Source: Tistrella mobilis
Lineage (GTDB): Bacteria; Pseudomonadota; Alphaproteobacteria; Tistrellales; Tistrellaceae
Reading direction: 5' to 3'
Assembly (NCBI RefSeq): GCF_041468085.1
Contig: NZ_CP121014.1
Location: 1 to 64,000 of the forward strand
DNA length: 64,000 bases
Below, one piece after another: positions 1 to 64,000 of this stretch. The notes under the pieces are model-generated. The model saw only the letters and a list, made by a program, of their open reading frames with translations. It did not search any database and had not been told where the DNA came from. A program made the position numbers and the translations under genes. Position 1 is the stretch's first letter; the number at the start of each line of letters is the position of its first letter.

Positions 1-127
1 GACCCGGGACAAAGGTCTGTGATGCCAGCCAAAAAGAGGAGACGGGCATCAACCCCACGCCCCTCCCCCGGCGGGATCTGCGGCATCATCAGACGATTGA
101 TCATCCACAATCGACCCGGGCTCTCAT

Positions 128-371
128 CGCTGAAGTCGATACGGCGGCGACTGCACCTGGACAACCGCCGGTACGCTGAATTCGTAACGCTCCGGGCCCC
201 TCCCCTCCCCTGCCGCCAGGGCCTGCGGCGTTACGAGTTCAGCGACACAAAGCCCCGGACTCCGCGGGATTCCGGCCGACAGACGATATGGGTCGCTGAC
301 TTTGTAACGCCCGGGTCGTACCGGCGCGGCCGCGCGAAGATGATCGGACTCCGACGCTGAATTGGTAACGC
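128..371. repeat. Upstream cluster of five 17-bp repeats next to parAB
   Basis: Five copies of a 17-bp element lie at 128-144 (+), 174-190 (+), 228-244 (-), 294-310 (+) and 355-371 (+). Across all thirteen copies in the window the invariant bases are CGCTGA at positions 1-6, G at 11 and ACG at 14-16. A typical copy is CGCTGAATTCGTAACGC. They sit in otherwise gene-free DNA upstream of parA. Short ORFs can be drawn through 1-424 on both strands, but the repeats dictate their reading and none resembles a protein family. The likely role is as centromere sites (parS-like) bound by the adjacent ParB, or as replication iterons; the sequence alone does not decide. Spacing between copies is irregular (about 37-50 bp between copies). 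Confidence 0.75.
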
Positions 372-417
372 CCAGCCCTGCGGTAAAAACGCGCGGCAAC
401 ACCAGGAATCAGGTCAA

Positions 418-447
418 CCATCAACTTCTTGATTGATGCGTTGATGG
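418..447. promoter_or_regulatory. Nested inverted repeat upstream of parA, probable autoregulatory operator
   Basis: An inverted repeat CCATCAAC-N14-GTTGATGG spans 418-447, and a second, overlapping one (ATCAA-CTTC-TTGAT, 420-433) shares its left arm, so several TTGAT half-sites are clustered. It lies about 140 bp before the parA start. ParA carries an N-terminal XRE-type helix-turn-helix, as do other ParA proteins that repress their own operon, so autoregulation through this site is a reasonable inference. No clean -35/-10 pair was identified. Confidence 0.4.
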
Positions 448-587
448 CGGCATGCGATGCTGTCGGCCGTGCAGGGGTCGGGGATCGCGCCCCCTCGACA
501 CTGTCCCCATCCTGATGCTCTCCGGCCGCCTGACTCCGGGCCGGCCATCATTTGCTCCGGAAAGGCTCCCCTCATGAGGCTGTCCCG

Positions 588-1628
588 ATGAACGGCGAAC
601 GCATGCGCGAACTCCGCCAGCAGCTGCGCTTCAGCCAGGCCGACCTGAAGGAAGCCCTGAATCAGATGCTTGGCCGCAGCTACGACAAGCCGAAAATCTC
701 TCGCTGGGAGAACGGGCGGGATCCGATCCCGGCCGATGTCTCGATGGCGCTGAACCGGCTGGTCGAAGGCAAGGGCCGCGAGGCGCGGACGATCGTTTTC
801 GCCAACCAGAAGGGCGGGGTGGGCAAGACCACCAGCGCGCTGAACCTGGCCTATGCCCTCAGTCGCGGTGATCATCGTGTGCTGCTGGTCGATATGGACC
901 CGCAGGCGACCGCCACCGTGGCCCTTCTGGCCGATGGTGCCGTCGAAGCCTATCGCCAGCGCCGGACCATGGCACAGGTGATCCTGGGCGATGTGCCGAT
1001 CGCCGATGTCGTCATCAGGGCGGGTGAAGAAATCATCCCCGGCCGGGCGCCGCTCTGCGATCTGGCCGCCAGCCATATCGACCTCGCCGAAACCGATGGC
1101 CGCCGTGAACCCGGCTTTGACATCACGCTGCGCGAGGCGCTGGAGCAGGTGCGCGATCGCTATGATTTCATCGTCATCGACGCGCCGCCCAATCTGGGCA
1201 TGCTGACCTGGATGTCGCTGGCAGCGGCCGACGACGTGATGATCCCGGTGCGCACCGAACCCTATGACACCATGGGTGTGGGGCTGATTCTCGGCACCAT
1301 CAACAAGGTGCAGCGGCGGCTGAACCCGGCCCTCCGGCTGGCCGGCATCCTGCCGACCCAGTATGGACGCCGGAAATCGGTCGATCGCGAGGTTCTGGCC
1401 CATCTGGTGCAGGCCATGGGCGATATCGCGCCGGTGCTGGAGCCGGTGCCGAACAGCGCCGTTTTTGGCCATGCCGCCCGCAATGGCCGCATCGCGCTCG
1501 AAGCCTCGCCGTCGAGTGCCGCGCCCTCGGTTTATCTGCGGCTTGCCGCCGGCATCATCGGCGACACCCCCCTGCCCCGCGCTGATGTCGATGTCAGCTA
1601 TGCCGGCATTGACGAGGATGATGTCTGA
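588..1628 (+). CDS. parA: ParA partition ATPase with N-terminal HTH
   Basis: This Walker-type ATPase segregates low-copy replicons by moving ParB-bound centromeres over the nucleoid. The protein is 346 aa. Residues about 3-55 form an XRE-like helix-turn-helix (RELRQQLRFSQADLK through KISRWENG). The deviant Walker A motif KGGVGKTTSA is at about residues 75-84, followed by LLVDMDPQATAT (Walker A') and FIVIDAPP (Walker B). The ORF can be extended to a TTG at 552, but ATG 588 has a GAGG Shine-Dalgarno 8 nt upstream and begins directly before the HTH. The stop overlaps the parB start (TGATG), so the two are translationally coupled. The HTH-plus-ATPase layout is typical of plasmid type Ia ParA and differs from the short chromosomal ParA. 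No replication initiator gene is in the window. Confidence 0.93.
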   Translation: MNGERMRELRQQLRFSQADLKEALNQMLGRSYDKPKISRWENGRDPIPADVSMALNRLVEGKGREARTIVFANQKGGVGKTTSALNLAYALSRGDHRVLLVDMDPQATATVALLADGAVEAYRQRRTMAQVILGDVPIADVVIRAGEEIIPGRAPLCDLAASHIDLAETDGRREPGFDITLREALEQVRDRYDFIVIDAPPNLGMLTWMSLAAADDVMIPVRTEPYDTMGVGLILGTINKVQRRLNPALRLAGILPTQYGRRKSVDREVLAHLVQAMGDIAPVLEPVPNSAVFGHAARNGRIALEASPSSAAPSVYLRLAAGIIGDTPLPRADVDVSYAGIDEDDV

Positions 1629-2530
1629 TGGCTCCGCGACGCAAAGCCCCCTCCCCCATTCTCGGTGCCGTGCGTGAAATGATCGCCGACGCCTCCGACA
1701 CGCTGGTCACCGAGAACAGCCGGTTCAAACACACCTTCGAAGTGGCGATCGACAAGATCAGCCCCGATCCGGATCAGCCGCGCAAGCATATCGACGACGA
1801 GGCGATCGCCGAACTCGCCCGGACCATGGAGGAACATGGCCAGCTGCAACCGATCCTGGTGCGGCGCGACCCGGCCGACCGTCGCCACTACATCATCGTT
1901 GCCGGCGAGCGTCGCTATCGGGCGGCCCGCCTCAATGGCTGGCCGACCCTGCTCGCCATCGAGCACGATGCCGATCCCGAAATCGCCGCGCTGATCGAGA
2001 ACCTGCAACGGGTCGACCTGTCGCCGGTGGACGAGGCGCGCGGTCTGGCCCGGCTGATCGAGGGGCGGGGCTGGAGCCAGGCCGAGGCAGCGGGTGTTCT
2101 CGGCAAGGCGAAGAGCGAGATCAGCGGCGTGCTCCGGATTCTCACCTTGCCCGATGATCTGCTCGATGCGGTTCTGACGTCAGAACTGACTCTGCCCAAG
2201 AATGTGCTGGTCGAGCTTGCCCGCATCGAGACGCCGGCCGTCCGCGACCGTCTGGTTGCCTTGGCCTTCGAGGGAAAGCTGACGGTTCGCGCGCTCAGGG
2301 CTGCCCGGGCGGAGGATGATGGCAGGCCTGCGCGGGCGCCGCAGGTCGACGCTGAAGTTGAAACGCCGGCGCCCCGGGCGACCCCCGGCAGGCTGTCTTT
2401 GCGTCAGCTCGATCGCCTGGCTCTGGCGCTTGAGGCCGCGGCCCATCGGGGCACGCCGCTCAGCGCGGCCGAGCGCGAGCGCCTGGAAATCGTGCAGCAT
2501 CACATCGAAGCGCTGCTTTCCGGAAACTGA
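1628..2530 (+). CDS. parB: ParB centromere-binding partition protein
   Basis: This is the ParB/Spo0J/RepB-family CTPase clamp that loads at centromere repeats and stimulates ParA. It is 300 aa. The N-terminal nuclease-like fold (about residues 36-125) contains the arginine box GERRYRAARLNGW used for CTP binding, and an HTH follows (GWSQAEAAGVLGKAKSEISGVL, about 137-160). After a linker rich in Ala, Arg and Pro, a C-terminal segment (about 255-300) should dimerise. The start codon overlaps the parA stop by one base. The linker DNA contains one copy of the 17-bp repeat (2350-2366) and another copy begins 14 bp after the stop, which strongly suggests these repeats are its cognate sites. Confidence 0.93.
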   Translation: MAPRRKAPSPILGAVREMIADASDTLVTENSRFKHTFEVAIDKISPDPDQPRKHIDDEAIAELARTMEEHGQLQPILVRRDPADRRHYIIVAGERRYRAARLNGWPTLLAIEHDADPEIAALIENLQRVDLSPVDEARGLARLIEGRGWSQAEAAGVLGKAKSEISGVLRILTLPDDLLDAVLTSELTLPKNVLVELARIETPAVRDRLVALAFEGKLTVRALRAARAEDDGRPARAPQVDAEVETPAPRATPGRLSLRQLDRLALALEAAAHRGTPLSAAERERLEIVQHHIEALLSGN

Positions 2531-2560
2531 ACGACGCCGGCGACGCTGAAGTTGAAACGG
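2350..2560 (+). repeat. Two 17-bp repeats at the 3' end of parB
   Basis: Copies at 2350-2366 (inside the ParB linker coding sequence) and 2544-2560 (14 bp after the parB stop) are both CGCTGAAGTTGAAACG followed by C or G, in the same orientation. They belong to the same family as the copies at 128-371 and 3271-3616. Confidence 0.75.
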
Positions 2561-2590
2561 CAGGGTCCGCGGGCTCTGCCGTTTCTCGTT

Positions 2591-3127
2591 TCAGCCGATG
2601 GTCTTAGTCATGAACACCCGCGAGAAACCGTTATCGACCCGGCGATCGGTTTCGACATAGCCATGCCGGGCATAGATCTCGACATTCCGGGTCATCAGCA
2701 CATGGGTATAGAGCCGGATCTCGCCCAGCCCCAGCTCTGCCGCACGGGCCTCGGTGAAGTCGAGGAGCCGTCGGCCCAGGCCGGTGCCCTGGGCGTGGGG
2801 GGCGACGGCAATGCTGTGCAACAGAAGATGATCGGTTTCAGGCATCAGGATGACGAGGCCGTCGGGGCCGTGCCGGCTGCGCCCGGCATCGCCGTCGGCC
2901 AGCCAGACCTCCGTTGCGGCATCGGCCAGCAGGGCAGGGATGTCATCGCCCATCGGGCCGGGCTCGCGTCCGATCACCGGTATCCAGGGGGTATAGGCTG
3001 CAATCGTCAGGGATGCGATCGCCGCGGCATCATCGGGCGTCGCACGACGAAACACCTCGCATGGTGGCTGAAGGGGCGACGCCCGGGTGCCGGTCCCGGG
3101 GCCGTCCGGCAGGTCGATGGTCATCAT
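2591..3127 (-). CDS. GNAT-family N-acetyltransferase
   Basis: This is a GCN5-related acetyltransferase of 178 aa that would transfer an acetyl group from acetyl-CoA to an amine; the substrate is unknown. The N-terminal part matches the usual motif C/D region (EVFRRATPDDAAAIASLTIAAY). The acetyl-CoA pyrophosphate loop is seen as SIAVAPHAQGTGLGRRLLDFTEARA, and the C-terminal strand pair as EIRLYTHVLMTRNVEIYARHGY. The reading frame stays open to 3574, but the ATG at 3127 has a GAGGA site 5 nt upstream and the added N-terminus would run through repeat DNA, so I use 3127. It is convergent with parB and transcribed away from the 3271-3616 repeat cluster, so partition complexes there could affect its promoter. 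Confidence 0.85.
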   Translation of the reverse strand: MMTIDLPDGPGTGTRASPLQPPCEVFRRATPDDAAAIASLTIAAYTPWIPVIGREPGPMGDDIPALLADAATEVWLADGDAGRSRHGPDGLVILMPETDHLLLHSIAVAPHAQGTGLGRRLLDFTEARAAELGLGEIRLYTHVLMTRNVEIYARHGYVETDRRVDNGFSRVFMTKTIG

Positions 3128-3270
3128 GTCCGTCCTCGGCAGGGCCGTACTGATATGGAAAGCCGGGCAGGGACGGGCGATGTGCTCGCCCGGCCTGCTG
3201 TCCATGATAGAGCCATCCGGGGATGGGTTTCCTGCGTCAAACTGACCAGCCGCCACCGGTGCGTCGGCGG

Positions 3271-3616
3271 CGCTGATTTTGTAACGGCCGGCCGGTGCGA
3301 CAGCGGCAGCCGTATCAGCTTCAGCGTCGGTCGCGACAGGACGGCCGGCTTCGCTGAAGATGAAACGGCAGGGGGCGTTCTGATGTCTGAATGCCATAGC
3401 TGCGCCGTTCGGGAGACCGGCGCGACCGTTTGCGCCTGTCCTGACAAGGGGGGAGCCCCGCGTTGCCAATTCAGCGTGGATCGGGTGATCGATCACCCTG
3501 GCGCGCCACCTGGTTTGTCCCGGCTCGACCGGCTGTGGCGGGGCCTCAGGGCCCGATAATACATGAGGCCGCAAGCCGGCGTATCAAACTCAGCGTTCGG
3601 CGTTGCGACTTCAGCG
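3271..3616. repeat. Downstream cluster of six 17-bp repeats between GNAT and padR-like genes
   Basis: Copies occur at 3271-3287 (+), 3310-3326 (-), 3352-3368 (+), 3460-3476 (-), 3579-3595 (-) and 3600-3616 (-). All keep CGCTGA, G11 and ACG at 14-16. The surrounding 3128-3713 spacer (586 bp) has no other convincing gene. The mixed orientation and location on the far side of parAB make this look like a second half of a split centromere or iteron array. Confidence 0.75.
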
Positions 3617-3713
3617 AGGCTTGTCGGGGCAAGGCGGCGGCCGAGAGCCTTGACGCCGGATGCCCGGATCCGGAGAGTGGCCCCGCCTGCCGCCCATGAA
3701 AGCCGAACCATCC

Positions 3714-4247
3714 ATGTCCCTCCCCCATGCCCTGCTTACTTCCCTGCTGGAGCGGCCCTGCTCCGGATCGGAACTGGCCAGCCGGTTCGACCGGTCGATC
3801 GGCTATTTCTGGCAGGCGAGCCATCAGCAGATCTATCGCGAATTGTCGCGGCTTGAGCTGGCGGGCCTGATCGAAGGATCGGAGCCGGAGGCGAGCCGTG
3901 GCCGGCCACGGGTCTGGCAGGTTCTGCCGGCGGGCCGGGCAGAGCTGCTCCGCTGGGTCAATGACAGTTCCGAATCCAAGCCGCTGCGCGACGAGGTGAT
4001 GGTCCGCCTGCGGGCGGCAGCGGTGCTGGGCGACACCGATCTTGCCGCCGACCTGCGCGACCGGCTGGCGCATCACCGTGCAATGCTGGCACAGTATCAG
4101 GGCATCGAGGCGCGCGACTTCACCCCGGCGCCCGAAACGCGCGATGCCCGCCTCCGGCATCTGGTGCTGAAGGCGGGCATCCGCCACGAGACCTGGTGGA
4201 TCGATTTGTGTACCGAGGCGCTGGAGATTCTGGCCGAGGGGGGCTAG
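3714..4247 (+). CDS. PadR-family transcriptional regulator
   Basis: This is a winged-helix regulator of 177 aa, within the usual size for PadR proteins with the C-terminal Vir-type helical domain. The N-terminal wHTH reads LLTSLLERPCSGSELASRF, then QIYRELSRLELAGLIEG, then the wing with RPRVWQVLPAGRAEL. The C-terminal half (about 85-177) is helical and acidic/arginine rich, as in the PadR_C dimerisation domain. ATG 3714 begins at the conserved MSLPHALL segment. An ATG at 3696 is also in frame, and neither has a strong Shine-Dalgarno. Its 3' end faces that of the SnoaL-like gene 14 bp away, so it is a candidate regulator of the flavoprotein/SnoaL pair on the other strand. PadR proteins often sense small aromatic compounds; the ligand here is unknown. 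Confidence 0.88.
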   Translation: MSLPHALLTSLLERPCSGSELASRFDRSIGYFWQASHQQIYRELSRLELAGLIEGSEPEASRGRPRVWQVLPAGRAELLRWVNDSSESKPLRDEVMVRLRAAAVLGDTDLAADLRDRLAHHRAMLAQYQGIEARDFTPAPETRDARLRHLVLKAGIRHETWWIDLCTEALEILAEGG

Positions 4248-4261
4248 AGCCGGGTGGGGCG

Positions 4262-4708
4262 TCAGGCCTTCGCCTTGAAGGCCGGCAGGCTGCCACCCAC
4301 CCGTGCCGCCATTTGGGCCCCCAGCGCCTGCAGGCCGCTCATCGGCCGCACCATCACCTCAAAATCCCGGATCAGCCCGTCGGCATCGAAGCGAATCATG
4401 TCGATGCCCTTCAGGCTGCGGCCGTCCACGGTCGCGGAGAATTCGAGCACCACATCCAGCCCGTCATCCGAGGCGAAGCTGCGGTGATAGGTGAAGTCGT
4501 GGAAGACCTCGATCACATTGCTCAGCGCCAGCACCAGCGCATCGGCCGAGGCATAGGCGGTATGGGCCATGGGGGAGCGGAACACCGCATCGGGATGGGC
4601 GATCTCGCGCAGCCGGCCGAGATCATGGGCCTCCATCATCTCGTGCCAGAGCTGAAGCGAGGCCTTGACCGCCGGGGCGGCGCCGTCGGGAATGTGCAGG
4701 CTGGTCAT
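4262..4708 (-). CDS. SnoaL-like / NTF2-fold protein
   Basis: This is a small NTF2-fold protein (148 aa), a family that includes polyketide cyclases, ketosteroid isomerase and many enzymes of unknown substrate. The first helix (VKASLQLWHEMMEAHDLGRLREIAHPDAVFRSP) and the strand with a polar pocket (YHRSFASDDGLDVVLEFSATVDGRSLKGIDMIRFDADGLI) are typical of SnoaL-like domains. The start has a strong AGGAGGA site. It follows the flavoprotein gene by 44 nt on the same strand and is probably co-transcribed, suggesting that it acts on the same substrate. Confidence 0.8.
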   Translation of the reverse strand: MTSLHIPDGAAPAVKASLQLWHEMMEAHDLGRLREIAHPDAVFRSPMAHTAYASADALVLALSNVIEVFHDFTYHRSFASDDGLDVVLEFSATVDGRSLKGIDMIRFDADGLIRDFEVMVRPMSGLQALGAQMAARVGGSLPAFKAKA

Positions 4709-4752
4709 GATCGGTGTTTCCTCCTGTCGGTCTTGTCTGAAGAGTTCTGACG

Positions 4753-6849
4753 TCAGAACGTCGCGGCGAGGCGTGTGCCCTGGTCGATGGCGCGTTTGGC
4801 ATCCAGTTCCGCCGCCAGATCGGCGCCGCCGATCAGATGAACCGTGCAGCCGGCGGCCTCCAGCGCCGCCACCAGGCTGCGCTCCGGCTCCTGCCCCGCG
4901 CAGATCACCACGCTGTCGGCGGGGATGACCCGGGTCTCGCCGCCCGATGTCACCACCAGCCCGTCATCATCGATGCGTTCATAGGCGACGCCGCCGGTCA
5001 TGGTCACGCCCCGGGCGTGCAGGGCCGCGCGGTGGATCCAGCCTGTGGTCTTGCCGAGCCCGGCGCCCGGCCGTCCGGTCTTGCGCTGGAGCAGATGTAT
5101 CTGGCGGGCGGCGGGGCGGGGCGCCGGCTTGCCCAGCCCGCCCGGTGTCGCCGGGTCGGTATCGACCCCCCAATCCCGGGCAAAATCCTCCACACTGTCG
5201 GGCCCATGGGCCCCGCCATGGGTCAGCAGCTCCGCCACATCGAAGCCGATGCCGCCGGCCCCGATGATCGCCACCCGATCCCCCACCGGTTTGCGGTCGC
5301 GCAGCACATCCAGATAACCCAGCACCTTCGGATGGTCGCGCCCGTCAATCTCCGGCTGCCGCGGCACCACACCGGTCGCCAGAATGATGGCGTCATAGCC
5401 GCCGGCCGCCAGCTCCCCCGCGGTCACCCGGTGACCGGTCCGCAGCGCCACCCCCGTCACCTCGATCCGCTTGCGGAAATAGCGCAGGGTCTCGTGAAAC
5501 TCTTCCTTGCCCGGGATCGTCTTGGCCAGGTTGAACTGACCGCCGATCTGGTCGTCGGCCTCGAACAGCGTCACCTGATGGCCGCGTTCGGCAGCGGTGG
5601 TGGCGAAGGCGAGCCCGGCCGGGCCGGCGCCGACCACGGCCAGCCGCTTCGGCGCCGCGGTCGGCGCAATCACCAGCTCGGTCTCGTTGCAGGCCCGCGG
5701 ATTGACGAGGCAGGAGGTGATCTTGCCACCGAAAGTATGGTCCAGACAGGCCTGGTTGCAGCCGATGCAGGTGTTGATCTCGTCGGCGCGGCCGGTGCGG
5801 GCCTTGCGCACGAAATCGGCATCGGCCAGGAAGGGGCGGGCCATCGAGACCATGTCGCAGGCCCCCTCTGCCAGAAGCCGTTCGGCCAGCTCCGGCGTGT
5901 TGATCCGGTTGGTGGCGACCAGGGGCAGGCCGACCAGGCCTTTCAGCCGCTGCGTCACCCAGGCGAAGGCGCCGCGCGGCACCCGGGTCGCGATGGTCGG
6001 CACCCGTGCCTCATGCCAGCCGATGCCGGTGTTGATGATGGTCGCACCGGCACCCTCGATGGCGCGGGCGAGCATCGCCACCTCGTCGAAGGTCGATCCG
6101 CCCTCCACCAGATCCAGCATCGAGAGCCGGTAGATGATGATGAAATCGGGGCCGAGCCTCTCCCGCACCCGGCGGACGATCTCGACCGGGAAGCGGATCC
6201 GGTTCTCATACGGCCCGCCCCAGTCGTCATCGCGATGATTGGTGCGCGCGGCGATGAACTCGTTGATCAGATAGCCTTCCGATCCCATGATCTCGACGCC
6301 GTCATAGCCGGCCTCGCGGGCCAGGGCGGCGCAGCGGACGAAATCCGCGATCGTCTCCTCGACCTCGGCACCGGTCAGCGCATGGGGGCGGGCAGGGTTG
6401 ATCGGTGCGCGGATCGCACTCGGCGCGACCAGGTCGCGATGATAGGCATAGCGGCCGAAATGCAGGATCTGCATGGCGATTCGGCCGCCTTCGGCATGCA
6501 CGGCATCGGTCACGATCCGGTGGCGGCGGGCCTCGTCGGTGGTGGTCAGCATCGCACCCCCGGGCAGGGGACGGCCCCGTTCATTGGGCGCGATGCCGCC
6601 GGTCACGATCAGCCCGACTTCGCCACGGGCCCGTTCGGCATAGAAGGCGGCCATGCGCTCGAACCCCTGCGGCGCTTCTTCCAGGCCCAGATGCATCGAG
6701 CCCATCAGCACCCGGTTGGGCAGGGTCACGAAGCCCAGATCCAGCGGCCGGGTGAGGGCGGGGAAGGCAGACGAGGGGGGAGGGGAGAGTGGGGGAGGGG
6801 AGGTCGGGACAGGCGAGGTCGGGATAGGGGAGGGCAGGTCGTCGGTCAT
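4753..6849 (-). CDS. FMN/Fe-S/FAD oxidoreductase of the 2,4-dienoyl-CoA reductase/old yellow enzyme type
   Basis: This is a three-cofactor enoate reductase or dehydrogenase, 698 aa. The first ~370 residues are an FMN-binding TIM barrel of the old yellow enzyme family (LPNRVLMGSMHLGLEE, IHFGRYAYH, GYDGVEIMGSEGYLINEF). A 4Fe-4S ligand set CIGCNQACLDHTF...C follows, then an FAD/NAD(P) domain with VVGAGPAGLAFATTAAERG and a second dinucleotide fold IIGAGGIGFDVAELL. This order is that of NADPH-dependent 2,4-dienoyl-CoA reductase and trimethylamine dehydrogenase-like enzymes; the true substrate is uncertain. ATG 6849 is preferred to a TTG at 6876; a GGAG lies 10 nt upstream. The first ~30 residues are an odd Pro/Ser/Thr-rich tail. 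Two palindromes immediately upstream imply repressor control. Confidence 0.88.
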   Translation of the reverse strand: MTDDLPSPIPTSPVPTSPPPLSPPPSSAFPALTRPLDLGFVTLPNRVLMGSMHLGLEEAPQGFERMAAFYAERARGEVGLIVTGGIAPNERGRPLPGGAMLTTTDEARRHRIVTDAVHAEGGRIAMQILHFGRYAYHRDLVAPSAIRAPINPARPHALTGAEVEETIADFVRCAALAREAGYDGVEIMGSEGYLINEFIAARTNHRDDDWGGPYENRIRFPVEIVRRVRERLGPDFIIIYRLSMLDLVEGGSTFDEVAMLARAIEGAGATIINTGIGWHEARVPTIATRVPRGAFAWVTQRLKGLVGLPLVATNRINTPELAERLLAEGACDMVSMARPFLADADFVRKARTGRADEINTCIGCNQACLDHTFGGKITSCLVNPRACNETELVIAPTAAPKRLAVVGAGPAGLAFATTAAERGHQVTLFEADDQIGGQFNLAKTIPGKEEFHETLRYFRKRIEVTGVALRTGHRVTAGELAAGGYDAIILATGVVPRQPEIDGRDHPKVLGYLDVLRDRKPVGDRVAIIGAGGIGFDVAELLTHGGAHGPDSVEDFARDWGVDTDPATPGGLGKPAPRPAARQIHLLQRKTGRPGAGLGKTTGWIHRAALHARGVTMTGGVAYERIDDDGLVVTSGGETRVIPADSVVICAGQEPERSLVAALEAAGCTVHLIGGADLAAELDAKRAIDQGTRLAATF

Positions 6850-6870
6850 CCTCAGCGCGCTCCGGCTTTT

Positions 6871-6927
6871 ATGCAACCAGTTGCATGAACTCTAGCCGGC
6901 GCCGGAGCCCCTTACAACTGGTTGCAT
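6871..6927. promoter_or_regulatory. Pair of ATGCAAC-type palindromes before the flavoprotein gene
   Basis: ATGCAACCAGTTGCAT at 6871-6886 is a 16-bp inverted repeat with 7-bp arms. A near copy, TACAACTGGTTGCAT, lies at 6913-6927. Their centres are about 41 bp apart, close to four helical turns, and both lie 22-78 bp upstream of the start at 6849. This is the usual layout for a dimeric repressor binding cooperatively. The nearby PadR-like protein is one candidate; a regulator elsewhere is equally possible. Confidence 0.55.
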
Positions 6928-6940
6928 GGCGCGCGGGGGC

Positions 6941-8272
6941 TCAGCCCTCCAGAAGCATGGCCTGGAAGGTATCCAGATCCGGTGCCTGCGGCTTCCAGTC
7001 CGCCGGAACTTCCGGCAGCAGCTGCGACGGCGTCAGGCCGAAATTATGGACATACTGGTCGATATGGGTGGCGGTGATCAGCTGGCCGATCTGGCCCAGA
7101 ACCGTGGCCTTGCCGGTCTGGGTCGGGTTCTGCGCCGTCACCGGGTTGGTGTCGGTGAAGGCCGGCCAGTCGCTCCAGGCCGGGTCGGCTTTCAGCGTAT
7201 AGCCCTGGGCATCGGTGGTGACTTTGCCCCAGGTGAAATGTCCCCAGTTCGACGAAAAATCCGCCGCGCCGAACATGTCGTGCGGGATGTTGGCATAGGT
7301 GATGTTGCGGATCCGGCGTTCCATGTAATGCACCAGCAGATCGACCGTATAGCCCACGCTGACGGTGCCCGAACCCAGCATGCCGAAGATGCTGGGATAG
7401 TTGTCGGCCTTGTCCTTGGGCTGGATCACCGTCGGCAGCATGTTCCAGGCGCGCGGCACCACGTCATGCATGTTCACAAGATCGGTCGCCGCGGGATAGC
7501 CCTTGCTGAACAGGTCCAGCCAGGCCTGGTTGCCCGGGGTGGCACCGGCCGAGGGCAGCAGATTGACGGCGCCCCAGCCGCTCTTGGCCGGGTCCGGATA
7601 CAGATAGAAGGCGAGGGTGGGGGAGAGTGCGCCCGCCAGGCTGTGGCCGGTGAACCAGAGCGTCGCGCTGCTGTCGGCCTTGGAGGCCAGGAAGCTTTGC
7701 AATGAGCCCTGTTTCGGATCGGTCATGCCCAGAAGGGCGCTGATGCCGGTGGCGGTGCCGGCCGAGATCTGCGGGGTTTTCGCCGGCAGCACCTCGTGCC
7801 GCTTCACCGTGAACGGGATCGCCGGCGGCCAGGTGGAGGTGGTGCGGGCGTAGACGTCGAAGTCTTCGTCGATCCAGTCCATGATGTTTTCGGCATTGGT
7901 CGCCGCGATCGCCACGACATAGGTGTTGAGCGACGGGCTCCAGGCGACATACATCGAATTGGTGGCGTAGAGCGACAGGATCTTCGAGCCGTGCTTCAGC
8001 GGCGCCACCCAGACGCAGGGGCCCCAGACCACCTGCCAGTCGCCGCCCGCCAGCTGGCTGTTCATGGTCGGGAAGAAACCCGGCCAGGCGGGGCCCTGGT
8101 AGTTGGCGAAGGCGCCGTCGCTCGACAGATCCTGCAAGGTGCCGCCGTTCAGCCCGGCGGCCATATAGGCGGTCAGCTCGGTATCGTAGCCCGAGGTCGT
8201 CGCCTTGATGTTGGCGACGGCATTCGATGCCAGACTGAGTGCGAACACCGTCTGGTTGAGATCATAGGCCAT
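6941..8272 (-). CDS. Class-3 lipase-like alpha/beta hydrolase
   Basis: This is a 443-aa protein related to fungal-type class-3 lipases. The nucleophile elbow reads TLWFTGHSLAGALSPTLAFYLY (about residues 214-235 from this start), the GxSxG of a serine hydrolase. A following segment VNMHDVVPRAWNMLP carries the usual D/P region, and a late His (IPHDMF or GHFTWG) may complete the triad. I chose ATG 8272 because it has a GGAGGA site; the frame extends 6 codons further to 8290. No signal peptide is seen, so it is either cytoplasmic or exported by a type I/VI-like route. It is transcribed alone, with 138 bp to the upstream regulator gene. Substrate unknown. Confidence 0.78.
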   Translation of the reverse strand: MAYDLNQTVFALSLASNAVANIKATTSGYDTELTAYMAAGLNGGTLQDLSSDGAFANYQGPAWPGFFPTMNSQLAGGDWQVVWGPCVWVAPLKHGSKILSLYATNSMYVAWSPSLNTYVVAIAATNAENIMDWIDEDFDVYARTTSTWPPAIPFTVKRHEVLPAKTPQISAGTATGISALLGMTDPKQGSLQSFLASKADSSATLWFTGHSLAGALSPTLAFYLYPDPAKSGWGAVNLLPSAGATPGNQAWLDLFSKGYPAATDLVNMHDVVPRAWNMLPTVIQPKDKADNYPSIFGMLGSGTVSVGYTVDLLVHYMERRIRNITYANIPHDMFGAADFSSNWGHFTWGKVTTDAQGYTLKADPAWSDWPAFTDTNPVTAQNPTQTGKATVLGQIGQLITATHIDQYVHNFGLTPSQLLPEVPADWKPQAPDLDTFQAMLLEG

Positions 8273-8411
8273 GCGGACCTTCCTCCCCAAAAACTCTCAT
8301 ACGCCGCGACGATGTGCCGATTTGCATGAGACATGTGCAAGACAGGTGATCTTATCACGCGATTGCACGACGGTAAGTTGCAGGTTGAGGAAATTGAACG
8401 ATTGTTGAGTG

Positions 8412-9404
8412 TCAGCTTTCGCGGCCTGTCGCGAAGCTGCGCCGCCACTGGCTGGGGGTGACGCCCGCCACCTGCCGGAAGCGCTGGCGGAAGGTGATGG
8501 CGCTGTCGAAGCCCGCTTCGGTGGCAATCCATTCGATCGACCGCCCGGTGGTCTCCAGCAGCAGCTGGGCGCGGCGGATCCGCGCGGTCAGCAGCCATTG
8601 CAGGGGTGTAGTGCCGGTTTCAGCACGAAAGCGACGCGCGAAGGTGCGCGGGCTCATCCCCGCGCGCGCCGCCAGCCCGTCCACCTCCAGCTTCTGATCC
8701 AGATGGGCGCGCATCCAGTCCAGCAACGGCGCCAGCCCGGCTGCCGGCGGCGGGTCGTCCTGAATGAACTGGGCCTGACCGCCGGGGCGTTCCAGCGGCA
8801 CCACCGCGGCACGGGCGACGCGGGCCGCGACCCGGGCGCCGAAATCGCGCCGGATCATGTGCAGGCAAAGATCCAGCCCCGCCGCTGCCCCGGCCGAGGT
8901 CAGAATCTCGCCCTCATCCACATAGAGCACGGCGGGATCGACCGTCACCCGCGGGTACATCCGCGCCAGCAACCCCGCCGCCTGCCAGTGGGTGGTCGCG
9001 CGCAGGCCGTCCAGCAGCCCGGCCGCCGCCAGCAGAAAGGCGCCGGTGCAGATCGAGGCGACCCGCGCACCCCGGCGCCGGGCATCCGTCAGCGCGGCCA
9101 GGATCGCCGGGTTGGCGGGGGCATGCGGGTCGGCCATGCCCGGCACGATCACGATGGCCGCATCGCCGGCCGCATCGAGCCCGTGCGGCACCCTGAGGCC
9201 ATAGCCTTCTGCCGCAATCTCGGCCTGCGGCGCCACGACCGTCACCCGGTAGGGCGGGGTGCCGTCGTCGAGCCGCGCGCGGGCGAAGGTTTCGACCGCG
9301 GTTGCAAGATCGAAGGGCAGCACGCCGTCGAAGGCGAGGACGGCGAGATGGCGCGGCGGCATGGCTGGTCCGGCTGCGGGCTCTGGCGGAAACTCATCGA
9401 TCAT
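8412..9404 (-). CDS. GlxA-type AraC-family transcriptional regulator
   Basis: A DJ-1/PfpI-like (class I glutamine amidotransferase-like) sensor domain occupies residues about 17-190, with the nucleophile-elbow-like sequence ASICTGAFLLAAAGLLDG followed by ATTHW. An AraC HTH_18 domain fills the C-terminal 100 residues (KLEVDGLAARAGMSPRTFARRFRAETG and AGFDSAITFRQRFRQVAGVTPSQWR). The length of 330 aa is normal for GlxA/FtrA-like regulators. The frame extends to 9689, but ATG 9404 has an AGGA site and starts at the sensor domain. It is divergent from the DUF3817/HemJ-like pair (77 bp spacer), so it may control that pair. Confidence 0.9.
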   Translation of the reverse strand: MIDEFPPEPAAGPAMPPRHLAVLAFDGVLPFDLATAVETFARARLDDGTPPYRVTVVAPQAEIAAEGYGLRVPHGLDAAGDAAIVIVPGMADPHAPANPAILAALTDARRRGARVASICTGAFLLAAAGLLDGLRATTHWQAAGLLARMYPRVTVDPAVLYVDEGEILTSAGAAAGLDLCLHMIRRDFGARVAARVARAAVVPLERPGGQAQFIQDDPPPAAGLAPLLDWMRAHLDQKLEVDGLAARAGMSPRTFARRFRAETGTTPLQWLLTARIRRAQLLLETTGRSIEWIATEAGFDSAITFRQRFRQVAGVTPSQWRRSFATGRES

Positions 9405-9481
9405 TGTCGTTCCTGCCACTGGTCGCAAGCCCGTCGACGGCGGCATCCTGCCGCAGTCGATCATCGGGAGAGGAGAGGGAC

Positions 9482-9799
9482 ATGATACAGGCGCAAGGCA
9501 AAACCGCTTTGCAGGGATTGAGACGGGCCGCCCTGGCGGAAGGCACGACACTGGTTCTGCTGATTCTGGTTGCGGTACCGCTGAAGCATCTGGCCGGCTG
9601 GCCGCTGGCGGTGCAGGTGATGGGGCCCGTTCACGGCCTGGCCTTCCTCGCCTGGGTCTGGGCGCTGGTCGCCTCGGCCCCGCTGGCACGCTGGCGGCCG
9701 CTGGAACTGGCGCAGCTGCTGGGGGGTGCGGTGGTGCCCTTCGGGGCGCTGGTCAACGACCGGCTGATCCGGCGCAAGGCGGCGGAGATGGCGGCATGA
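9482..9799 (+). CDS. DUF3817 small membrane protein
   Basis: This 105-aa integral membrane protein has about three hydrophobic segments (TTLVLLILVAVPLKHLAGWP, MGPVHGLAFLAWVWALVASA, LAQLLGGAVVPFGALVND). The LAEGTTL...VPLKHLAG and GPVHG features match DUF3817, whose function is not known. ATG 9482 has a GAGAGG site 6 nt upstream. The stop overlaps the next start (ATGA), so the two small membrane proteins are made together. Confidence 0.8.
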   Translation: MIQAQGKTALQGLRRAALAEGTTLVLLILVAVPLKHLAGWPLAVQVMGPVHGLAFLAWVWALVASAPLARWRPLELAQLLGGAVVPFGALVNDRLIRRKAAEMAA

Positions 9800-10203
9800 C
9801 CGCGCTTCTGCTGCTCAAGGCCGTTCATCTGGTGGCGGCGATCCTGTGGACCGGCGGCATGCTGGTTCTGGCGCTGGGGGTGCGTGACGGCCGCCCGGCC
9901 GAACCGCTTCTCGCCCGGCTGGGTATCTGGGACAGGATCATCACCATGCCGGCCATGGCGGTGGTCTGGGCCGTGGGCATCACCATCGCCAGCCTGGGCG
10001 GCTGGTTCCCCGATGGCTGGCTGCTGGTCAAGCTGATCGCCGTGATGGCCCTGTCGGGGCTGCATGGCCTGCTGGCCGGCACGCTGCGGCGGATGCTGGC
10101 CGACCATGCCCACCTGCCGCCGGGCCTTGCCCGCCATGTCGCCCCGGCCGTCGTGGGCTGCGTCGCCTTGATCGTGCTGATGGCCGTGCTCAAGCCTCTT
10201 TAG
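9796..10203 (+). CDS. HemJ/CopD-like four-helix membrane protein
   Basis: This is a 135-aa membrane protein. The N-terminus KAVHLVAAILWTGGML and the third helix WLLVKLIAVMALSGLHGLLAG carry the His and Lys positions conserved in HemJ (protoporphyrinogen oxidase) and in CopD-like small membrane proteins. It is shorter and more divergent than true HemJ, so I do not assign that activity. It overlaps DUF3817 by 4 nt upstream, and its last 14 nt overlap the convergent TetR gene. Confidence 0.7.
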   Translation: MTALLLLKAVHLVAAILWTGGMLVLALGVRDGRPAEPLLARLGIWDRIITMPAMAVVWAVGITIASLGGWFPDGWLLVKLIAVMALSGLHGLLAGTLRRMLADHAHLPPGLARHVAPAVVGCVALIVLMAVLKPL

Positions 10204-10891
10204 CTGCGGATGTGGTGGCAGGGCAGGAGGCCAGGCTGGCCAGCATGATCTCAACAACCGCCGCATGGGCGGTGGCATCATCTACAGCGGGCGGTTGTGG
10301 GTCGCGCAGGCGGTGCATCGCCATCCAGGCCGCCATTTCCAGCAGGGCACGTGCGCGCGCCCGCGTGGCCGGGCCCGGCTCCGTCTCGCCGGCCGCAAGG
10401 GCGGCGAAGCGGGTGAGGTCGCGGAAATAGCGGCCACGGAGTTCGCTGCCGTAAAAGGCCGCGACCTCGGGGATTTCGGCCGCGCAGCGATCCAGCAGCC
10501 AGATCAGCCGGCGATGGGTGGCCAGCATCTCCAGCATTTCCACCGCGACGGCGCGAACCTCGTCCGGGCCGGCCCGGCCGGCGGCGAGGGCGGCATCCAG
10601 CGCCGGCCGGCGCACGCGCCCGGCCGCTGCGGTGACGAGCGCCGCGGCGGCAGCGCCCAGGCCCACGGCCTCGAACCGCGCGGCCCCGGCAGGTGTCAGA
10701 CCCTGCGCCTCGGCCAGCGCCAGTTCAAACAGTGCCTCCTTACCCGCGACATAGCTGTAAAGCGCGCCGGCCGATAGCCCGGCCTCGCGCGCCACATCGG
10801 CCATCTGGGTCAGCCGATAGCCCTGGCGGGTGAAGACGGCAAGCGCCGCCGCGGCGATGTCCTCAAGGCGTCCGGGCTTCTTCAGGCGCAT
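10190..10891 (-). CDS. TetR-family transcriptional regulator
   Basis: This 233-aa regulator has the canonical N-terminal HTH (DIAAAALAVFTRQGYRLTQMADVAREAGLSAGALYSYVAGKEALFELAL) and a long alanine-rich ligand-binding domain. It is divergent from the acyltransferase gene, and the spacer contains a perfect inverted repeat (10932-10948), so repression of both is likely. The ligand is unknown. Confidence 0.9.
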   Translation of the reverse strand: MRLKKPGRLEDIAAAALAVFTRQGYRLTQMADVAREAGLSAGALYSYVAGKEALFELALAEAQGLTPAGAARFEAVGLGAAAAALVTAAAGRVRRPALDAALAAGRAGPDEVRAVAVEMLEMLATHRRLIWLLDRCAAEIPEVAAFYGSELRGRYFRDLTRFAALAAGETEPGPATRARARALLEMAAWMAMHRLRDPQPPAVDDATAHAAVVEIMLASLASCPATTSAAKEA

Positions 10892-10931
10892 CGCAATCCC
10901 CGACCGGTCGCGAGGACGGTCTTTATTTTAA

Positions 10932-10948
10932 TTGAATCGTTCATTCAA
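10932..10948. promoter_or_regulatory. Probable TetR operator TTGAAT-N5-ATTCAA
   Basis: A perfect inverted repeat with 6-bp arms and a 5-bp spacer lies 41 bp before both the tetR-like start and the acyltransferase start. It sits in the only AT-rich stretch of the spacer, where promoters would be expected. Confidence 0.55.
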
Positions 10949-10988
10949 GAATGATACACCTAAAACATCAGCCATACAAGGTGACACC

Positions 10989-12185
10989 ATGGCCGGATCC
11001 GCCCCCGGACGTTCGCGCGCGATCGATCACCTGCGCAATCTGGTGATCCTTGGTCTGATCCTGTTCCACACCGCCCGCCTGTTCGATGCCGATCCGTGGC
11101 ATGTGAAGGATATCGGGCGCTATGCCGCCGCCGATGTGCTGATCGGGGTGTTCAACGTGGTGCAGATGCCGTTGCTGTTCTTCCTGGCCGGCATCACCGC
11201 CATGCACAGCCTGGCGGCGCGCGGGGCCGGGCGCTATGTGCGCGAACGGCTGGAGCGTCTCGGTCTGCCGCTGGTCGCGGGCATTCTGCTGGTGGTGCCG
11301 CCGCAGGTCTATGTCGAGCGTCTGGCCGCGGGCCTCGACGGCCGGTCGAGCCCGATCGACATCGCCCCCGGCACGGGCTTCGTCGGCTTCTATCCGTCCT
11401 TCTTCGACTGCTGTTACCCGGCCGCGAATTTCAGCTGGCATCACCTCTGGTTCCTGGCCTATCTGCTGGTCTATGCCCTGGCGCTGCTGCCGCTCTTCCT
11501 GATCGCGCGCCGGCCGGGGCCGCGGGCCCGGCTGGATCAGGCCGGCACGCGGATCGCGGCGGCGGGGCCGCCGGCGCTGCTTGCCCTGGGCCTGCCGGTG
11601 CTGCTGGCCGAGATCGTGCTCCGCCCGGATTTTCCCAGCACCCATGCCCTGGCCGGTGACTGGGCCAACCACCTGCATTTCGGCCTGCTGATCCTGCTGG
11701 GTGGCTGGTTCGCGCTTTGCCCGGCGCTGGGGGCTGCTGCCGAAACTCACTATCGCCTGCTGTTGATCATAGCGGCGGTTGCAACCGCACTGGCGGTCGC
11801 CGCCTGGATGACCGGGGCGCTGCCGGTGCCGGCCCTGCGCCGGTGCCTGCGTGTGGCCGGCGAATGGGCCGCCATCCTTGGTCTGCTCGGCTGGGCCGGG
11901 CGGCGGCTGGCCCGGCCGATAACCGGGCTCAGCGGCTTCTCGCGCCTCGCCTTTCCCTTCTACATCGTCCATCAGACGGTGATCGTGGTGTCGGGCTATC
12001 TGCTGCTCGGCTGGTCCGGTCAGCCGCTGGTCAAGTATCTGGCCATCGTGGCGGTTTCCGGGCTCGTCTCCTGGGGGCTTGCCCGGGCGCTTGCCGCCAC
12101 CGCACTCACCCGTCTGCTGTTCGGGATCAAAAGCGAACGGCCCGGGATCACCCCGGGCCGCGCGCAGACGTCACGATCGGTCTAG
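10989..12185 (+). CDS. Acyltransferase-3 family membrane protein
   Basis: This 398-aa polytopic protein of the Acyltransferase_3 (OpgC/OafB-like) family transfers acyl groups to sugars or polymers at the membrane. Diagnostic features are RSRAIDHLRNLVILGLILFHTARLF (family helix 1 with the conserved His), LLFFLAGITAMHSL, WHHLWFLAYLLVYALALLP and SRLAFPFYIVHQTVIV. About ten hydrophobic segments are visible. ATG 10989 with AAGGTG upstream is preferred to TTG 10932, which lies inside the operator. It ends 9 bp before the convergent adhesin gene. Confidence 0.88.
   Translation: MAGSAPGRSRAIDHLRNLVILGLILFHTARLFDADPWHVKDIGRYAAADVLIGVFNVVQMPLLFFLAGITAMHSLAARGAGRYVRERLERLGLPLVAGILLVVPPQVYVERLAAGLDGRSSPIDIAPGTGFVGFYPSFFDCCYPAANFSWHHLWFLAYLLVYALALLPLFLIARRPGPRARLDQAGTRIAAAGPPALLALGLPVLLAEIVLRPDFPSTHALAGDWANHLHFGLLILLGGWFALCPALGAAAETHYRLLLIIAAVATALAVAAWMTGALPVPALRRCLRVAGEWAAILGLLGWAGRRLARPITGLSGFSRLAFPFYIVHQTVIVVSGYLLLGWSGQPLVKYLAIVAVSGLVSWGLARALAATALTRLLFGIKSERPGITPGRAQTSRSV
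12138..12160. terminator. GC-rich hairpin at the end of the acyltransferase gene
   Basis: CGGCCCGGG and CCCGGGCCG arms (12138-12146 and 12152-12160) flank a 5-nt loop. The hairpin lies inside the last codons of the acyltransferase gene and just beyond the convergent adhesin stop. It lacks a T-run on either strand, so it may only pause transcription or separate the two convergent units. Confidence 0.35.
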
Positions 12186-12194
12186 GCCCGACGC

Positions 12195-15100
12195 CTACCA
12201 GCGATAGCGCAGCGACAGGGTCCCGCCGACCGACTGGCGTTCTTCCGACAGCTCGGAGTCGACGCTCAGCTGCAGGTCGAAATCCTCGTCCAGGCGATAC
12301 TGCACGCCCGCCCTGAGCACGGCGGCATCTTCCGGCACCTCGATATCGCTGCCCTGGAAGCTGACCCCGGGCAGTTCGGCCAGATGGCGGGTGATGTCGC
12401 GCTCGGGGCGGAATTCGTGCTTCCAGCCGGCGCGGAAGAAGGGCTCGATCCGGCTGCCATCCTCGAACGTCACCGGGCCGCCGATCTGGAAGCCAAGCGT
12501 CATCGGCATCGAGATGGTGTCCGAGGCGCCGTAGACCACCCCGCCGCCATTGCCGAAGCTGTCGCGGGCCTCGTCCAGATGCAGCCGGGTCGGCTCCACC
12601 GCCGCGAAGGGGGTGATCTTCAGCCCGGCGGTCAGCGGCAGGGCATAGCCGACTTCCAGCCGCGCCCCCAGCGTGGTGCCGTCGAAGCGGGTCACGGCCG
12701 CGCGGGGCATCCCCAGGACGCGCAGATCCCGGGTGTAGCGGGTGTCGCCGGTGGCGGCATAGCCGATGACCGAGGCATAGGCATCGCCGAAGCGGCGCAG
12801 ACCATAGACGCTCACCCCATACTGCTTGCCGGTGCCGCTGGCCTGAAGCCCGTCCAGGTCGTAGCTGGTCTCGCCATAGGTGAAGGCACCGCCGACCAGG
12901 AAGCTGCCGTCATCGGCGCCGCCATCGATGCCGATGGTGGTGCCGAAATAATGCCCGTCGAAGCCGTCGCCGGTTTCATAGGCACCTTCCGGCGTCATCC
13001 AGGCCCGTCCGCCAGTCGTATTGCCGCCGCTGCCGAAGGCCGTCGCCGTCTGGTCGAGGGCCGCTTCGCGGCTGCCCGGTGCGGCGGCGGCAGCCCCCAT
13101 CCGCCAGCTGTCCAGCCGGCCGGTCACCGTCTGCATGGCGCGTGCGCTCGCGGTCAGCATGCTCTGCGGCACGCTGGCCGCGCCCGTATCGCCGACGCTG
13201 CGATAGCCCTGGTCCAGGGTTGCGGTGTCGCTGATCGAGACCAGACCGGCGGTGATCGCCTTCGAATACTCCGAGGCCGCCTCGCTCTGGATCCGGCCCA
13301 GCAGCTCGCCGATCCGCCGGCCGAAGCCGCTGAGGCCCTCGGGGGTGAAATCGGCATCGGCCTGGATGCCCAACCGGCCGTCGGTATTGGTCAGGCTGTA
13401 GCTCAGGATCGCGCTGGTCGGTGCCGAGAGTTCCAGATCGCCCGCGGCCAGGCCGCCATCCGAGACCAGGACATCGGCGATCGCCAGCCGGCCCGGCTTT
13501 ACCGAGCCGCTGTTGATCGTCGCAAGCGACAGCTTGCCGTCCATGCTGGCAGCGCCGGTGATGTGCAGCCCGTCGGCCTTGCCGGTCGCATGATCGACGC
13601 GCAGCTGCAGTTCGCCATCCGCAGACTGGGTGAAGCCGCCATTGATCGTGGTCGTGACCACGCCCGCGGTCGCCGATTGCAGCCGGCCGTGATTGATGAA
13701 GCTGCCGGTGCCGCCCAGGTCGATGCTGGCGCCCGAATTGATCGTGCCGCCGGCTTCGTTGGTCAGCAGATTGGCGCCGCCGTCGCCCAGCCGGATGCTG
13801 CCGGTCAGCGTGCCCTTGTTGGTGACGGTGGTGTCGCCGATGCGGCTGTCGATCACCAGCCCGTCGCCGCCGGCGAAGGTTTGCAGCGTGCCGGCATTGG
13901 TCACCTCGTTGATCGGGCCGTCGAGCAGCAGGGCATGGCCGTCGGCCGCGCCGGTGACCACCACGCCTTCGGCGATCTCCACCACCGGGTCGGTGGTGGA
14001 ATGCGCTACCACCGCGCTGGCGCCGGCGCCGCTGACCGTGATCGGGGCATAGACATAGACCGAGACCGCATGGCTGCTGCCGCCGCCATTGCCCGACAGG
14101 AACAGGGTGGTGGTGCCGTTGGTGACGATGCCGCCACCGCCGGCGGCGGACTGGGCGACCACGCCATGGGCACCCGCCCCGGTGGTGGTGATCGGCGCGT
14201 TGACGCCCACCGTGACGCTGCCGGCGCTGGCCTTGCTCGACGCATTGGCCGCCGCCGAGACCGTGCCGCCGGTGGTGAGCACCGTGCCGCCGCCGGAGCC
14301 GACGCTCTGTGCCAGGATGCCGAAGGAGTTCACGCCGGTGGTGTAGATCTGGCCGTTGCTGGTGATGGTGATGTTGCTGCCGTCGGCGCCGCTCGCCTTG
14401 TTGCCGACGCGGACGGTGGCGCCGGTCGCCGCCAGCGCCAGACCGCCGCCGCCGCCGATCGACTGGGCGACGAGACCGGGAGAGGCGGCACCGGTGGTGG
14501 TGATGGCCGCGCCATTGGTCACCGTCAGGGTGTTCGACTTGCTGGCGACCGTCCCGCCCAGATTGACCGAGGTGGCGTTGATGGCCGAGAGGCCGCCGCC
14601 GCCCGAGATCACCTGGGCGACCAGGCCGGGCGCGAAGCTGCCGCCGGTCTGGATGCTGCCGCCGCTGAGGGTCATGGAAACCGCGGCATTGCCGCTGGTG
14701 CCGCCACCCGTGCCGCCCAGATAGACGCTGCCCGAGAAGACCGCACCGCTGGTGCCGGACACGGCCATCACGCCGCCGCCGCCGGTGATCGCCTGGGCGA
14801 CCACGCCGGCCGCGTTGACGCCCTGGGTCAGCACCTTGGGCGCGCCGGTGATGGTGATGTCCTGGGCGGAACCCGCGCCGCCCTGCTGGCCGAGCCGGGC
14901 ATTGATGCTCCCGCCCGAGGCCTGGGTGGCGATCGAGGCGAAACCGCCGCCGCCGCCCACCGACTGCACCAGCACGCCGAGCGAATTGGCGCCCGAGGTC
15001 TGGATGACCGCATTGCCCAGATAGCCCGCCACCGCATCGTTCTGGGACGGGCCGCCATTGCCCGAGCCGCGCACGGCGCCGAGCTGCAGGTTGACCGAGG

Positions 15101-18100
15101 CGGAAGACTGCGCGGCGGTGTTGGTCTGGGTGAAGAAGATGCCGTTGTCGCCCACAGACTGCGCGACCACGGCCGTCGCATTGGCCGCCGTGGTGGCGAT
15201 GGTCTGGTTCTGGGTGGTGATGGAGACGGCGCCACCGTTCAGATTGCTGCCGCCGCCGCCCATATTGCCGACGCCATAATTGGTGACATTGGCATCGGTG
15301 AAGACCGAGGCGACCACGCCGCCGCCGCCGCCCACCGACTGGGCCAGGATGGCGGTGGAGCCGACGCCGTTGGTGATGACGCTGGTCGGCACGTTCAGCG
15401 TCACGGCGCTGCCATAGGCGATGGCCGAGCCGAAATTGGCCGAGAGCTGGCGGTATTCCGAGAACACCGCACCGCCGGCACCGCCGATCGATTGGGCGAG
15501 GATGCCATAGGACACGCTGCCGACGGTCTGCACCGTGCCGCCGGTGCCGGTGGTCAGCCAGACATTGCCGGCATTGGAGCCGCTGACGGCCGAGTTGAAA
15601 TAGACCTGGCCGGCGCCATGGGCGAGACCGCCGCCGCCGCCGATCGACTGGGCGACGATGCCGGGAGATGCGCCGCCATAGGTGGTGATCAGCGCCGAAC
15701 TCGTCGCCGAGACCGTGCCGCCATTGCCATTGAGCGGCCCGCCCAGGCGGACGGCATCGGTATGGATGCCCGCGATGCCGCCGCCGCCTGCGATCGACTG
15801 CACCACCAGGCCGGGGGCGAAGGCGCCGCTGGTGGTGACGCTGCCGGCCGCCAGATAGCCATAGGCGGTGTTGGCATTGGCGCCGTTGCCGCCGGTGGCG
15901 CCGAGCGTCACCATCCCCGAGAACCAGGAGCCCGACTGGGAGGACAGGCTGGCGACGCCGCCGCCGCCCGAGATCGACTGTACGATCACGCCGGCGGCAT
16001 TGGTGCCGCGGGTGACGATGTTCGCGGTGCCGCTGACGCTGGTCGGCATGGCCGACCCGCCGCCGCCGCGCTGGCCGATGATGCCGCTATCGATCCAGCC
16101 GCCGGTCGACAGGGTGGCGATGGAGACGATACCGCCACCGCCGCCGATCGACTGGCCGACCACGCCATAGGCATTGGCGCCCGAGGTGTCGATGGTGGTG
16201 ACACCGCCGGCACCCAGGGTGACGTTGGTCGAATAGGTGGTGTTCTGGCCGCCATCGCCCTTGCCGACCGAGGTGCCGAGATTGATCGCGGTGTGCACCG
16301 CCACCTGCGAGGCGGCATTGGCCTGGGTGAAATAGGTGCCGCCGGCGCCTATCGACTGGGCGATCACGCCTGCGCCATTGGCACCGGCGGTCGCGATGGT
16401 CTGGGTGCGGGTGGTGACGGCGACGGTGTTGCCGTTCAGCCCGCTGGCGTTGGCGGCGTTCAGGGTAACGCCATAGCTGGTGATGTTGGCATTGGAGAAG
16501 GCCGAGGCGATCACGCCGCCGCCACCGCCGATCGACTGGCCGACGATGCCGGCCGAGCCGGCGCCCGAGGTGACGACAGTCGCCGCCGTGTCGATGACGA
16601 TGCTGCCGCCATAGGCGATGCCGGTGCCGAAGCCGGCCGTGGCCTGGTTCACCGGGCTGAACACCGCGCCGCCGGCACCGCCGATCGACTGGGCCAGAAT
16701 GCCGAAGGCGGTGGCCCCTTGAGTCTGGACCGATCCGCTGCCGGTGGTGGTGACCTTCACCTGCGAGGCGTTGGAGCCGCTGGGCGCGTTCAGGATGACG
16801 GCATTGCCGCCATTGGCGAGGGCGAGACCGCCGCCGCCGCCGATCGACTGGGCGACGATGCCGGCCGAGGCATTGCCGATGGTGCCGATGGCGGCACCGC
16901 TGCTGACGGTGACCGTGTTGCCGTTGCCGGCAACATAGCCGCCCAGATAGACGCCGCTGCTGTGAACGCCCGAAATGCCGCCGCCACCGGCGATCGACTG
17001 CGCCACCAGGCCCGGGGCGAAGACGCCGCCGGTGGTGATGCTGCCGCCGGTGAGGTTCACATTGACCACCCCGCCATTGCCGCCGCCGCCGGCATAGGTG
17101 CCGAGCGTCACCGGCCCCGAATAGCCCGTGCTGCCCGACTGGCCGGCGACCACGGCGATGCCGCCGCCGCCGCTGATCGACTGCGCGACCACGCCCAGCG
17201 CATTGGTGCCGCGGGTGGTGATGTTCGCCGCCCCGGTGACGGTGGTGGCGAGGCCGACACCGCCGCCGCCACGGGCGCCGAGCCGGCTGCTGTCGATCGA
17301 CCCGCCGGTCGACTGGGTGGCGATGGCATAGATGCCGCCGCCGGCCCCCACCGACTGTGCGACCACGCCGAAGGCATTGGCGCCCGAGGTGTCGATGGTG
17401 GTGGCGCCGCCGCTGCCCAGCGTCACCCTGACCGAATCGGTCTGGCTGACGCCGCCATTGCCGCTGCCGAGCCCGCTGCCCAGGTTGAAGGTGGCATGGA
17501 TGCTGCCCTGGGCGGCGGTGTTGGTCTGGGCGTAATAGACGCCGCTGCCGCCCACCGACTGGGCGATCACCGCTGCGGCATTGGCGCCCGCGGTCGCAAT
17601 CGTCTGGCCATGGGTGGTGACGACGACGTTGCTGCCGTAATCGCTGCCGCCGCTGCTGCCGTAGATATTGGCGACATAGCTGGTATAGGCGGCATCGGCG
17701 AAGCTGGAGGCGATGACGCCGCCGCCGCCGCCCACCGACTGGGCGAGAATGGCGGTGGAGCCCTGGCCGGTGGTCACCACATTCGCCCCGGCATCGACAT
17801 AGACCCCGCCCGCATAGGCGGCCGAGGCGCCGAAGCTGGCGATGACGCCGTGATTGGGGGCGATGAAGGCGCCGCCGCCGCCGCCGATCGACTGGGCCAG
17901 GATGCCGAAGCCCAGATTGCCGGTGGTCTGCAGCCAGCCATTGCCGGTGGTGGTGACGCCCACCGTGCTGGCATCGCTGCCGCCGGTCGTGCTGATGAAC
18001 TGGGCATTGTAGCTGGTGAGTGCCAGGCCGCCGCCGCCGCCGATCGACTGGGCGACGATGGCGCTGGCGCCGATGCCCGATGTCGCAACCGGTGCCAGCG

Positions 18101-21100
18101 CGGTGACGCTGGCGACGCCTGCGACGCCGGCCGTGCCGCCGCCCATCTGCACCGTGTCGGTATTCAGCGCCGAGATGCCGCCGCCGCCCGCGATCGACTG
18201 GGCGACGATGCCATGGGCGAAGACGCCGGTGGTGGTGATGCCGCCGCCGCCCGAGAGGTTGACGGTGGCATTGCCGGCATTGTTGCCGCTGCCGCCGCGG
18301 GCGCCGAGGATTGCCGTGCCGGTGAAGAACTCCAGCCCCGGCGTGGCCACGGCCAGAATGCCGCCGCCATTGCTGACCGACTGCGCGACGATGCCGAAGG
18401 CATTGTTGCCGCGGGTGACGATGCTGGCCGGCCCCGTGACGGTCGTCGCCATGCCCATGCCGTTGCCGCCGCGCTGGCCGAGCTGCACGCCCTTGGCGTT
18501 GCCATAGCTGGCGCGGGTGGAGATGGCGACGATGCCGCCGCCGCCGCCCACCGACTGGGCGACCGCGCCGAAGGCATTGGCGCCCGAGGTGTCGATGGTG
18601 GTGGTGCCGCCTGCACCCAGCGTCACCTTGATCGCATCGGCGACATTGGCGCCGCCATTGCCGCCCGCACTGACCGTGCCCAGATAGCCGCTGACGTTGA
18701 TCGTACCCTGGCTGACGGTGTTGGCCTGGGTGAAGTATACGCCCCCGGCGCCCACCGACTGGCCGACCACGGCCGCGGCGTTCACGCCCGAGGTCGCGAT
18801 GGTCTGGTTGCGGGTGGTGACGGCGACGGTGCCGGCGTTCAGATTGCCGTTCCCGGCGCTGTTCAGCCCCGTCCCGTAATTGACGAAGCCGTCATTCGCG
18901 GTGGTGGAGGCGATCACGCCGCCGCCGCCGCCGATCGACTGGCCCAGGATGGCGACCGAGCCCGCCCCGGAGGTGACGACCTTCGCGCCCGCATCGATGC
19001 CGATATTGCCGGCATAGCCGATGCCGGTGCCGAGATTGGTGCTGAGGAGAGACGTCGGCCCGAAGATCGCGCCGCCGGCGCCGCCGATCGACTGCGCCAG
19101 AATGCCGAAGGAGGTGGCGCCCTGGGTTTGAACCGCGCCGCCGCCGGAGGTAGTGACGGTCACCTGGCTGGCATTCGACCCGCTGGGGGCATTGGCGAAG
19201 GTGACGGCGCCGGTGCCGATGGCAAGCCCACCGCCGCCGCCGATCGACTGGGCGACGATGCCGGCCGCCGCCGTGCCATAGGTGGTGACGGCGGCCGAGC
19301 TTGCGACGCTGACCGTGCCGCCATTGCCGCCGAGCACGCCGCCCAGCGTGACATCATTGGTGAGCACGCCGGAAATGCCGCCGCCGCCGGCGATGGACTG
19401 GGCCACCAGGCCGTGGGCATAGGCGCCGCCGGTGGCGATGCTGCCGCCCGACAGGTTGACATTCACCGCACGGGTATCGCTGCCGCTGCCGCCGGTGGCG
19501 CCCAGCCGGATATTGCCGGTGAAGGCGGCTCCCGACTGGCCGGACACCACGAAAATGCCGCCGCCGGTGCTGATCGACTGGGCGACCGCGCCCAGCGCAT
19601 TGGTGCCGCGGGTGACGATGTTCGCGGTGCCGGTCAGCGTGGTGGCGAGGCCCGTGCCGCTGCCGCCACGCTGGCCCAGAATGGCGCCCTTGACGGTGCC
19701 GCCGGTCGCCTGGGTGGCGATCGCGACGATGCCGCCACCGCCGCCCACCGACTGTGCGACCGCGCCGAAGGCATTGGCGCCCGAGGTATCGATGGTGGTG
19801 AGACCACCGGCGCCGAGCGTGACCTTGATGGCGTCGGCGACATCGGCACCGCCATTGCCGCCGGCACTGACGGTGCCGAGATAGGCGGTGACGTTGACCG
19901 CGCCCTGGCCGGCGCTGTTCGCCTGGGTGAAGAACACACCGCTGGCGCCCACAGCCTGGCCCACCACGGCTGCGGCATTGGCGCCCGAGGTGGCGATGGT
20001 CTGATTGCGGGTGGTGACGGCGACGGTGCCGGCGTTCAGATTGCCGTTCCCGGCGCTGTTCAGCCCCGTCCCGTAATTGACGAAGCCGTCATTCGCGGTG
20101 GTGGAGGCGATCACGCCGCCACCGCCGCCGATCGACTGGCCCAGGATGGCGACCGAGCCTGTGCCCGAGGTGACGACGTTCGCGCCCGCATCGACGGCGA
20201 TATTGCCGCCATAGCCGATGCCGGTGCCGAGATTGGTGCTGAGGAGAGACGTCGGCCCGAAGATCGCGCCGCCGGCGCCGCCGATCGACTGCGCCAGAAT
20301 GCCGAAAGAGGTGGCGCCCTGGGTTTGAACCGCGCCGCCGCCGGAGGTGGTGACGGTCACCTGGCTGGCATTCGACCCGCTGGGGGCATTGGCGAAGGTG
20401 ACGGCGCCGGTGCCGATGGCAAGCCCACCGCCGCCGCCGATCGACTGGGCGACGATGCCGGCCGCCGCCGTGCCATAGGTGGTGATCGCCGACGAGCTGG
20501 TAACGCCGACGGCGCCGCCATTGCCGGCCACCACGCCGCCGAATTTCACGTCATTGGTCAGCAGGCCCGAAATGCCGCCGCCGCCGGCAATGGACTGCGC
20601 CACCAGGCCATGGGCATAGGCGCCGCCGGTGGCGATGCTGCCATTGGTCAGGTTCACGGTGACCGTCCGGCCGTTGCTGCCGCCGCCGGCGGTGGCACCA
20701 AGCGTGACATTGCCGGTGAAGGCCGCACCCGACTGGCCCGAAACCGCCAGAATACCGCCACCATTGCTGATCGACTGCGCAACCGCGCCCAGGGCATTGG
20801 TGCCGCGGGTGACGATGTTGGCGGTCCCCGTCAGCGTGGTGGCCATGCCGCTGCCGCTACCGCCGCGCTGGCCCATAATGGCGGTGCCGACGGTGCCGCC
20901 GGTCGCCTGGTTGGAGATCGCGATGATGCCGCCGCCGCCGCCCACCGACTGGGCGACCGCGCCGAAGGCATTGGCGCCCGAGGTATCGATGGTGGTGACA
21001 CCGCCTGTGCCGAGCGCGATCCTGATCGCATCGGCCTGGTCCACGCCGCCATTGCCGCTGCCGTAGGCGGTGCCCAGATAGGCCGTGACGCTGACCGCGC

Positions 21101-24100
21101 CCTGGCTGGCGGTATTGGCCTGGCTGAAGAAGGTTCCGCCCGCGCCGATCGACTGGCCGACCACGGCGGCGGCATTGGCGCCGGCGGTGGCGATGGTCTG
21201 ATTGCGGGTGGTGATGGACATGGTGCCGGCATTCAGCCCGCTGGCATTGGCGCCGTTCAGCCCGACCGCATAAGAGGTGAAACCGGCATCCGCCGCGGTG
21301 GAGGCGACCACGCCGCCGCCGCCTGCGATCGACTGGCCGAGCACGGCGACCGAGGCCATACCCGTCGTGATGACATTGGCGCCGACATCGATGCCGACAT
21401 TGCCGGCATAGGCGATCGAGGCGCCGAAATTGGCGCCGAGCAGCCGGTTCGGCCCGAAGACCGCGCCGCCGCCACCACCGATCGACTGCGCCAGGATGCC
21501 GAAAGAGGTCGCCCCTTGAGTCTGGACCGCGCCGGCCCCGGTGGTGGTGACCAGGACCTGGCGGGCATTCGATCCGCTGGGCGCGCTGGCGAAGTTGACC
21601 TGGCCGTCGCTGGTCGCGACGCCGCCGCCGCCGCCGATCGACTGGGCGATGATGCCCGAGGCCGAGGTGACATAGGTGGTGATGGCCGAAGAGCTGGAGA
21701 CGGTGACCGTGTTGCCGGAGCCGGCGACCGCGCCGCCGAGCATGAGGCTGGTGGTGCGGATGCCGGAAATGCCGCCACCGCCCGCGATCGACTGGGCGAC
21801 GAGACCATGGGCATTGAAGCCGTTGGTGACGATCCGCCCGCCGGTCAGGTTGACGTTCACCGCGCCGGCGTCACCCGCGCCGCCACCGGTGGCGCCGAGC
21901 CGCGTGCTGCCCGAGAAGATGGCCCCGGGGCCGGCCGCAGCGAGGGCGACACCGCCGCCGCCGGCGACGGACTGGACCACGGCACCGATCGCATTGTCGG
22001 CATGGGTGATGATGCTGGCCGTTCCCGACAGCGTGACCGCGCGGCCATTGCCGCCGCCGCCCGACTGGCCGAGCTGCGCCGTGGCCGTGGTGCTGCCAGC
22101 CGAGGTGGTCGCGAAACCGGCGATGCCGCCGCCGCTGCCGATCGACTGGACGGCGACACCCATCGAATTGCGGCCCCAGGTTTCGATCGAGGTGGTGCCG
22201 CCGGTATCGCCCAGGGTCAGCATCACCGCATCGGCCGCACTGGTGCCACCGCTGCCGCCGCCACGGCTGGCGCCGAGGGTGAAGGTGGGCGAAACCGCGC
22301 CCGAAATCTTGCCGGCGCTGAAGGTTGCGATGCCGCCGCCACCGCCGATCGACTGCACCACCAGCGCGCTGGCATTGTCGCCGCCGGTCTGGATCAGCGC
22401 CGAGGTGCCGCCGCCCGTGCTGACCAGGATCTTGCCGCCATCGCCTGCATTGCTCGACGACGAACCGAGCGTCAGGTTGGCCGAAGCCGAGGCGCGGGTG
22501 GCGCTGGTGATGTCGATGATGTCGGAAATGCCGCCGCCGCCGCCGATCGACTGGGCGATGACCGCGCCGCTGCCGATGCCCGAGGCGGTGATGTCGCGGG
22601 TGATGTAAACGCTGACGGTTCCGCCCGACCCGGAAATGCCGCCGCCGCCGCCGAGGGTGACCGGTGCCGAAATCTTGCCGCCCGACGCGCTGGACTGGGC
22701 CGAGCCGCCGAGGCCGCCACCGCCGCCCACCGACTGGGCGACGATCGCATGCGCGGCGCCGGCCGCCGTGGTGATCACGCCGCGGCTGGTGACCGTGACG
22801 CCCTGGCCGTTCTGGCCGCCGCCGCCCGATCCGCCGAGGGCCATGGCGAGCGAGGCTTCACCACCCTGGGCGGAGGTTGAGGATGCGCCGCCGGCATCGC
22901 CGCCGCCGCCGCCCACCGACTGGGCGAAGATGCCGTGCGAGAGGAAGCCGTAGGTGGCGAGCGTGCCGTCGTTCACGACATAGACGGCGCCGCCGGCACC
23001 GCCATTGCCGCCGGATCCGCCGAGCGCGAAGCTGGTCGCATAGGCGCCGCTGTTGGCATTGGTGGTGGCCGAGGCGCCGGTACCGCCGCCGCCGCCCACC
23101 GACTGGGCATAGATCGCGGTGGCATGCGCGCCCGCGGTCTGGATGGTCGTGGCGCTGTTCACCGAAACCGTGCCGCCGGACCCGCCGCCGCCGCCCGATC
23201 CGCCGAGGCCGGCCGACATCGCCACACCTTTGGAGGTGGAGGCAGAGGTGCCGGTGGAGCCGCTGGAGACACTGGCGCCGGCTTCGCTGTCATCCGCCTG
23301 GCCGGCGGTGGCCGAGGTGGTGACCGCGCCGCCATTGCCGCCGCCGCCGCCCACCGACTGGACATAGATGCCGTAGGAGAGATCGCCCCAGGTGGTGATG
23401 GAGGTGGGGTGCGCCTGATCGCCGTTGCAGATGTTGTTCGAAATGCTGCCGCAGACATTCACGCTGCCGCCGGCGCCGCCCCCGGCGCCCGAGCCGCCGA
23501 GGCCGAGTGCCACCGAGGCCGAGCCGCCCGAGCCGGTGGTGGAGCTGGACGAGCCGCCATTGCCGCCGCCGCCGCCCACCGACTGGGCATAGACCGCCGC
23601 CGCATTGGCGCCATAGGTGACGAGCGTGCCGCCGCCCAGGCCGACATTCACCGCACCGCCCGCACCGGCGCCGCCGCCGGTGCCGCCCATCGAAAGCGCG
23701 ACGCTGGCCTTGCCGGCATCGGCGTTGGAACTGGCCGAGCCGCCATTGCCGCCGCCGCCACCCACCGACTGGGCGAAGATCGCCTGCGAATTCAGCCCGC
23801 CCTTGCCGTCGGAGGTGCCGGTGGTGATGCTGGCCGAGTTGGTGACCACGATGCTGCCGCCGGCCGCGCCGCCGCCGCCCGAGCCGCCGATCGCGAGGCC
23901 GGCGGCATAGCCGCCATCGGCGCCCGCCTGGCTGCCCTGAGAGGTGGAGCCGGTTTTGCCGGCCGAGGCCGAATTGTGGCTGCTGTTCGACTGGCCGGAA
24001 CCCGAGGTCGGCACGGTGCCGGTGGAGGCGCTGGTCGACCCGTCCTCGTCGTCTTCATCCGAGGCCGGCGCCGCGGTGGCCGCCGTGGTCGCCCCACCGC

Positions 24101-27100
24101 CATTGCCGCCGCCGCCGCCCACCGACTGGGCGAAGATGCCGGCCGAATTGATGCCGGTGGTCCTGAGCGTGCCGAAATTCAGCACGGTGACCAGATTGGC
24201 CGCCCCGCCGCCGCCGCCCGATCCGCCGAGCCCGAAGGAGAGCGCGCCCGAGCCGCCGCTTTCGACCGTGCTGGAGGCCGCACCGCCATTGCCGCCGCCG
24301 CCGCCGACCGACTGGGCGAAGATCGCCGCCGATTGCAGGCCGCTGGTGGTGATGCTGCCGGTGTTCACCACCGTCGCGGTCGATCCGGTGCCGCCGCCGC
24401 CGCCGGTGCCGCCCAGGCTGATGGAGCCGGCATAATTGCCGCCGGCCGCATTGGTGGTGGCCGAGCCGCCATTGCCGCCGCCGCCGCCCACCGACTGGGC
24501 GGTGATGCCGTTGGACAGCATGCCCGAGGTGGTGATGGTGGCAACGCTGCTGACCAGCACGGCGCCGCCATTGCCGGCCTTGCCGCCGGCGCCGCCGATG
24601 GCGAGCGAAGCGCCGACGCCGTTATCGGCTTCCTCGTCGGTCGAAGCGGCCGGGCCGCTCTGCGAGAACTGGGCCGCGGTCGCGACCGCCGCCCCGGTAT
24701 TGGTCTGCTGGGCGAAGCCGGTGCCGGTATAGGCGGCGACACCGCCATCCAGCGCGCCGCCCTGCTGGCCGGTGGCCGAAGCGGTGGCCGTGCCGCCATC
24801 GCCGCCGCCGCCGCCGACCGACTGGGCGAAGATCGCCGTCGACCCGGCGCCGGTGGTGGCGAGCGTGCCGCCGGCGACCACCGTCACCGCATCGGCATTG
24901 CCGCCGCCGCCGCCGAAGCCGCCCACCGCCAGCGAGGCGGCGTATTTGTTGCTGGAAGCACTGCTTTCCGAATAGCCGCCGCGGCCGCCGCCGCCGCCCA
25001 CCGACTGGGCGTAGATCGCGCTTGCGTGGTTGCCATAGGTCAGAATGCTGCCGCCGGTGGCGGTGACGCCGCCCCAGGGATTGCTGCAGCTGCCCGAGCT
25101 GACATTGCCGCAGACGGTGACCTTGCCGCCGGTGCCGCCCGTGCCGCCGCCGCCGCCGACCGCGACCGAGATGGCGCCCGTGCCCGAAATCGCATTGGCA
25201 TAGGCCGAACCGCCATTGCCGCCGCTGCCGCCCACCGACTGCGCCAGGATGGCGACCGACCGGTCGCCCGCGCCCGGATTGCCCGGCGCGACACCGGCCA
25301 TGCCGGTCTGGATGCTGCCCGTCAGCGTGACCGCGACCGTGCCGGCATTGCCGCCGGCCGCACCCGACCCGCCGATCGCGACCGAAGCCGAGCCGCTTTT
25401 CGACTGCTCGCCGCCGCCCGAGGCCGAGGCCGCGAAGGCCGAGGCATTGCCGCCATTGCCGCCGCCGCCGCCGATCGACTGGGCGATGATGCCATAGGCG
25501 TCGAACCCGCTGGTGACCAGGTTGTTGGCGACCGTCACCGAGACCGCGCCGCCATTCTGGCCGGATCCGCCGCTGCCGCCGGTGGCGCCGGCCGCACCGA
25601 CCGAGATCTTCGAGGCCGGGTTGCCGGTCGACACCGAGCCGGAATAGGCGGCACCACCGCTGCCGCCGGTGCCGCCGATCGACTGGGCGATGATCGCCGC
25701 GGCAAGATCGCCTGCGGTCGAGATGCCGGTATAGGTGTTGACGGTGACCGTGCCGCCGGTGCCGCCGCTGCCGCCATAGCCGCCGACCGCGACCGCCGGG
25801 GCCGCGATGGTCGATCCGGCAGCCCCGGCGCTGAAGCCGCCGAGACCGCCGCTGCCGCCGATCGACTGTGCCACGATGCCGTGCGACAGAAGCCCGGTGG
25901 TGGTGATGGTGTCGTAGGTGGCAATGGTCACGCCGCCCGCGGCACCGCCGCCGCCGCCGCTGCCACCCAGGCTGACGCCGGCCGACCCCAGCCCGCCCAG
26001 GCTGCCGGCGATGTCCCAGCCGCCATTGCCGCCGGCACCGCCGATCGACTGGGCCAGAATGCCGGCCGACTGATGGCCGGTGGTCGAGACGCGCCCGCCG
26101 CCCTGGATGGTGACGGTCACCTGGCTGGCGCGGCCGCCCTTGCCGCCGCCGCCGCCGATCGCGGCCGAGACCGCGCCGCTTTCGCCGAACGAGCCCGCGA
26201 TCGCGAAACCGCCCGAGCCGCCATTGCCGCCCATCGACTGGGCCACCACGCCCGGCGAGAGCGCGCCGGTGACGGTGAGGGCCGAGTAATTGTCGACGGT
26301 GACCGTGCCGCCGGTGCCGCCATTGCCGCCACCGCCGCCCACCGCCATGCTGGCGGTGCCGTTCGAGCTGAGGCCGGCGGCACCCGAAAAGCCGCCCGAG
26401 CCGCCGCCACCGCCGATCGACTGCGCCAAAAGGGCAGGGGCATTGCCGGTGGTGGCGGCAGAGACCGTGACGGCGGCCTGGTTGATCAGGCTCACCGCAC
26501 CGCCGGCACCGCCCGAGGCGCCGCTGCCGCCGGCACCGATATTCGCCGAGACCGAGCCGCTGATCGAGCCCGCCACCGCATAGCCGCCCGAGCCGCCGCC
26601 GCCGCCGATCGACTGCGCGGCGATCGCCGCCGCGCCGCCGCCATAGGTGTTGATCAGCCCGGTGTTCACCACCTGGACGGTGCCGCCATTGTTGCCGCTG
26701 CCGCCGGCGCCGCCGATCGCGGCCGAGGCGCCGCTGGAATAGCTGAGCGCGCCCGAGGTGGTGTAGCCGCCATTGCCGCCGCCACCGCCGATCGACTGCG
26801 CCAGAATGGCGCTGGCGCCATAGCCATAGGTGGTGATCGCCGCGGTCTGGCTGCTGTTCGCGGCATAATTATGGGCGGTGACCGCGCCTGCGGCACCGCC
26901 GGCGCCGCCCGATCCGCCGACGCCCAGCGACACCGCCAGCTGCGGGCTGGCCGAGAGACCCAGCGCCGAGCCGCCGGAGCCGCCGCCGCCGCCGATCGAC
27001 TGGGCCAGAATGCCGTGCGAGCTGTCGCCCGAGGTGGTGATGACGCTGCCGGTGTTCTCGACGATCACCGTGCTGCCGGCACCTGCGGCGCCGCCCGATC

Positions 27101-29162
27101 CGCCGACGCCGAAACTCAGGGCGCTGTTCGCGACGGCCAGGCTGGCATCGACCGTCGAGCCGCCGCCGCCGCCGCCGCCGCCGATCGACTGGCCGACCAG
27201 GGCCGAGGCGCCGACGCCGGTGGTGGTCAGCGTGATGCCGTTGGGGCTGACATAGACCTGGCCGCCATTGCCGCCATTGCCACCCTTGCCGCCGTAAGAG
27301 AGTGCGAAGCTGCCCTGGAAGCCGGCCGCCAGCGACACCGCATAGCCGCCCGAACCGCCGCCGCCGCCGATCGACTGGCCGACGATGGCCGACGAGCCGT
27401 CGCCGACGGTCGAGATGGTCTTGCCCGTGGTCAACCCGGAAAGCCGGCCCTGGCCGCTGCAGGCGCCGGCGGCCGAGGAATCGCCGCTGAAGCTGTTGCA
27501 GTTGATTGCAACCGATCCGGCCGAGCCGCCGCTGCCGCCCGAGCCGCCATGGGAGAGCGAGGCGCTCTGCCCGGAACTGGCCGACAGCGCCACGGCACCG
27601 CCGCCGACACCGCCGCCGCCGCCCACCGACTGGGCGAGGATGCCGGCCGAGTTCACCTCTACCGTCGTGATCGAGCCGGTGCTGAGCACGGCGACCGAGC
27701 CGGCATTGCCGCCGCCGCCGCCCGATCCGCCGACCGCGAAGGCGAGGCCCGCGCCCGAGCCGGACAGGCCCATGCCGCCGACACCACCGCCGCCGCCCAC
27801 CGACTGCGCCAGCACGCCCACCGCACCGCCGGCCGAGCCGGTATTGACCGGGGTGGTGGAGAGCGAGGGAATGCAGCCATTGCCGGTGCAGATATCGGCG
27901 GTGTTGTTCACCGCCACCGATCCGCCCGATCCGCCATCGCCGCCCGAGCCGCCGACCGCGACCGAGGCACTGCTGCCCGAGGCGGAGAAGGCCATGCCGC
28001 CGCTGCCGCCGGCGCCGCCCACCGACTGGGCGAAGATGCCGACCGAGGACGGGCCATAGGCGGTGATGGTGCTGGAATTGTTGACCGTGACCAGGCTGCC
28101 CGAGCCGGCCCTGCCGCCATCGGCACCCAGCGCGACCAGCCCGGCCGCGACACCGGCATTGCCGCCGCCGCCGCCGACCGACTGGGCATAGATCGCGGTC
28201 GCACCCGCCGCGGCCGAGGGGTTCGCGGCGCTGCCGACCGTCAGCACGCCGATATTGTTGATCGTGACCAGCCCGGCATTGCCGCCATAGCCGCCGCCGC
28301 CGCTATAGCCGCCGAAGGTGCCGTTGCTGCTGCCGCCATCGCCGCCGAAACCGCCGATCGACTGGGCGGCAAGCGGGGTGCCGGCCGCGGTGGTGATCGC
28401 AGCATTGTTGGTGATGGTGACATTGCCGCCGGCACCGCCGGGCACGCCGTCGCCGCCATCGCCCCAGAGGCCGCCATTGTTGTTGCCGCCGTCGCCGCCC
28501 TGGCCGCCGGCGCTCTGCGCCACGATGCCCAGCGAGGACGAACCGCCCTGGATGTTGAGCGCCATGTTGTTGGTGACGGTGACCGTGCCGCCGGCTCCGC
28601 CCGACCCGCCATCGCCACCATGGGCGCCGGGATCGTTGGTGTTGCCGCCGGTGCCGCCGGTGCCGCCCTGGCTGTAGGCGACGATCGTGGTGTTGGCGAT
28701 GGGATAGACGTCGCTGCTGGCGCCGTTCAGCGTGACGGTGACGGCACCGCCGGTGCCGCCGGTGCCGCCGCCGCGGCCATTGCCGCAGACGCCGGTCTTG
28801 TCGGAACCGCCCGTACCGCCGGTGCCGCCGGTGCTGCCGGCGACCACCAGCGTGCCGCCATAGGCGGTGGTGGTGGAGATGCCGGGCGTGACGGTCGCGG
28901 TCACCGCCGTGCCGGTCGGGCCCTGGCCGCCGCTTTCGGGCTTGTCGCAGCTGAAGCCGTTGAAGCTGGCGTTGGATCCCTTGGATCCGGTACCGGGCGA
29001 GGGCTGCTGATTGACGTAGTAATAGGCGGGGCCGGTCGAGACCTCGGCGTTTTCGGCCTGTGCCGGCCCGGCCGTGATCAGATCTCCGGAGAAGCCGAGA
29101 CCCAGCACGACCCCGATGGCCGTCATGGTCCCACGATTCAGGAAGGAACCCGACTTCGCCAT
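12195..29162 (-). CDS. Giant glycine-rich autotransporter (type Va), 5,655 aa
   Basis: This is a surface adhesin-type autotransporter. Residues 1-37 are a signal peptide (hydrophobic core MTAIGVVLGLG, cleavage near GPAQA-EN). Most of the passenger (about residues 90-5,050) consists of parallel beta-helix-like repeats whose hallmark is (I/V)xAQS(I/V)GGGGGxxG; I count about 80 by eye, on average ~57-65 residues apart. Repeats in the N-terminal half are longer and richer in GGxGG. The C-terminal half is built of ~400-residue super-repeats. A linker follows (LTGSIRLGDGG, INSGASIDLGG, a pertactin-like hydrophobic core), then a ~300-residue autotransporter beta-barrel (GGRAWMTPEGAYETGDG onward) ending in the outer-membrane signature LRYRW. 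ATG 29162 has a GAGAGG site. It follows an IalB-family gene by 95 nt. The frame is intact with no internal stop. The adhesive or biofilm role is inferred. Confidence 0.9.
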   Translation of the reverse strand: MAKSGSFLNRGTMTAIGVVLGLGFSGDLITAGPAQAENAEVSTGPAYYYVNQQPSPGTGSKGSNASFNGFSCDKPESGGQGPTGTAVTATVTPGISTTTAYGGTLVVAGSTGGTGGTGGSDKTGVCGNGRGGGTGGTGGAVTVTLNGASSDVYPIANTTIVAYSQGGTGGTGGNTNDPGAHGGDGGSGGAGGTVTVTNNMALNIQGGSSSLGIVAQSAGGQGGDGGNNNGGLWGDGGDGVPGGAGGNVTITNNAAITTAAGTPLAAQSIGGFGGDGGSSNGTFGGYSGGGGYGGNAGLVTINNIGVLTVGSAANPSAAAGATAIYAQSVGGGGGNAGVAAGLVALGADGGRAGSGSLVTVNNSSTITAYGPSSVGIFAQSVGGAGGSGGMAFSASGSSASVAVGGSGGDGGSGGSVAVNNTADICTGNGCIPSLSTTPVNTGSAGGAVGVLAQSVGGGGGVGGMGLSGSGAGLAFAVGGSGGGGGNAGSVAVLSTGSITTVEVNSAGILAQSVGGGGGVGGGAVALSASSGQSASLSHGGSGGSGGSAGSVAINCNSFSGDSSAAGACSGQGRLSGLTTGKTISTVGDGSSAIVGQSIGGGGGSGGYAVSLAAGFQGSFALSYGGKGGNGGNGGQVYVSPNGITLTTTGVGASALVGQSIGGGGGGGGSTVDASLAVANSALSFGVGGSGGAAGAGSTVIVENTGSVITTSGDSSHGILAQSIGGGGGSGGSALGLSASPQLAVSLGVGGSGGAGGAAGAVTAHNYAANSSQTAAITTYGYGASAILAQSIGGGGGNGGYTTSGALSYSSGASAAIGGAGGSGNNGGTVQVVNTGLINTYGGGAAAIAAQSIGGGGGSGGYAVAGSISGSVSANIGAGGSGASGGAGGAVSLINQAAVTVSAATTGNAPALLAQSIGGGGGSGGFSGAAGLSSNGTASMAVGGGGGNGGTGGTVTVDNYSALTVTGALSPGVVAQSMGGNGGSGGFAIAGSFGESGAVSAAIGGGGGKGGRASQVTVTIQGGGRVSTTGHQSAGILAQSIGGAGGNGGWDIAGSLGGLGSAGVSLGGSGGGGGAAGGVTIATYDTITTTGLLSHGIVAQSIGGSGGLGGFSAGAAGSTIAAPAVAVGGYGGSGGTGGTVTVNTYTGISTAGDLAAAIIAQSIGGTGGSGGAAYSGSVSTGNPASKISVGAAGATGGSGGSGQNGGAVSVTVANNLVTSGFDAYGIIAQSIGGGGGNGGNASAFAASASGGGEQSKSGSASVAIGGSGAAGGNAGTVAVTLTGSIQTGMAGVAPGNPGAGDRSVAILAQSVGGSGGNGGSAYANAISGTGAISVAVGGGGGTGGTGGKVTVCGNVSSGSCSNPWGGVTATGGSILTYGNHASAIYAQSVGGGGGRGGYSESSASSNKYAASLAVGGFGGGGGNADAVTVVAGGTLATTGAGSTAIFAQSVGGGGGDGGTATASATGQQGGALDGGVAAYTGTGFAQQTNTGAAVATAAQFSQSGPAASTDEEADNGVGASLAIGGAGGKAGNGGAVLVSSVATITTSGMLSNGITAQSVGGGGGNGGSATTNAAGGNYAGSISLGGTGGGGGTGSTATVVNTGSITTSGLQSAAIFAQSVGGGGGNGGAASSTVESGGSGALSFGLGGSGGGGGAANLVTVLNFGTLRTTGINSAGIFAQSVGGGGGNGGGATTAATAAPASDEDDEDGSTSASTGTVPTSGSGQSNSSHNSASAGKTGSTSQGSQAGADGGYAAGLAIGGSGGGGAAGGSIVVTNSASITTGTSDGKGGLNSQAIFAQSVGGGGGNGGSASSNADAGKASVALSMGGTGGGAGAGGAVNVGLGGGTLVTYGANAAAVYAQSVGGGGGNGGSSSSTTGSGGSASVALGLGGSGAGGGAGGSVNVCGSISNNICNGDQAHPTSITTWGDLSYGIYVQSVGGGGGNGGAVTTSATAGQADDSEAGASVSSGSTGTSASTSKGVAMSAGLGGSGGGGGSGGTVSVNSATTIQTAGAHATAIYAQSVGGGGGTGASATTNANSGAYATSFALGGSGGNGGAGGAVYVVNDGTLATYGFLSHGIFAQSVGGGGGDAGGASSTSAQGGEASLAMALGGSGGGGQNGQGVTVTSRGVITTAAGAAHAIVAQSVGGGGGLGGSAQSSASGGKISAPVTLGGGGGISGSGGTVSVYITRDITASGIGSGAVIAQSIGGGGGISDIIDITSATRASASANLTLGSSSSNAGDGGKILVSTGGGTSALIQTGGDNASALVVQSIGGGGGIATFSAGKISGAVSPTFTLGASRGGGSGGTSAADAVMLTLGDTGGTTSIETWGRNSMGVAVQSIGSGGGIAGFATTSAGSTTATAQLGQSGGGGNGRAVTLSGTASIITHADNAIGAVVQSVAGGGGVALAAAGPGAIFSGSTRLGATGGGAGDAGAVNVNLTGGRIVTNGFNAHGLVAQSIAGGGGISGIRTTSLMLGGAVAGSGNTVTVSSSSAITTYVTSASGIIAQSIGGGGGVATSDGQVNFASAPSGSNARQVLVTTTGAGAVQTQGATSFGILAQSIGGGGGAVFGPNRLLGANFGASIAYAGNVGIDVGANVITTGMASVAVLGQSIAGGGGVVASTAADAGFTSYAVGLNGANASGLNAGTMSITTRNQTIATAGANAAAVVGQSIGAGGTFFSQANTASQGAVSVTAYLGTAYGSGNGGVDQADAIRIALGTGGVTTIDTSGANAFGAVAQSVGGGGGIIAISNQATGGTVGTAIMGQRGGSGSGMATTLTGTANIVTRGTNALGAVAQSISNGGGILAVSGQSGAAFTGNVTLGATAGGGSNGRTVTVNLTNGSIATGGAYAHGLVAQSIAGGGGISGLLTNDVKFGGVVAGNGGAVGVTSSSAITTYGTAAAGIVAQSIGGGGGLAIGTGAVTFANAPSGSNASQVTVTTSGGGAVQTQGATSFGILAQSIGGAGGAIFGPTSLLSTNLGTGIGYGGNIAVDAGANVVTSGTGSVAILGQSIGGGGGVIASTTANDGFVNYGTGLNSAGNGNLNAGTVAVTTRNQTIATSGANAAAVVGQAVGASGVFFTQANSAGQGAVNVTAYLGTVSAGGNGGADVADAIKVTLGAGGLTTIDTSGANAFGAVAQSVGGGGGIVAIATQATGGTVKGAILGQRGGSGTGLATTLTGTANIVTRGTNALGAVAQSISTGGGIFVVSGQSGAAFTGNIRLGATGGSGSDTRAVNVNLSGGSIATGGAYAHGLVAQSIAGGGGISGVLTNDVTLGGVLGGNGGTVSVASSAAVTTYGTAAAGIVAQSIGGGGGLAIGTGAVTFANAPSGSNASQVTVTTSGGGAVQTQGATSFGILAQSIGGAGGAIFGPTSLLSTNLGTGIGYAGNIGIDAGAKVVTSGAGSVAILGQSIGGGGGVIASTTANDGFVNYGTGLNSAGNGNLNAGTVAVTTRNQTIATSGVNAAAVVGQSVGAGGVYFTQANTVSQGTINVSGYLGTVSAGGNGGANVADAIKVTLGAGGTTTIDTSGANAFGAVAQSVGGGGGIVAISTRASYGNAKGVQLGQRGGNGMGMATTVTGPASIVTRGNNAFGIVAQSVSNGGGILAVATPGLEFFTGTAILGARGGSGNNAGNATVNLSGGGGITTTGVFAHGIVAQSIAGGGGISALNTDTVQMGGGTAGVAGVASVTALAPVATSGIGASAIVAQSIGGGGGLALTSYNAQFISTTGGSDASTVGVTTTGNGWLQTTGNLGFGILAQSIGGGGGAFIAPNHGVIASFGASAAYAGGVYVDAGANVVTTGQGSTAILAQSVGGGGGVIASSFADAAYTSYVANIYGSSGGSDYGSNVVVTTHGQTIATAGANAAAVIAQSVGGSGVYYAQTNTAAQGSIHATFNLGSGLGSGNGGVSQTDSVRVTLGSGGATTIDTSGANAFGVVAQSVGAGGGIYAIATQSTGGSIDSSRLGARGGGGVGLATTVTGAANITTRGTNALGVVAQSISGGGGIAVVAGQSGSTGYSGPVTLGTYAGGGGNGGVVNVNLTGGSITTGGVFAPGLVAQSIAGGGGISGVHSSGVYLGGYVAGNGNTVTVSSGAAIGTIGNASAGIVAQSIGGGGGLALANGGNAVILNAPSGSNASQVKVTTTGSGSVQTQGATAFGILAQSIGGAGGAVFSPVNQATAGFGTGIAYGGSIVIDTAATVVTSGAGSAGIVGQSIGGGGGVIASAFSNANITSYGVTLNAANASGLNGNTVAVTTRTQTIATAGANGAGVIAQSIGAGGTYFTQANAASQVAVHTAINLGTSVGKGDGGQNTTYSTNVTLGAGGVTTIDTSGANAYGVVGQSIGGGGGIVSIATLSTGGWIDSGIIGQRGGGGSAMPTSVSGTANIVTRGTNAAGVIVQSISGGGGVASLSSQSGSWFSGMVTLGATGGNGANANTAYGYLAAGSVTTSGAFAPGLVVQSIAGGGGIAGIHTDAVRLGGPLNGNGGTVSATSSALITTYGGASPGIVAQSIGGGGGLAHGAGQVYFNSAVSGSNAGNVWLTTGTGGTVQTVGSVSYGILAQSIGGAGGAVFSEYRQLSANFGSAIAYGSAVTLNVPTSVITNGVGSTAILAQSVGGGGGVVASVFTDANVTNYGVGNMGGGGSNLNGGAVSITTQNQTIATTAANATAVVAQSVGDNGIFFTQTNTAAQSSASVNLQLGAVRGSGNGGPSQNDAVAGYLGNAVIQTSGANSLGVLVQSVGGGGGFASIATQASGGSINARLGQQGGAGSAQDITITGAPKVLTQGVNAAGVVAQAITGGGGVMAVSGTSGAVFSGSVYLGGTGGGTSGNAAVSMTLSGGSIQTGGSFAPGLVAQVISGGGGLSAINATSVNLGGTVASKSNTLTVTNGAAITTTGAASPGLVAQSIGGGGGLALAATGATVRVGNKASGADGSNITITSNGQIYTTGVNSFGILAQSVGSGGGTVLTTGGTVSAAANASSKASAGSVTVGVNAPITTTGAGAHGVVAQSAAGGGGIVTNGTTTLFLSGNGGGSSHAVSVYVYAPITVSGAGASAVVAHSTTDPVVEIAEGVVVTGAADGHALLLDGPINEVTNAGTLQTFAGGDGLVIDSRIGDTTVTNKGTLTGSIRLGDGGANLLTNEAGGTINSGASIDLGGTGSFINHGRLQSATAGVVTTTINGGFTQSADGELQLRVDHATGKADGLHITGAASMDGKLSLATINSGSVKPGRLAIADVLVSDGGLAAGDLELSAPTSAILSYSLTNTDGRLGIQADADFTPEGLSGFGRRIGELLGRIQSEAASEYSKAITAGLVSISDTATLDQGYRSVGDTGAASVPQSMLTASARAMQTVTGRLDSWRMGAAAAAPGSREAALDQTATAFGSGGNTTGGRAWMTPEGAYETGDGFDGHYFGTTIGIDGGADDGSFLVGGAFTYGETSYDLDGLQASGTGKQYGVSVYGLRRFGDAYASVIGYAATGDTRYTRDLRVLGMPRAAVTRFDGTTLGARLEVGYALPLTAGLKITPFAAVEPTRLHLDEARDSFGNGGGVVYGASDTISMPMTLGFQIGGPVTFEDGSRIEPFFRAGWKHEFRPERDITRHLAELPGVSFQGSDIEVPEDAAVLRAGVQYRLDEDFDLQLSVDSELSEERQSVGGTLSLRYRW
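14600..22200 (-). repeat. Six ~1.2-kb super-repeats inside the autotransporter gene
   Basis: A marker segment encoding (R/Q)xQTIAT recurs near 15200, 16400, 17600, 18800, 20000 and 21195, giving a period of about 1,195-1,205 bp (close to 399 codons). Each period holds seven AQS motifs in the same order, including LVAQSIAGGGGISG and GAxxFG(A/V)VAQS. Two neighbouring periods are almost identical over about 450 bp (about 18835-19290 against 20032-20487, offset exactly 1,197 bp), indicating a recent duplication or gene conversion. Outer boundaries are approximate. Confidence 0.8.
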
Positions 29163-29188
29163 CGGTCTCGCCTCTCATGCCGTCGGTC

Positions 29189-29251
29189 CGGCGGCTTGCG
29201 CCGCCGCCGTTCAGGTCCGTCGTCCTCAGGTGCCCGCCGCGTCCGGCGGGC
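29189..29251 (-). promoter_or_regulatory. Two hairpins in the leader between the IalB-like and adhesin genes
   Basis: CGGCGGC-TTGC-GCCGCCG (29189-29206) and GCCCGCC-N6-GGCGGGC (29232-29251) fill most of the 95-nt spacer. Neither is followed by a T-run, so they look like partial terminators, mRNA stabilisers or translation-control structures and not full stops. They could set a lower level of the giant protein relative to the upstream gene. Confidence 0.4.
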
Positions 29252-29257
29252 GTCCGG

Positions 29258-29827
29258 TCACTTCACCGCGTCGAAGGCGGCGGTGAAATCGACCAGCATA
29301 TGGGGGAAGGTCAGCACGGCGCCGTTGCCGGCGACGGCGCGGATCGACATCACCTTGCCGGCCCGCATCGCCTTCAGAAGATCATTGCCGAGGGGCAGAG
29401 AGGCGAAGCAGCCGCGGCCGTCGCAGGAGCGCACGGTCACCGGCACCGGCGTGCCGTCATCCACCGCCAGGGTCACGGGCTCGGTCAGGGTCAGGCCGGT
29501 CGGCAGCTGCAGCACCAGTTCGGGCTTGCGGCTTTCGCCCGGCACGCTGACCACCGCCACCGACATCAGCTGGCCGTTGTCGCTGTTGAACAGCCGCTGT
29601 TCCATGGTGCAGTCGGCCGCCGTGGCGCGCCCGCGCGACACGCAGGTCACCGTCCAGGCGGGTGCCGAACCGTCCACCTTCTGCGGCTCGGTCGCGGCCG
29701 GGGCGTCGGCCGGGCGTGCGGTGGACGCGCTCTGCGCCACGGCGCCGGCGGTGCCCGCCAGTCCGAAAGTGGCCGCAAGGGTGGCGGCGAGGAGAACCAG
29801 ACGGGCGGTGGAGCCGCGCTGCATCAT
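29258..29827 (-). CDS. Invasion-associated locus B (IalB) family periplasmic protein
   Basis: This is a 189-aa exported protein. A signal peptide (LVLLAATLAATFGLAGTAGAVAQS) is followed by the IalB fold: WTVTCVSRG, a second Cys (ADCTMEQRLFN), PELVLQLPTGLTLTEPVTLAVDDG and the conserved pair in RSCDGRGCFASLP. The four Cys residues should form two disulfides. Bartonella IalB is linked to erythrocyte invasion, but the family is widespread in free-living alphaproteobacteria with no settled function. ATG ATG at 29827/29824 begins the signal peptide; the frame runs to 29911. It is immediately upstream of the giant autotransporter on the same strand, so a role in its export or folding is a hypothesis. 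Confidence 0.82.
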   Translation of the reverse strand: MMQRGSTARLVLLAATLAATFGLAGTAGAVAQSASTARPADAPAATEPQKVDGSAPAWTVTCVSRGRATAADCTMEQRLFNSDNGQLMSVAVVSVPGESRKPELVLQLPTGLTLTEPVTLAVDDGTPVPVTVRSCDGRGCFASLPLGNDLLKAMRAGKVMSIRAVAGNGAVLTFPHMLVDFTAAFDAVK

Positions 29828-29912
29828 CGTAAGGACGTCCCGGGAAGGAGTATGTCGGACAGGGGTCGGCACGGGGCCTGAGCGGACCCGTGCGGGATCA
29901 TCCTTCACCAAA

Positions 29913-29937
29913 GCTTTGCATGGTGCAACAGCAAAGC
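29913..29937. promoter_or_regulatory. Inverted repeat upstream of the IalB-adhesin unit
   Basis: GCTTTGC-N11-GCAAAGC lies about 85 bp before the IalB-like start, within the 29828-30111 spacer (284 bp), which holds no gene. The AT-rich part (29975-30020) is the likely promoter zone for the minus strand, but no convincing -35/-10 pair was found. The repeat could be an operator or a 5'-UTR hairpin. Confidence 0.4.
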
Positions 29938-30111
29938 CGGATCGTCACACAAGAGATGTGAAGATGCACCCAGGATCATAGTTTGTGCGGCGGATTTCCT
30001 GATTTTTAACCATATGAAGCATGGGTCACATGCCGTCATTCGTCATGCGGGGCGCTGCATGGAAAACGGCGGTTTACGTGCACGTCACTCATCGCTTGAC
30101 AGAAGGCGTCT

Positions 30112-30999
30112 TCAGCTGCCCCGTGGCACGACCAGAACATCCTCGTCGACCGTCGCCAGAATGCGTTTGGCCACGCTGCCGAGCACCGCTTCTGCCACCA
30201 CGCCCTGGCCGCGGGTGCCCAGAACCACCAGGTCGGACGGCTCGCGTGCCAGTTCCGCGGCCACGGCCTCGTCTGCCGGCCCGGGCAGCACGATCCGGGT
30301 CAACCCGGCGACCCTGGATGCGGGAACCGCCAGCGCGTCGAGCGCATCGTTCAGCCGGTGTGCCGCGGTTTCGCCGAGCGCGCGGATATGGGCCGTCCGG
30401 TCGCTCGACAGATGGTGAAACGGCGTATCGAAGGCATGGATCACCGTTGCCGGCAGATCGGGCAGCAGGGTCAGGGCCGTTTCCGTCGCATGGCGGGCCG
30501 GGCCGGAAAGATCCGTAGCGATCAGCATCTGCCGGTAGGGGCGCTTCGCCCGCCGCCGCACCACCAGCACCGGCACCGACGAGCGGCGCAGCAGCCGGTC
30601 GACCGTGTCGCCGAGCAGAAGCCGGCCCATCGGCTCGTTGCGGGCAAGGCCGGTGACGATCAGGTCGAAACCGTCGTCTTCGGCGATCCTGAGGATCGTG
30701 TCGGCGGCATCGCCATCCTCCACCCGGGTGCGGATGGTGAAGGGGCTGGATGGTGCCGCGGCGTCAGCCAGCACCTCGTCCGGCAGATCGGCCAGCAGAT
30801 GGCGTTCGGCCAGGCGCAGCCGTTCATCGACCGCCATCCGGCCCAGCCCGTCGGGCTCGCTGACATGCAGCACGGTCAGCGCCGCCCCGGTCTCGCGCGC
30901 CAGCACCACCGCCCGGTCGAGCGCCCGGTCGGTGCGGGCGCTCAGATCCGTGGCAAGCAGGATGCGGGCAAGCGGGTGGGGGGTGGTGGGGGTGGGCAT
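30112..30999 (-). CDS. Tandem universal stress protein
   Basis: This 295-aa protein has two UspA domains. The first runs from ARILLATDLSARTDRALDRAV to SVPVLVVRRR (about 11-150). The second runs from RQMLIATDLSGPARHATETA to DEDVLVVPRGS (about 155-295). The second has the ATP-binding loop GTRGQGxxxxxxLGSVAKRI; the first has only the variant GLARNEPMGRLLLGDTVDRL. ATG 30999 has an AAGGAGGA site; the longer frame to 31227 is not supported. It is 32 bp downstream of the cupin gene on the same strand and may be the last gene of that string or have its own promoter. Confidence 0.9.
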   Translation of the reverse strand: MPTPTTPHPLARILLATDLSARTDRALDRAVVLARETGAALTVLHVSEPDGLGRMAVDERLRLAERHLLADLPDEVLADAAAPSSPFTIRTRVEDGDAADTILRIAEDDGFDLIVTGLARNEPMGRLLLGDTVDRLLRRSSVPVLVVRRRAKRPYRQMLIATDLSGPARHATETALTLLPDLPATVIHAFDTPFHHLSSDRTAHIRALGETAAHRLNDALDALAVPASRVAGLTRIVLPGPADEAVAAELAREPSDLVVLGTRGQGVVAEAVLGSVAKRILATVDEDVLVVPRGS

Positions 31000-31031
31000 G
31001 ACGTCCTCCTTGGTCTCGGATCCCCTGAACC

Positions 31032-31376
31032 TTACCCCGCCCCCTCGTTTCCCGCCATCTCGCTGCCCAGATGCACCGCCAGCCACACCGTCGGCTGATG
31101 GTCGTCGGTCCAGCTGACCCGATGGCGCAGCCGGGCGGGCAGCATCACATGGTCTCCGGGGCCGAGCACGATTTCGCCCTGGCCCTCGATCAGCAGCCCG
31201 GCCGATCCGGTCAGCAGCAACACCCATTCATCCCAGCCCTGATCGTACCATTCCCCCTCGGGCGTGGCCTGGCCCCACGACACGATCCGCTCGATGCGGA
31301 TGCCGGGGCGGGTCAGGATCTCGGTGAAGGCCTCGTCGATGGAGCGGGGCGGCAGGGGGGAGAGGAGGTTGGGCAT
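31032..31376 (-). CDS. Small cupin-domain protein
   Basis: This 114-aa single-domain cupin contains the barrel motifs GEWYDQGWDEWVLLLTGSAGLLIEGQGE and LGPGDHVMLPARLRHRVSWT. Only part of the classic metal-binding His/Glu set is obvious (D/E in motif 1, H in motif 2), so metal binding is uncertain. Related proteins in databases are usually cupin-2 family proteins of unknown substrate. It lies 59 bp after the HAD gene on the same strand, and the start has only a weak ribosome-binding site. Confidence 0.75.
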   Translation of the reverse strand: MPNLLSPLPPRSIDEAFTEILTRPGIRIERIVSWGQATPEGEWYDQGWDEWVLLLTGSAGLLIEGQGEIVLGPGDHVMLPARLRHRVSWTDDHQPTVWLAVHLGSEMAGNEGAG

Positions 31377-31435
31377 CGGGGTCCGGCTGATGGCGGGTGT
31401 GGCGGATGACGGCGCAGATCGTCGCGGTCCTCAGT

Positions 31436-32134
31436 CTACGGCCTTCCATCGCCCGGTGCAGCTGTCGCCATACCGGCGTCGTTGATCATCAGCACCGCCG
31501 GCAGCTCGTTCAGCCGGTTGATCGTGGCTGCGGGCGCCAGCGCCCGGCAGGCCGCTTCGGCGCCGTAGCCATAGCGGGCCCAGCAGCCATGGGCGCCGAT
31601 TGCGCGGGCATAGAGCAGATCGGCCGGGGTGTCGCCCACGACCATCACCGCCGCGGCATCGGTCGCCGCCATGTGCGGGGCGATCCGCCGACGGAAAGCG
31701 GCGGTGTCGGGCTTTCCCGCAAGGCCGATCAGGTCGCGGAAATATCCGTCGAGGCCGTGATGATCCAGGGCATCGCGAATCGAGACCTCCCCCTTGTTCG
31801 ACACCAGGATCATCTCGATCCCGGCTGCCGCAATGCGGTCGAGCGTTGCTGCAAGCTCAGGATAGGGGCGGCTTGCCCGGACGCCGACGCCGCCATTGTA
31901 GATCCGGCGGTAATCTTCCGCCCGGCTGGCGCGCCTGTCGTCCCCCAGCTCCGGCATCAGCTGCCGCAGCATGTCGTCGAGGGTCAGGCCGGCATCGATC
32001 ACCGCATTCACCGCGTCCGGCGCAAAGGGTGCCTGGCCGTGCAGCTCCGCCAGGGCGGCCAGGCTGAGGCGGATGGCGTCGCGGGTGTCGAAAAGCGTGC
32101 CGTCGAAATCGATCAGCAGGGTCTGGCAGCGCAT
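31436..32134 (-). CDS. HAD-superfamily phosphatase (phosphoglycolate phosphatase-like)
   Basis: This is a 232-aa haloacid dehalogenase-fold hydrolase. Motif I is LLIDFDGTLFDT with the nucleophile Asp and acid Asp, motif II is MILVSNKGE, the motif III lysine is near GLAGKPDTAAF, and motif IV is VMVVGDTPADLLYA. The small helical cap between motifs I and II fits subfamily IA. It starts 9 bp after the UbiD-like stop. In this operon a natural job would be removing the 5-phosphate of a ribosyl- or ribulosyl-phosphate intermediate made by the TrpD/TrpF-like enzymes; that is inference. Confidence 0.88.
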   Translation of the reverse strand: MRCQTLLIDFDGTLFDTRDAIRLSLAALAELHGQAPFAPDAVNAVIDAGLTLDDMLRQLMPELGDDRRASRAEDYRRIYNGGVGVRASRPYPELAATLDRIAAAGIEMILVSNKGEVSIRDALDHHGLDGYFRDLIGLAGKPDTAAFRRRIAPHMAATDAAAVMVVGDTPADLLYARAIGAHGCWARYGYGAEAACRALAPAATINRLNELPAVLMINDAGMATAAPGDGRP

Positions 32135-32143
32135 CGGATGCCG

Positions 32144-33586
32144 TCAGAAGACGGCGCGACGGAAGCGGTCGCGCAGGTGAAAGGGGACCGTGCAGTCCAG
32201 GATCTGCCGCGCGGTCAGGCCGTCGGGGTCGCCCGCCAGGGCGCCCGGGCGGGCGGCGGCGGATTGGGAGGGGTCGAGCGGCGTGCCCGGCAATTCTGCC
32301 GTCAGGTGCAGATCCCGCACGGGGTGGAAACGGGTGGCGATCGCCCAGAGCAGGTCGTCGCCCGCCCGCGCATCGACATCGTCGTCGACCAGCACCACCA
32401 GCTTGGCCGCCGGCAGCGCCGCGGCCGCGTCGCATGCCGCCCTGACCACCCGCAGGTCGTCTGCGGGTGCGGTTTTGGCGAGCCGAACGGCGGTGAGCAG
32501 ATGCCCGCCGCCGGCCGGTGCGGCCACCACGTCCTGCACCAGATCGCCGATCCCGGCTTTGCGCAGCATCGTCAGCATGGCCGCTTCCTGTCCTGCGCCC
32601 AGCAGTTCGGCCTGTTCGCGGCCGGGGCCGGTCACCGCCTGATAAAGCGCATCGGGCCTGTGGCTCAGGGCATCGACATGCAGCGTGGTGACGGGGCCGG
32701 CAGGCGAGGTATAGCCCAGATATTCGGGCATGGTCCGTGCATCGGCCGGGGCATCCGGTTCATGTTCGGGCTCGGTCTCGGGCCCGAGCCGGGCCTCGAT
32801 GACGATCTCGGCATGATCGATGAACCAGGCGTCACTGGTGAAACAGGGGGCCAGCGCCAGCGGCCGCCCGCGCAGGGCGCCCGCCACGGCCAGTTCGTCG
32901 TCGCCATAGGCCATCGCCGGCCGGCTGAGTGCTGCGGCGATGTAGACCGCCGGGTCGAGCCCGATGTTCACCGAGACCGGCAGGCGGTGGCCCCGCGCGG
33001 CGGCCGCGGCGATCATCCGCGCCAGATGGCCGGTGGGATTGATGCCGATGGTGGCTGAGCGGCGTTTCAGCGTGATCCGGTGAACCGAGGCATTGGCACG
33101 CCCGGCATCGTCGCGGGCATGGACCAGGCCCATCGTGATCGTCGGGCCCGGATCACCGGCGGTGCAGGTGGTGGCGGGCAGCCACATACGGAGATCCGCG
33201 CCAGGCATCACCATCCGCGGCATGGTGGCGCGGCCGCGCATCACCGGCTGCGGTGCGGCGATCGCGTCGAGCAGCAGGGCGGCATTGCCGGATCCTGCCG
33301 ATCCCGGTGCCGGCTCGGCGCCATGCCGCTGATCCGGGTCGAGCAGAAAGCGCAGGCGGCTGCGGCTGCCGAACAGGCCGGTGACGATCGGAAAGCGGCC
33401 GTGCAGCGGCCGGCGGTAGAGGTGCAACGGCTGTTCGGCCGTCATCCACGATCGACCGGGGGCCCGGATCGTTCTGAAGATGCCGGCGATCAGCCCGATC
33501 TGCGGATCGACCGGCGCGTCGACGACCTGCACCGTGTCGCCGGCACGGGCCAGGGCATCGAGCGCCGAGCGCAGATCCCCGATCAT
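32144..33586 (-). CDS. UbiD-family (de)carboxylase
   Basis: This 480-aa protein of the prenylated-FMN-dependent decarboxylase family removes CO2 from aromatic or unsaturated acids. Family features seen are an N-terminal MIGDLRSALDALARAGD, ASVHRITLKRR with the catalytic-Arg position, GHLARMIAAAAARGHRLPVSVNIGLDP, and DELAVAGALRGRPLALAP...DHAEIVIEARL. The acidic motif normally read as EGPFGEfxGYY appears as ARTMPEYLGYT, so one of the two usual glutamates seems to be missing. No ubiX-like prenyltransferase gene is in the window. ATG 33586 overlaps the MFS stop (ATGA); the extra frame up to 33847 lies inside the MFS gene. It is embedded in the PRPP-linked operon. Confidence 0.83.
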   Translation of the reverse strand: MIGDLRSALDALARAGDTVQVVDAPVDPQIGLIAGIFRTIRAPGRSWMTAEQPLHLYRRPLHGRFPIVTGLFGSRSRLRFLLDPDQRHGAEPAPGSAGSGNAALLLDAIAAPQPVMRGRATMPRMVMPGADLRMWLPATTCTAGDPGPTITMGLVHARDDAGRANASVHRITLKRRSATIGINPTGHLARMIAAAAARGHRLPVSVNIGLDPAVYIAAALSRPAMAYGDDELAVAGALRGRPLALAPCFTSDAWFIDHAEIVIEARLGPETEPEHEPDAPADARTMPEYLGYTSPAGPVTTLHVDALSHRPDALYQAVTGPGREQAELLGAGQEAAMLTMLRKAGIGDLVQDVVAAPAGGGHLLTAVRLAKTAPADDLRVVRAACDAAAALPAAKLVVLVDDDVDARAGDDLLWAIATRFHPVRDLHLTAELPGTPLDPSQSAAARPGALAGDPDGLTARQILDCTVPFHLRDRFRRAVF

Positions 33587-34866
33587 TCCGCAAACCGGTG
33601 CGACATGTCTGCCATGACCGGCCGCCTGCGGTCGGCGACCGCGATGCAGGCCACCGACAGCAGGGCGCAGGCGCCGCTTGACAGGATCGACGTCGCATAG
33701 CTGCGGGTCAGATCGAACAGCAGCCCTGCCAGGCTGCCGCCGGCGATGGCGGCGATGCCGACCGCCAGATATAGCGTCCCCAGGATGGCGCCCAGATGCC
33801 GGGTGCCGAACCAGCCCGCGGCGACCGCGGGGTAGAGCGCAATGCAACCGCCATTGGCCGCCCCGAAGGCCACGGCGAACACGGCGAGGGCTGCGAACCC
33901 GCCGGCGGCGAGCCAGAGCCCGTTCAGCAGGGCGAGGGCGAAAGTGAGCAGGACCAGCAGGCGCAGGGGGCCCATCCGATCGCCCAGCCGGCCCAGAAAC
34001 AGCCGCCCGCCGATATTGCCGGCACCGATCAGCCCGATCAGCAGATTGGCCCGGGCCTCCGGCAGCCCGAGTGCCTGCGCATAGGGGTTGATATGAACCA
34101 GGGCGAGGAACAGCCCGACCGATCCGAACAGGATCGCGGCGAAATACCAGTGGAAGCGCGCAGTCCGGGCGGCTTCGGCCAGGGTGGTGTCGCGGATGGC
34201 GGCCGGGCCGGCCGCCATGGTCCGCGGGATCTGCCCGTCGCGCCTTGCCGTGCCGGCCGGCGGCGCCGGGTCGCCATCCGGCCGCAGGCCCAGCGCTGCG
34301 GGCGAGCCGTGGATCCGCAGGGTCGCGACAAGGCCGAGCACCAGGATGACGGCCGCAAAGATCCTGAGCGTCGTCTCGAAGGGCAGGGTGGTCAGCAGGG
34401 CCCCGGCCGCCACCGGCCCGACGAAGGTGCCGACCCCGGTGCCGGACAGGGCCAGGCCCGATGCCGCCGCCCGGTTGCGCACGAACCAGCGCTGCACCGC
34501 GGTCACCGTCGGCACATAGACCAGCCCCACCCCCAGCCCGACCAGGCTGCAGAAGACGATCAGGAACCCGCTCAGCGAGCCGGTCATGAAACTTGCCCCG
34601 AAGAATCCGGCCGAGAGGGCGATGATGCCGGCGGCCACCACCATGCGGGTCGAAATCCGGTCGGCGATCGTGCCCGAGACGATGCCTGTCGCATAATAGA
34701 GGAAGGCGGTCGCCGAGAAGATGGAGGCGACCGAAAAGCGGCCGGCATCGAAGGCCTGCTGCAGATGGGTGAAAAAGGCCCCGAAGGAATAGGCGGCGCC
34801 GAAGATCAGCATCAGCAGCAGATGGGCGGCCACGACCAGGAACCAGCCCGGAAAGATCCTAGGCAT
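33583..34866 (-). CDS. MFS transporter, monocarboxylate/oxalate-formate type
   Basis: This is a 427-aa twelve-helix major facilitator. The start WFLVVAAHLLLMLIFGAAYSFGAFFTHLQQAF and the GTIADRISTRMVV loop match the MCT/OFA-like families that carry small organic anions. A central cytoplasmic loop of about 45 residues (SPAALGLRPDGDPAPP onward) divides the two halves, and the second half has the mirrored GGRLFLGRLGDRMG motif. ATG 34866 overlaps the previous gene by 8 nt and the stop overlaps the UbiD-like start by 4 nt, so it is part of the same translationally coupled operon and presumably moves its substrate or product. Confidence 0.88.
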   Translation of the reverse strand: MPRIFPGWFLVVAAHLLLMLIFGAAYSFGAFFTHLQQAFDAGRFSVASIFSATAFLYYATGIVSGTIADRISTRMVVAAGIIALSAGFFGASFMTGSLSGFLIVFCSLVGLGVGLVYVPTVTAVQRWFVRNRAAASGLALSGTGVGTFVGPVAAGALLTTLPFETTLRIFAAVILVLGLVATLRIHGSPAALGLRPDGDPAPPAGTARRDGQIPRTMAAGPAAIRDTTLAEAARTARFHWYFAAILFGSVGLFLALVHINPYAQALGLPEARANLLIGLIGAGNIGGRLFLGRLGDRMGPLRLLVLLTFALALLNGLWLAAGGFAALAVFAVAFGAANGGCIALYPAVAAGWFGTRHLGAILGTLYLAVGIAAIAGGSLAGLLFDLTRSYATSILSSGACALLSVACIAVADRRRPVMADMSHRFAE

Positions 34867-36103
34867 GGATCTCCAGCTCCTCTGCCAGGGATGCCGAGGG
34901 GCCGTAGCCCAGGCCGACCACGCGTGAGCGCGGCCCGTCGACCGCAATGCGGACCAGGGTGCGGACATTCAGGCCGGTTGCCTGCCGCACCCGGCCCACG
35001 CCGTCGTAATCCACCTTCTCGGCCACGCAGACCACCTGTTCGACCACCGCACCCGCGCGCCGCACCGCCTCGATCAGGCCGATCAGCGTGCCGCCGGTGC
35101 TGATCAGATCGTCGACGATCGCCACCCGGTCGCCCGCATCGACCCCGTTCAGATAAAGCCCGCCCGACGTGTATTCGCAGGAGAAATCCACCGATACCTG
35201 TCCCGCCAGACCCGAGGGGTACCAGCGCGCGATGCCGTAGGGCAGCCCCGACAGCAGCGACACCGCGGCGAGCAGGGCGCCGCCCTTGTCCTCTTCACCC
35301 ACGAGCTTGAGCCCAGGGTCGAGGTCGAGCGCATCGCAGCAGCGTTCGGCGGCGCATCGCAGCAGCCCGGCCGTGGTCGCCGGCACCTGCTCGGTCAGCG
35401 GATTGACCAGGAACTGCCGGCCGTCGATCTCGATCAACGGCCGGTCGTCGAAGGCATCGACCAGCAGGTCGCCACCGTCAGCGACGTCGCGCCGTGCCCG
35501 GCGCACGGCGTCGACGAAGGCACGCATCCGGGCCGGATCCTTGCGTCTGGCATCGGCGGCGACGCCCGAGCTGACATCCACCATGGCGGGGTTCAGCCGG
35601 CGGATCACCTCTCCAACCGTGTCGGCCGTCAGGCCGCCTGCGATGATGACCGGGCGGGGTAAAGCCAGGCCGCGCAACAGCCGCCAGTCGAAACGCCGGC
35701 CGGTGCCGCCGGCCTTGCCCTCGACCAGCGTGTCGAACAGGCAGGCCGCCACCTGATAGTCCGCGACCCGGCGGGCGTCCACGGACCCGCCGACCTTGAA
35801 ACCCTTGATCACGGGGCGCCCGACCGCCCGGCAGTAATCGGGGTCTTCATCGCCCTGCAGCTGAACCATCGAGACTCCGGCCGCGGCGCTTGCCTCCTGA
35901 ACCCGGGCAAGCGGCTCGTCGACGAAGACACCGACGGTCGCCATGAAGGGCGGCAGCCGGTCGATGATCGCCCGCACCTCGGCCGCGCCGATCTGACGCG
36001 GGCTTGCGGACATGACGAATCCCAGCGCATCGGCCCCGGCCGCGACGGCCGCCAGCGCATCTTCCGCGGTCGTTATGCCGCAGATCTTCACACCGCTTCT
36101 CAT
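34859..36103 (-). CDS. TrpF-like isomerase fused to a type-I phosphoribosyltransferase
   Basis: This is a 414-aa two-domain protein. Residues 1-205 are a phosphoribosylanthranilate isomerase (Amadori rearrangement). VKICGITTAEDALAAVAAGADALGF carries the catalytic Cys, LFDTLVEGKAGGTGRRFDW the general-acid Asp, and AMVDVSSGVAADARRKD the phosphate-binding end. Residues about 215-414 form a PRT domain with EEDKGGALLAAVSLLSGLPYGIARW and the PRPP loop VAIVDDLISTGGTLIG, like adenine/orotate PRTs. All key residues appear intact in both halves. ATG 36103 overlaps the TrpD-like stop (ATGA), and its stop overlaps the MFS start. I am not aware of this fusion in ordinary tryptophan synthesis, where TrpF is fused to TrpC or stands alone. 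Confidence 0.85.
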   Translation of the reverse strand: MRSGVKICGITTAEDALAAVAAGADALGFVMSASPRQIGAAEVRAIIDRLPPFMATVGVFVDEPLARVQEASAAAGVSMVQLQGDEDPDYCRAVGRPVIKGFKVGGSVDARRVADYQVAACLFDTLVEGKAGGTGRRFDWRLLRGLALPRPVIIAGGLTADTVGEVIRRLNPAMVDVSSGVAADARRKDPARMRAFVDAVRRARRDVADGGDLLVDAFDDRPLIEIDGRQFLVNPLTEQVPATTAGLLRCAAERCCDALDLDPGLKLVGEEDKGGALLAAVSLLSGLPYGIARWYPSGLAGQVSVDFSCEYTSGGLYLNGVDAGDRVAIVDDLISTGGTLIGLIEAVRRAGAVVEQVVCVAEKVDYDGVGRVRQATGLNVRTLVRIAVDGPRSRVVGLGYGPSASLAEELEIHA

Positions 36104-37158
36104 CGATCCTGCCCCAGAAAACGCATCAATACCTGCCGGGCACCGCCGCTGGTCAGGGCATGCAGGGCCATCGCGGCCCCCTCGGTAAAGCCGCGCGCCC
36201 GTCCCGCAGCCATCAGCGTCAGGGCGGCGGCCATGACGACGGCATCTGTTCCGGGGCCGCGGCTGCCCGCCAGGATGGCCTGGCAGATCGCGGCATTCCG
36301 GGCCGCATCGCCGCCCGCCAGATCGTCCAGGCTGCAAGCTGCCAGGCCGAAATCGGCGGCGGACACCGTCATTCGATCCACGGCCCCGCCGTCCACGCGG
36401 ATGACCACGGTCTCTCCGGCCGGGCTGATCTCGTCGATACCGGCCAGGCCGTGGACGATGAAGGCCCGGCTCCGGCCCAGCTCGCGCGCGGCATCGGCCA
36501 TGTCCCTGATCTGCCAGGGCCGGGCCACGCCCACCACCTGCCGCCGCAGACCCGCGGGATGGGCAAGGGGGCCTGCCAGATTGAACAGGCTTGGAATGCC
36601 GAGGGCGCGGCGCAGGGCGCTCAGGCGTTCGGGAAAGCGGTAATGGGCCGGGGTGGCGATGAAGGCGAAGCCGCAGCGGTCGAGATCGGCGCCGACGATG
36701 TCGGGGTGGCTGCGGCGGATCGGGTCTGCCCCCAGCGCCTCGATCAGATCGGCGCTGCCGGCCCGGCCGCTGACGGCGCGGTTGCCGTGTTTGACCACCG
36801 GCACGCCGGCGCCCGCCACGACCAGTGCGGCCACGGTCGAGATGTTGAAGGTCCGTCCGCCATCGCCGCCGGTGCCGCCGATATCGACGGCGTCGTCGGT
36901 GCATATCTGCAGGGCCGGCGTGTGGTCCAGCAGGGCATCGACGGCTCCGGCGATCTCTTGAGCGGCCTCGTGCCGCTGTGCCATCAGCGCGAGTATGGCG
37001 CCGGCCTGTTCGGGGGCATAGCGATCCTCCAGCAGGTCGGCGACCATCCACCGCGCCTGCTCGCGGTGCAGGAGATGACGGCCAGGCGCCGCCGCCAGAT
37101 CCCTGATCAACGCCTTCGGGTCGATCCTTGGCCTTTCGGTCGTCGGGATCGCGGTCAT
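36100..37158 (-). CDS. trpD: TrpD-like anthranilate phosphoribosyltransferase
   Basis: This 352-aa protein, normal for TrpD, couples PRPP with anthranilate or a similar aryl amine. The N-terminal helical domain precedes the PRPP-binding glycine motif GTGGDGGRTFNIST (about residue 93 on). HGNRAVSGRAGSADLIEALG holds the anthranilate/Mg site and differs from the usual HGNRSVSS by Ala. NLAGPLAHPAGLRRQVVGV is also present. ATG 37158 overlaps the hydrolase stop (ATGA), and its own stop overlaps the TrpF-PRT start. With no trpE, G, C, A or B nearby, a role outside tryptophan synthesis is likely. The exact acceptor cannot be read from the sequence. Confidence 0.87.
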   Translation of the reverse strand: MTAIPTTERPRIDPKALIRDLAAAPGRHLLHREQARWMVADLLEDRYAPEQAGAILALMAQRHEAAQEIAGAVDALLDHTPALQICTDDAVDIGGTGGDGGRTFNISTVAALVVAGAGVPVVKHGNRAVSGRAGSADLIEALGADPIRRSHPDIVGADLDRCGFAFIATPAHYRFPERLSALRRALGIPSLFNLAGPLAHPAGLRRQVVGVARPWQIRDMADAARELGRSRAFIVHGLAGIDEISPAGETVVIRVDGGAVDRMTVSAADFGLAACSLDDLAGGDAARNAAICQAILAGSRGPGTDAVVMAAALTLMAAGRARGFTEGAAMALHALTSGGARQVLMRFLGQDR

Positions 37159-37763
37159 CGCGGGTGATCCAGGCCCAGAAGCGCGGTCACCTGCGCAACG
37201 GGCATCACCCGGCCCAGCACATAGCCGATATGCTCCAGCGCGGCGTCGTGGCGGGCGCGGCTGGTGCCGGCCACGCAGTCTTCGGCCACGATGACCCGAT
37301 AGTCGAGCTGCAGCCCGTCCTGCGCGGTGGCACGCACGCAGACATCGGTGGCGACGCCCGTCAGCACCAGCGTGTCGACGCCGAGACCGCGAAGCAGCAG
37401 GTCCAGATCGGTCGCGAAGAAGCCGCTGTAGCGGCGCTTGATCAGCACGTAGTCGTCGGGTTCGGGTGCAAGTTCGTCGATGATCTCGATGCCGCGGGTG
37501 CCCTCGACACAATGCAGGGTTTCGCCATATTCCAGTTCAAGGCCGAAATCGACCCGCTGGCGGCGATGGGATTCGCGGGTATAGATCACCGGCAGCCCGG
37601 CGGCACGGGCCGTGGCGCAGAGACGGCGGATGGCGGGCACGATGTCCTGCGCGCCCGGACAGGCAATCGGCGCATCGTCATCGACGAAATCATGCTGCAT
37701 GTCGATGACCAGAATGGCGGCCCGCCCCGCAGGGCGCGGGCCGGAGGCTGCGCTGTCGCTCAT
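37155..37763 (-). CDS. Isochorismatase-fold cysteine hydrolase
   Basis: This is a 202-aa hydrolase of the isochorismatase/nicotinamidase/RutB superfamily. The Asp-Lys-Cys triad is visible in VIDMQHDFVDDD, LIKRRYSGFFATDLDLLL and GVATDVCVRATAQDG. Members hydrolyse amides, carbamates or isochorismate; the substrate here is unknown. A GGAG site precedes ATG 37763. It lies 12 bp after the LLM oxidoreductase gene, a neighbour pair that recalls RutA-RutB in pyrimidine catabolism, and it overlaps the TrpD-like gene. Confidence 0.87.
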   Translation of the reverse strand: MSDSAASGPRPAGRAAILVIDMQHDFVDDDAPIACPGAQDIVPAIRRLCATARAAGLPVIYTRESHRRQRVDFGLELEYGETLHCVEGTRGIEIIDELAPEPDDYVLIKRRYSGFFATDLDLLLRGLGVDTLVLTGVATDVCVRATAQDGLQLDYRVIVAEDCVAGTSRARHDAALEHIGYVLGRVMPVAQVTALLGLDHPR

Positions 37764-37775
37764 GGGAAGGCTCCG

Positions 37776-38852
37776 TCAGGCGAAGGTCGATGCGGCGATG
37801 CCGGCCAGACGGGCATGGCTTTCACGTGTCGGCTCCAGCTCGTCCAGATGGTCGAAGCACATCACATGCAGGGTGCCGAAACCGCCCGACAGCTCCTGCA
37901 TTTCGGCGATCCGGTCGGCCACCGTTTCGGGAGAGCCGGTGATCCAGCAGTGCTTTGCCACATAGTCGACCGTCACGTCGGAATCGGGCACGTCCGGATG
38001 ATGCTTCATCAGGCCGAGGGCGTTGTTGCCCTTCAGCATGGGCAGATAGTCCTCGCGGAAATAGCGGCCCATCTCGCCGCCGACCGAACGGCGCCACGCC
38101 TCCTCGTCGGTTTCCGCCACGAAGAAGGGGCGGCTGACCCGCCAGTCGGCGCGCGACGGGGCGGCACGGCCGCGGCGCTGCGCGCCCTCTTCCACCATTG
38201 CCCAATGGGTGTGCAGATATTGGGGCGTGAAGCAGAAGCTGATCGGCAGCCAGCCGTTTTCACCCGCCAGCCTGAGAGTGGGCGAGGATGCCGACAGCCC
38301 CGTCACCCCGATGGGCGGGTAGGGCTTCTGCAGCGGCTTCAGGTGATAGCCGGTGGCCTTCTCCGGCTGATCTGCCGGCCGACGCACGGTCCAGAAGCGG
38401 CCGCGATATTCGAACGGGCCCTCGCTTTCCCAGAACCGGGTCATGATCTCGATCGATTCCGCGGTCATCTCGCGGTGCACGCCGGCGCGATGGTCGATGT
38501 CGAACATTTCAAGGTCCAGGACCGTACCGCTGGCCCCGATGCCGATCATCAGCCGACCGTCCGAGATATGGTCCAGCATGCAGATCCGGTGGGCGAGTTC
38601 CGCCGGATGGTGGAACGGCAGCATGAACGCGCCGGGGGCCAGGCGGATGTGCCGTGTCCGCAGGAAGGCCTGGGCGATCAGCAGATCCGGTGACGGGCAG
38701 GGCTCGGCCGGCATCATGTAGTGCTCGCCGATCCAGGCCTCGGCGAAGCCGATCCGATCCAGATACTCCAGCGTGTCAAGATCGTGGAAATGGCCGTCGC
38801 GGAGTGATCGCGACGCAGGATGCGCGGGCATCAGGAAGGCGCCGAGCTGCAT
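37776..38852 (-). CDS. LLM-class flavin-dependent oxidoreductase
   Basis: This is a 358-aa luciferase-like TIM-barrel monooxygenase that would use reduced FMN and O2. Family segments are MQLGAFLMPAHPA, YLDRIGFAEAWIGEHYM, HIRLAPGAFMLPFHHPAELAHRICMLDHISDGRLMIGIGASG (the bacterial-luciferase core), YPPIGVTGLSASSPTLRLAGENGW and CWITGSPETVADRI. It is the first gene of the minus-strand string with a good GAGGA site at ATG 38852 and a plausible promoter upstream. In the operon it may carry out the initial or final oxygenation of the aromatic substrate; a flavin reductase is not encoded nearby. Confidence 0.88.
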   Translation of the reverse strand: MQLGAFLMPAHPASRSLRDGHFHDLDTLEYLDRIGFAEAWIGEHYMMPAEPCPSPDLLIAQAFLRTRHIRLAPGAFMLPFHHPAELAHRICMLDHISDGRLMIGIGASGTVLDLEMFDIDHRAGVHREMTAESIEIMTRFWESEGPFEYRGRFWTVRRPADQPEKATGYHLKPLQKPYPPIGVTGLSASSPTLRLAGENGWLPISFCFTPQYLHTHWAMVEEGAQRRGRAAPSRADWRVSRPFFVAETDEEAWRRSVGGEMGRYFREDYLPMLKGNNALGLMKHHPDVPDSDVTVDYVAKHCWITGSPETVADRIAEMQELSGGFGTLHVMCFDHLDELEPTRESHARLAGIAASTFA

Positions 38853-38888
38853 GGATGTCCTCGAATGCCGGAAGCGACGAAGATCATC

Positions 38889-38916
38889 ATCTTATCGGAT
38901 ATAAATACAAACGCAA
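38889..38916 (-). promoter_or_regulatory. Sigma-70-type promoter candidate for the LLM-trpD-ubiD operon
   Basis: Reading the minus strand, TTGCGT (38911-38916) and TAAGAT (38889-38894) are separated by 16 bp, in the only AT-rich stretch of the 38853-39069 spacer. The predicted start is about 30 bp before the gene. No clear operator palindrome was seen beyond short CAATTTGCAATT-like direct repeats. Confidence 0.5.
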
Positions 38917-39000
38917 TTTGCAATTAAGAACGGATATTGTTCACGCAGAACGCGATGGAGGATCGCGTGGATACCGGCCGCCCATGTCATTGACGGAACG

Positions 39001-39035
39001 AAAAATCCCCGCCATCCGGATGGATGGCGGGGATT
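39001..39035 (-). terminator. Intrinsic terminator after amtB
   Basis: A perfect 14-bp stem AATCCCCGCCATCC / GGATGGCGGGGATT with a 4-nt loop spans 39004-39035. Read on the minus strand it is followed by TTT completing a T5 run, exactly where transcription from amtB should stop. Confidence 0.9.
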
Positions 39036-39069
39036 GTCGGGGTATTCGTCTTGCCGGACGAAACCGGCC

Positions 39070-40422
39070 TCAGTTGTGATAGGCGGCTTCGCCGTGGCTG
39101 GACAGGTCCAGGCCCTCGGTCTCGGATTCCTTGCTGACCCGCAGGCCGACGAGCAGGTCGACGATCTTGTACAGGATCAGGCTGCCGATGCCCGACCAGG
39201 CGATGGTGACCAGCACGGCCAGGATCTGGGTCCAGACCTGGTCGGCCATGGTCACGCCGTCGGCATAGCCGATGCCACCCAGCGACGCGCTGGTGAACAC
39301 GCCGGTGCCGACCGCACCGACGATGCCGCCGATGCCGTGCACGCCGAACACGTCCAGGCTGTCGTCATAGCCCAGCTTGTTCTTCACCACCGTCACGAAG
39401 AAGTAGCAGATCGCCGAGGCGATGATGCCGAGCACGATCGCGCCCACCGGGCCGATCAGGCCGGCGGCCGGGGTGACGGCGACCAGGCCGGCGACGATGC
39501 CCGAGGCGGCGCCCAGCATCGAAGCCTTGCCGCGGGCCAGGCTTTCGATCACCACCCAGGCGACCAGGGCGCCGGCGGTGGCGGTGAAGGTGTTGATCAT
39601 GGCAAGTGCTGCGCCGCCGGTGGCTTCCAGGTTGGAACCGGCGTTGAAGCCGAACCAGCCGACCCACAGGATCGCGGCGCCGACCATGGTCAGCGTCATC
39701 GAATGCGGGGCCATCATGTCACGGCCAAGGCCGATGCGCTTGCCGACCATGATGCAGCCCACCAGGCCCGCGATGCCGGCATTGATGTGCACCACCGTGC
39801 CGCCGGCGAAATCCAGCGCGCCCCAGGCGAAGAGCATGCCGTCGGAATCCCACACCATGTGGGCGATCGGGAAGTAGACGAAGGTGACCCACAGGATCAC
39901 GAACAGCACCACCGCCGTGAAGCGCATGCGCTCGGCGAAGGCGCCGACGATCAGCGCCGGGGTGATGCAGGCGAAGGTCATCTGGAAGCAGATGAACACG
40001 TATTCGGGGATCACCACGCCGTCGGTGAAGGTGGCGGCGACGCTGTCCATGGTGACGCCGGCCAGGAAGGCCTTGTCCAGCCCGCCCCAGAACATGCTGG
40101 GGGCATCGCCGAAGGCCATCGAATAGCCCCAGAGCGTCCAGACGATGATCACCACGCCGGTGATCATGGTGCACTGCATCAGCACCGAGAGCATGTTCTT
40201 GGCGCGCACCAGACCGCCATAGAACAGCGCCAGACCCGGCAGGATCATGAAGAGGACCAGGATGGTGGAGACCATCATCCAGGCGGTATCGCCCTTGTCC
40301 ATCGTCACGGCGGCCTCTGTGGCCGCCTCCGCGGCTGCGGGTGCCGCATCCTGCGCCCAGGCCGGCAGCGCCGACAAGGCGAGGGCGGGCGCCGCAGCGA
40401 GTAGGGTTTTCAGGTGCTTCAT
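39070..40422 (-). CDS. amtB: AmtB ammonium transporter
   Basis: This is a 450-aa Amt/Rh-family channel that conducts ammonium. A signal peptide (MKHLKTLLAAAPALALSALPAWAQDA) precedes eleven hydrophobic segments. Signature sequences are WMMVSTILVLFMILPGLALFYGGLVRAKNMLS, HMVWDSDGMLFAWGALDFAGGTVVHINAGIAGLV with the first pore His, and DDSLDVFGVHGIGGIVGAVGTGVF with the second. ATG 40422 follows AGGGGATA; the frame opens at 40452. A glnK gene, its usual upstream partner, is absent here. The promoter region has a sigma-54 signature, fitting nitrogen control. Confidence 0.95.
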   Translation of the reverse strand: MKHLKTLLAAAPALALSALPAWAQDAAPAAAEAATEAAVTMDKGDTAWMMVSTILVLFMILPGLALFYGGLVRAKNMLSVLMQCTMITGVVIIVWTLWGYSMAFGDAPSMFWGGLDKAFLAGVTMDSVAATFTDGVVIPEYVFICFQMTFACITPALIVGAFAERMRFTAVVLFVILWVTFVYFPIAHMVWDSDGMLFAWGALDFAGGTVVHINAGIAGLVGCIMVGKRIGLGRDMMAPHSMTLTMVGAAILWVGWFGFNAGSNLEATGGAALAMINTFTATAGALVAWVVIESLARGKASMLGAASGIVAGLVAVTPAAGLIGPVGAIVLGIIASAICYFFVTVVKNKLGYDDSLDVFGVHGIGGIVGAVGTGVFTSASLGGIGYADGVTMADQVWTQILAVLVTIAWSGIGSLILYKIVDLLVGLRVSKESETEGLDLSSHGEAAYHN

Positions 40423-40524
40423 TACTATCCCCTGGTCCTCGAGGAACTGCATGACTGCGAAGCGGTCGAAGTTCGGTCTTCATCGGCGGGCCGGAGAGGC
40501 CCGGACGCGGCCATCGCCCCTTTA

Positions 40525-40540
40525 GGCAAACTTCGCGCCA
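40525..40540 (-). promoter_or_regulatory. Sigma-54 promoter of amtB
   Basis: On the minus strand TGGCGCGAAGTTTGCC shows GG-N10-GC, the strict -24/-12 spacing of sigma-54 promoters, with TTTGC matching the -12 consensus. The expected start is near 40514, leaving about 90 nt of leader before the amtB ATG. Confidence 0.6.
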
Positions 40541-40590
40541 GTTTGGGAAGTCACGGAAAACTCACCGGAAAAACCCTGGTCTGCTCTGGC

Positions 40591-40606
40591 GGTGCAGCAT
40601 GGTGCA
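40591..40606 (-). promoter_or_regulatory. NtrC-like half-sites upstream of the amtB promoter
   Basis: Two directly repeated GGTGCA elements (TGCACC on the amtB strand) occur at 40591-40596 and 40601-40606, about 55-80 bp upstream of the -24 element. They resemble NtrC half-sites, but the canonical inverted pair is not formed, so this is tentative. Confidence 0.35.
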
Positions 40607-40670
40607 CGCTCATTGAATGATCAGGCGCCTAAAATGGAGGCAATTGTCACAGACGGGCAGAGACGAAGAT

Positions 40671-40698
40671 GCCGCCCCGTCCGGGGGGACGGGGCGGC
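40671..40698 (-). terminator. Strong GC hairpin after the TauD-like gene
   Basis: A 12-bp perfect stem GCCGCCCCGTCC / GGACGGGGCGGC with a 4-nt G loop lies 37 bp beyond the TauD-like stop. There is no T-run, so it may need Rho or act as an mRNA 3' end protector. Confidence 0.6.
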
Positions 40699-40735
40699 AT
40701 GCCGGGCGCCTGTTACGACGGGTGGGCCCTGCCGG

Positions 40736-41578
40736 TCAGACCGGCCGGTCGGTCCCCTTGATCGTGGTGCGGTGCATGATGCGCCGGTACTTCACGTCGT
40801 CATAGGGGGTGGCCTTGTGCATGGTGCAGCGGTTGTCCCAGATCAGCAGATCGCCTTCCTGCCATTTGTGGCGATAGACGAATTCATCGGAAATCGCGTG
40901 GGCGTTGAGCGTGGCCAGCAGGGCCGCCGCCTCTTCCGCCGGCAGGTCCAGGATCTCCTTCACGATGTCCTCGCCCACATAGAGCGACAGCCGGCCGGTC
41001 TCGGGATGGGTGCGGACCACCGGGTGCACGACATCCGGGGTGGCGGCGCGCTGGGCATCGGTCAGCGGCTCGCGGTCGCCGAAGGCCTTGTCGTAATAGC
41101 CGGCATAGGAATGCACCGCCTTCAGATGGCGGATCTTCGCCTGCATCTCGGGGTCGAGCGCTTCCCAGGCGGCATGCATCGACGAGAACAGCGTGTCGGC
41201 GCCTTCCGGCGGGCATTCGCGGGCATAGAGCACCGAGCCGAAGCAGGGGATCTCCAGATAGGACCAGTCGGAGTGCCAGTTCCAGCCCTCCTTGTGGTTG
41301 CCGATCGAGCGGCCGGCTTCCTTGACGTTCGACAGCACATAGATCTCGGGATGTGCCGTCGTCAGATACTGGGTCAGCACATGGATCTGCAGATCGCCGA
41401 AATGGCGCGAGAAGGCGACATGCTGGGCCTCCGTCAGGGTCTGGCCGCGCAGCAGCAGCACCGAATGCGTGTTCAGCAGGTCGCGCATCTCCGCGACCAT
41501 GGCATCGGAAATCGGCGCCGAGGCGTCGACGCCCAGGATCTCGACGCCGATCACGGGCGAGAGTTCCTTGATCTCCAT
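40736..41578 (-). CDS. TauD/TfdA-family Fe(II)/2-oxoglutarate dioxygenase
   Basis: This is a 280-aa non-heme iron dioxygenase. The 2-His-1-Asp triad is visible in NWHSDWSY (HxD) and the distal His in CTMHKATPYDD, with the 2-oxoglutarate-binding Arg in RRIMHRTTI. Length and the N-terminal IGVEILGVDAS match TauD/TfdA enzymes acting on taurine, aryloxyacetates or other sulfonates and ethers; the substrate is undefined. It is the last gene of the ABC-aldolase operon, 45 bp after the aldolase, with a GGAAGGA site. Confidence 0.9.
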   Translation of the reverse strand: MEIKELSPVIGVEILGVDASAPISDAMVAEMRDLLNTHSVLLLRGQTLTEAQHVAFSRHFGDLQIHVLTQYLTTAHPEIYVLSNVKEAGRSIGNHKEGWNWHSDWSYLEIPCFGSVLYARECPPEGADTLFSSMHAAWEALDPEMQAKIRHLKAVHSYAGYYDKAFGDREPLTDAQRAATPDVVHPVVRTHPETGRLSLYVGEDIVKEILDLPAEEAAALLATLNAHAISDEFVYRHKWQEGDLLIWDNRCTMHKATPYDDVKYRRIMHRTTIKGTDRPV

Positions 41579-41623
41579 GAGACTGATCCTTCCGTGCAGA
41601 CGTGGGGGAAATGTCGGTCGTCG

Positions 41624-42391
41624 TCAGATTGCGTAGCCTGGGGCCACGTCGTCGAGCAGGCGCAGGAAGCCCGGCCATTCGCGGAAACCCGGGCGCCTGA
41701 TGTCGCCGGCGAATTCGGTGAACTGGCGGGCGGCCTTTTCCGAGACCTCGGGCGGCGGCAGGGCAAGCCCGCCACCGGATGCGGCGGCGGCCGCCTGGGC
41801 CTTCAGCTGGATCCGGGCCGCCCGCTCGAAGTAATAGGCGAGCATGAAGGCCTCGGGGATCGTCTGGCCCACGGTCAGGAAGCCGTGATTGCGCAGCAGC
41901 AGCACCCGGTGCGGGCCGATATCGGCCACCAGCCTGTCCTGTTCCTCCAGGTCCAGCGCCACGCCCTCATAGGGGTGGATGCCGATCCGGTTGTGGAAAT
42001 GCATAGCAAACTGGCTGACCGGCAGCAGCCCCTCGGGCAGGGCCGAGACCGCGGTTGCCGCATCCGAATGCAGATGCAGCACGCAGATCGCATCCGCACG
42101 CGCGCGGTGGATGGCGGCATGGATCACGAACCCGGCCCGGTTGACCTCGCCCGCGCCGTTGCAGAGCTTGTTGCCGTCGAGATCGATCTTGAGCAGCGAG
42201 CTTGCCGTGATCTCGCGGAAGAACATGCCATAGGGGTTGATCAGAAAGTGGTGGTCGCTCCCCGGCACCCGGGCGGAAATATGGTTGTAGATCAGGTCGT
42301 CCATGCCGAAATGGGCGACCAGGCGATAGCAGGCGGCAAGCTGACGGCGCAGCTCGTCTTCGGTCGCGGGATGGTCGGAGACGGACATCAT
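41624..42391 (-). CDS. Class II aldolase/adducin-family protein
   Basis: This is a 255-aa zinc-dependent aldolase-fold protein (L-fuculose-1-phosphate aldolase/adducin head). The metal His residues are seen in VLHLHSDAATAVSALPEG and LLLRNHGFLTVG, and IYNHISARVPGSDHHFLINPYG gives the substrate loop. Many members near transport operons are of unknown substrate. The start may be either of two adjacent ATGs (42391 or 42388) after GAGGAC. It lies 18 bp after the second permease gene. Confidence 0.85.
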   Translation of the reverse strand: MMSVSDHPATEDELRRQLAACYRLVAHFGMDDLIYNHISARVPGSDHHFLINPYGMFFREITASSLLKIDLDGNKLCNGAGEVNRAGFVIHAAIHRARADAICVLHLHSDAATAVSALPEGLLPVSQFAMHFHNRIGIHPYEGVALDLEEQDRLVADIGPHRVLLLRNHGFLTVGQTIPEAFMLAYYFERAARIQLKAQAAAAASGGGLALPPPEVSEKAARQFTEFAGDIRRPGFREWPGFLRLLDDVAPGYAI

Positions 42392-42409
42392 GTCCTCGTT
42401 TTCAGGAAA

Positions 42410-43180
42410 TCACTGCCACCAGACCAGCTTGCGGTCGATCCAGACCAGCAGCAGGTACAGGATCATGCTGGCGACCGATGCGGTGAGCACGCCCGCCCAG
42501 ACCAGCAGGAAATCCACCTGCTGGGTCGCCTGGAAGATCACCCAGCCGATGCCGGCATAGGCCCCCAGCATCTCGGACACGATTGCGATCAGCACCGCGC
42601 GGACCACCGCGACCCTGAGCCCGTTCACCACCGAGGGCAGGGCTGCCGGCACCCGCAGCTTGGCCATGATGGTGATCGGCCCGGCGCCGAAGCTGCGCAT
42701 CAGATTGATCGAGGCCTCTTCCGGCCGCTTCAGCCCGTGCAGCGTGTTGACCAGGATCACGAAACCCACCGCCAGCGTGACCATGGCGATCTTCGAGGCG
42801 GGGCCGATGCCCAGCCAGATCAGTGCCAGCGGCGTATAGGCCACCACCGGGACCGAATTGATCGCCACCACCACCGGCATCAGTCCGCGTTCGACCGGCG
42901 GCAGGAAGACCATCAGCATGGCCAGCGCCACGCCGATGGCGGTGCCCAGCGCATAGCCGGCGCCTGCTTCATACAGTGTCGCCTGCAGGGCGGTCAGCAT
43001 CATCGGCAGGTCGTCGATGGTGGCGCCCAGGATGGCGGTGAGCGAGGGCAGCACATAGGGCTTCACGTCGAAGGCCCATATCGCGCCTTCCCAGATGCCG
43101 CCGATCACCGCCAGGCCCAGGACCACCGGCAGGACCCGCTCGCGCAGTACCGCGCCGATGTTCAATCCTGCCGCCACCAT
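42410..43180 (-). CDS. ABC transporter permease (taurine/nitrate type)
   Basis: This is a 256-aa inner-membrane permease with about six helices and the EAA-like loop HGLKRPEEASINLMRSFGAGPITIMAKLRVPAALPSVVNGLRV. ATG 43180 after GGAAG begins the N-terminal helix; the longer frame to 43483 would run into the neighbouring gene. It overlaps the preceding permease by 19 nt, so the two probably form a heterodimer. Confidence 0.88.
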   Translation of the reverse strand: MVAAGLNIGAVLRERVLPVVLGLAVIGGIWEGAIWAFDVKPYVLPSLTAILGATIDDLPMMLTALQATLYEAGAGYALGTAIGVALAMLMVFLPPVERGLMPVVVAINSVPVVAYTPLALIWLGIGPASKIAMVTLAVGFVILVNTLHGLKRPEEASINLMRSFGAGPITIMAKLRVPAALPSVVNGLRVAVVRAVLIAIVSEMLGAYAGIGWVIFQATQQVDFLLVWAGVLTASVASMILYLLLVWIDRKLVWWQ

Positions 43181-43944
43181 ATGAACTTCCTTTCGAACAG
43201 GGAGACCACCGCATAGAGGGCGGAGCCCAGCAGCCCGCAGGCGAGGATGATCGCCCAGAGCCGCGGCACGGCTTCGGTGTACATCGCCTGGATCAGCATC
43301 ACCCCCAGCCCCACCGTGTCGCCGAACCATTCGCCCACGATCGCGCCGATCAGGCTGAGCGAGATCCCGAGCCTGAGCGCCACCGCGATCACCGGCAGGG
43401 CGGTGGGGAAGCGCAGCTTGCGGAAGATGGTCCATTCGCCGGCGCCGAAGCTCTTCATCAGCGACACCTTCTGCGGGTCGCATCCAAGAAGGCCGCGATG
43501 GGTGTTCACCGTCACGGGGAAGAAGGTCACGTAGAAGGCGATGATCACCTTCGACAGGATGGTATTGCCGAACCAGATGATCACCAGTGCGCCGAAGGCG
43601 ATGACCGGAATGGTCTGCGACACCACGAACAGCGGAAACAGCGCCCGTTCCAGATTGCGGGAATAGGCGAAGACCACGCCGCAGAAGATGCCGAAGGCCG
43701 ATCCGGTCAGAAAGCCCAGCACGGTTTCAAGGAAGGTCCGGCCGGTGCTGCGCAGCAGATAGGACCAGACCGAGGCGGCATCGGCCAGCACCACCGACAA
43801 GGGCGGGAAGAACGAGGCCGGCACCGCGAAGATCCGGGTGACGCCCTCCCACAGCACGGCCAGGACGATGACGGTCAGGATCGGCAGCCGCACCGCCTGC
43901 CAGACCCGCGCGGCCGGCCCGCCGGATGCCCGGGCGGCACTCAT
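43162..43944 (-). CDS. ABC transporter permease (taurine/nitrate type)
   Basis: This is a 260-aa permease with the EAA-like loop THRGLLGCDPQKVSLMKSFGAGEWTIFRKLRFPTALPVIAVALRL. It is a paralogue of the downstream permease; both end in a similar ERKFIWWRQD / DRKLVWWQ motif, suggesting an old duplication. ATG 43944 overlaps the ATPase stop (ATGA). Confidence 0.88.
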   Translation of the reverse strand: MSAARASGGPAARVWQAVRLPILTVIVLAVLWEGVTRIFAVPASFFPPLSVVLADAASVWSYLLRSTGRTFLETVLGFLTGSAFGIFCGVVFAYSRNLERALFPLFVVSQTIPVIAFGALVIIWFGNTILSKVIIAFYVTFFPVTVNTHRGLLGCDPQKVSLMKSFGAGEWTIFRKLRFPTALPVIAVALRLGISLSLIGAIVGEWFGDTVGLGVMLIQAMYTEAVPRLWAIILACGLLGSALYAVVSLFERKFIWWRQD

Positions 43945-44837
43945 CCCGCACCCCCGGTCGTGGAGACGAAGCTCTTGCGGGCCTCCTCCTCGATCGCGCC
44001 CAGCAGGCGGCGCTTGATCTCGATGAATTCGGGCGAGGTCACGATATCGGGATGGCGCGGGCGGGGCAGCTCGATCACCTCGTCGCATTTGATCGTGCCG
44101 GGGCGGGCGGTCATCACCACCACCCGGTCGCCCAGGAAGATCGCCTCGTCGATGTCGTGGGTGATGAACAGCACCGTGCGGCGATAGCGCGCCCAGATGT
44201 CGAGCAGCCAGCGCTGCATCATCGCCCGGGTGAGGGCATCCAGCGCCCCGAAGGGCTCGTCGAGCAGGATCATGTCGCGCTCGAACAGGAAGGTGCGCAT
44301 CAGGGCCACCCGCTGGCGCATGCCGCCCGACAGCTGGTGGGGATAGTGTTTTTCAAAGCCCTTGAGGCCGAAATCCGGCAGCATGTCCAGCGCCCGGGCG
44401 CGGGCTGCGGCCTTGGGCGTGCCCTCCACCTCCAGCCCCAGGATGGCGTTGTCGACCACGTTGCGCCATGCGAACAGCAGGTCGCGTTGCGGCATGAACG
44501 ACACCTTGCCGAGCAGGGCGCCATCGGCCATCGGCCGGCCATGCATCAGGATCGAGCCGTCATCGTCGGCCGGCAGCAGCCCGCCCACCATGTTGAACAG
44601 GGTGGATTTGCCGCAGCCCGAGGGCCCGACCAGGCAGACGAACTCGCCCTCGCGGATCTTCAGGTTGACGTTCGAAACCGCGGTGACCTGCGCCGGGCCG
44701 TCGCCGAACCGCTTCCATAGATTGACCAGTTCAAGCAGCGGCGGCTTCTCTCCCGCCACGGCCGGGGCCGCGGCGGAAGAGGCGACGGAAGACGACGAGG
44801 GCGCCATCGCGGTGCTGGTGGAGGAGGGGGGCATCAT
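43941..44837 (-). CDS. ABC transporter ATP-binding protein (NitT/TauT family)
   Basis: This is a 298-aa ATPase powering the import system. Walker A is VGPSGCGKSTLF, the Q-loop is MPQRDLLFAWRNV, the signature is HQLSGGMRQRVALMRTF, Walker B is MILLDEPFGALD and the switch His is in LFITHDIDEA. The first ~30 residues are a Ser/Ala-rich tail of unclear use. It starts 14 bp after the binding-protein stop. Confidence 0.93.
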   Translation of the reverse strand: MMPPSSTSTAMAPSSSSVASSAAAPAVAGEKPPLLELVNLWKRFGDGPAQVTAVSNVNLKIREGEFVCLVGPSGCGKSTLFNMVGGLLPADDDGSILMHGRPMADGALLGKVSFMPQRDLLFAWRNVVDNAILGLEVEGTPKAAARARALDMLPDFGLKGFEKHYPHQLSGGMRQRVALMRTFLFERDMILLDEPFGALDALTRAMMQRWLLDIWARYRRTVLFITHDIDEAIFLGDRVVVMTARPGTIKCDEVIELPRPRHPDIVTSPEFIEIKRRLLGAIEEEARKSFVSTTGGAG

Positions 44838-44851
44838 CCGCCTTTCCGCTC

Positions 44852-45892
44852 TCAGAGCTTCTTGTCTTCGGCCGGGACCTTGTCCCAGAAGGAGGGGTCG
44901 AAAGCGGCCTTCAGATCGACCGGGGCCTTCATCACGCCGTTGGCGAGCAGGATGTCGTGCTGCTTCTGCAGGCTCTCGAAGTCGATCGCGAGCAGGCCGT
45001 CGCTGGCGCCCTTGCCATAGACCATCACGTCCTGGATGGCCTCGATCATCGCTTCCTGATGCTTGCGATCCATGCCGGGATCGGCCTTCATCATGATGTC
45101 GATCGCCTCGGCCTTGTGCTCCAGCGCATACTTCCAGCCCTTGAGCGAGGCAGCCAGGAAGCCCTGGACCAGTTCGGGCCTGCCCTTGATGGTGTCCGTG
45201 GTGGTGACCAGCGTGTCGCGCTGCACGGTGATGCCGAAATCATCGGGCTGGAACAGCACCAGATCGGTCAGGCCGCGCGCCTTCAGCGTGTTCAGCTCGT
45301 TGTAAAGCGTGGCGGTTGCGACATCGACCTCGCCGTCGATGAACGGGTTCAGCGACACCGACTGCGGCATCAGGGTGAAATCCCCCGCGCCGACACCACC
45401 GGTGGCGAGCATCGCCTTCAGCGTGTACTGCGCGCCGGTGTACCAGGTGGAAACCTTCCTGCCCTTGAAGTCCGCCAGGGTCTTGATGCCGCTGTCGGGC
45501 TTGGTGACGAAGGCATAGGGCGTCTTCTGATGCGAAACGCCGATGGCGACCAGGGGCATACCCTTGTCCACCGCCGCCAGATGGCTTTCAACGCCGCCCG
45601 TCAGCCCGAAAGTGTCGGCGCCCGAGGCGACCAGCGCCTCGGCATTCAGGTTGGGGCCGCCGGGATTGATGGTCAGGTCGATGCCTTCGGCCTGGTAGAA
45701 GCCCTTGGCCTTCGCGACGTAGAAGCCGGCGAATTGCGCCTGGGGCAGCCATTTCAGCCGGAGCGACGCCTTTTCGGCCGCCCGGGCATCCTGGGTGCCG
45801 CCCAGGGTCGCGGCCGCCAGCAGCGGTGCCGCAAGCGCAAGGGCGACGGCGGCCCGGCGGGCGCCTTTCGCGAAGAGGGGTGCGAAAGCCAT
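44852..45892 (-). CDS. NMT1/THI5-like ABC substrate-binding protein
   Basis: This is a 346-aa periplasmic binding protein with a signal peptide (AAVALALAAPLLAAATLGGTQDARA). The mature start ASLRLKWLPQAQFAGFYVAKAKGFYQAEGIDLTINPGGP is diagnostic of the NMT1/THI5-like family, which binds pyrimidines, riboflavin, sulfonates and other small molecules. The ligand here is not predictable. ATG 45892 has GGAG upstream. It is the first gene of the operon running through two permeases, aldolase and dioxygenase, and is divergent from the HD-domain gene. Confidence 0.9.
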   Translation of the reverse strand: MAFAPLFAKGARRAAVALALAAPLLAAATLGGTQDARAAEKASLRLKWLPQAQFAGFYVAKAKGFYQAEGIDLTINPGGPNLNAEALVASGADTFGLTGGVESHLAAVDKGMPLVAIGVSHQKTPYAFVTKPDSGIKTLADFKGRKVSTWYTGAQYTLKAMLATGGVGAGDFTLMPQSVSLNPFIDGEVDVATATLYNELNTLKARGLTDLVLFQPDDFGITVQRDTLVTTTDTIKGRPELVQGFLAASLKGWKYALEHKAEAIDIMMKADPGMDRKHQEAMIEAIQDVMVYGKGASDGLLAIDFESLQKQHDILLANGVMKAPVDLKAAFDPSFWDKVPAEDKKL

Positions 45893-46151
45893 GTCGTCTG
45901 GTCTCCTCGATCGTCGGGGGCCGTTGAAGGCGTGGCGGCGGTGGCATCGACCTGTGGCCCGGGATACGGAAAGCGTCGCCGGTACCCGGCCGCATGCCAT
46001 GTCATGCAGGCACCGCCTCTGCGGCACCCTGCCGGAGCGTTGCAACGGCCGTGCCAGATGCGGCGGACCATGACGGCGGCATGACAGTCCTGCCCGCAAT
46101 CAGCGGCAGGCCGCGATGTCGCCAGGGCTTTTACGAATGCGTATCCACGAG

Positions 46152-46208
46152 TTCTTGTATGCAAGAAACCTGAGGGTCGCATAAAAATTGGCCATATGGT
46201 GCCAATTT
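46152..46208. promoter_or_regulatory. Two palindromes in the ABC / HD divergent spacer
   Basis: TTCTTG-TATG-CAAGAA (46152-46167) is a perfect inverted repeat of the type commonly bound by FCD-class GntR regulators (TTGTAT-CAA core). AAATTGGC-N8-GCCAATTT (46185-46208) is a second perfect repeat with 8-bp arms. Both lie in the AT-rich centre of the 45893-46333 spacer (441 bp), which holds no convincing gene. The GntR gene at 47092 is the natural candidate for the first; the second may be a second regulator or a different dimer mode. Confidence 0.6.
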
Positions 46209-46333
46209 CGCCCAAAATATAGGCAATGAGGTTCACTTGCTCAGGAAAAGGGCAGGAAAATCCGGGCGGCATCTGGACAGATGGCTGGCTTCTCGATACA
46301 AAAAATGCAGATCTGCATGCAGGAGATGGCGAA

Positions 46334-46945
46334 ATGGTCGACGTACCACCGGCCGCCGGCAGCCCGGCGCTGCCTTTCACGCCCGATGACCGGGCGGATT
46401 ACCGCAGCATCCGCGAGAGCCGGGCGGAGGATTACGAGATCCAGGAGCGGCATATGGCCCGCCACCGCCAGGGCACGCCGGATCTGTATCTGCGCCTGCT
46501 GGCGGGGCTGGCCACGCCCCATCTGGGCTTCCCCATCGACCGGCTTGAACATTCCCTGCAGACGGCCACCCGTGCGCTGCGTGACGGGCGCGACGATCTC
46601 TATGTCTTCGCAGCCCTGTTCCATGATGTCGGGGATGCGATCGCCCCCGCCAATCATCCCGAGGCGGGGGCGGCGATGCTGCGGCCCTATGTCACGCCGG
46701 ATCTTTACTGGATGGTCCGCCATCATGGCAGCTTCCAGGGCTATTACTACTGGCACTTCCTGGGGCGAGATCGTGACGCGCGGGAGAAGTATCGCGACCA
46801 CCGGCTGTTCGGCGCCACCGCCGAATTCTGCGAGCTGTATGATCAGGCCGCGTTCGACCGCGACTACCGGTCACTGACCCTGGCTGATTTTGAGCCCCTG
46901 GTGCGCGACGTGATGGCGAGGCCGCGCAATTTCGTGCCCGATTGA
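46334..46945 (+). CDS. HD-domain protein, possible di-iron oxygenase or phosphohydrolase
   Basis: This is a 203-aa HD-fold protein. Metal ligands can be placed at DRLEHSLQTATRALRDG (His), AALFHDVGDAIAP (HD pair), NHPEAGAAML (His), MVRHHGSFQGYYYW (His) and ELYDQAAFD (Asp). The pattern of six ligands with an early LEHSLQ His is seen both in HD phosphohydrolases and in PhnZ/MIOX-like mixed-valent di-iron oxygenases. ATG 46334 after GGAGATGGC is preferred to 46226. It is divergent from the ABC/aldolase/dioxygenase operon, which suggests a shared substrate. Confidence 0.72.
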   Translation: MVDVPPAAGSPALPFTPDDRADYRSIRESRAEDYEIQERHMARHRQGTPDLYLRLLAGLATPHLGFPIDRLEHSLQTATRALRDGRDDLYVFAALFHDVGDAIAPANHPEAGAAMLRPYVTPDLYWMVRHHGSFQGYYYWHFLGRDRDAREKYRDHRLFGATAEFCELYDQAAFDRDYRSLTLADFEPLVRDVMARPRNFVPD

Positions 46946-47091
46946 TGCGATGCCGGCCCGCGCGCATGCCCAGCCGGTGGTTCTGCGTGCACGGTTCGGA
47001 TAAAACCGCTATTGTCCGCGGGACGACGCTGCCCCGCCCTCCTGGGAGCAGACCCTCCCGAGAGCAGATCCGCGCGAAGAAGACCAGCCCC

Positions 47092-47781
47092 ATGAAGATC
47101 AAGACGGTGCCCGTGGTGAGTGAAACCCGTGCGGAGAGCCTGCGCCGCAGCCTGGAGCAACAGATCGTCCGCGGCGAGCTGCGCCCCGGCGACCGGCTGG
47201 ACGAGGTGGAACTGGCCGAGCGCTTCAACGTCTCGCGGACCCCGGTGCGCGAGGCCCTGCATGCGCTGGCCGCGGCCGGGCTGATCGAGATGCGCTCCCG
47301 CCAGGGGGCCACCGTCTCCACGGTCTCGATCTCCATGCTGCTGGAGATGTTCCAGATCATGGCCGAGCTGGAGGGGCTTTGCGCCAGCTTCGCCGCCCGC
47401 CGGGCCAATGCCGCCCAGCGCCGCAACCTTCAGGCCATCCATGAGCGCCTGGTCCGGGTGATCCAGGACGACGAGCCCGAGGCCTTCTACGAGGTCAACC
47501 GGGAATTCCACGAGGCGATCTACGACGCCTCGAATTCCGAATTCATCGCCGAGCAGACGCTCGCCCTGCGCAACCGCGTCTCCCCCTATCGCCGCTATGT
47601 CACCTTCCTGCCCGGCCGGATGACGGCGACGCTGGACGAGCACGAGCGGGTGCTGAACGCGATCCTCGCCGCCGATTCCGCCGGTGCCCAGGCGGCGATG
47701 CGCGATCATGTCACTTTGCTGGGTGACAATCTGACCGACTTCATCGCCGCCATTCCGCCGAGCGTGCTCAAGACTGCCTGA
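47092..47781 (+). CDS. GntR-family (FadR/FCD) transcriptional regulator
   Basis: This is a 229-aa protein. The N-terminal winged helix reads RRSLEQQIVRGELRPGDRLDEVELAERFNVSRTPVREALHALAAAGLIEM. The FCD effector domain (about 80-220) has the Asp/His metal-site residues in NREFHEAIYDASNSEF, LDEHERVLNAILAAD and AMRDHVTLL, so it probably binds a metal-coordinated carboxylate. The frame opens at 46942, but ATG 47092 starts the conserved region; its ribosome-binding site is weak. It follows the HD gene on the same strand by 146 bp and likely represses through the palindrome at 46152. Confidence 0.9.
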   Translation: MKIKTVPVVSETRAESLRRSLEQQIVRGELRPGDRLDEVELAERFNVSRTPVREALHALAAAGLIEMRSRQGATVSTVSISMLLEMFQIMAELEGLCASFAARRANAAQRRNLQAIHERLVRVIQDDEPEAFYEVNREFHEAIYDASNSEFIAEQTLALRNRVSPYRRYVTFLPGRMTATLDEHERVLNAILAADSAGAQAAMRDHVTLLGDNLTDFIAAIPPSVLKTA

Positions 47782-47824
47782 ACCGCGGGCGCCTGAACCG
47801 CTGGCGCCTGAGCCGCGGGGCGGG

Positions 47825-48238
47825 CTATTTCATCCCGACATGTCGTTCGGCCCGGCTGCGCGCGGTCTTGAATTCATAGGTGATTTCGCTGTCGTCGATC
47901 GCAAGGATGCGGATTTCGGCCATCTCTCCCAGCTGACGTTCGCACCAGCTTCCCGGCGAGGCCTGGCGGGCGGTGAAATTGCGCCCCCCGTCCCGGGCGT
48001 CCGTGTGCTCGAAATCAATGATGCAGTTCCGGGGCGCGCCGAAGGCCAGGCGTAGCCGGTTCTCTGCGGCCGGCGTCTGGCCCAGCGTCAGCAGCACCGC
48101 CTGCGGCCGGTCGTTGATGGTGAAGATCGAGTGGTAGCGGGCGGCGCCGTCCTGCGCCTGCGCCGGCATGGCCGCAAGGCCCGCGAGCAGAAGCGCGATG
48201 GCGCCCGGAAGGGGGGCGGACCGGGTGATGGATGGCAT
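47825..48238 (-). CDS. Small secreted protein of unknown function
   Basis: This is a 137-aa protein with a signal peptide (GAIALLLAGLAAMPAQA-QD). The mature part contains two Cys residues (NCIIDFEH and SWCERQL), probably a disulfide, and an RxxF-rich beta pattern. I do not recognise a family. ATG 48238 opens the signal peptide; the frame runs to 48271. It is convergent with the GntR gene (43 bp). Confidence 0.62.
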   Translation of the reverse strand: MPSITRSAPLPGAIALLLAGLAAMPAQAQDGAARYHSIFTINDRPQAVLLTLGQTPAAENRLRLAFGAPRNCIIDFEHTDARDGGRNFTARQASPGSWCERQLGEMAEIRILAIDDSEITYEFKTARSRAERHVGMK

Positions 48239-48379
48239 GGCAGGGTCTTTCCGTTGGTGGCCGACAGTCATTGCATCATAGATGCAAATTGCAGCTCATG
48301 CGCGCCGATCCGGCCGCAGCCGGGGCGGGGGCATGCGAATTCCCCTTTCCATCGCCCGGGCCCGGTCACATGATGGCCA

Positions 48380-51300
48380 ATGTGTAGTGACCTGCGGAGC
48401 ATCGGCGTGTCCGTCCGGGGCCTGATCTTCAGCCTTCTGGTCGTGCTGCTCTGTGTGATCGGGCGGCAGGGGCATGCTGTTGAGGCGGAACCGGGGGCAG
48501 GGCGGCCGGTTCTGGATGCGGCGCAGGAGGCCTGGCTCGCCGCTTACGGCCCGGTCACCTTTGGGGTGGTGGAGGCCGGCTGGCCACCCTATGACCGGGT
48601 GACCGCCGATGGCAGCTGGGAGGGGATGAGCGCCGATTACGTCGCCGCCATCACCCGGGCGGTGGGCGCGCGGATCCGCGAGGTCCGCTTCCCCGACTGG
48701 AATGCGGCCATCGCCGCGCTCAGCGCCGGGAGGATCGACGCGCTGGCCAGCATGAATCGCACGCCCACGCGTGAGGCGGCGATGAGCTTTACCACCGCCT
48801 ATGTCACCAGCCGGGCGGTGATCGTCTCCCCGCGCGACCGGCTGCCGCCGGCCTCTCTCGACGAACTGGCGGGCGAAACCGTCGCCATGGAGCGCGGCTA
48901 TGCGACGACCGAGCACATCGCCGCCGGCTATCCCGCCATCCGGCTCGCTCTGGTCGCCGATACCGCCGCGGCGCTCGACATGGTCGCCTCGGGCCAGGCC
49001 GCCGCCTATGTGGGGGAAATGGCCTCGGCCAGCTGGACGATCCGGGAGCGGGGCCTGGACGGGCTGCAGATCGGGGCCGTGACCGATCTCGCCACCGGCG
49101 CGCTTTCAATCGCCGTCACCCGCAACCTGCCGCCGCTGGCCGATATTCTGTCCGCGGGCATCCGCGCACTGACGCCAGAACAGCATCGGGAGATCCGCGG
49201 CCACTGGCTGTCTTCGGTGGCGGTCGGCATGCTGGATGCGGCGCAGCCGCGTCTGGATGATCGTCAGGCCGACTGGATCGCCCGCCATCGGGTGCTGACG
49301 GTGGCGGCCACCCGTGCCACCGCGCCCCTGGGCTTCATCGATCGCAATGGCCGCCATGCCGGTATCGCCGCCGACGTGCTGGACCATCTTGCCACCGCCG
49401 CCGGTTTCACCATCGATCTCGTGCCGGCCGACAGCCCGGCTGAAGCGCGCCGCCTGCTGTATGAAGGACGGGTCGATGCGGTGGCGAGCCTCGGCCATCT
49501 GCGAGAGGTGGAAGACGGCATCGTCTTCCCGGCCGCTTATGCCCGCACCCCCTGGGTGATGGTCGACCGGATCGAAACCACCCCGATCCAGGCGGCGGGC
49601 GATCTGTTCGGGCGGCGGGTCGCAGTGGTCGACGGCAGTGCGGTGGAGGCCGCCCTCAAAGATGCCGCACCGGGGCTGGCGGTGACCCGCTGGCCCACCG
49701 CCGAAGTGGCACTGAAGGCGGTTGCCGGCGGCACGGCGGATGTTGCGGCGGTGGAGCTTGCGGTGGCGAGCTGGGAAATCCGGCGGCTGGGTCTCGGCAA
49801 TCTGAAGCTGACCGGCCTTGCGGGCAGTTCCGACATCGCTTTCGGTCTGGCGGTGCTGGCGGACAACCACATGCTGGCCGGCATTCTGCGCGTGACCGGG
49901 GCCGATCTCGACACCGCCACGCTCAACGCCATCACCGCCCGCTGGCAGGAAGGGCAGTTCGAACAGCGGCTGGACCTGTCGGTCGTGCTGCCCTGGATCC
50001 TGCCGCCTGTCGCCGCCATTCTGGCTGCGCTCGCGATCTTCGGCATCTGGAACCGGCGCCTGAAGGCGGAGGTTGCCGAGCGGGCGCGTGCGGAAGAGGT
50101 GAGCGCCGAGGCCACGGCGCGGCTGCGGATGATCCTGGATCTGCTGCCGGGCGCCGTTTATCTGATCGGGCCAGATGGCCGGTTGCGTTTCGTCAATCCG
50201 GGGTTTGCCCCCCTGTTCGGCGTGCCCGGCGATATTGCCCGGCCAGGCATGCCGATGATGGATGTCGTCCGTCGTTTCGCCGCCGAAGGGGTCTATGGTC
50301 CGACCGACGATCCGGAAGCGACCGCCCGCAGGCGCTGGGATACCTTTCTCGGCGCCCCCAGTTCCGGCACGCTGACGGCGTTCCTCACCCTGCCGGATGG
50401 CCGCTCGGTCAATGTCGTCCGCTCGCCCTCTACCGCCGACGGGGTGTTCTGCGTGGCGACCGACGTCACCGACCGGGTGCGGGCCGAACAGGCGCTGGAG
50501 GCGAGCGAGGCCACGCTCAGCGGCATCATCGCCTCGGCCTTCGATGCCATCGTCATGATCGATTCCCGCGAGCATGTTCTGTTGTGGAATCCGGCGGCGG
50601 AGCAGCTGTTCGGCTATGCCGCCGCCGATGCGTTGGGGCGCTGCGTCCACGACCTGATCACGCCCGACCGCCACCGGGCGGCGCTGCGGGCGGGGGCCGC
50701 CCGTGCCATGGCCGATTCCGGCGACACGCCCTGGACGCGGACCCGCGAGATCGAGGCGCGTCGCGCCGACGGCACCGAGCTGCCGGTCGAATTCAGCCTG
50801 TCGACCTTCCGCCTGCACGACGCCTGGCATGGCGTGGTCTTCGTGCGCGACATCAGCCCGCGCCGCCGGGCCGCCGACGAGCTGGCCCGTGCCCGCGATC
50901 TGGCCGAACAGGCCAGCCGGCTGAAGAGCGACTTCCTGGCCAATATGAGCCATGAAATCCGCACGCCGATGAATGCCGTGATCGGCATGACCCATCTGGC
51001 GCTCAAGACCGATCTCACCAGTCGTCAGCGCGACTATCTGCAGAAGATCCAGGTGGCGGCCGACGGTCTGCTCGGCATCATCAACGACATCCTCGACTTC
51101 TCGAAAATCGAGAACGGCCGGCTGGCGCTGGAGGCGGTGGATTTCCGCCTCGACGACGTGCTGGGCAATCTCGCCACCGTCATCGGCCACCGCGCCGAAG
51201 AGAAACGGCTGGAATTCATCTTCGACGTGGCGCCCGACGTGCCGGGCACGCTGCTGGGGGATCCGCTCAGGCTGGGGCAGGTGCTGATCAACCTGGCCGG

Positions 51301-53155
51301 CAATGCGGTCAAGTTCACCGAGGCCGGCGAGGTGGTGGTTTCGGTGCGGCTGGTGTCCTCCGGCGAGGACGGGCACCGTCTGCGTTTCGCGGTGCGCGAC
51401 ACCGGCATCGGCATGACGCAGGACCAGATGGCCCGTCTGTTCGAACCTTTCACCCAAGCCGACGGCTCCATCACCCGGCGCTATGGCGGGACCGGGCTCG
51501 GTCTCAGCATCAGCCGCCGCCTGGTCCGGATGATGGATGGCGAGGTGACGGTGGAAAGCACGCCGGGTGCCGGCAGTGTCTTCACCTTCGATGCCGCCTT
51601 CGGTCGCAGCCGCGCCCGCTGGTCGCAGATCACGGCGCGTCCGGATCTGCGCGGCCTGCATGTGCTGGTGATCGACGACAACCCGCTCGCCCGCCAGGTT
51701 TTGACCGGCATGCTGGAAGGCATGGCCTTCCGGGTGGTGGCGGTGCCCTCGGGCGAGGCGGGGCTGGAGGCGCTCGCCCGCGGCCGCGAGGTGGAAGATC
51801 CCTATGGCCTGGTCCTGCTCGACTGGCGGCTGGGGGCCGGGCTCGACGGGCTCGCCACCGCCGGATTGATCGGCCAGGCGGCGGCCGAAGCGGGCGCGCC
51901 GGTGCCGCCGATCGTGATGATCACCGCCTTCGGGCGCGACGATCTCCGCCAGGCGGCCGAGGCGGCGGGCATCCGGGCGGTGCTGGGCAAGCCCTTCAAC
52001 GCCTCCACCCTGTTCGACACCATCATGCACGTCTTCGACGACGGCAGCGGTGACGATCTTCGCGCCGCGACCACCCGGTTCCTGCCGGATCTGCGCGGCG
52101 GGCGGGTGCTGCTGGTCGAAGACAACGCCTTGAACCAGCAGGTGGCGCTGGAACTGCTGGAGGCCGCGGGGCTGGCCGTCGATGTCGAAACCGACGGCCG
52201 GGCGGCGCTCGACCGGCTGGTGGCGGGGCCGCGGCCGCCGGTGCACGATCTGGTGCTGATGGATCTGCAGATGCCGGTGATGGACGGCTACGAGGCGACG
52301 CGGGCGATCCGGGCGACCCCCGGCCTGGCGGATCTGCCGATCGTGGCGATGACCGCCCATGCCCTGGCCGAGGAACGCCGGCGCTGCCTGGAGGCCGGCA
52401 TGAACGACTGCGTCACCAAGCCGGTCGATCCGGAGCGGCTGATGGCGGTGGTGGCGGGTTTCGTCCGCCCTGGCGCCGATCTGGCGGGTCTGCTGCCGGT
52501 TCTGCCGGCGCCGCGCGATCTCGCGGCCCTGCCGCCGCTTGCCGGCATCGAGGTGGAGGTGGCAATCCGCCGCCTGGCCGGCAATGCCCGGCTCTATCGC
52601 GACCTGCTGTTGCGCCTGCTGGCGGATCATGCCGATGCCGCGGGCCGGATCCGCACCGCCCTCGGGCGTGGCGATGCGGCAGAGGCGCGGATGATCGCCC
52701 ATGCTCTGGCCGGTGTGGCCGGCAATCTGGGCATCACGGCCCTTGCCGCCGCCGCGGGTGGGGTCGAGGCGGCGCTGAAGCATCCGGATGCCGACGCCCA
52801 GGCGGCGATCGCAGCCCTCGAAGCGGCCTTCGATGCCGCGGCCGAGGTGATCCGGCCCCTGGCGGGGCTGGAGGATGTCGAGCCGGATCCGCCGCCGCCG
52901 GTCGATGCCGCCGCCGCCGCCCGGGCGCGCGACGCGCTTGCACGGCTGGCGGCCCTGCTGCGCGACAGCGACGGCGCCGCCGTCGACCTGTTCGAGGCCG
53001 AGCGCGGCACGCTTGCCGCGATCCTGCCCCCGGCCATGCTGGCGGCGCTGGGCGGGCGGATCGATGCCTTCGATTTCGACGGGGCCGGTACCCTGATCGC
53101 CGATACCCTGATCGCCGGCACACTGATCGCCGGGGCCATGGAGGCGGACGAATGA
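48380..53155 (+). CDS. BvgS/EvgS-like unorthodox hybrid sensor kinase
   Basis: This is a 1,591-aa phosphorelay sensor. After a signal peptide there are two periplasmic SBP_bac_3 (Venus flytrap) domains at about 50-280 and 290-535, a single membrane helix (about 540-562), two PAS domains (about 585-690 and 705-825), and HisKA with NMSHEIRTP (His858). HATPase follows with N box [15 protein letters not shown] and G boxes DTGIGMTQ and [11 protein letters not shown]1 (DWRLG, Asp1148), REC2 ([12 protein letters not shown], Asp1295) and an Hpt domain ([12 protein letters not shown], His1441) complete it. ATG 48380 is used; GTG 48407 with GGAG is also possible. The stop overlaps the next start (ATGA), so its partner is the RpfG-like protein. 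The signal sensed is unknown, probably a small ligand or pH-type cue. Confidence 0.92.
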
Positions 53156-54255
53156 CCGACCGCAAGACCATTCTGCTGGTGGACGACACCCCGTCCAATC
53201 TCACCATCGTCAACGCGGTGCTGAAGGACGATTACCGCACCCGCATCGCCACCGGCGGCGCCAAGGCGCTGGAGATCGCCGCCGCGGCGGAAGGCCGGCC
53301 CGATCTGGTGCTGATGGACGTGATGATGCCGGGCATGGACGGTTACGAGGTCTGCCGGCGGCTGAAGGCCGATCCGGCCACCGCCGACATTCCGGTCATC
53401 TTCCTGACCGCGCTTCACGACGAGCGCGACGAGCGCGCGGGCTTCGCGGCCGGCGGGGTCGATTTCATCACCAAACCGTTCTCGCCCGAGATCGTGCGGG
53501 CCCGGGTGCGCACCCATCTGGCGCTCAGGGAAGCCAATGCCCGGCTCGCGCGCCAGAATGCCGAGCTGGAGCGGCGGGTGGAAGAGCGTACGCGTGAACT
53601 GGCCCTGGTCCGCGACCTGACCATCTTCTCGCTCGCCTCGCTGGCCGAGACCCGCGACAACGAGACCGGCAACCATATCCGCCGCACCCAGACCTATGTC
53701 CGCGAACTGGCGCTGGCCCTCAGGGACCATCCCCGCTTTCGCGCGGAACTCGACGATGCCACCATCGACCTGCTCTACAAATCCGCCCCGCTGCACGATA
53801 TCGGCAAGGTCGGCGTGCCCGATGCCATCCTGCTCAAGCCCGGCCGGCTGACGCCCGAGGAATTCGAGGTGATGAAGCAGCACGCCGAATACGGCCGCGC
53901 CGCCATCGCCGCCGCCGAGGCCCGCATCGGCTCGGGCAATGGCAATTCCTTCCTCCGCTACGCCCGCGAGATCGCCCATACCCATCACGAAAAATGGGAC
54001 GGCAGCGGCTACCCCCGCGGCCTGGCCGGCGACGCCATCCCGCTCTCGGGCCGGCTGATGGCGGTGGCCGATGTCTATGACGCGCTGATCTGCCGGCGGA
54101 TCTACAAGCCCGCCTATTCCCACGACACCGCGGTCGACATCATCACCCAGGGCCGCGGCACCCATTTCGACCCCGACATCGTCGACGCCTTCCTGACCAT
54201 CGCCGACCGCTTCCGCGACATCGCGGCGGAGTTTGCCGATCCGGACGAGGGGTGA
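53152..54255 (+). CDS. RpfG-like response regulator with HD-GYP domain
   Basis: This is a 367-aa REC-HD-GYP protein, a probable cyclic-di-GMP phosphodiesterase. The receiver has Asp56 in [13 protein letters not shown] and the T/K switch in FLTALHDE and [10 protein letters not shown] coiled linker ([17 protein letters not shown]) leads to the HD-GYP core [17 protein letters not shown] and [14 protein letters not shown], with all ligands intact. It is translationally coupled to the hybrid kinase, so Hpt His1441 to Asp56 phosphotransfer is expected. Lowering cyclic-di-GMP would shift surface attachment, which is notable near a giant adhesin. Confidence 0.92.
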
Positions 54256-54518
54256 CGAGCGAATAGAATTGCCCGCAATGCGCTCTGCTGATTTGCCAGA
54301 TGGGCCAAGCCTGCGGGTGGTCGCTGGCGGGCCTTCGTGCGGGCGCTGTTGAGCAAGCGGGCAAAGGCAATCGGTCACGTGTATATGAGGAAACTATAAT
54401 TTATATTTATGGGTTGAAATTTGCTGATGTCGGACAAACAAAATAGAACTCAGGTGGGTTGCGTCAGTTGGGGCACATATCCATGCGCCCTCTGACGAGA
54501 TGGAGGTGGAGCATCATC
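54256..54518. other. AT-rich entry to an island; spacer without a gene
   Basis: Base composition changes from GC-rich to clearly AT-rich near 54360-54430. TATAAT at 54395-54400 is a good -10 for the plus strand and would drive the two lipoprotein genes; the -35 is poor. No coding region or repeat was supported in 54256-54450. Confidence 0.5.
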
Positions 54519-54809
54519 ATGTTAAGTATCCATGCACGTAGTGGCCTCTCTCTTTTAAAAGTGGTACTCCCCTTAAGTGTCATTTTGTCAGCATGCGCGG
54601 ACAGATCTCAGCCTGTGACGTACAATCCAGCATACAACAATACACAAAATTTGGAGAGGCGTATCAATTCTCTTGAAGTTGCCGTGGGGCAACTTCAGAT
54701 GGACAATAGAAATGCATGGGAAGCCTTGAATACAATGAACCAAACGGTAAGTAAGATTTGTTTTGTACGACAAACCTCGTCCATCGCCATTGTTCCGTGC
54801 TCCCGATGA
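54519..54809 (+). CDS. Small lipoprotein with coiled-coil segment
   Basis: This is a 96-aa protein. A short hydrophobic signal (LSLLKVVLPLSVILSAC) ends in the lipobox LSAC, so it is probably lipidated at that Cys. It is followed by a coiled-coil stretch (NLERRINSLEVAVGQLQMDN) reminiscent of Lpp-like helices. ATG 54519 is preceded by GGAGGTGGA. Codon use is much less GC-biased than in neighbours. Function unknown; it is followed after 13 bp by a second lipoprotein. Confidence 0.65.
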   Translation: MLSIHARSGLSLLKVVLPLSVILSACADRSQPVTYNPAYNNTQNLERRINSLEVAVGQLQMDNRNAWEALNTMNQTVSKICFVRQTSSIAIVPCSR

Positions 54810-54822
54810 ATGGAGATGTAAC

Positions 54823-55494
54823 ATGACAAATATTACAAGAAGGGAAGCGACAATAGGTATCATGTCGGCGTTGCCAGTTCTGGGCATGACGGGCTGTGCA
54901 TCTGTAACTCATCTGGGAAATATCTTCGGGCATTCGTTTCTGGCTTCCATTTTTACGGCAGAAAAAAACAGATCTATAATACGTGTAGCTCGTGATTTCA
55001 TTGTCGAGAGCTTATTTGACTACGCCATAGAACAGGGCATGGCGTGGATGTCTGAGAATGTATTGAATAGGGAGGCTGAACGTCTGGGTGTTTCGGCGGA
55101 GGCCTACACAAAAACGGCAAAACTCTTAGGTCCGAAGAAATTATCAGACAGCATTGAAGGAGGATATACCTTATGGTACGCATCATCTGATCGATTTCCT
55201 TACGTAAACAACGTATTGACTGTCATTATCAAAAACAATACAAGAGATAGTCAAAGCGGATCTTTTACATTTTCGTGTATTGATCAAGAAAATAAGAACG
55301 ATATATATTTCACTGAAACTACACCTGGAGTCGCCATAGATCCTGGAGGTGTGCATTACTATACTATGGAGATTCAAGGATTTGCGCGACCTGGAAAGAA
55401 AGTATTCCGAATTGACGACCAGCCTTTGTACCAACGCCTTGAATTGGTGACACCTTCGATTGAGGTACTACCCGCCGTCGTTCGGGCAGCATAA
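54823..55494 (+). CDS. Lipoprotein of unknown function
   Basis: This is a 223-aa protein. A twin-Arg-like start (TRREATIGIMSALPVLGMTGC) ends in a lipobox at GMTGC. The mature part begins with a helical region (IIRVARDFIVESLFDYAIEQGMAWMSENVLN) and continues as beta-rich (VLTVIIKNNTRDSQSGSFTFSC through HYYTMEIQGF). I do not recognise the family. GGAG lies before ATG 54823. AT-rich codon use and the paired small lipoprotein suggest a recently acquired two-gene unit. Confidence 0.68.
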   Translation: MTNITRREATIGIMSALPVLGMTGCASVTHLGNIFGHSFLASIFTAEKNRSIIRVARDFIVESLFDYAIEQGMAWMSENVLNREAERLGVSAEAYTKTAKLLGPKKLSDSIEGGYTLWYASSDRFPYVNNVLTVIIKNNTRDSQSGSFTFSCIDQENKNDIYFTETTPGVAIDPGGVHYYTMEIQGFARPGKKVFRIDDQPLYQRLELVTPSIEVLPAVVRAA

Positions 55495-55501
55495 TTGTTA
55501 C

Positions 55502-56719
55502 CTAACGGTGAGAGTGGCGGATCGCTATCTGTCTATACAAACGGGTCACACTCGCCATCGCCGCAAACCCCGCGCCCAGAATGGTGACGGCCGTCCACCC
55601 GCCCGCCTGCCAGGCCGCTGTGGCTGTGGCGGAGCCGGTGGCGCCGCCCAGGAACATGGCGCCCATGAACAGGGTGTTGATCCGGGCGCGGGCCTCGGGG
55701 GCGAGGGCGAAGATCACGTGCTGGTTCGAGATCAGGGCCGCCTGGACGGCGAAGTCGAGCACCACGACCCCGATGATCATGCCGGCGAGGCTGGTCCAGG
55801 CGCCGAAGATCGCCCAGGCGGCGAGGGTGCCGAGGGCGCCGGCCAGGATCACCCGGTCGGGGCCGCGGCGGTCGGCGATGCGGCCGGCGAGGGGCGCGGC
55901 CAGCACGCCGGCCATGCCGACCAGGCCGAAGGCGCCGGCGGCATCCGCCCCCAGGCCGAAGCGCGGATCCTGCAACCGGAAGGCAAGCACCGTCCAGAAC
56001 ACCGAGAAGGCGGCGAAGAGCAGCGCCTGGGTCACCGCCGCCCGGCGCAGCGCGCCATGCGCTCGCCAGAGCCCGGCGAGAGAGCGGAGCGACGCAGCCC
56101 AGGTCAGGCCGCCGGCTGGCCGGGCCGGGGCATGGGGCAGGCGCCAGGCGAGCAGGGCCGCGGTGCCGAGCGCCAGCGGCACGCCCAGCCAGAACATGTC
56201 GCGCCAGCCGGCATGGCTGCCGACGAAACCCGCCAGCGTGCGGCTGAGCAGGATGCCGGTCAGCAGCCCCGACATCACCGTGCCGACCACCGCCCCCCGG
56301 CGCGCGGGCGCCGCCAGATGGGCCGCGAAGGGCACGATCTGCTGGGCGACGGTGGCGGCAAGGCCGATCGCGAACGACGCCGCCACCAGCATCAGCGCGT
56401 CCGGCGCCAGCGCCGCCCCCGCCAGGGCCAGGGCAAGTGCCAGGAACTGCAGGGTGATCAGCCGCCGCCGCTCCACCAGATCGCCCAGCGGCACCAGCAG
56501 GAACAGCCCCGCGGCATAGCCCAGCTGGGTGGCGGTGGGCACCAGCGCCGTGGCGGCGCCGGGCAGGTCCTGGCCGATCAACCCCAGCAATGGTTGGTTG
56601 TAATAGATGTTAGCTGCGGCAATTCCGGTTGCAGCCGCCATGGTGAAAGTCAGGCCCCGGCCCATCCCGGCGGTCGGTGCGGCGTTGCCGGGTGTGCCGG
56701 CTGCGGTTCCTGCGGTCAT
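55502..56719 (-). CDS. MFS transporter of the DHA1/arabinose-efflux type
   Basis: This is a 405-aa twelve-helix exporter. [19 protein letters not shown] is typical of the YnfM/YgaY-like efflux group, [15 protein letters not shown] is the MFS A-motif, and [21 protein letters not shown] is motif C-like. The start has GAGGCG. It is divergent from a LysR gene, the usual arrangement of an inducible efflux pump and its regulator. Confidence 0.88.
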
Positions 56720-56814
56720 GATCGCCTCGCATCTTGTTGGCCCCCGGACTCTGGCCTACCCTCAAGATCCGCGGTACTGACTGCATCTGATCAGCCTGCC
56801 TATCGGAAAATGAT

Positions 56815-57696
56815 ATGATCGATCTGAACGACGTCGCGGTGCTGGCAGAGGCGGTGGCGGCCGGCAGCCTGGCGGGGGCCGCCCGCCGGCTGGGTATCGG
56901 CCCGATGGTCGCCTCGCGCCGGCTGGCGGCGCTGGAAGATGAACTCGGCGTGCGGCTGATCCACCGCACCACCCGTGCGCTGGCCCTCACACCCGAAGGC
57001 GAGGCCTTCTTCCCCTACGCCCAGACCCTTCTGGAAACGGCCGTGGACGGCCGGGCGGCGGTACGGCCGGCCGCGGCGGGGGCCGCGGGCCGGCTGCGCG
57101 TCACCTGTTCGGTGCCTTTTGCGCGCAAGGTGGTGGCGCCGATGATGGGCGGCTTCCTGCGCGACAATCCGGCGCTGGAGGTGGAGCTGGTGACGAGCGA
57201 TGCGGTCGTCGACATCGTGGCCCACGGGCTGGATCTCGCGATCCGCATCGCGCCTCTGCGCGACAGCACCCTGATCGCCCGGCGGGTGGCGCCCAATCCG
57301 CGGCTGCTGGTCGCCTCACCCGCCTATCTGGCCCTCCGCGGCACGCCGCGCCGGGTGGCGGAGCTTGCGGATCATGACTGCCTCACCACACCCGGCACCG
57401 GCCACTGGTCCTTTACGGGGCCCGCGGGCCCGCTTCGCCAGCGGGTGCGCGGCCGCTTTACCGCCACCTCGATCGATGCCCTGCAGGAGGCCTGTATCGA
57501 CGGGCTGGGCCTCACCATCATCGCCGACTGGAATGTCCGCGACGACCTCGCGGCCGGCCGGCTTCGGGTCGTCGCGCTTGAAGACGGCGCGCCCGAGCCG
57601 CTGACCATCTGGGCGATCCACCCCACCACCCGCTTCGTGCCACCCAAGGTCCGCCTGTTCGTGGCGGCGCTGGAGGCGCATCTCGGCGCCCGCTGA
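56815..57696 (+). CDS. LysR-family transcriptional regulator
   Basis: This is a 293-aa LysR regulator. The HTH is DVAVLAEAVAAGSLAGAARRLGIGPMVASRRLAALEDELGVRLIHRTTRAL, followed by a substrate-binding domain with VTCSVPFARKVVAPMMGGFLRDNPALEVELV. Residues 1-90 match the CrgA-like group. It is divergent from the MFS exporter (95 bp spacer) and probably controls it. The start at 56815 follows GGAAAATGAT. Confidence 0.9.
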   Translation: MIDLNDVAVLAEAVAAGSLAGAARRLGIGPMVASRRLAALEDELGVRLIHRTTRALALTPEGEAFFPYAQTLLETAVDGRAAVRPAAAGAAGRLRVTCSVPFARKVVAPMMGGFLRDNPALEVELVTSDAVVDIVAHGLDLAIRIAPLRDSTLIARRVAPNPRLLVASPAYLALRGTPRRVAELADHDCLTTPGTGHWSFTGPAGPLRQRVRGRFTATSIDALQEACIDGLGLTIIADWNVRDDLAAGRLRVVALEDGAPEPLTIWAIHPTTRFVPPKVRLFVAALEAHLGAR

Positions 57697-57711
57697 CGGC
57701 GTGTCGCGTCG

Positions 57712-59427
57712 CTATCCGGCCGTCAGCGCCTGCCGCGCCGCCGCAACCGCCGTGCCTGTATCGCCGCGGAAATGGACCGCGGGCGGGATCAGCCCGTGGC
57801 GGTGGAGCATGTGGCGCACCGCCGGGCGGGCGGCTGCGATCCACAAGGTGGCGCCCTGGCGATCGGCCTTGCGGCGGAAACCGTCGATGGTGGCGGCGCC
57901 GGTGGAATCGAGCAGGGGCACCGCGCTCATGTCCAGCACATAGGCTTTGGGGGCCGCGGCGCCGACATTGTCGAGCGTGGCGCCCACGGTCGCCGCGGCG
58001 CCGAAGAAGAAGGCGCCGGAGATGCGCAGCACCGCCACCGCGCGCTCGTCGCCCTCCGCCGGGCGCCAGGCGGTGCGGCCGCCGGTTTCCGGGCGGTCGC
58101 TGTCGGCGCGGTCGGGCTCGATCAGCGGCACGCCGGTTTCCACCGCCACCGTGCCGGCCATGCGGTGCAGGAAGATCAGCGCGCCCAGCGAGAAGCCGGC
58201 GACGATGCCGGCGGTCAGGTCTTCGAACACCGTCAGCAGGAAGGTGACGGTCAGCACGGCGGCATCCCCGCGTGAGGCGCGGAGCAGGATGCCGATCGCA
58301 TGGCGCTCGATCATGTTCCACGACACCACCGCCAGCACGCCGGCCAGCGCCGCGAGCGGGATATAGGCCGCAAGCGGTGCCGCGATCACCATGAAGCCCA
58401 GCAGGAACAGGGCATGGAGCATGCCCGAGACCGGCCCCCGCGCGCCCGAGCGGACATTGGTCGCCGTGCGGGCGATGGTGCCGGTGACACAGATGCCGCC
58501 GAACAGCGCCGAGGCGATGTTGGCCACACCCTGGGCGACCAGTTCGCAGTTCGACCGGTGGCGCCGGCCGGTCATGGCATCGGCGACCACTGCCGAGAGC
58601 AGGCTTTCGATCGAGCCCAGCAGCGCGAAAGAGAGTGCTGCCGGCAGCACGGCCATGACCTTCTCCACCGAGAGCGCCGGCAGGGCGGGGGCGGGCAGCA
58701 TCGAGGGGATGCCGCCGAAACGGCTGCCGATCGTCTCTACCGGCAGGCCGGCGAGGGCGGCGACCAGGGCGGTGCCGACCACCGCGATCAGCATGCCCGG
58801 CAGGCGCGGGGCGAAGCGCTTCGTACCCTGGATGATCAGGATGGCGGCCAGGGCCAGCGCGATCGCCGCCGGGCTGGCGGTGCCTGCGGCATCGGCCAGC
58901 GCGCGAAGCTTGGGCAGGATCGCGGCCGGTTCCGGCCCGGCCAGCTCCAGCCCGGCCAGATCCTTGATCTGGCTTGAGAAGATGATCACCGCGATGCCGG
59001 CGGTGAAGCCCACCGTCACCGGATAGGGGATGTATTTGATGAAGGTGCCGAGCCGGAGTGCTCCGATCGCAAGCAGGATCAGCCCTGAGAGCATCGTTGC
59101 CAGGATCAGCCCGTCGACGCCATGGGCGGCGACGGTGGACGCCACCAGCACGATGAAGGCGCCGGCCGGCCCGCCGATCTGGAAGCGGCTGCCGCCGAGG
59201 GCGGAGACCAGGAAGCCGCCGATGATCGCGGTGTAGAGGCCGCGTTCGGGCCCGACGCCCGAGGCGATGGCGATGGCCATCGACAGCGGCAGGGCGACGA
59301 TGGCGACCGTCAGGCCGGCGATCGCATCGGCGCGCAGCGCGCCCAGGCCATAGCCTTCGCGCAGCACGGTGACGAGTTTGGGGGTGAAAAGCTCCGCCAG
59401 GCGCGGGCCCTGGGCTGAGGCGGCCAT
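57712..59427 (-). CDS. SulP-family anion permease with STAS domain
   Basis: This is a 571-aa transporter of the SLC26/SulP family (sulfate, bicarbonate or dicarboxylate). The core has DAIAGLTVAIVALPLSMAIAIASG, GPAGAFIVLVASTV and MTGRRHRSNCELVAQGVANIASALFGG (the family Asn/Gln-Gly anion-site segment). The C-terminal STAS domain (about 450-571) contains VLDMSAVPLLDSTGAATIDGF with the regulatory Ser. A GTG start at 59478 is open, but ATG 59427 is the better start. An XRE-type regulator lies 79 bp upstream on the same strand. Confidence 0.9.
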   Translation of the reverse strand: MAASAQGPRLAELFTPKLVTVLREGYGLGALRADAIAGLTVAIVALPLSMAIAIASGVGPERGLYTAIIGGFLVSALGGSRFQIGGPAGAFIVLVASTVAAHGVDGLILATMLSGLILLAIGALRLGTFIKYIPYPVTVGFTAGIAVIIFSSQIKDLAGLELAGPEPAAILPKLRALADAAGTASPAAIALALAAILIIQGTKRFAPRLPGMLIAVVGTALVAALAGLPVETIGSRFGGIPSMLPAPALPALSVEKVMAVLPAALSFALLGSIESLLSAVVADAMTGRRHRSNCELVAQGVANIASALFGGICVTGTIARTATNVRSGARGPVSGMLHALFLLGFMVIAAPLAAYIPLAALAGVLAVVSWNMIERHAIGILLRASRGDAAVLTVTFLLTVFEDLTAGIVAGFSLGALIFLHRMAGTVAVETGVPLIEPDRADSDRPETGGRTAWRPAEGDERAVAVLRISGAFFFGAAATVGATLDNVGAAAPKAYVLDMSAVPLLDSTGAATIDGFRRKADRQGATLWIAAARPAVRHMLHRHGLIPPAVHFRGDTGTAVAAARQALTAG

Positions 59428-59506
59428 CCGTTCCGGATCCCTTTGCGTGATCGAGCCTTGCACGATCAGGACGTGCACGATCGGGGCCGGTGGCGGGTGC
59501 AGATGG

Positions 59507-59767
59507 TCAGCGGCCGGGCGGTGCCTCTTTCAGGCGCACGCCGCGGCCCTGACCGAGGCTCTGCGCCCCGTCGCCGATCAATTCCACGCCCGCCCGGTCG
59601 AAAGCTTCGATCACCTTGGTCAGGGTGTCGACCACCCCGCGCACCGTTCCCTCGCTTGCCTCCATCCGCTGGATGGTGGGAAGCGAGACGCCGGCAAGTT
59701 CGGCCAGCTGGCGCTGGTCGATGCCGAGCAGGGCGCGGGCTGCGCGCATCTGGGCCGCCGTGATCAA
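59507..59767 (-). CDS. Small XRE-family HTH regulator
   Basis: This is an 86-aa single-domain Cro/CI regulator: AQMRAARALLGIDQRQLAELAGVSLPTIQRMEASEG. The first codon is TTG at 59767, supported by GGAGGA four nt upstream; the first ATG (59749) would cut into helix 1. It lies before the SulP gene on the same strand and may regulate it. Confidence 0.85.
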   Translation of the reverse strand: MITAAQMRAARALLGIDQRQLAELAGVSLPTIQRMEASEGTVRGVVDTLTKVIEAFDRAGVELIGDGAQSLGQGRGVRLKEAPPGR

Positions 59768-59935
59768 GGGGTCCTCCGGTCCGGACTGGCAATCATCATG
59801 TTAATACCTTCAAAGGTGATGTCCAGAACATCAGTATCAGCGTTTGCAGCATCAGGGCTTGCATGCCCTGCATGGCTCGGCTGCGCATCATAGCGGTTGG
59901 CGTGGCCTGCGTCAGGCTTGACTCGTGACGGCATG

Positions 59936-59974
59936 TTTGTACTGTTCGATACAGATTGGACTGAACGGTACAAA
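59936..59974. promoter_or_regulatory. Inverted repeat upstream of the DUF1348-TetR pair
   Basis: TTTGTACTGTTC (59936-59947) and GAACGGTACAAA (59963-59974) form an imperfect inverted repeat (11 of 12 matched) with a 15-bp centre, 17 bp before the DUF1348 start. A shorter CTGT-N5-ACAG lies within the left arm. This suggests binding of the TetR protein encoded downstream, giving negative autoregulation. Confidence 0.55.
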
Positions 59975-59990
59975 TCATCGGAGACCGCCC

Positions 59991-60452
59991 ATGCGCCCGC
60001 CCGTGCCGCCCTTCACCGCCGAAACCGCCGCCCTGAAGGTGCGCGCCGCCGAAGACGGCTGGAACAGCCGCGATCCCGAGCGGGTCGCCGGCGCCTATAC
60101 GCCCGACTGCGTGTGGCGCAACCGGGCGAGTTTCCTGCGCGGCCGGGCCGAAATCGTGGCCTTCCTGACCGGGAAATGGGCACGGGAGCACGACTACCGG
60201 CTGATCAAGGAACTCTGGGCGACGGCGGGGGACCGGATCGCGGTGCGCTTCGCCTATGAATGGCATGACGACAGCGGCAACTGGTTCCGGTCCTGTGGCA
60301 ACGAGAACTGGGAATTCGACGAGGACGGGCTGATGAAACGCCGGATCGCCAGCATCAACGATCTGCCGATCGCCGCGGCCGATCGCAAATTCCACTGGCC
60401 TTCGGGGCGGCGGCCGGATGATCATCCGGGCCTCAGCGAGCTGGGATTGTAA
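59991..60452 (+). CDS. DUF1348 NTF2-like protein
   Basis: This is a 153-aa NTF2-fold protein with the DUF1348 hallmarks [43 protein letters not shown] and [26 protein letters not shown]. Function is unknown; it is often linked to TetR regulators. ATG 59991 has GGAG upstream. It precedes a TetR gene by 31 bp. Confidence 0.88.
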
Positions 60453-60483
60453 GGGATCGAAAGAGGGGAGGCGGCCCGGCGCC

Positions 60484-61077
60484 ATGGCACGGCTGGTCAG
60501 GGAACGCAGCGACATCATCCCGATTCTGGGCGAGGTCTTCCGCGCCCATGGCTATGAGGGCGCCAGCCTGCAGGTGATCGGCGCCGCCACCGGCCTTGGC
60601 CGCGGCAGCCTGTACAACTTCTTCCCCGGCGGCAAGGAAGAGATGGCGGCGGCCGTGCTGGCCGATATCGACCGCTGGTTCCGGGACGAGATCTTCCGGC
60701 CTCTGGAAGTGGCCGCCGCATCCGCCGCACCCTATCTGGTGCGGACGGCGATCCACGAGATGGCGGCCGCGGCCGCGGGATATTTCCAGGGCGGGCGGCG
60801 GATCTGCCTGGTGGGCGCCTTTGCCCTGGATGGCGTGCGCGATCGTTTCGCTGCGGCGGTGGCCGGCTATTTCCGCGCCTGGATCGAGGCACTCGGCGCG
60901 GCGCTGGTCACCTTCGGGCTCTCCCCCACCGTGGCCCGCGCCCGCGCGGTCGCGGCGGTCGCCGACATTCAGGGCGCTCTGGTCCTGGCCCGCGCGCTCG
61001 ACGACCCCGGCGTGTTCGACATGCGGCTCAAGGCGGTCGTGACCGCCCTCACCGCCGGATGGAACGGGGTGGGTTAG
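60484..61077 (+). CDS. TetR-family transcriptional regulator
   Basis: This is a 197-aa protein. The HTH is IIPILGEVFRAHGYEGASLQVIGAATGLGRGSLYNFFPGGKEEM, followed by a C-terminal dimer/ligand domain with a helix pair MAAAAAGYFQGGRRICLVGAFALDG. It resembles the YcdC/LmrA-like group. ATG 60484 is used; the frame opens at 60418. It is co-directional with the DUF1348 gene and likely acts at 59936-59974. Confidence 0.88.
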   Translation: MARLVRERSDIIPILGEVFRAHGYEGASLQVIGAATGLGRGSLYNFFPGGKEEMAAAVLADIDRWFRDEIFRPLEVAAASAAPYLVRTAIHEMAAAAAGYFQGGRRICLVGAFALDGVRDRFAAAVAGYFRAWIEALGAALVTFGLSPTVARARAVAAVADIQGALVLARALDDPGVFDMRLKAVVTALTAGWNGVG

Positions 61078-61163
61078 GCTCAGGGGCTCTGGTCGCGGGG
61101 CATCCGCGGTCATATATGTGGGGGCTTGCTTTCGTCCCCCCGCGTGAACAGGACCCGCCTCTG

Positions 61164-63074
61164 ATGTCTCCGATCGATACCAGCCGTCTGAACGGCCGGT
61201 CTCCGGCCAGCCGGATCATGCGCTGGTTCGAGTCCCGGCTCGATCCGTATCCGCCGGCCCCGCCCGGCCAGCCGCCGCGCGGGCTGGTCGCCTTCTGCCG
61301 CTATTACTCCCGGGGGGCGGAACCCTGGTTGATCGCGATGGCGCTGCTCTCCACCGCCATCGCGCTCGCCGAGGTGGCGCTGTTCTCGTTCATGGGCTCG
61401 CTGGTCGATCTGCTTCAGGCCAACACGCCCGAAGGGCTGTTCGCGGCCGAGGGCTGGAAGCTCGCCGGCATGGCGGTGCTGGTGCTGGTGGTGATGCCGG
61501 CGATCGCGCTCGGCAATTCGCTGATCATTCACCAGACCCTGCTCGGCAATTTCCCGATGCGCATCCGCTGGAGCCTGCACCGCTATCTGGTGCGCCAGTC
61601 GATGAGCTATTTCCAGGACGAATTCGCCGGCCGGGTCGCCACCAAGCTGATGCAGACCGCGCTTGCGGTGCGCGAGACGGTGATCAAGCTGCTCGACATG
61701 GGCAATTACGTGCTGGTCTATATGACCGGCGCGCTGATCGTCGCCGCCTCGGCCGACTGGCGGCTGATGCTGCCCTTCCTTGCCTGGATCGTGCTCTATG
61801 CCGCTTTGCTGCGCTGGTTCATCCCGCGCATGCGCGCGGTCTCCCAGGCCCAGGCCGACGCCCGTTCCGAGATGACCGGGCGGATCGTCGACAGCTATAC
61901 CAACATCGCCACCGTCAAGCTCTTCTCCCATGCCCGGCGCGAGGACGACTATGCCCGCGACGCCATGGAAAGCTTCCTCAAGACCGTGCATCTGCAGATG
62001 CGGATGTCGACCGTGGTCCAGGTCGGCAATCTGTGTCTGAACTATATGCTGATCGCCTCGGTCGCGGCGCTGGGCATCTGGCTGTGGACGGTGCAGGCGG
62101 TCAGCGTGGGCGAGATTGCGGTGGCGGTGTCGTTCACGCTGCGCCTGATGGGCATGTCGCAGTGGATCATGTGGGAAATGGCCGGGCTGTTCGAGAATAT
62201 CGGCACCGTCCAGGACGGCATGAATTCGATCTCGCTGCCCTACGAGGTTGCCGACCGGCCGGACGCCCGCGCGCTCGGCCCGGTGACGGGTGCGATCCGC
62301 TTCGATCATGTCGGCTTCAACTATGGCGGCCGCCGGCCGGTGGTGCGCGATTTCGACCTGGTGGTGAAGCCGGGCGAGAAGATCGGGCTGATCGGCCGGT
62401 CCGGTGCCGGTAAGTCGACGGTGGTGAACCTGCTGCTGCGCTTCTACGACGTCGAACAGGGCCGGATCACCATCGACGGCACCGATATCGCCGGCGTCAC
62501 CCAGGATTCGCTGCGCGCCGCGATCGGCGTGGTGACGCAGGATACCTCGCTGCTGCATCGCTCGGTGCGCGACAACATCGTCTATGGCCGGCCCGATGCC
62601 ACGGATGAGGAGATGATCCGCGCCGCCCGCCGGGCCGAGGCCGATGATTTCATCGCCACCCTGGCCGACAGCCATGGCCGCCGCGGTTATGACGCCCATG
62701 TCGGCGAGCGCGGGGTAAAGCTTTCGGGCGGTCAGCGCCAGCGGGTCGCCATCGCCCGCGCCATGCTCAAGGATGCACCGATCCTGATCCTCGACGAGGC
62801 GACGGCGGCGCTCGATTCCGAGGTCGAGGCCGCGATCCAGGCCAATCTGGACCGGCTGATGGAGGGCAAGACCGTCATCGCCATCGCCCATCGCCTGTCG
62901 ACCATCGCCGCCATGGACCGGCTGGTGGTGATGGATCAGGGCCGCATCGTCGAACAGGGCACCCATGACCAGCTGATCGCCGCCGGCGGCCTCTATGCCC
63001 GGCTCTGGCGTCGCCAGTCGGGCGGGTTCATCCAGGCGGATGACGAGGCCGCGGAGGTGTTGCAGGGGGTGTGA
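61164..63074 (+). CDS. ABC exporter (fused TM-ATPase half-transporter)
   Basis: This is a 636-aa MsbA-like half-transporter acting as a homodimer. The transmembrane domain (about 60-340, six helices) has the coupling-helix region FPMRIRWSLHRYLVRQSMSYFQDEFAGRVATKLMQTA. In the ATPase, Walker A is GRSGAGKSTVVNLL, the Q-loop is VVTQDTSLL, the signature is VKLSGGQRQRVAIARAML, Walker B is ILILDEATAALDS and the switch His is in AIAHRL. The start ATG 61164 has an AGGA about 10 nt upstream. The exported substrate (lipid, peptide or drug) is unknown. Confidence 0.92.
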   Translation: MSPIDTSRLNGRSPASRIMRWFESRLDPYPPAPPGQPPRGLVAFCRYYSRGAEPWLIAMALLSTAIALAEVALFSFMGSLVDLLQANTPEGLFAAEGWKLAGMAVLVLVVMPAIALGNSLIIHQTLLGNFPMRIRWSLHRYLVRQSMSYFQDEFAGRVATKLMQTALAVRETVIKLLDMGNYVLVYMTGALIVAASADWRLMLPFLAWIVLYAALLRWFIPRMRAVSQAQADARSEMTGRIVDSYTNIATVKLFSHARREDDYARDAMESFLKTVHLQMRMSTVVQVGNLCLNYMLIASVAALGIWLWTVQAVSVGEIAVAVSFTLRLMGMSQWIMWEMAGLFENIGTVQDGMNSISLPYEVADRPDARALGPVTGAIRFDHVGFNYGGRRPVVRDFDLVVKPGEKIGLIGRSGAGKSTVVNLLLRFYDVEQGRITIDGTDIAGVTQDSLRAAIGVVTQDTSLLHRSVRDNIVYGRPDATDEEMIRAARRAEADDFIATLADSHGRRGYDAHVGERGVKLSGGQRQRVAIARAMLKDAPILILDEATAALDSEVEAAIQANLDRLMEGKTVIAIAHRLSTIAAMDRLVVMDQGRIVEQGTHDQLIAAGGLYARLWRRQSGGFIQADDEAAEVLQGV

Positions 63075-63123
63075 TACCCCCTGCCGGTTGAACGGCGGAT
63101 GCCTGCCGGGGAAGAACCGGTTA

Positions 63124-63156
63124 CCATGAGGTGATCTTCGGGTGATCACCTCATGG
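63124..63156. promoter_or_regulatory. 13-bp perfect inverted repeat before the last gene
   Basis: CCATGAGGTGATC and GATCACCTCATGG flank a 7-nt loop. The repeat ends just before the GGAGG ribosome-binding site of the next gene. It could be a terminator for the exporter gene (no T-run), an operator, or a leader hairpin controlling translation of the following gene. The long perfect arms are unusual for this window. Confidence 0.6.
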
Positions 63157-63166
63157 TGGAGGCGGC

Positions 63167-64000
63167 ATGGACGACCCTGGCGAATCGGTGGCACCAGCCC
63201 CGTCCATGACCGTTGGGGCGCTTCTGAAGGCGCGCAGGTTCCGGTTGTCGAAGAACCTGAGAGCGCATCTGGACGGCATGGCACCGTCGCCGTTCGAAAC
63301 GCAACAGCCGGTCGCCGATATCGCCAGCTATCTGTCCAGCGCCGCCCGGCACGACAATGACTGGCTGGCGGCCATCGCCGGCGCGGGGAACAGGATCGTT
63401 GCCTGGCTGACGGGGGTCGCCGCGAGACCCGTCGCGATCTCCGATCTGTCACTTTCTGCCGGCCTGCTCGCGGCCCTCGAAGATGCCGTCGACATTCGCA
63501 GGAGGACGGGCGGAAAAGACGCCTATATCGGCGCCCGCCATCTGCTGATGGCGATTCTGACGGCGCCCGACAAGGATGTGCAGGCCGAACTCGGGCGGAT
63601 ACTGCAGCTGACCAGGGGGGCGGACGATCTCGCCGTCTGGGTGACACGCTGTGCCGAACGGGTTTTTGAGGCGAGGGAGCCGGGCGAGGACCTCCGGATA
63701 TGGATGGGGTTGTTGTCTGCCCGTGGCCATCCTGCAGCTGCAGAACGCCTGCAAGCCCTGGTGCGGGACGAGGCCCTCGGCAATGAGCTGCCTCCGGAGG
63801 CGTCAGAGCCTGAAATCTCCGAGACGGCCGATATGCTGCCGGACGCAGTGCCGGCTGGCGCCATCCCACGGGACGCCGTGCCCCGCCTCGCCAACGACGA
63901 CGGCTGGGGTCTCGCCGCCGAGCATCGCGTGGGAGACGACGCCGTCGCTGCGGCGCTCGCGCGGCTGGCAGCCTCAGAGAGTTTCACCCCGCCGCTGGCG
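63167..64000 (+). CDS. 5' part of an unidentified multidomain protein
   Basis: The frame is open for 278 codons to the window edge. ATG 63167 has a GGAGG site 5 nt upstream. About residues 18-220 are helical, and one segment (TGGKDAYIGARHLLMAILTAPDKDVQAELGRIL) resembles Clp N-terminal repeat domains. An acidic linker (residues about 205-250) follows. The final segment, WGLAAEHRVGDDAVAAALARLAAS, resembles the strand that precedes the Walker A loop in KAP-family P-loop NTPases, but the loop itself lies outside the window. Function not assigned; a surveillance or defence role is only a guess. Confidence 0.6.
   Translation, partial: MDDPGESVAPAPSMTVGALLKARRFRLSKNLRAHLDGMAPSPFETQQPVADIASYLSSAARHDNDWLAAIAGAGNRIVAWLTGVAARPVAISDLSLSAGLLAALEDAVDIRRRTGGKDAYIGARHLLMAILTAPDKDVQAELGRILQLTRGADDLAVWVTRCAERVFEAREPGEDLRIWMGLLSARGHPAAAERLQALVRDEALGNELPPEASEPEISETADMLPDAVPAGAIPRDAVPRLANDDGWGLAAEHRVGDDAVAAALARLAASESFTPPLA

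Follow-up and report, generated by a model that had tools for sequence, protein, structure and literature searches.

A mobile gene cluster of Tistrella mobilis combining TrpD- and TrpF-like enzymes with a UbiD-family decarboxylase, a candidate accessory operon for a PRPP-derived molecule

Organisation and encoded enzymes of the cluster

In the window (the whole stretch of DNA analysed, 64,000 nucleotides of Tistrella mobilis contig NZ_CP121014.1), seven open reading frames (ORFs) were found on the minus strand between positions 31436 and 38852, in the order LLM, ISO, TrpD, TrpF-PRT, MFS, UbiD, and HAD. An ORF check reproduced exactly the bounds, gene number, and gene order given in the original prediction. 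Its description of the genes as tightly overlapping applied to four of the six junctions, with overlaps of 4 bases at ISO/TrpD, TrpD/TrpF-PRT, and MFS/UbiD and of 8 bases at TrpF-PRT/MFS; the other two are near-abutting, as gaps of 12 bases (LLM/ISO) and 9 bases (UbiD/HAD) remained with the starts chosen in the analysis. The families of trpA, trpB, trpC, trpE, and trpG, which had been reported as missing, were indeed not seen among the 29 window ORFs run through Pfam, of which seven were without any family and some were possibly called on the wrong strand. An Rfam search of positions 30000 to 41000 at gathering scores gave no match to an RNA switch ahead of the operon. The giant ORF adjoining the cluster was considered as a nonribosomal peptide synthetase partner and rejected, as it appeared by eye to be a glycine-rich autotransporter.

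The first gene of the operon codes for a luciferase-like flavin monooxygenase (LLM; 37776..38852, minus strand; PF00296 Bac_luciferase, 152 bits). The closest solved structure, by sequence match only, is 3,6-diketocamphane 1,6-monooxygenase (PDB 4uwm; 1.5e-44), a type II Baeyer-Villiger monooxygenase. The second gene codes for an isochorismatase-fold cysteine hydrolase (ISO; 37155..37763, minus strand; PF00857, 176 bits), with D21, K109, and C142, which we take to be the catalytic triad, conserved in all seven loci described below. The best NCBIfam models of the latter protein were biuret amidohydrolase (104.5 bits, cut-off 370) and RutB (101.5 bits, cut-off 378), both below cut-off. The juxtaposition of a luciferase-family flavin enzyme and an isochorismatase-fold cysteine hydrolase recalls RutA and RutB of the Rut pyrimidine pathway. 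However, the hydrolase misses the RutB cut-off, and no RutA model occurred among the best 25 of 26 NCBIfam matches of LLM, the remaining match being weaker than E 7e-4. Hence, the earlier label of RutB-like hydrolase holds as a general resemblance but is loose as an assignment. Relatives of LLM with 50-52% identity were retrieved from seven other genomes (two genera) among 398 genomes of the phylum. They were rejected as a clue to the LLM reaction, since no other cluster genes were found near them in the five of these genomes that were examined.

The third gene codes for a TrpD-like phosphoribosyltransferase (36100..37158, minus strand; Glycos_transf_3, 232 bits), which exceeded the cut-off of the TIGR01245 equivalog (299.7 versus 199.05 bits). 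The PRPP motif GTGGD, the KHGN motif, and Arg183 (equivalent to R193 of the Mycobacterium tuberculosis enzyme) were kept in all seven cluster TrpD proteins. Roles for GTGGD, KHGN, and the carboxylate-binding arginine are given in passages of PMC5537072 and PMC9835598, and a passage of the latter places R193, R194, and H183 in the anthranilate channel of the M. tuberculosis enzyme. Alignment with 30 housekeeping TrpD proteins revealed eight fixed switches in the cluster proteins, five of which fall in the stretch that carries these channel residues. Indeed, T169, F175, S190, A195, and H200 were found in all seven cluster proteins at positions that are A, A, T, L, and N, respectively, in 28 to 30 of the 30 housekeeping proteins, so that the residues typical of the family in this stretch are not those of the cluster enzyme. 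Furthermore, the cluster proteins form one clade (support 100/100). From these alignments, we infer a member of the anthranilate phosphoribosyltransferase family with an altered acceptor region.

The fourth gene (34859..36103, minus strand) codes for a fusion of TrpF (residues 1-200) with a purine-type phosphoribosyltransferase (PRT; residues approximately 205-400). The TrpF half matched PF00697 (PRAI; 135 bits, cut-off 22.7) and fell just below its best NCBIfam equivalog (206.1 versus 215 bits). Its residues C8, R36, and D124 align with those of Thermotoga maritima TrpF and are presumably the cysteine, arginine, and aspartate of the active site. The PRT half was just under the PF00156 cut-off (25.2 versus 26.3 bits) and reached no cut-off of the purine PRT equivalogs (APRT, XPRT, HPT_Archaea), as exemplified by PRK12560 (135.1 bits, cut-off 188) and HPT_Archaea (123.4 bits, cut-off 200). 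Nevertheless, it contains a complete VAIVDDLISTGGT, which we take to be the PRPP motif of class I PRTs. Similarly, the predicted structure of the fusion (pLDDT 79) matched the folds of TrpF and of XPRT/APRT (XPRT 6w1i, 4.0e-12; APRT 5b6h, 1.8e-11), which places the second half among the class I PRTs. The fusion was continuous in six of the seven loci; the exception is Rhizobium, where a deletion shifts the reading frame of TrpF and the PRT frame is still open. PRTs 42-47% identical to the PRT half occur in PRK12560-type clusters of Pseudomonas. In contrast with the Tistrella protein, these PRTs stand alone and in five of five loci have a cysteine-synthase-like PALP enzyme, an EamA transporter, and an ATP-grasp ligase (PRK07206) as partners.

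The remaining genes code for a transporter, a decarboxylase, and a hydrolase. The MFS transporter (33583..34866, minus strand; MFS_1, 131 bits) resembles lactate and oxalate/formate transporters, although its score for the NCBIfam model SfMCT was below cut-off (163.9 versus 320 bits). Carboxylate transporters often import their substrates. The UbiD-family decarboxylase (32144..33586, minus strand, with its start at 33586) contains both the Rift domain (PF01977; 129.7 bits) and the C-terminal domain (UbiD_C, PF20696; 88.1 bits), UbiD_N being just below cut-off (22.7 versus 24.3 bits); one glutamate of its conserved motif is replaced by glutamine in one locus (L011). As in AroY-type systems, in which a UbiD enzyme works with UbiX, the cluster UbiD is full-length, has protocatechuate decarboxylase AroY (5o3m; 1.5e-60) as its closest PDB match, and is followed in the Rhizobium copy by a UbiX gene, directly after HAD (PRK06029; 257 bits, cut-off 188). 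The adjoining UbiX gene supports the assignment of UbiD as a prenylated FMN enzyme. Unlike AroY, it stands among PRPP enzymes. In addition, a UbiX-like match was found in all six genomes tested, the host included, indicating that UbiX is available. The last gene codes for a phosphoglycolate-phosphatase-like HAD hydrolase (31436..32134, minus strand; HAD_2, 70 bits) with a DFDGT sequence, presumably the nucleophile motif.

Host trp genes, distribution, and mobility

The cluster resembles tryptophan biosynthesis in that the TrpD and TrpF families, PRPP and carboxylate binding, and aligned active-site residues are kept. It differs from it by the lack of TrpC/A/B/E/G in the scanned ORFs, the fusion of TrpF to a PRT, the presence of UbiD, and the changed acceptor region of TrpD. 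Moreover, the original prediction had allowed for a strain without other trp genes, whereas separate trpD, trpF, and trpC genes were found outside the cluster, on contig C4, the last being the one gene for indole-3-glycerol phosphate synthase found in the host genome. Similarly, a second trpF was present in all four named Pseudomonas and Burkholderia genomes with the cluster; none was found in Rhizobium, for which the plasmid record alone was examined. The cluster genes are thus not the sole copies in the genome, and no link to trpC, trpA/B, or trpE/G was seen among the scanned window ORFs. Tryptophan synthesis as the role of the cluster was rejected because of the separate housekeeping copies and the diverged TrpD clade.

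In six further loci, the genes for LLM, the cysteine hydrolase, TrpD, TrpF-PRT, MFS, and UbiD, which make up the core of the cluster, occur in identical order, so that, with the window, seven loci are available. The further loci belong to Rhizobium (one), Pseudomonas (three), and Burkholderia (two), representing the NCBI classes Alphaproteobacteria, Gammaproteobacteria, and Betaproteobacteria, respectively, and their LLM proteins are 79-81% identical to that of the window over the main aligned piece. Hence, the cluster is not confined to Tistrella, as the original prediction had considered it might be. The genes are under purifying selection, with dN/dS values of 0.026-0.153 between two Pseudomonas loci (seven genes) and 0.035-0.25 between two Burkholderia loci (six genes); values between the window and Burkholderia were higher (0.15-0.39), at a dS near 1. 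The recurrence of the gene order in three classes, in differing surroundings and under purifying selection, indicates that the arrangement is beyond chance. Broken frames occurred in three of the seven loci (TrpF in L009; LLM, MFS, and UbiD in L012; LLM in L014), some of which may be assembly errors.

The flanks of the six non-window loci differ, except for those common to the two Burkholderia copies. Beside the Burkholderia copies lies a permease; five stretches with this permease were fetched from other genomes of the genus, and none contained cluster genes. Two of these stretches represent empty sites, as DNA polymerase II and the permease adjoin at a spacing of approximately 0.5 kb; the polymerase was not found within the other three. 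The permease, of the xanthine/uracil family (PF00860), was present at E 1e-150 or better in 36 of 41 Burkholderia genomes, both cluster bearers included. Being widespread in that genus, it is probably a native neighbour outside the cassette, and a link to purine transport was rejected. The two Tistrella congeners searched gave no TrpF-PRT fusion, and two Rhizobium etli plasmids contained remnants of the cluster only. Plasmid searches with LLM, ISO, UbiD, and TrpD returned, among the matches listed, the Rhizobium copies on top, followed by relatives below 50%. The cassette is rare and horizontally mobile, and is seen as a block in unrelated bacteria. The original prediction thus stands as regards a distinct, conserved cluster of PRPP enzymes that is not the sole trp gene set of the strain. 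Its roles for UbiD, in place of TrpC, and for HAD, in removal of the sugar phosphate, are tentative, as are the functions of LLM and the hydrolase, and its RutB-like label is loose.

A candidate PRPP-dependent pathway and its alternatives

Gene conservation, mobility, the separate host trp genes, and the diverged TrpD clade point to a PRPP pathway that is rare, spreads horizontally, and is separate from tryptophan synthesis. Tentatively, and at slightly less than an even chance, the cluster may be an accessory operon, horizontally mobile, for a small molecule that derives from PRPP and is made by a TrpD/TrpF/UbiD route deduced from the enzyme families. The product would most likely be a ribose-derived compound. 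The acceptor, anthranilate or a look-alike, would be an acid of aromatic or heteroaromatic type in which amine and carboxylate are neighbours; LLM and ISO may make it, unless they act later. TrpD would transfer phosphoribose from PRPP onto this acid, and the TrpF half would perform the Amadori step to a 1-amino-1-deoxyketose phosphate. UbiD, with prenylated FMN from UbiX, would then remove the carboxylate that is removed by TrpC in tryptophan synthesis. HAD or a host phosphatase may take off the phosphate, and the MFS transporter may move product or substrate. The fused purine-type PRT may add a second phosphoribosyl group to a ring nitrogen of one of the intermediates or act on a partner base. 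Several observations count against this route: AroY acts on hydroxybenzoate and not on N-ribosylated acids; UbiX adjoins the cluster in one of the seven loci; HAD is retained in four of the seven, not being found in L012, L013, and L031 (best match E 0.69); the second PRT is without a definite step; and the transporter resembles those for carboxylates. The glutamine in the UbiD motif of L011, the broken frames in three loci, the R. etli remnants, the higher dN/dS between the window and Burkholderia, and the lack of the fusion in the two congeners searched likewise speak against it.

The latter resemblance agrees with uptake and degradation, which is an unlikely explanation of the cluster. The transporter would import a heterocycle or aromatic acid, LLM would open a ring or amide, the hydrolase would cut a ureido or amide group, and the resulting amino acid would pass through TrpD, TrpF, and UbiD for disposal or salvage. 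The position of LLM and an amidohydrolase-like protein at the head of the operon fits this scheme, as do the biuret amidohydrolase and RutB models, albeit below cut-off. Yet PRPP would probably be spent twice, no CoA ligase, ring-cleaving dioxygenase, or regulator was found by Pfam among the seven proteins, and both the lack of RutA among the best 25 of 26 LLM matches and the LLM relatives, apart from other cluster genes in the five genomes examined, argue against it.

Less probable still is a nucleoside analogue centred on the PRT, in which ring opening by LLM and ISO would turn a fused dioxopyrimidine into an amino-carboxylate, TrpD, TrpF, and UbiD would rebuild a bicycle, and the PRT would convert it into a nucleotide. 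The xanthine/adenine PRT fold, the adenine and hypoxanthine/guanine PRTs as closest NCBIfam models (below cut-off), and the fusion to TrpF in six loci are in favour of it, but base specificity is unreadable from sequence, and the Burkholderia permease is probably a native neighbour. That TrpD and TrpF are spare copies shielding a producer from an antimetabolite made by other genes is very improbable: housekeeping copies do exist alongside and the acceptor region of TrpD is changed, but two spare targets would be required with none for trpC, trpE, or trpG, the fusion points to a linked reaction, and the Rhizobium TrpF is broken while its PRT frame is open. Finally, redundant genes for tryptophan biosynthesis that stand among unrelated ones, although TrpD exceeds the TIGR01245 cut-off, can practically be dismissed given the six-gene order shared by three classes, the single diverged TrpD clade, the copies elsewhere, and the missing trpA/B/C/E/G among the scanned ORFs.

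Regarding the preferred mobile accessory operon, a more specific proposal may be put forward with some hesitation, its chance being somewhat below even. The first half of tryptophan synthesis would have been cut loose and fused to a purine-type PRT, with a prenyl-flavin decarboxylase replacing TrpC, to give an undescribed class of ribose-derived metabolites, either decarboxylated aryl-amino-ketoses or nucleoside-like bicycles, whose genes spread among unrelated bacteria. No description of the gene set or pathway was found among the open-licence papers listed, in agreement with the earlier statement that no pathway with this set is known. If correct, tryptophan-pathway enzymes would work outside amino acid synthesis, the TrpF-PRT fusion would couple two ribosylation steps, and UbiD would act at the usual place of TrpC. 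The small operon (approximately 7.4 kb), easily expressed and with standard assays for every enzyme family, would then be open to product discovery. Even on a cautious reading, the labels trpD, trpF, and ubiD on genes of this cluster should not be taken to denote genes for tryptophan or ubiquinone synthesis.

Gene content and distribution of the cluster

All seven genes that had been predicted were present on the minus strand (31436-38852), encoding an LLM flavin monooxygenase, an isochorismatase-fold cysteine hydrolase, TrpD, TrpF fused to a purine-type phosphoribosyltransferase (TrpF-PRT), an MFS transporter, UbiD, and a HAD hydrolase. Since their junctions overlap or nearly abut (three overlaps of 4 bases, one of 8 bases, and gaps of 9 and 12 bases), a single transcript is likely. 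In the window copy, motif residues were retained in the hydrolase (D21/K109/C142), the TrpF half (C8/R36/D124), the PRT half (VAIVDDLISTGGT), and the HAD hydrolase (DFDGT). Similarly, TrpD retained GTGGD and KHGN, whose roles follow PMC5537072 and PMC9835598. Elsewhere in the window, a glycine-rich, repetitive protein of 5655 residues (12195-29162, minus strand), whose start resembles a signal sequence and whose end resembles a beta-barrel, looks by eye like a very large autotransporter, and the G+C fraction drops to 0.551 at 54001-56000 versus about 0.7 on both sides.

The original prediction hinged on conservation elsewhere of the TrpF-PRT fusion together with UbiD and LLM. Indeed, the six core genes (all except HAD) occurred in the same order in the window and at six further loci, located on a Rhizobium phaseoli plasmid (L009) and in Pseudomonas (L011, L012, and L014) and Burkholderia (L013 and L031). 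The HAD gene was present at four of the seven loci and was not found in L012, L013, and L031 (best match no better than E 0.69). The R. phaseoli plasmid carried all seven genes in the order of the window plus UbiX, which adjoined the cluster at this locus only. It was the top match to the fusion among 72,556 plasmid records and the sole one above 60% identity (1 of 1909). A scan of genomes of 84,980 species for the PRT half retrieved at least six relatives, a lower bound because one of two exact peptide patterns was required; three Pseudomonas and one Burkholderia carried the cassette, and two Chloroflexi carried a lone PRT. Sampling by taxonomic group gave the fusion-type PRT once among 385 genomes of the window's class (taken as Alphaproteobacteria), this one being the window's own. 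It also occurred in a single genome among 398 sampled from the P. kilonensis genus, where five further genomes had a lone PRT (42-47% identical), and in two genomes among 299 sampled from the B. ubonensis family, where one more had a lone PRT. It was absent from both congeners searched (n = 2).

Mobility and selection

The cassette moves between genomes. Only the Burkholderia pair L013/L031 shared flanks with more than 300 matching bases among the six non-window loci compared; in this pair, the cluster sits between genes for DNA polymerase II and a permease, which lie about 0.5 kb apart, without the cluster between them, in two other Burkholderia genomes (L075 and L077). Furthermore, two Rhizobium etli plasmids (L033:8921-11444 and L035:3489-11158) contained remnants comprising a broken LLM, scraps of the hydrolase and PRT, and an MFS gene, intact on one plasmid and split on the second. 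A weak integrase match adjoined the L014 copy (25.0 bits versus a cut-off of 27.1). The cluster may be located on a plasmid or second replicon instead of the main chromosome, since a ParB-family protein is encoded close to the contig start (1628-2530, plus strand).

Substitution patterns indicate that the cluster genes are under selection. A custom Nei-Gojobori procedure, restricted to the best-aligned segment per gene, gave dN/dS values of 0.026-0.153 for seven genes between the Pseudomonas copies L011 and L014, 0.035-0.25 for six genes between the Burkholderia copies L013 and L031, and 0.15-0.39 between the window and L013, the last of these being a rough estimate at dS values of 0.8-1.2. 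Each core gene aligned in a single frame without inner stops at four of the seven loci (the window, L011, L013, and L031). Frame breaks in TrpF (L009), LLM (L014), and LLM, MFS, and UbiD (L012) may reflect decay or assembly error. Identity to the window was highest for LLM (79-81%) and the hydrolase (74-80%) and lowest, over the main aligned pieces, for TrpD (49-55%), UbiD (52-54%), and HAD (43-48%).

TrpD and the other cluster enzymes

The cluster is distinct from the tryptophan pathway of the genome. The original prediction had considered the possibility that the strain lacks other trp genes; contig C4 carries another trpF, another trpD, and the sole trpC found in the genome. Moreover, the seven cluster TrpDs formed one clade versus 30 housekeeping TrpDs drawn solely from relatives of the window (support 100/100), in a tree for which the program flags long branches. 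Eight positions were fixed differently from the housekeeping proteins (R27, L43, T169, F175, S190, A195, H200, and F233). With the alignment anchored at GTGGD (107-111) and R193 of M. tuberculosis TrpD, residues 169-200 correspond to 179-210 of the latter, the stretch in which, according to PMC9835598, H183, R193, and R194 belong to the anthranilate channel. As the carboxylate-binding arginine is retained while this stretch is altered, the acceptor would still carry a carboxylate beside the amine, yet would not simply be anthranilate.

UbiD was closest to the protocatechuate decarboxylase AroY (1.5e-60), and one residue, a conserved-motif glutamate, was replaced by glutamine in L011. The closest PDB structure to LLM was 3,6-diketocamphane 1,6-monooxygenase (1.5e-44), which makes a ketone, for instance an Amadori product, a possible substrate; a ring amide is possible too. 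An LLM branch of 50-52% identity (L080-L086) occurred in seven other genomes, belonging to two genera, of 398 in the phylum; other cluster genes were not near these relatives in the five genomes fetched. The hydrolase scored under the cut-off of each of the five NCBIfam models matched, and the PRT half under the equivalog cut-offs. In the predicted TrpF-PRT structure (pLDDT 79, pTM 0.51, built from seven sequences), the second half resembled xanthine and adenine PRTs about equally by fold comparison.

Lone PRT relatives recurred with the same three partners, namely a cysteine-synthase-like enzyme, an EamA transporter, and an ATP-grasp ligase, in 5/5 Pseudomonas genomes (L026-L030), and therefore this PRT branch seems to be used in accessory pathways. 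The cysteine-synthase-like gene was frame-broken in L026, and the ligase exceeded the PRK07206 cut-off in the one genome tested. One genome from the B. ubonensis family encodes a PRT with 57% identity to that of the window, beside a DegT aminotransferase and a Pfam-less protein (L032:7065-10227). In an Anaerolineales genome (L015:5641-10585), a lone relative lies downstream of a PNPOx-like protein and of a putative glycyl-radical enzyme and its putative activase, the latter two assigned by eye.

Proposed pathway

A synthetic role is favoured, as two PRPP-using enzymes are spent and the seven genes include no ring-cleaving enzyme, CoA ligase, or regulator. TrpD would act first, followed by TrpF, UbiD, the phosphatase, and transport; the PRT half would add a second phosphoribosyl group, and LLM and the hydrolase would either supply the acid or finish the product. 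Alternatively, the carboxylate type of the MFS transporter and the LLM-hydrolase start of the operon point to a catabolic route, which is improbable. In the original prediction, no described pathway was known to have this gene set, which agrees with a search of the open-licence literature, in which no listed paper dealt with the set or its chemistry. The novelty seems to reside in the gene combination and the TrpF-PRT fusion, every enzyme family being already known.
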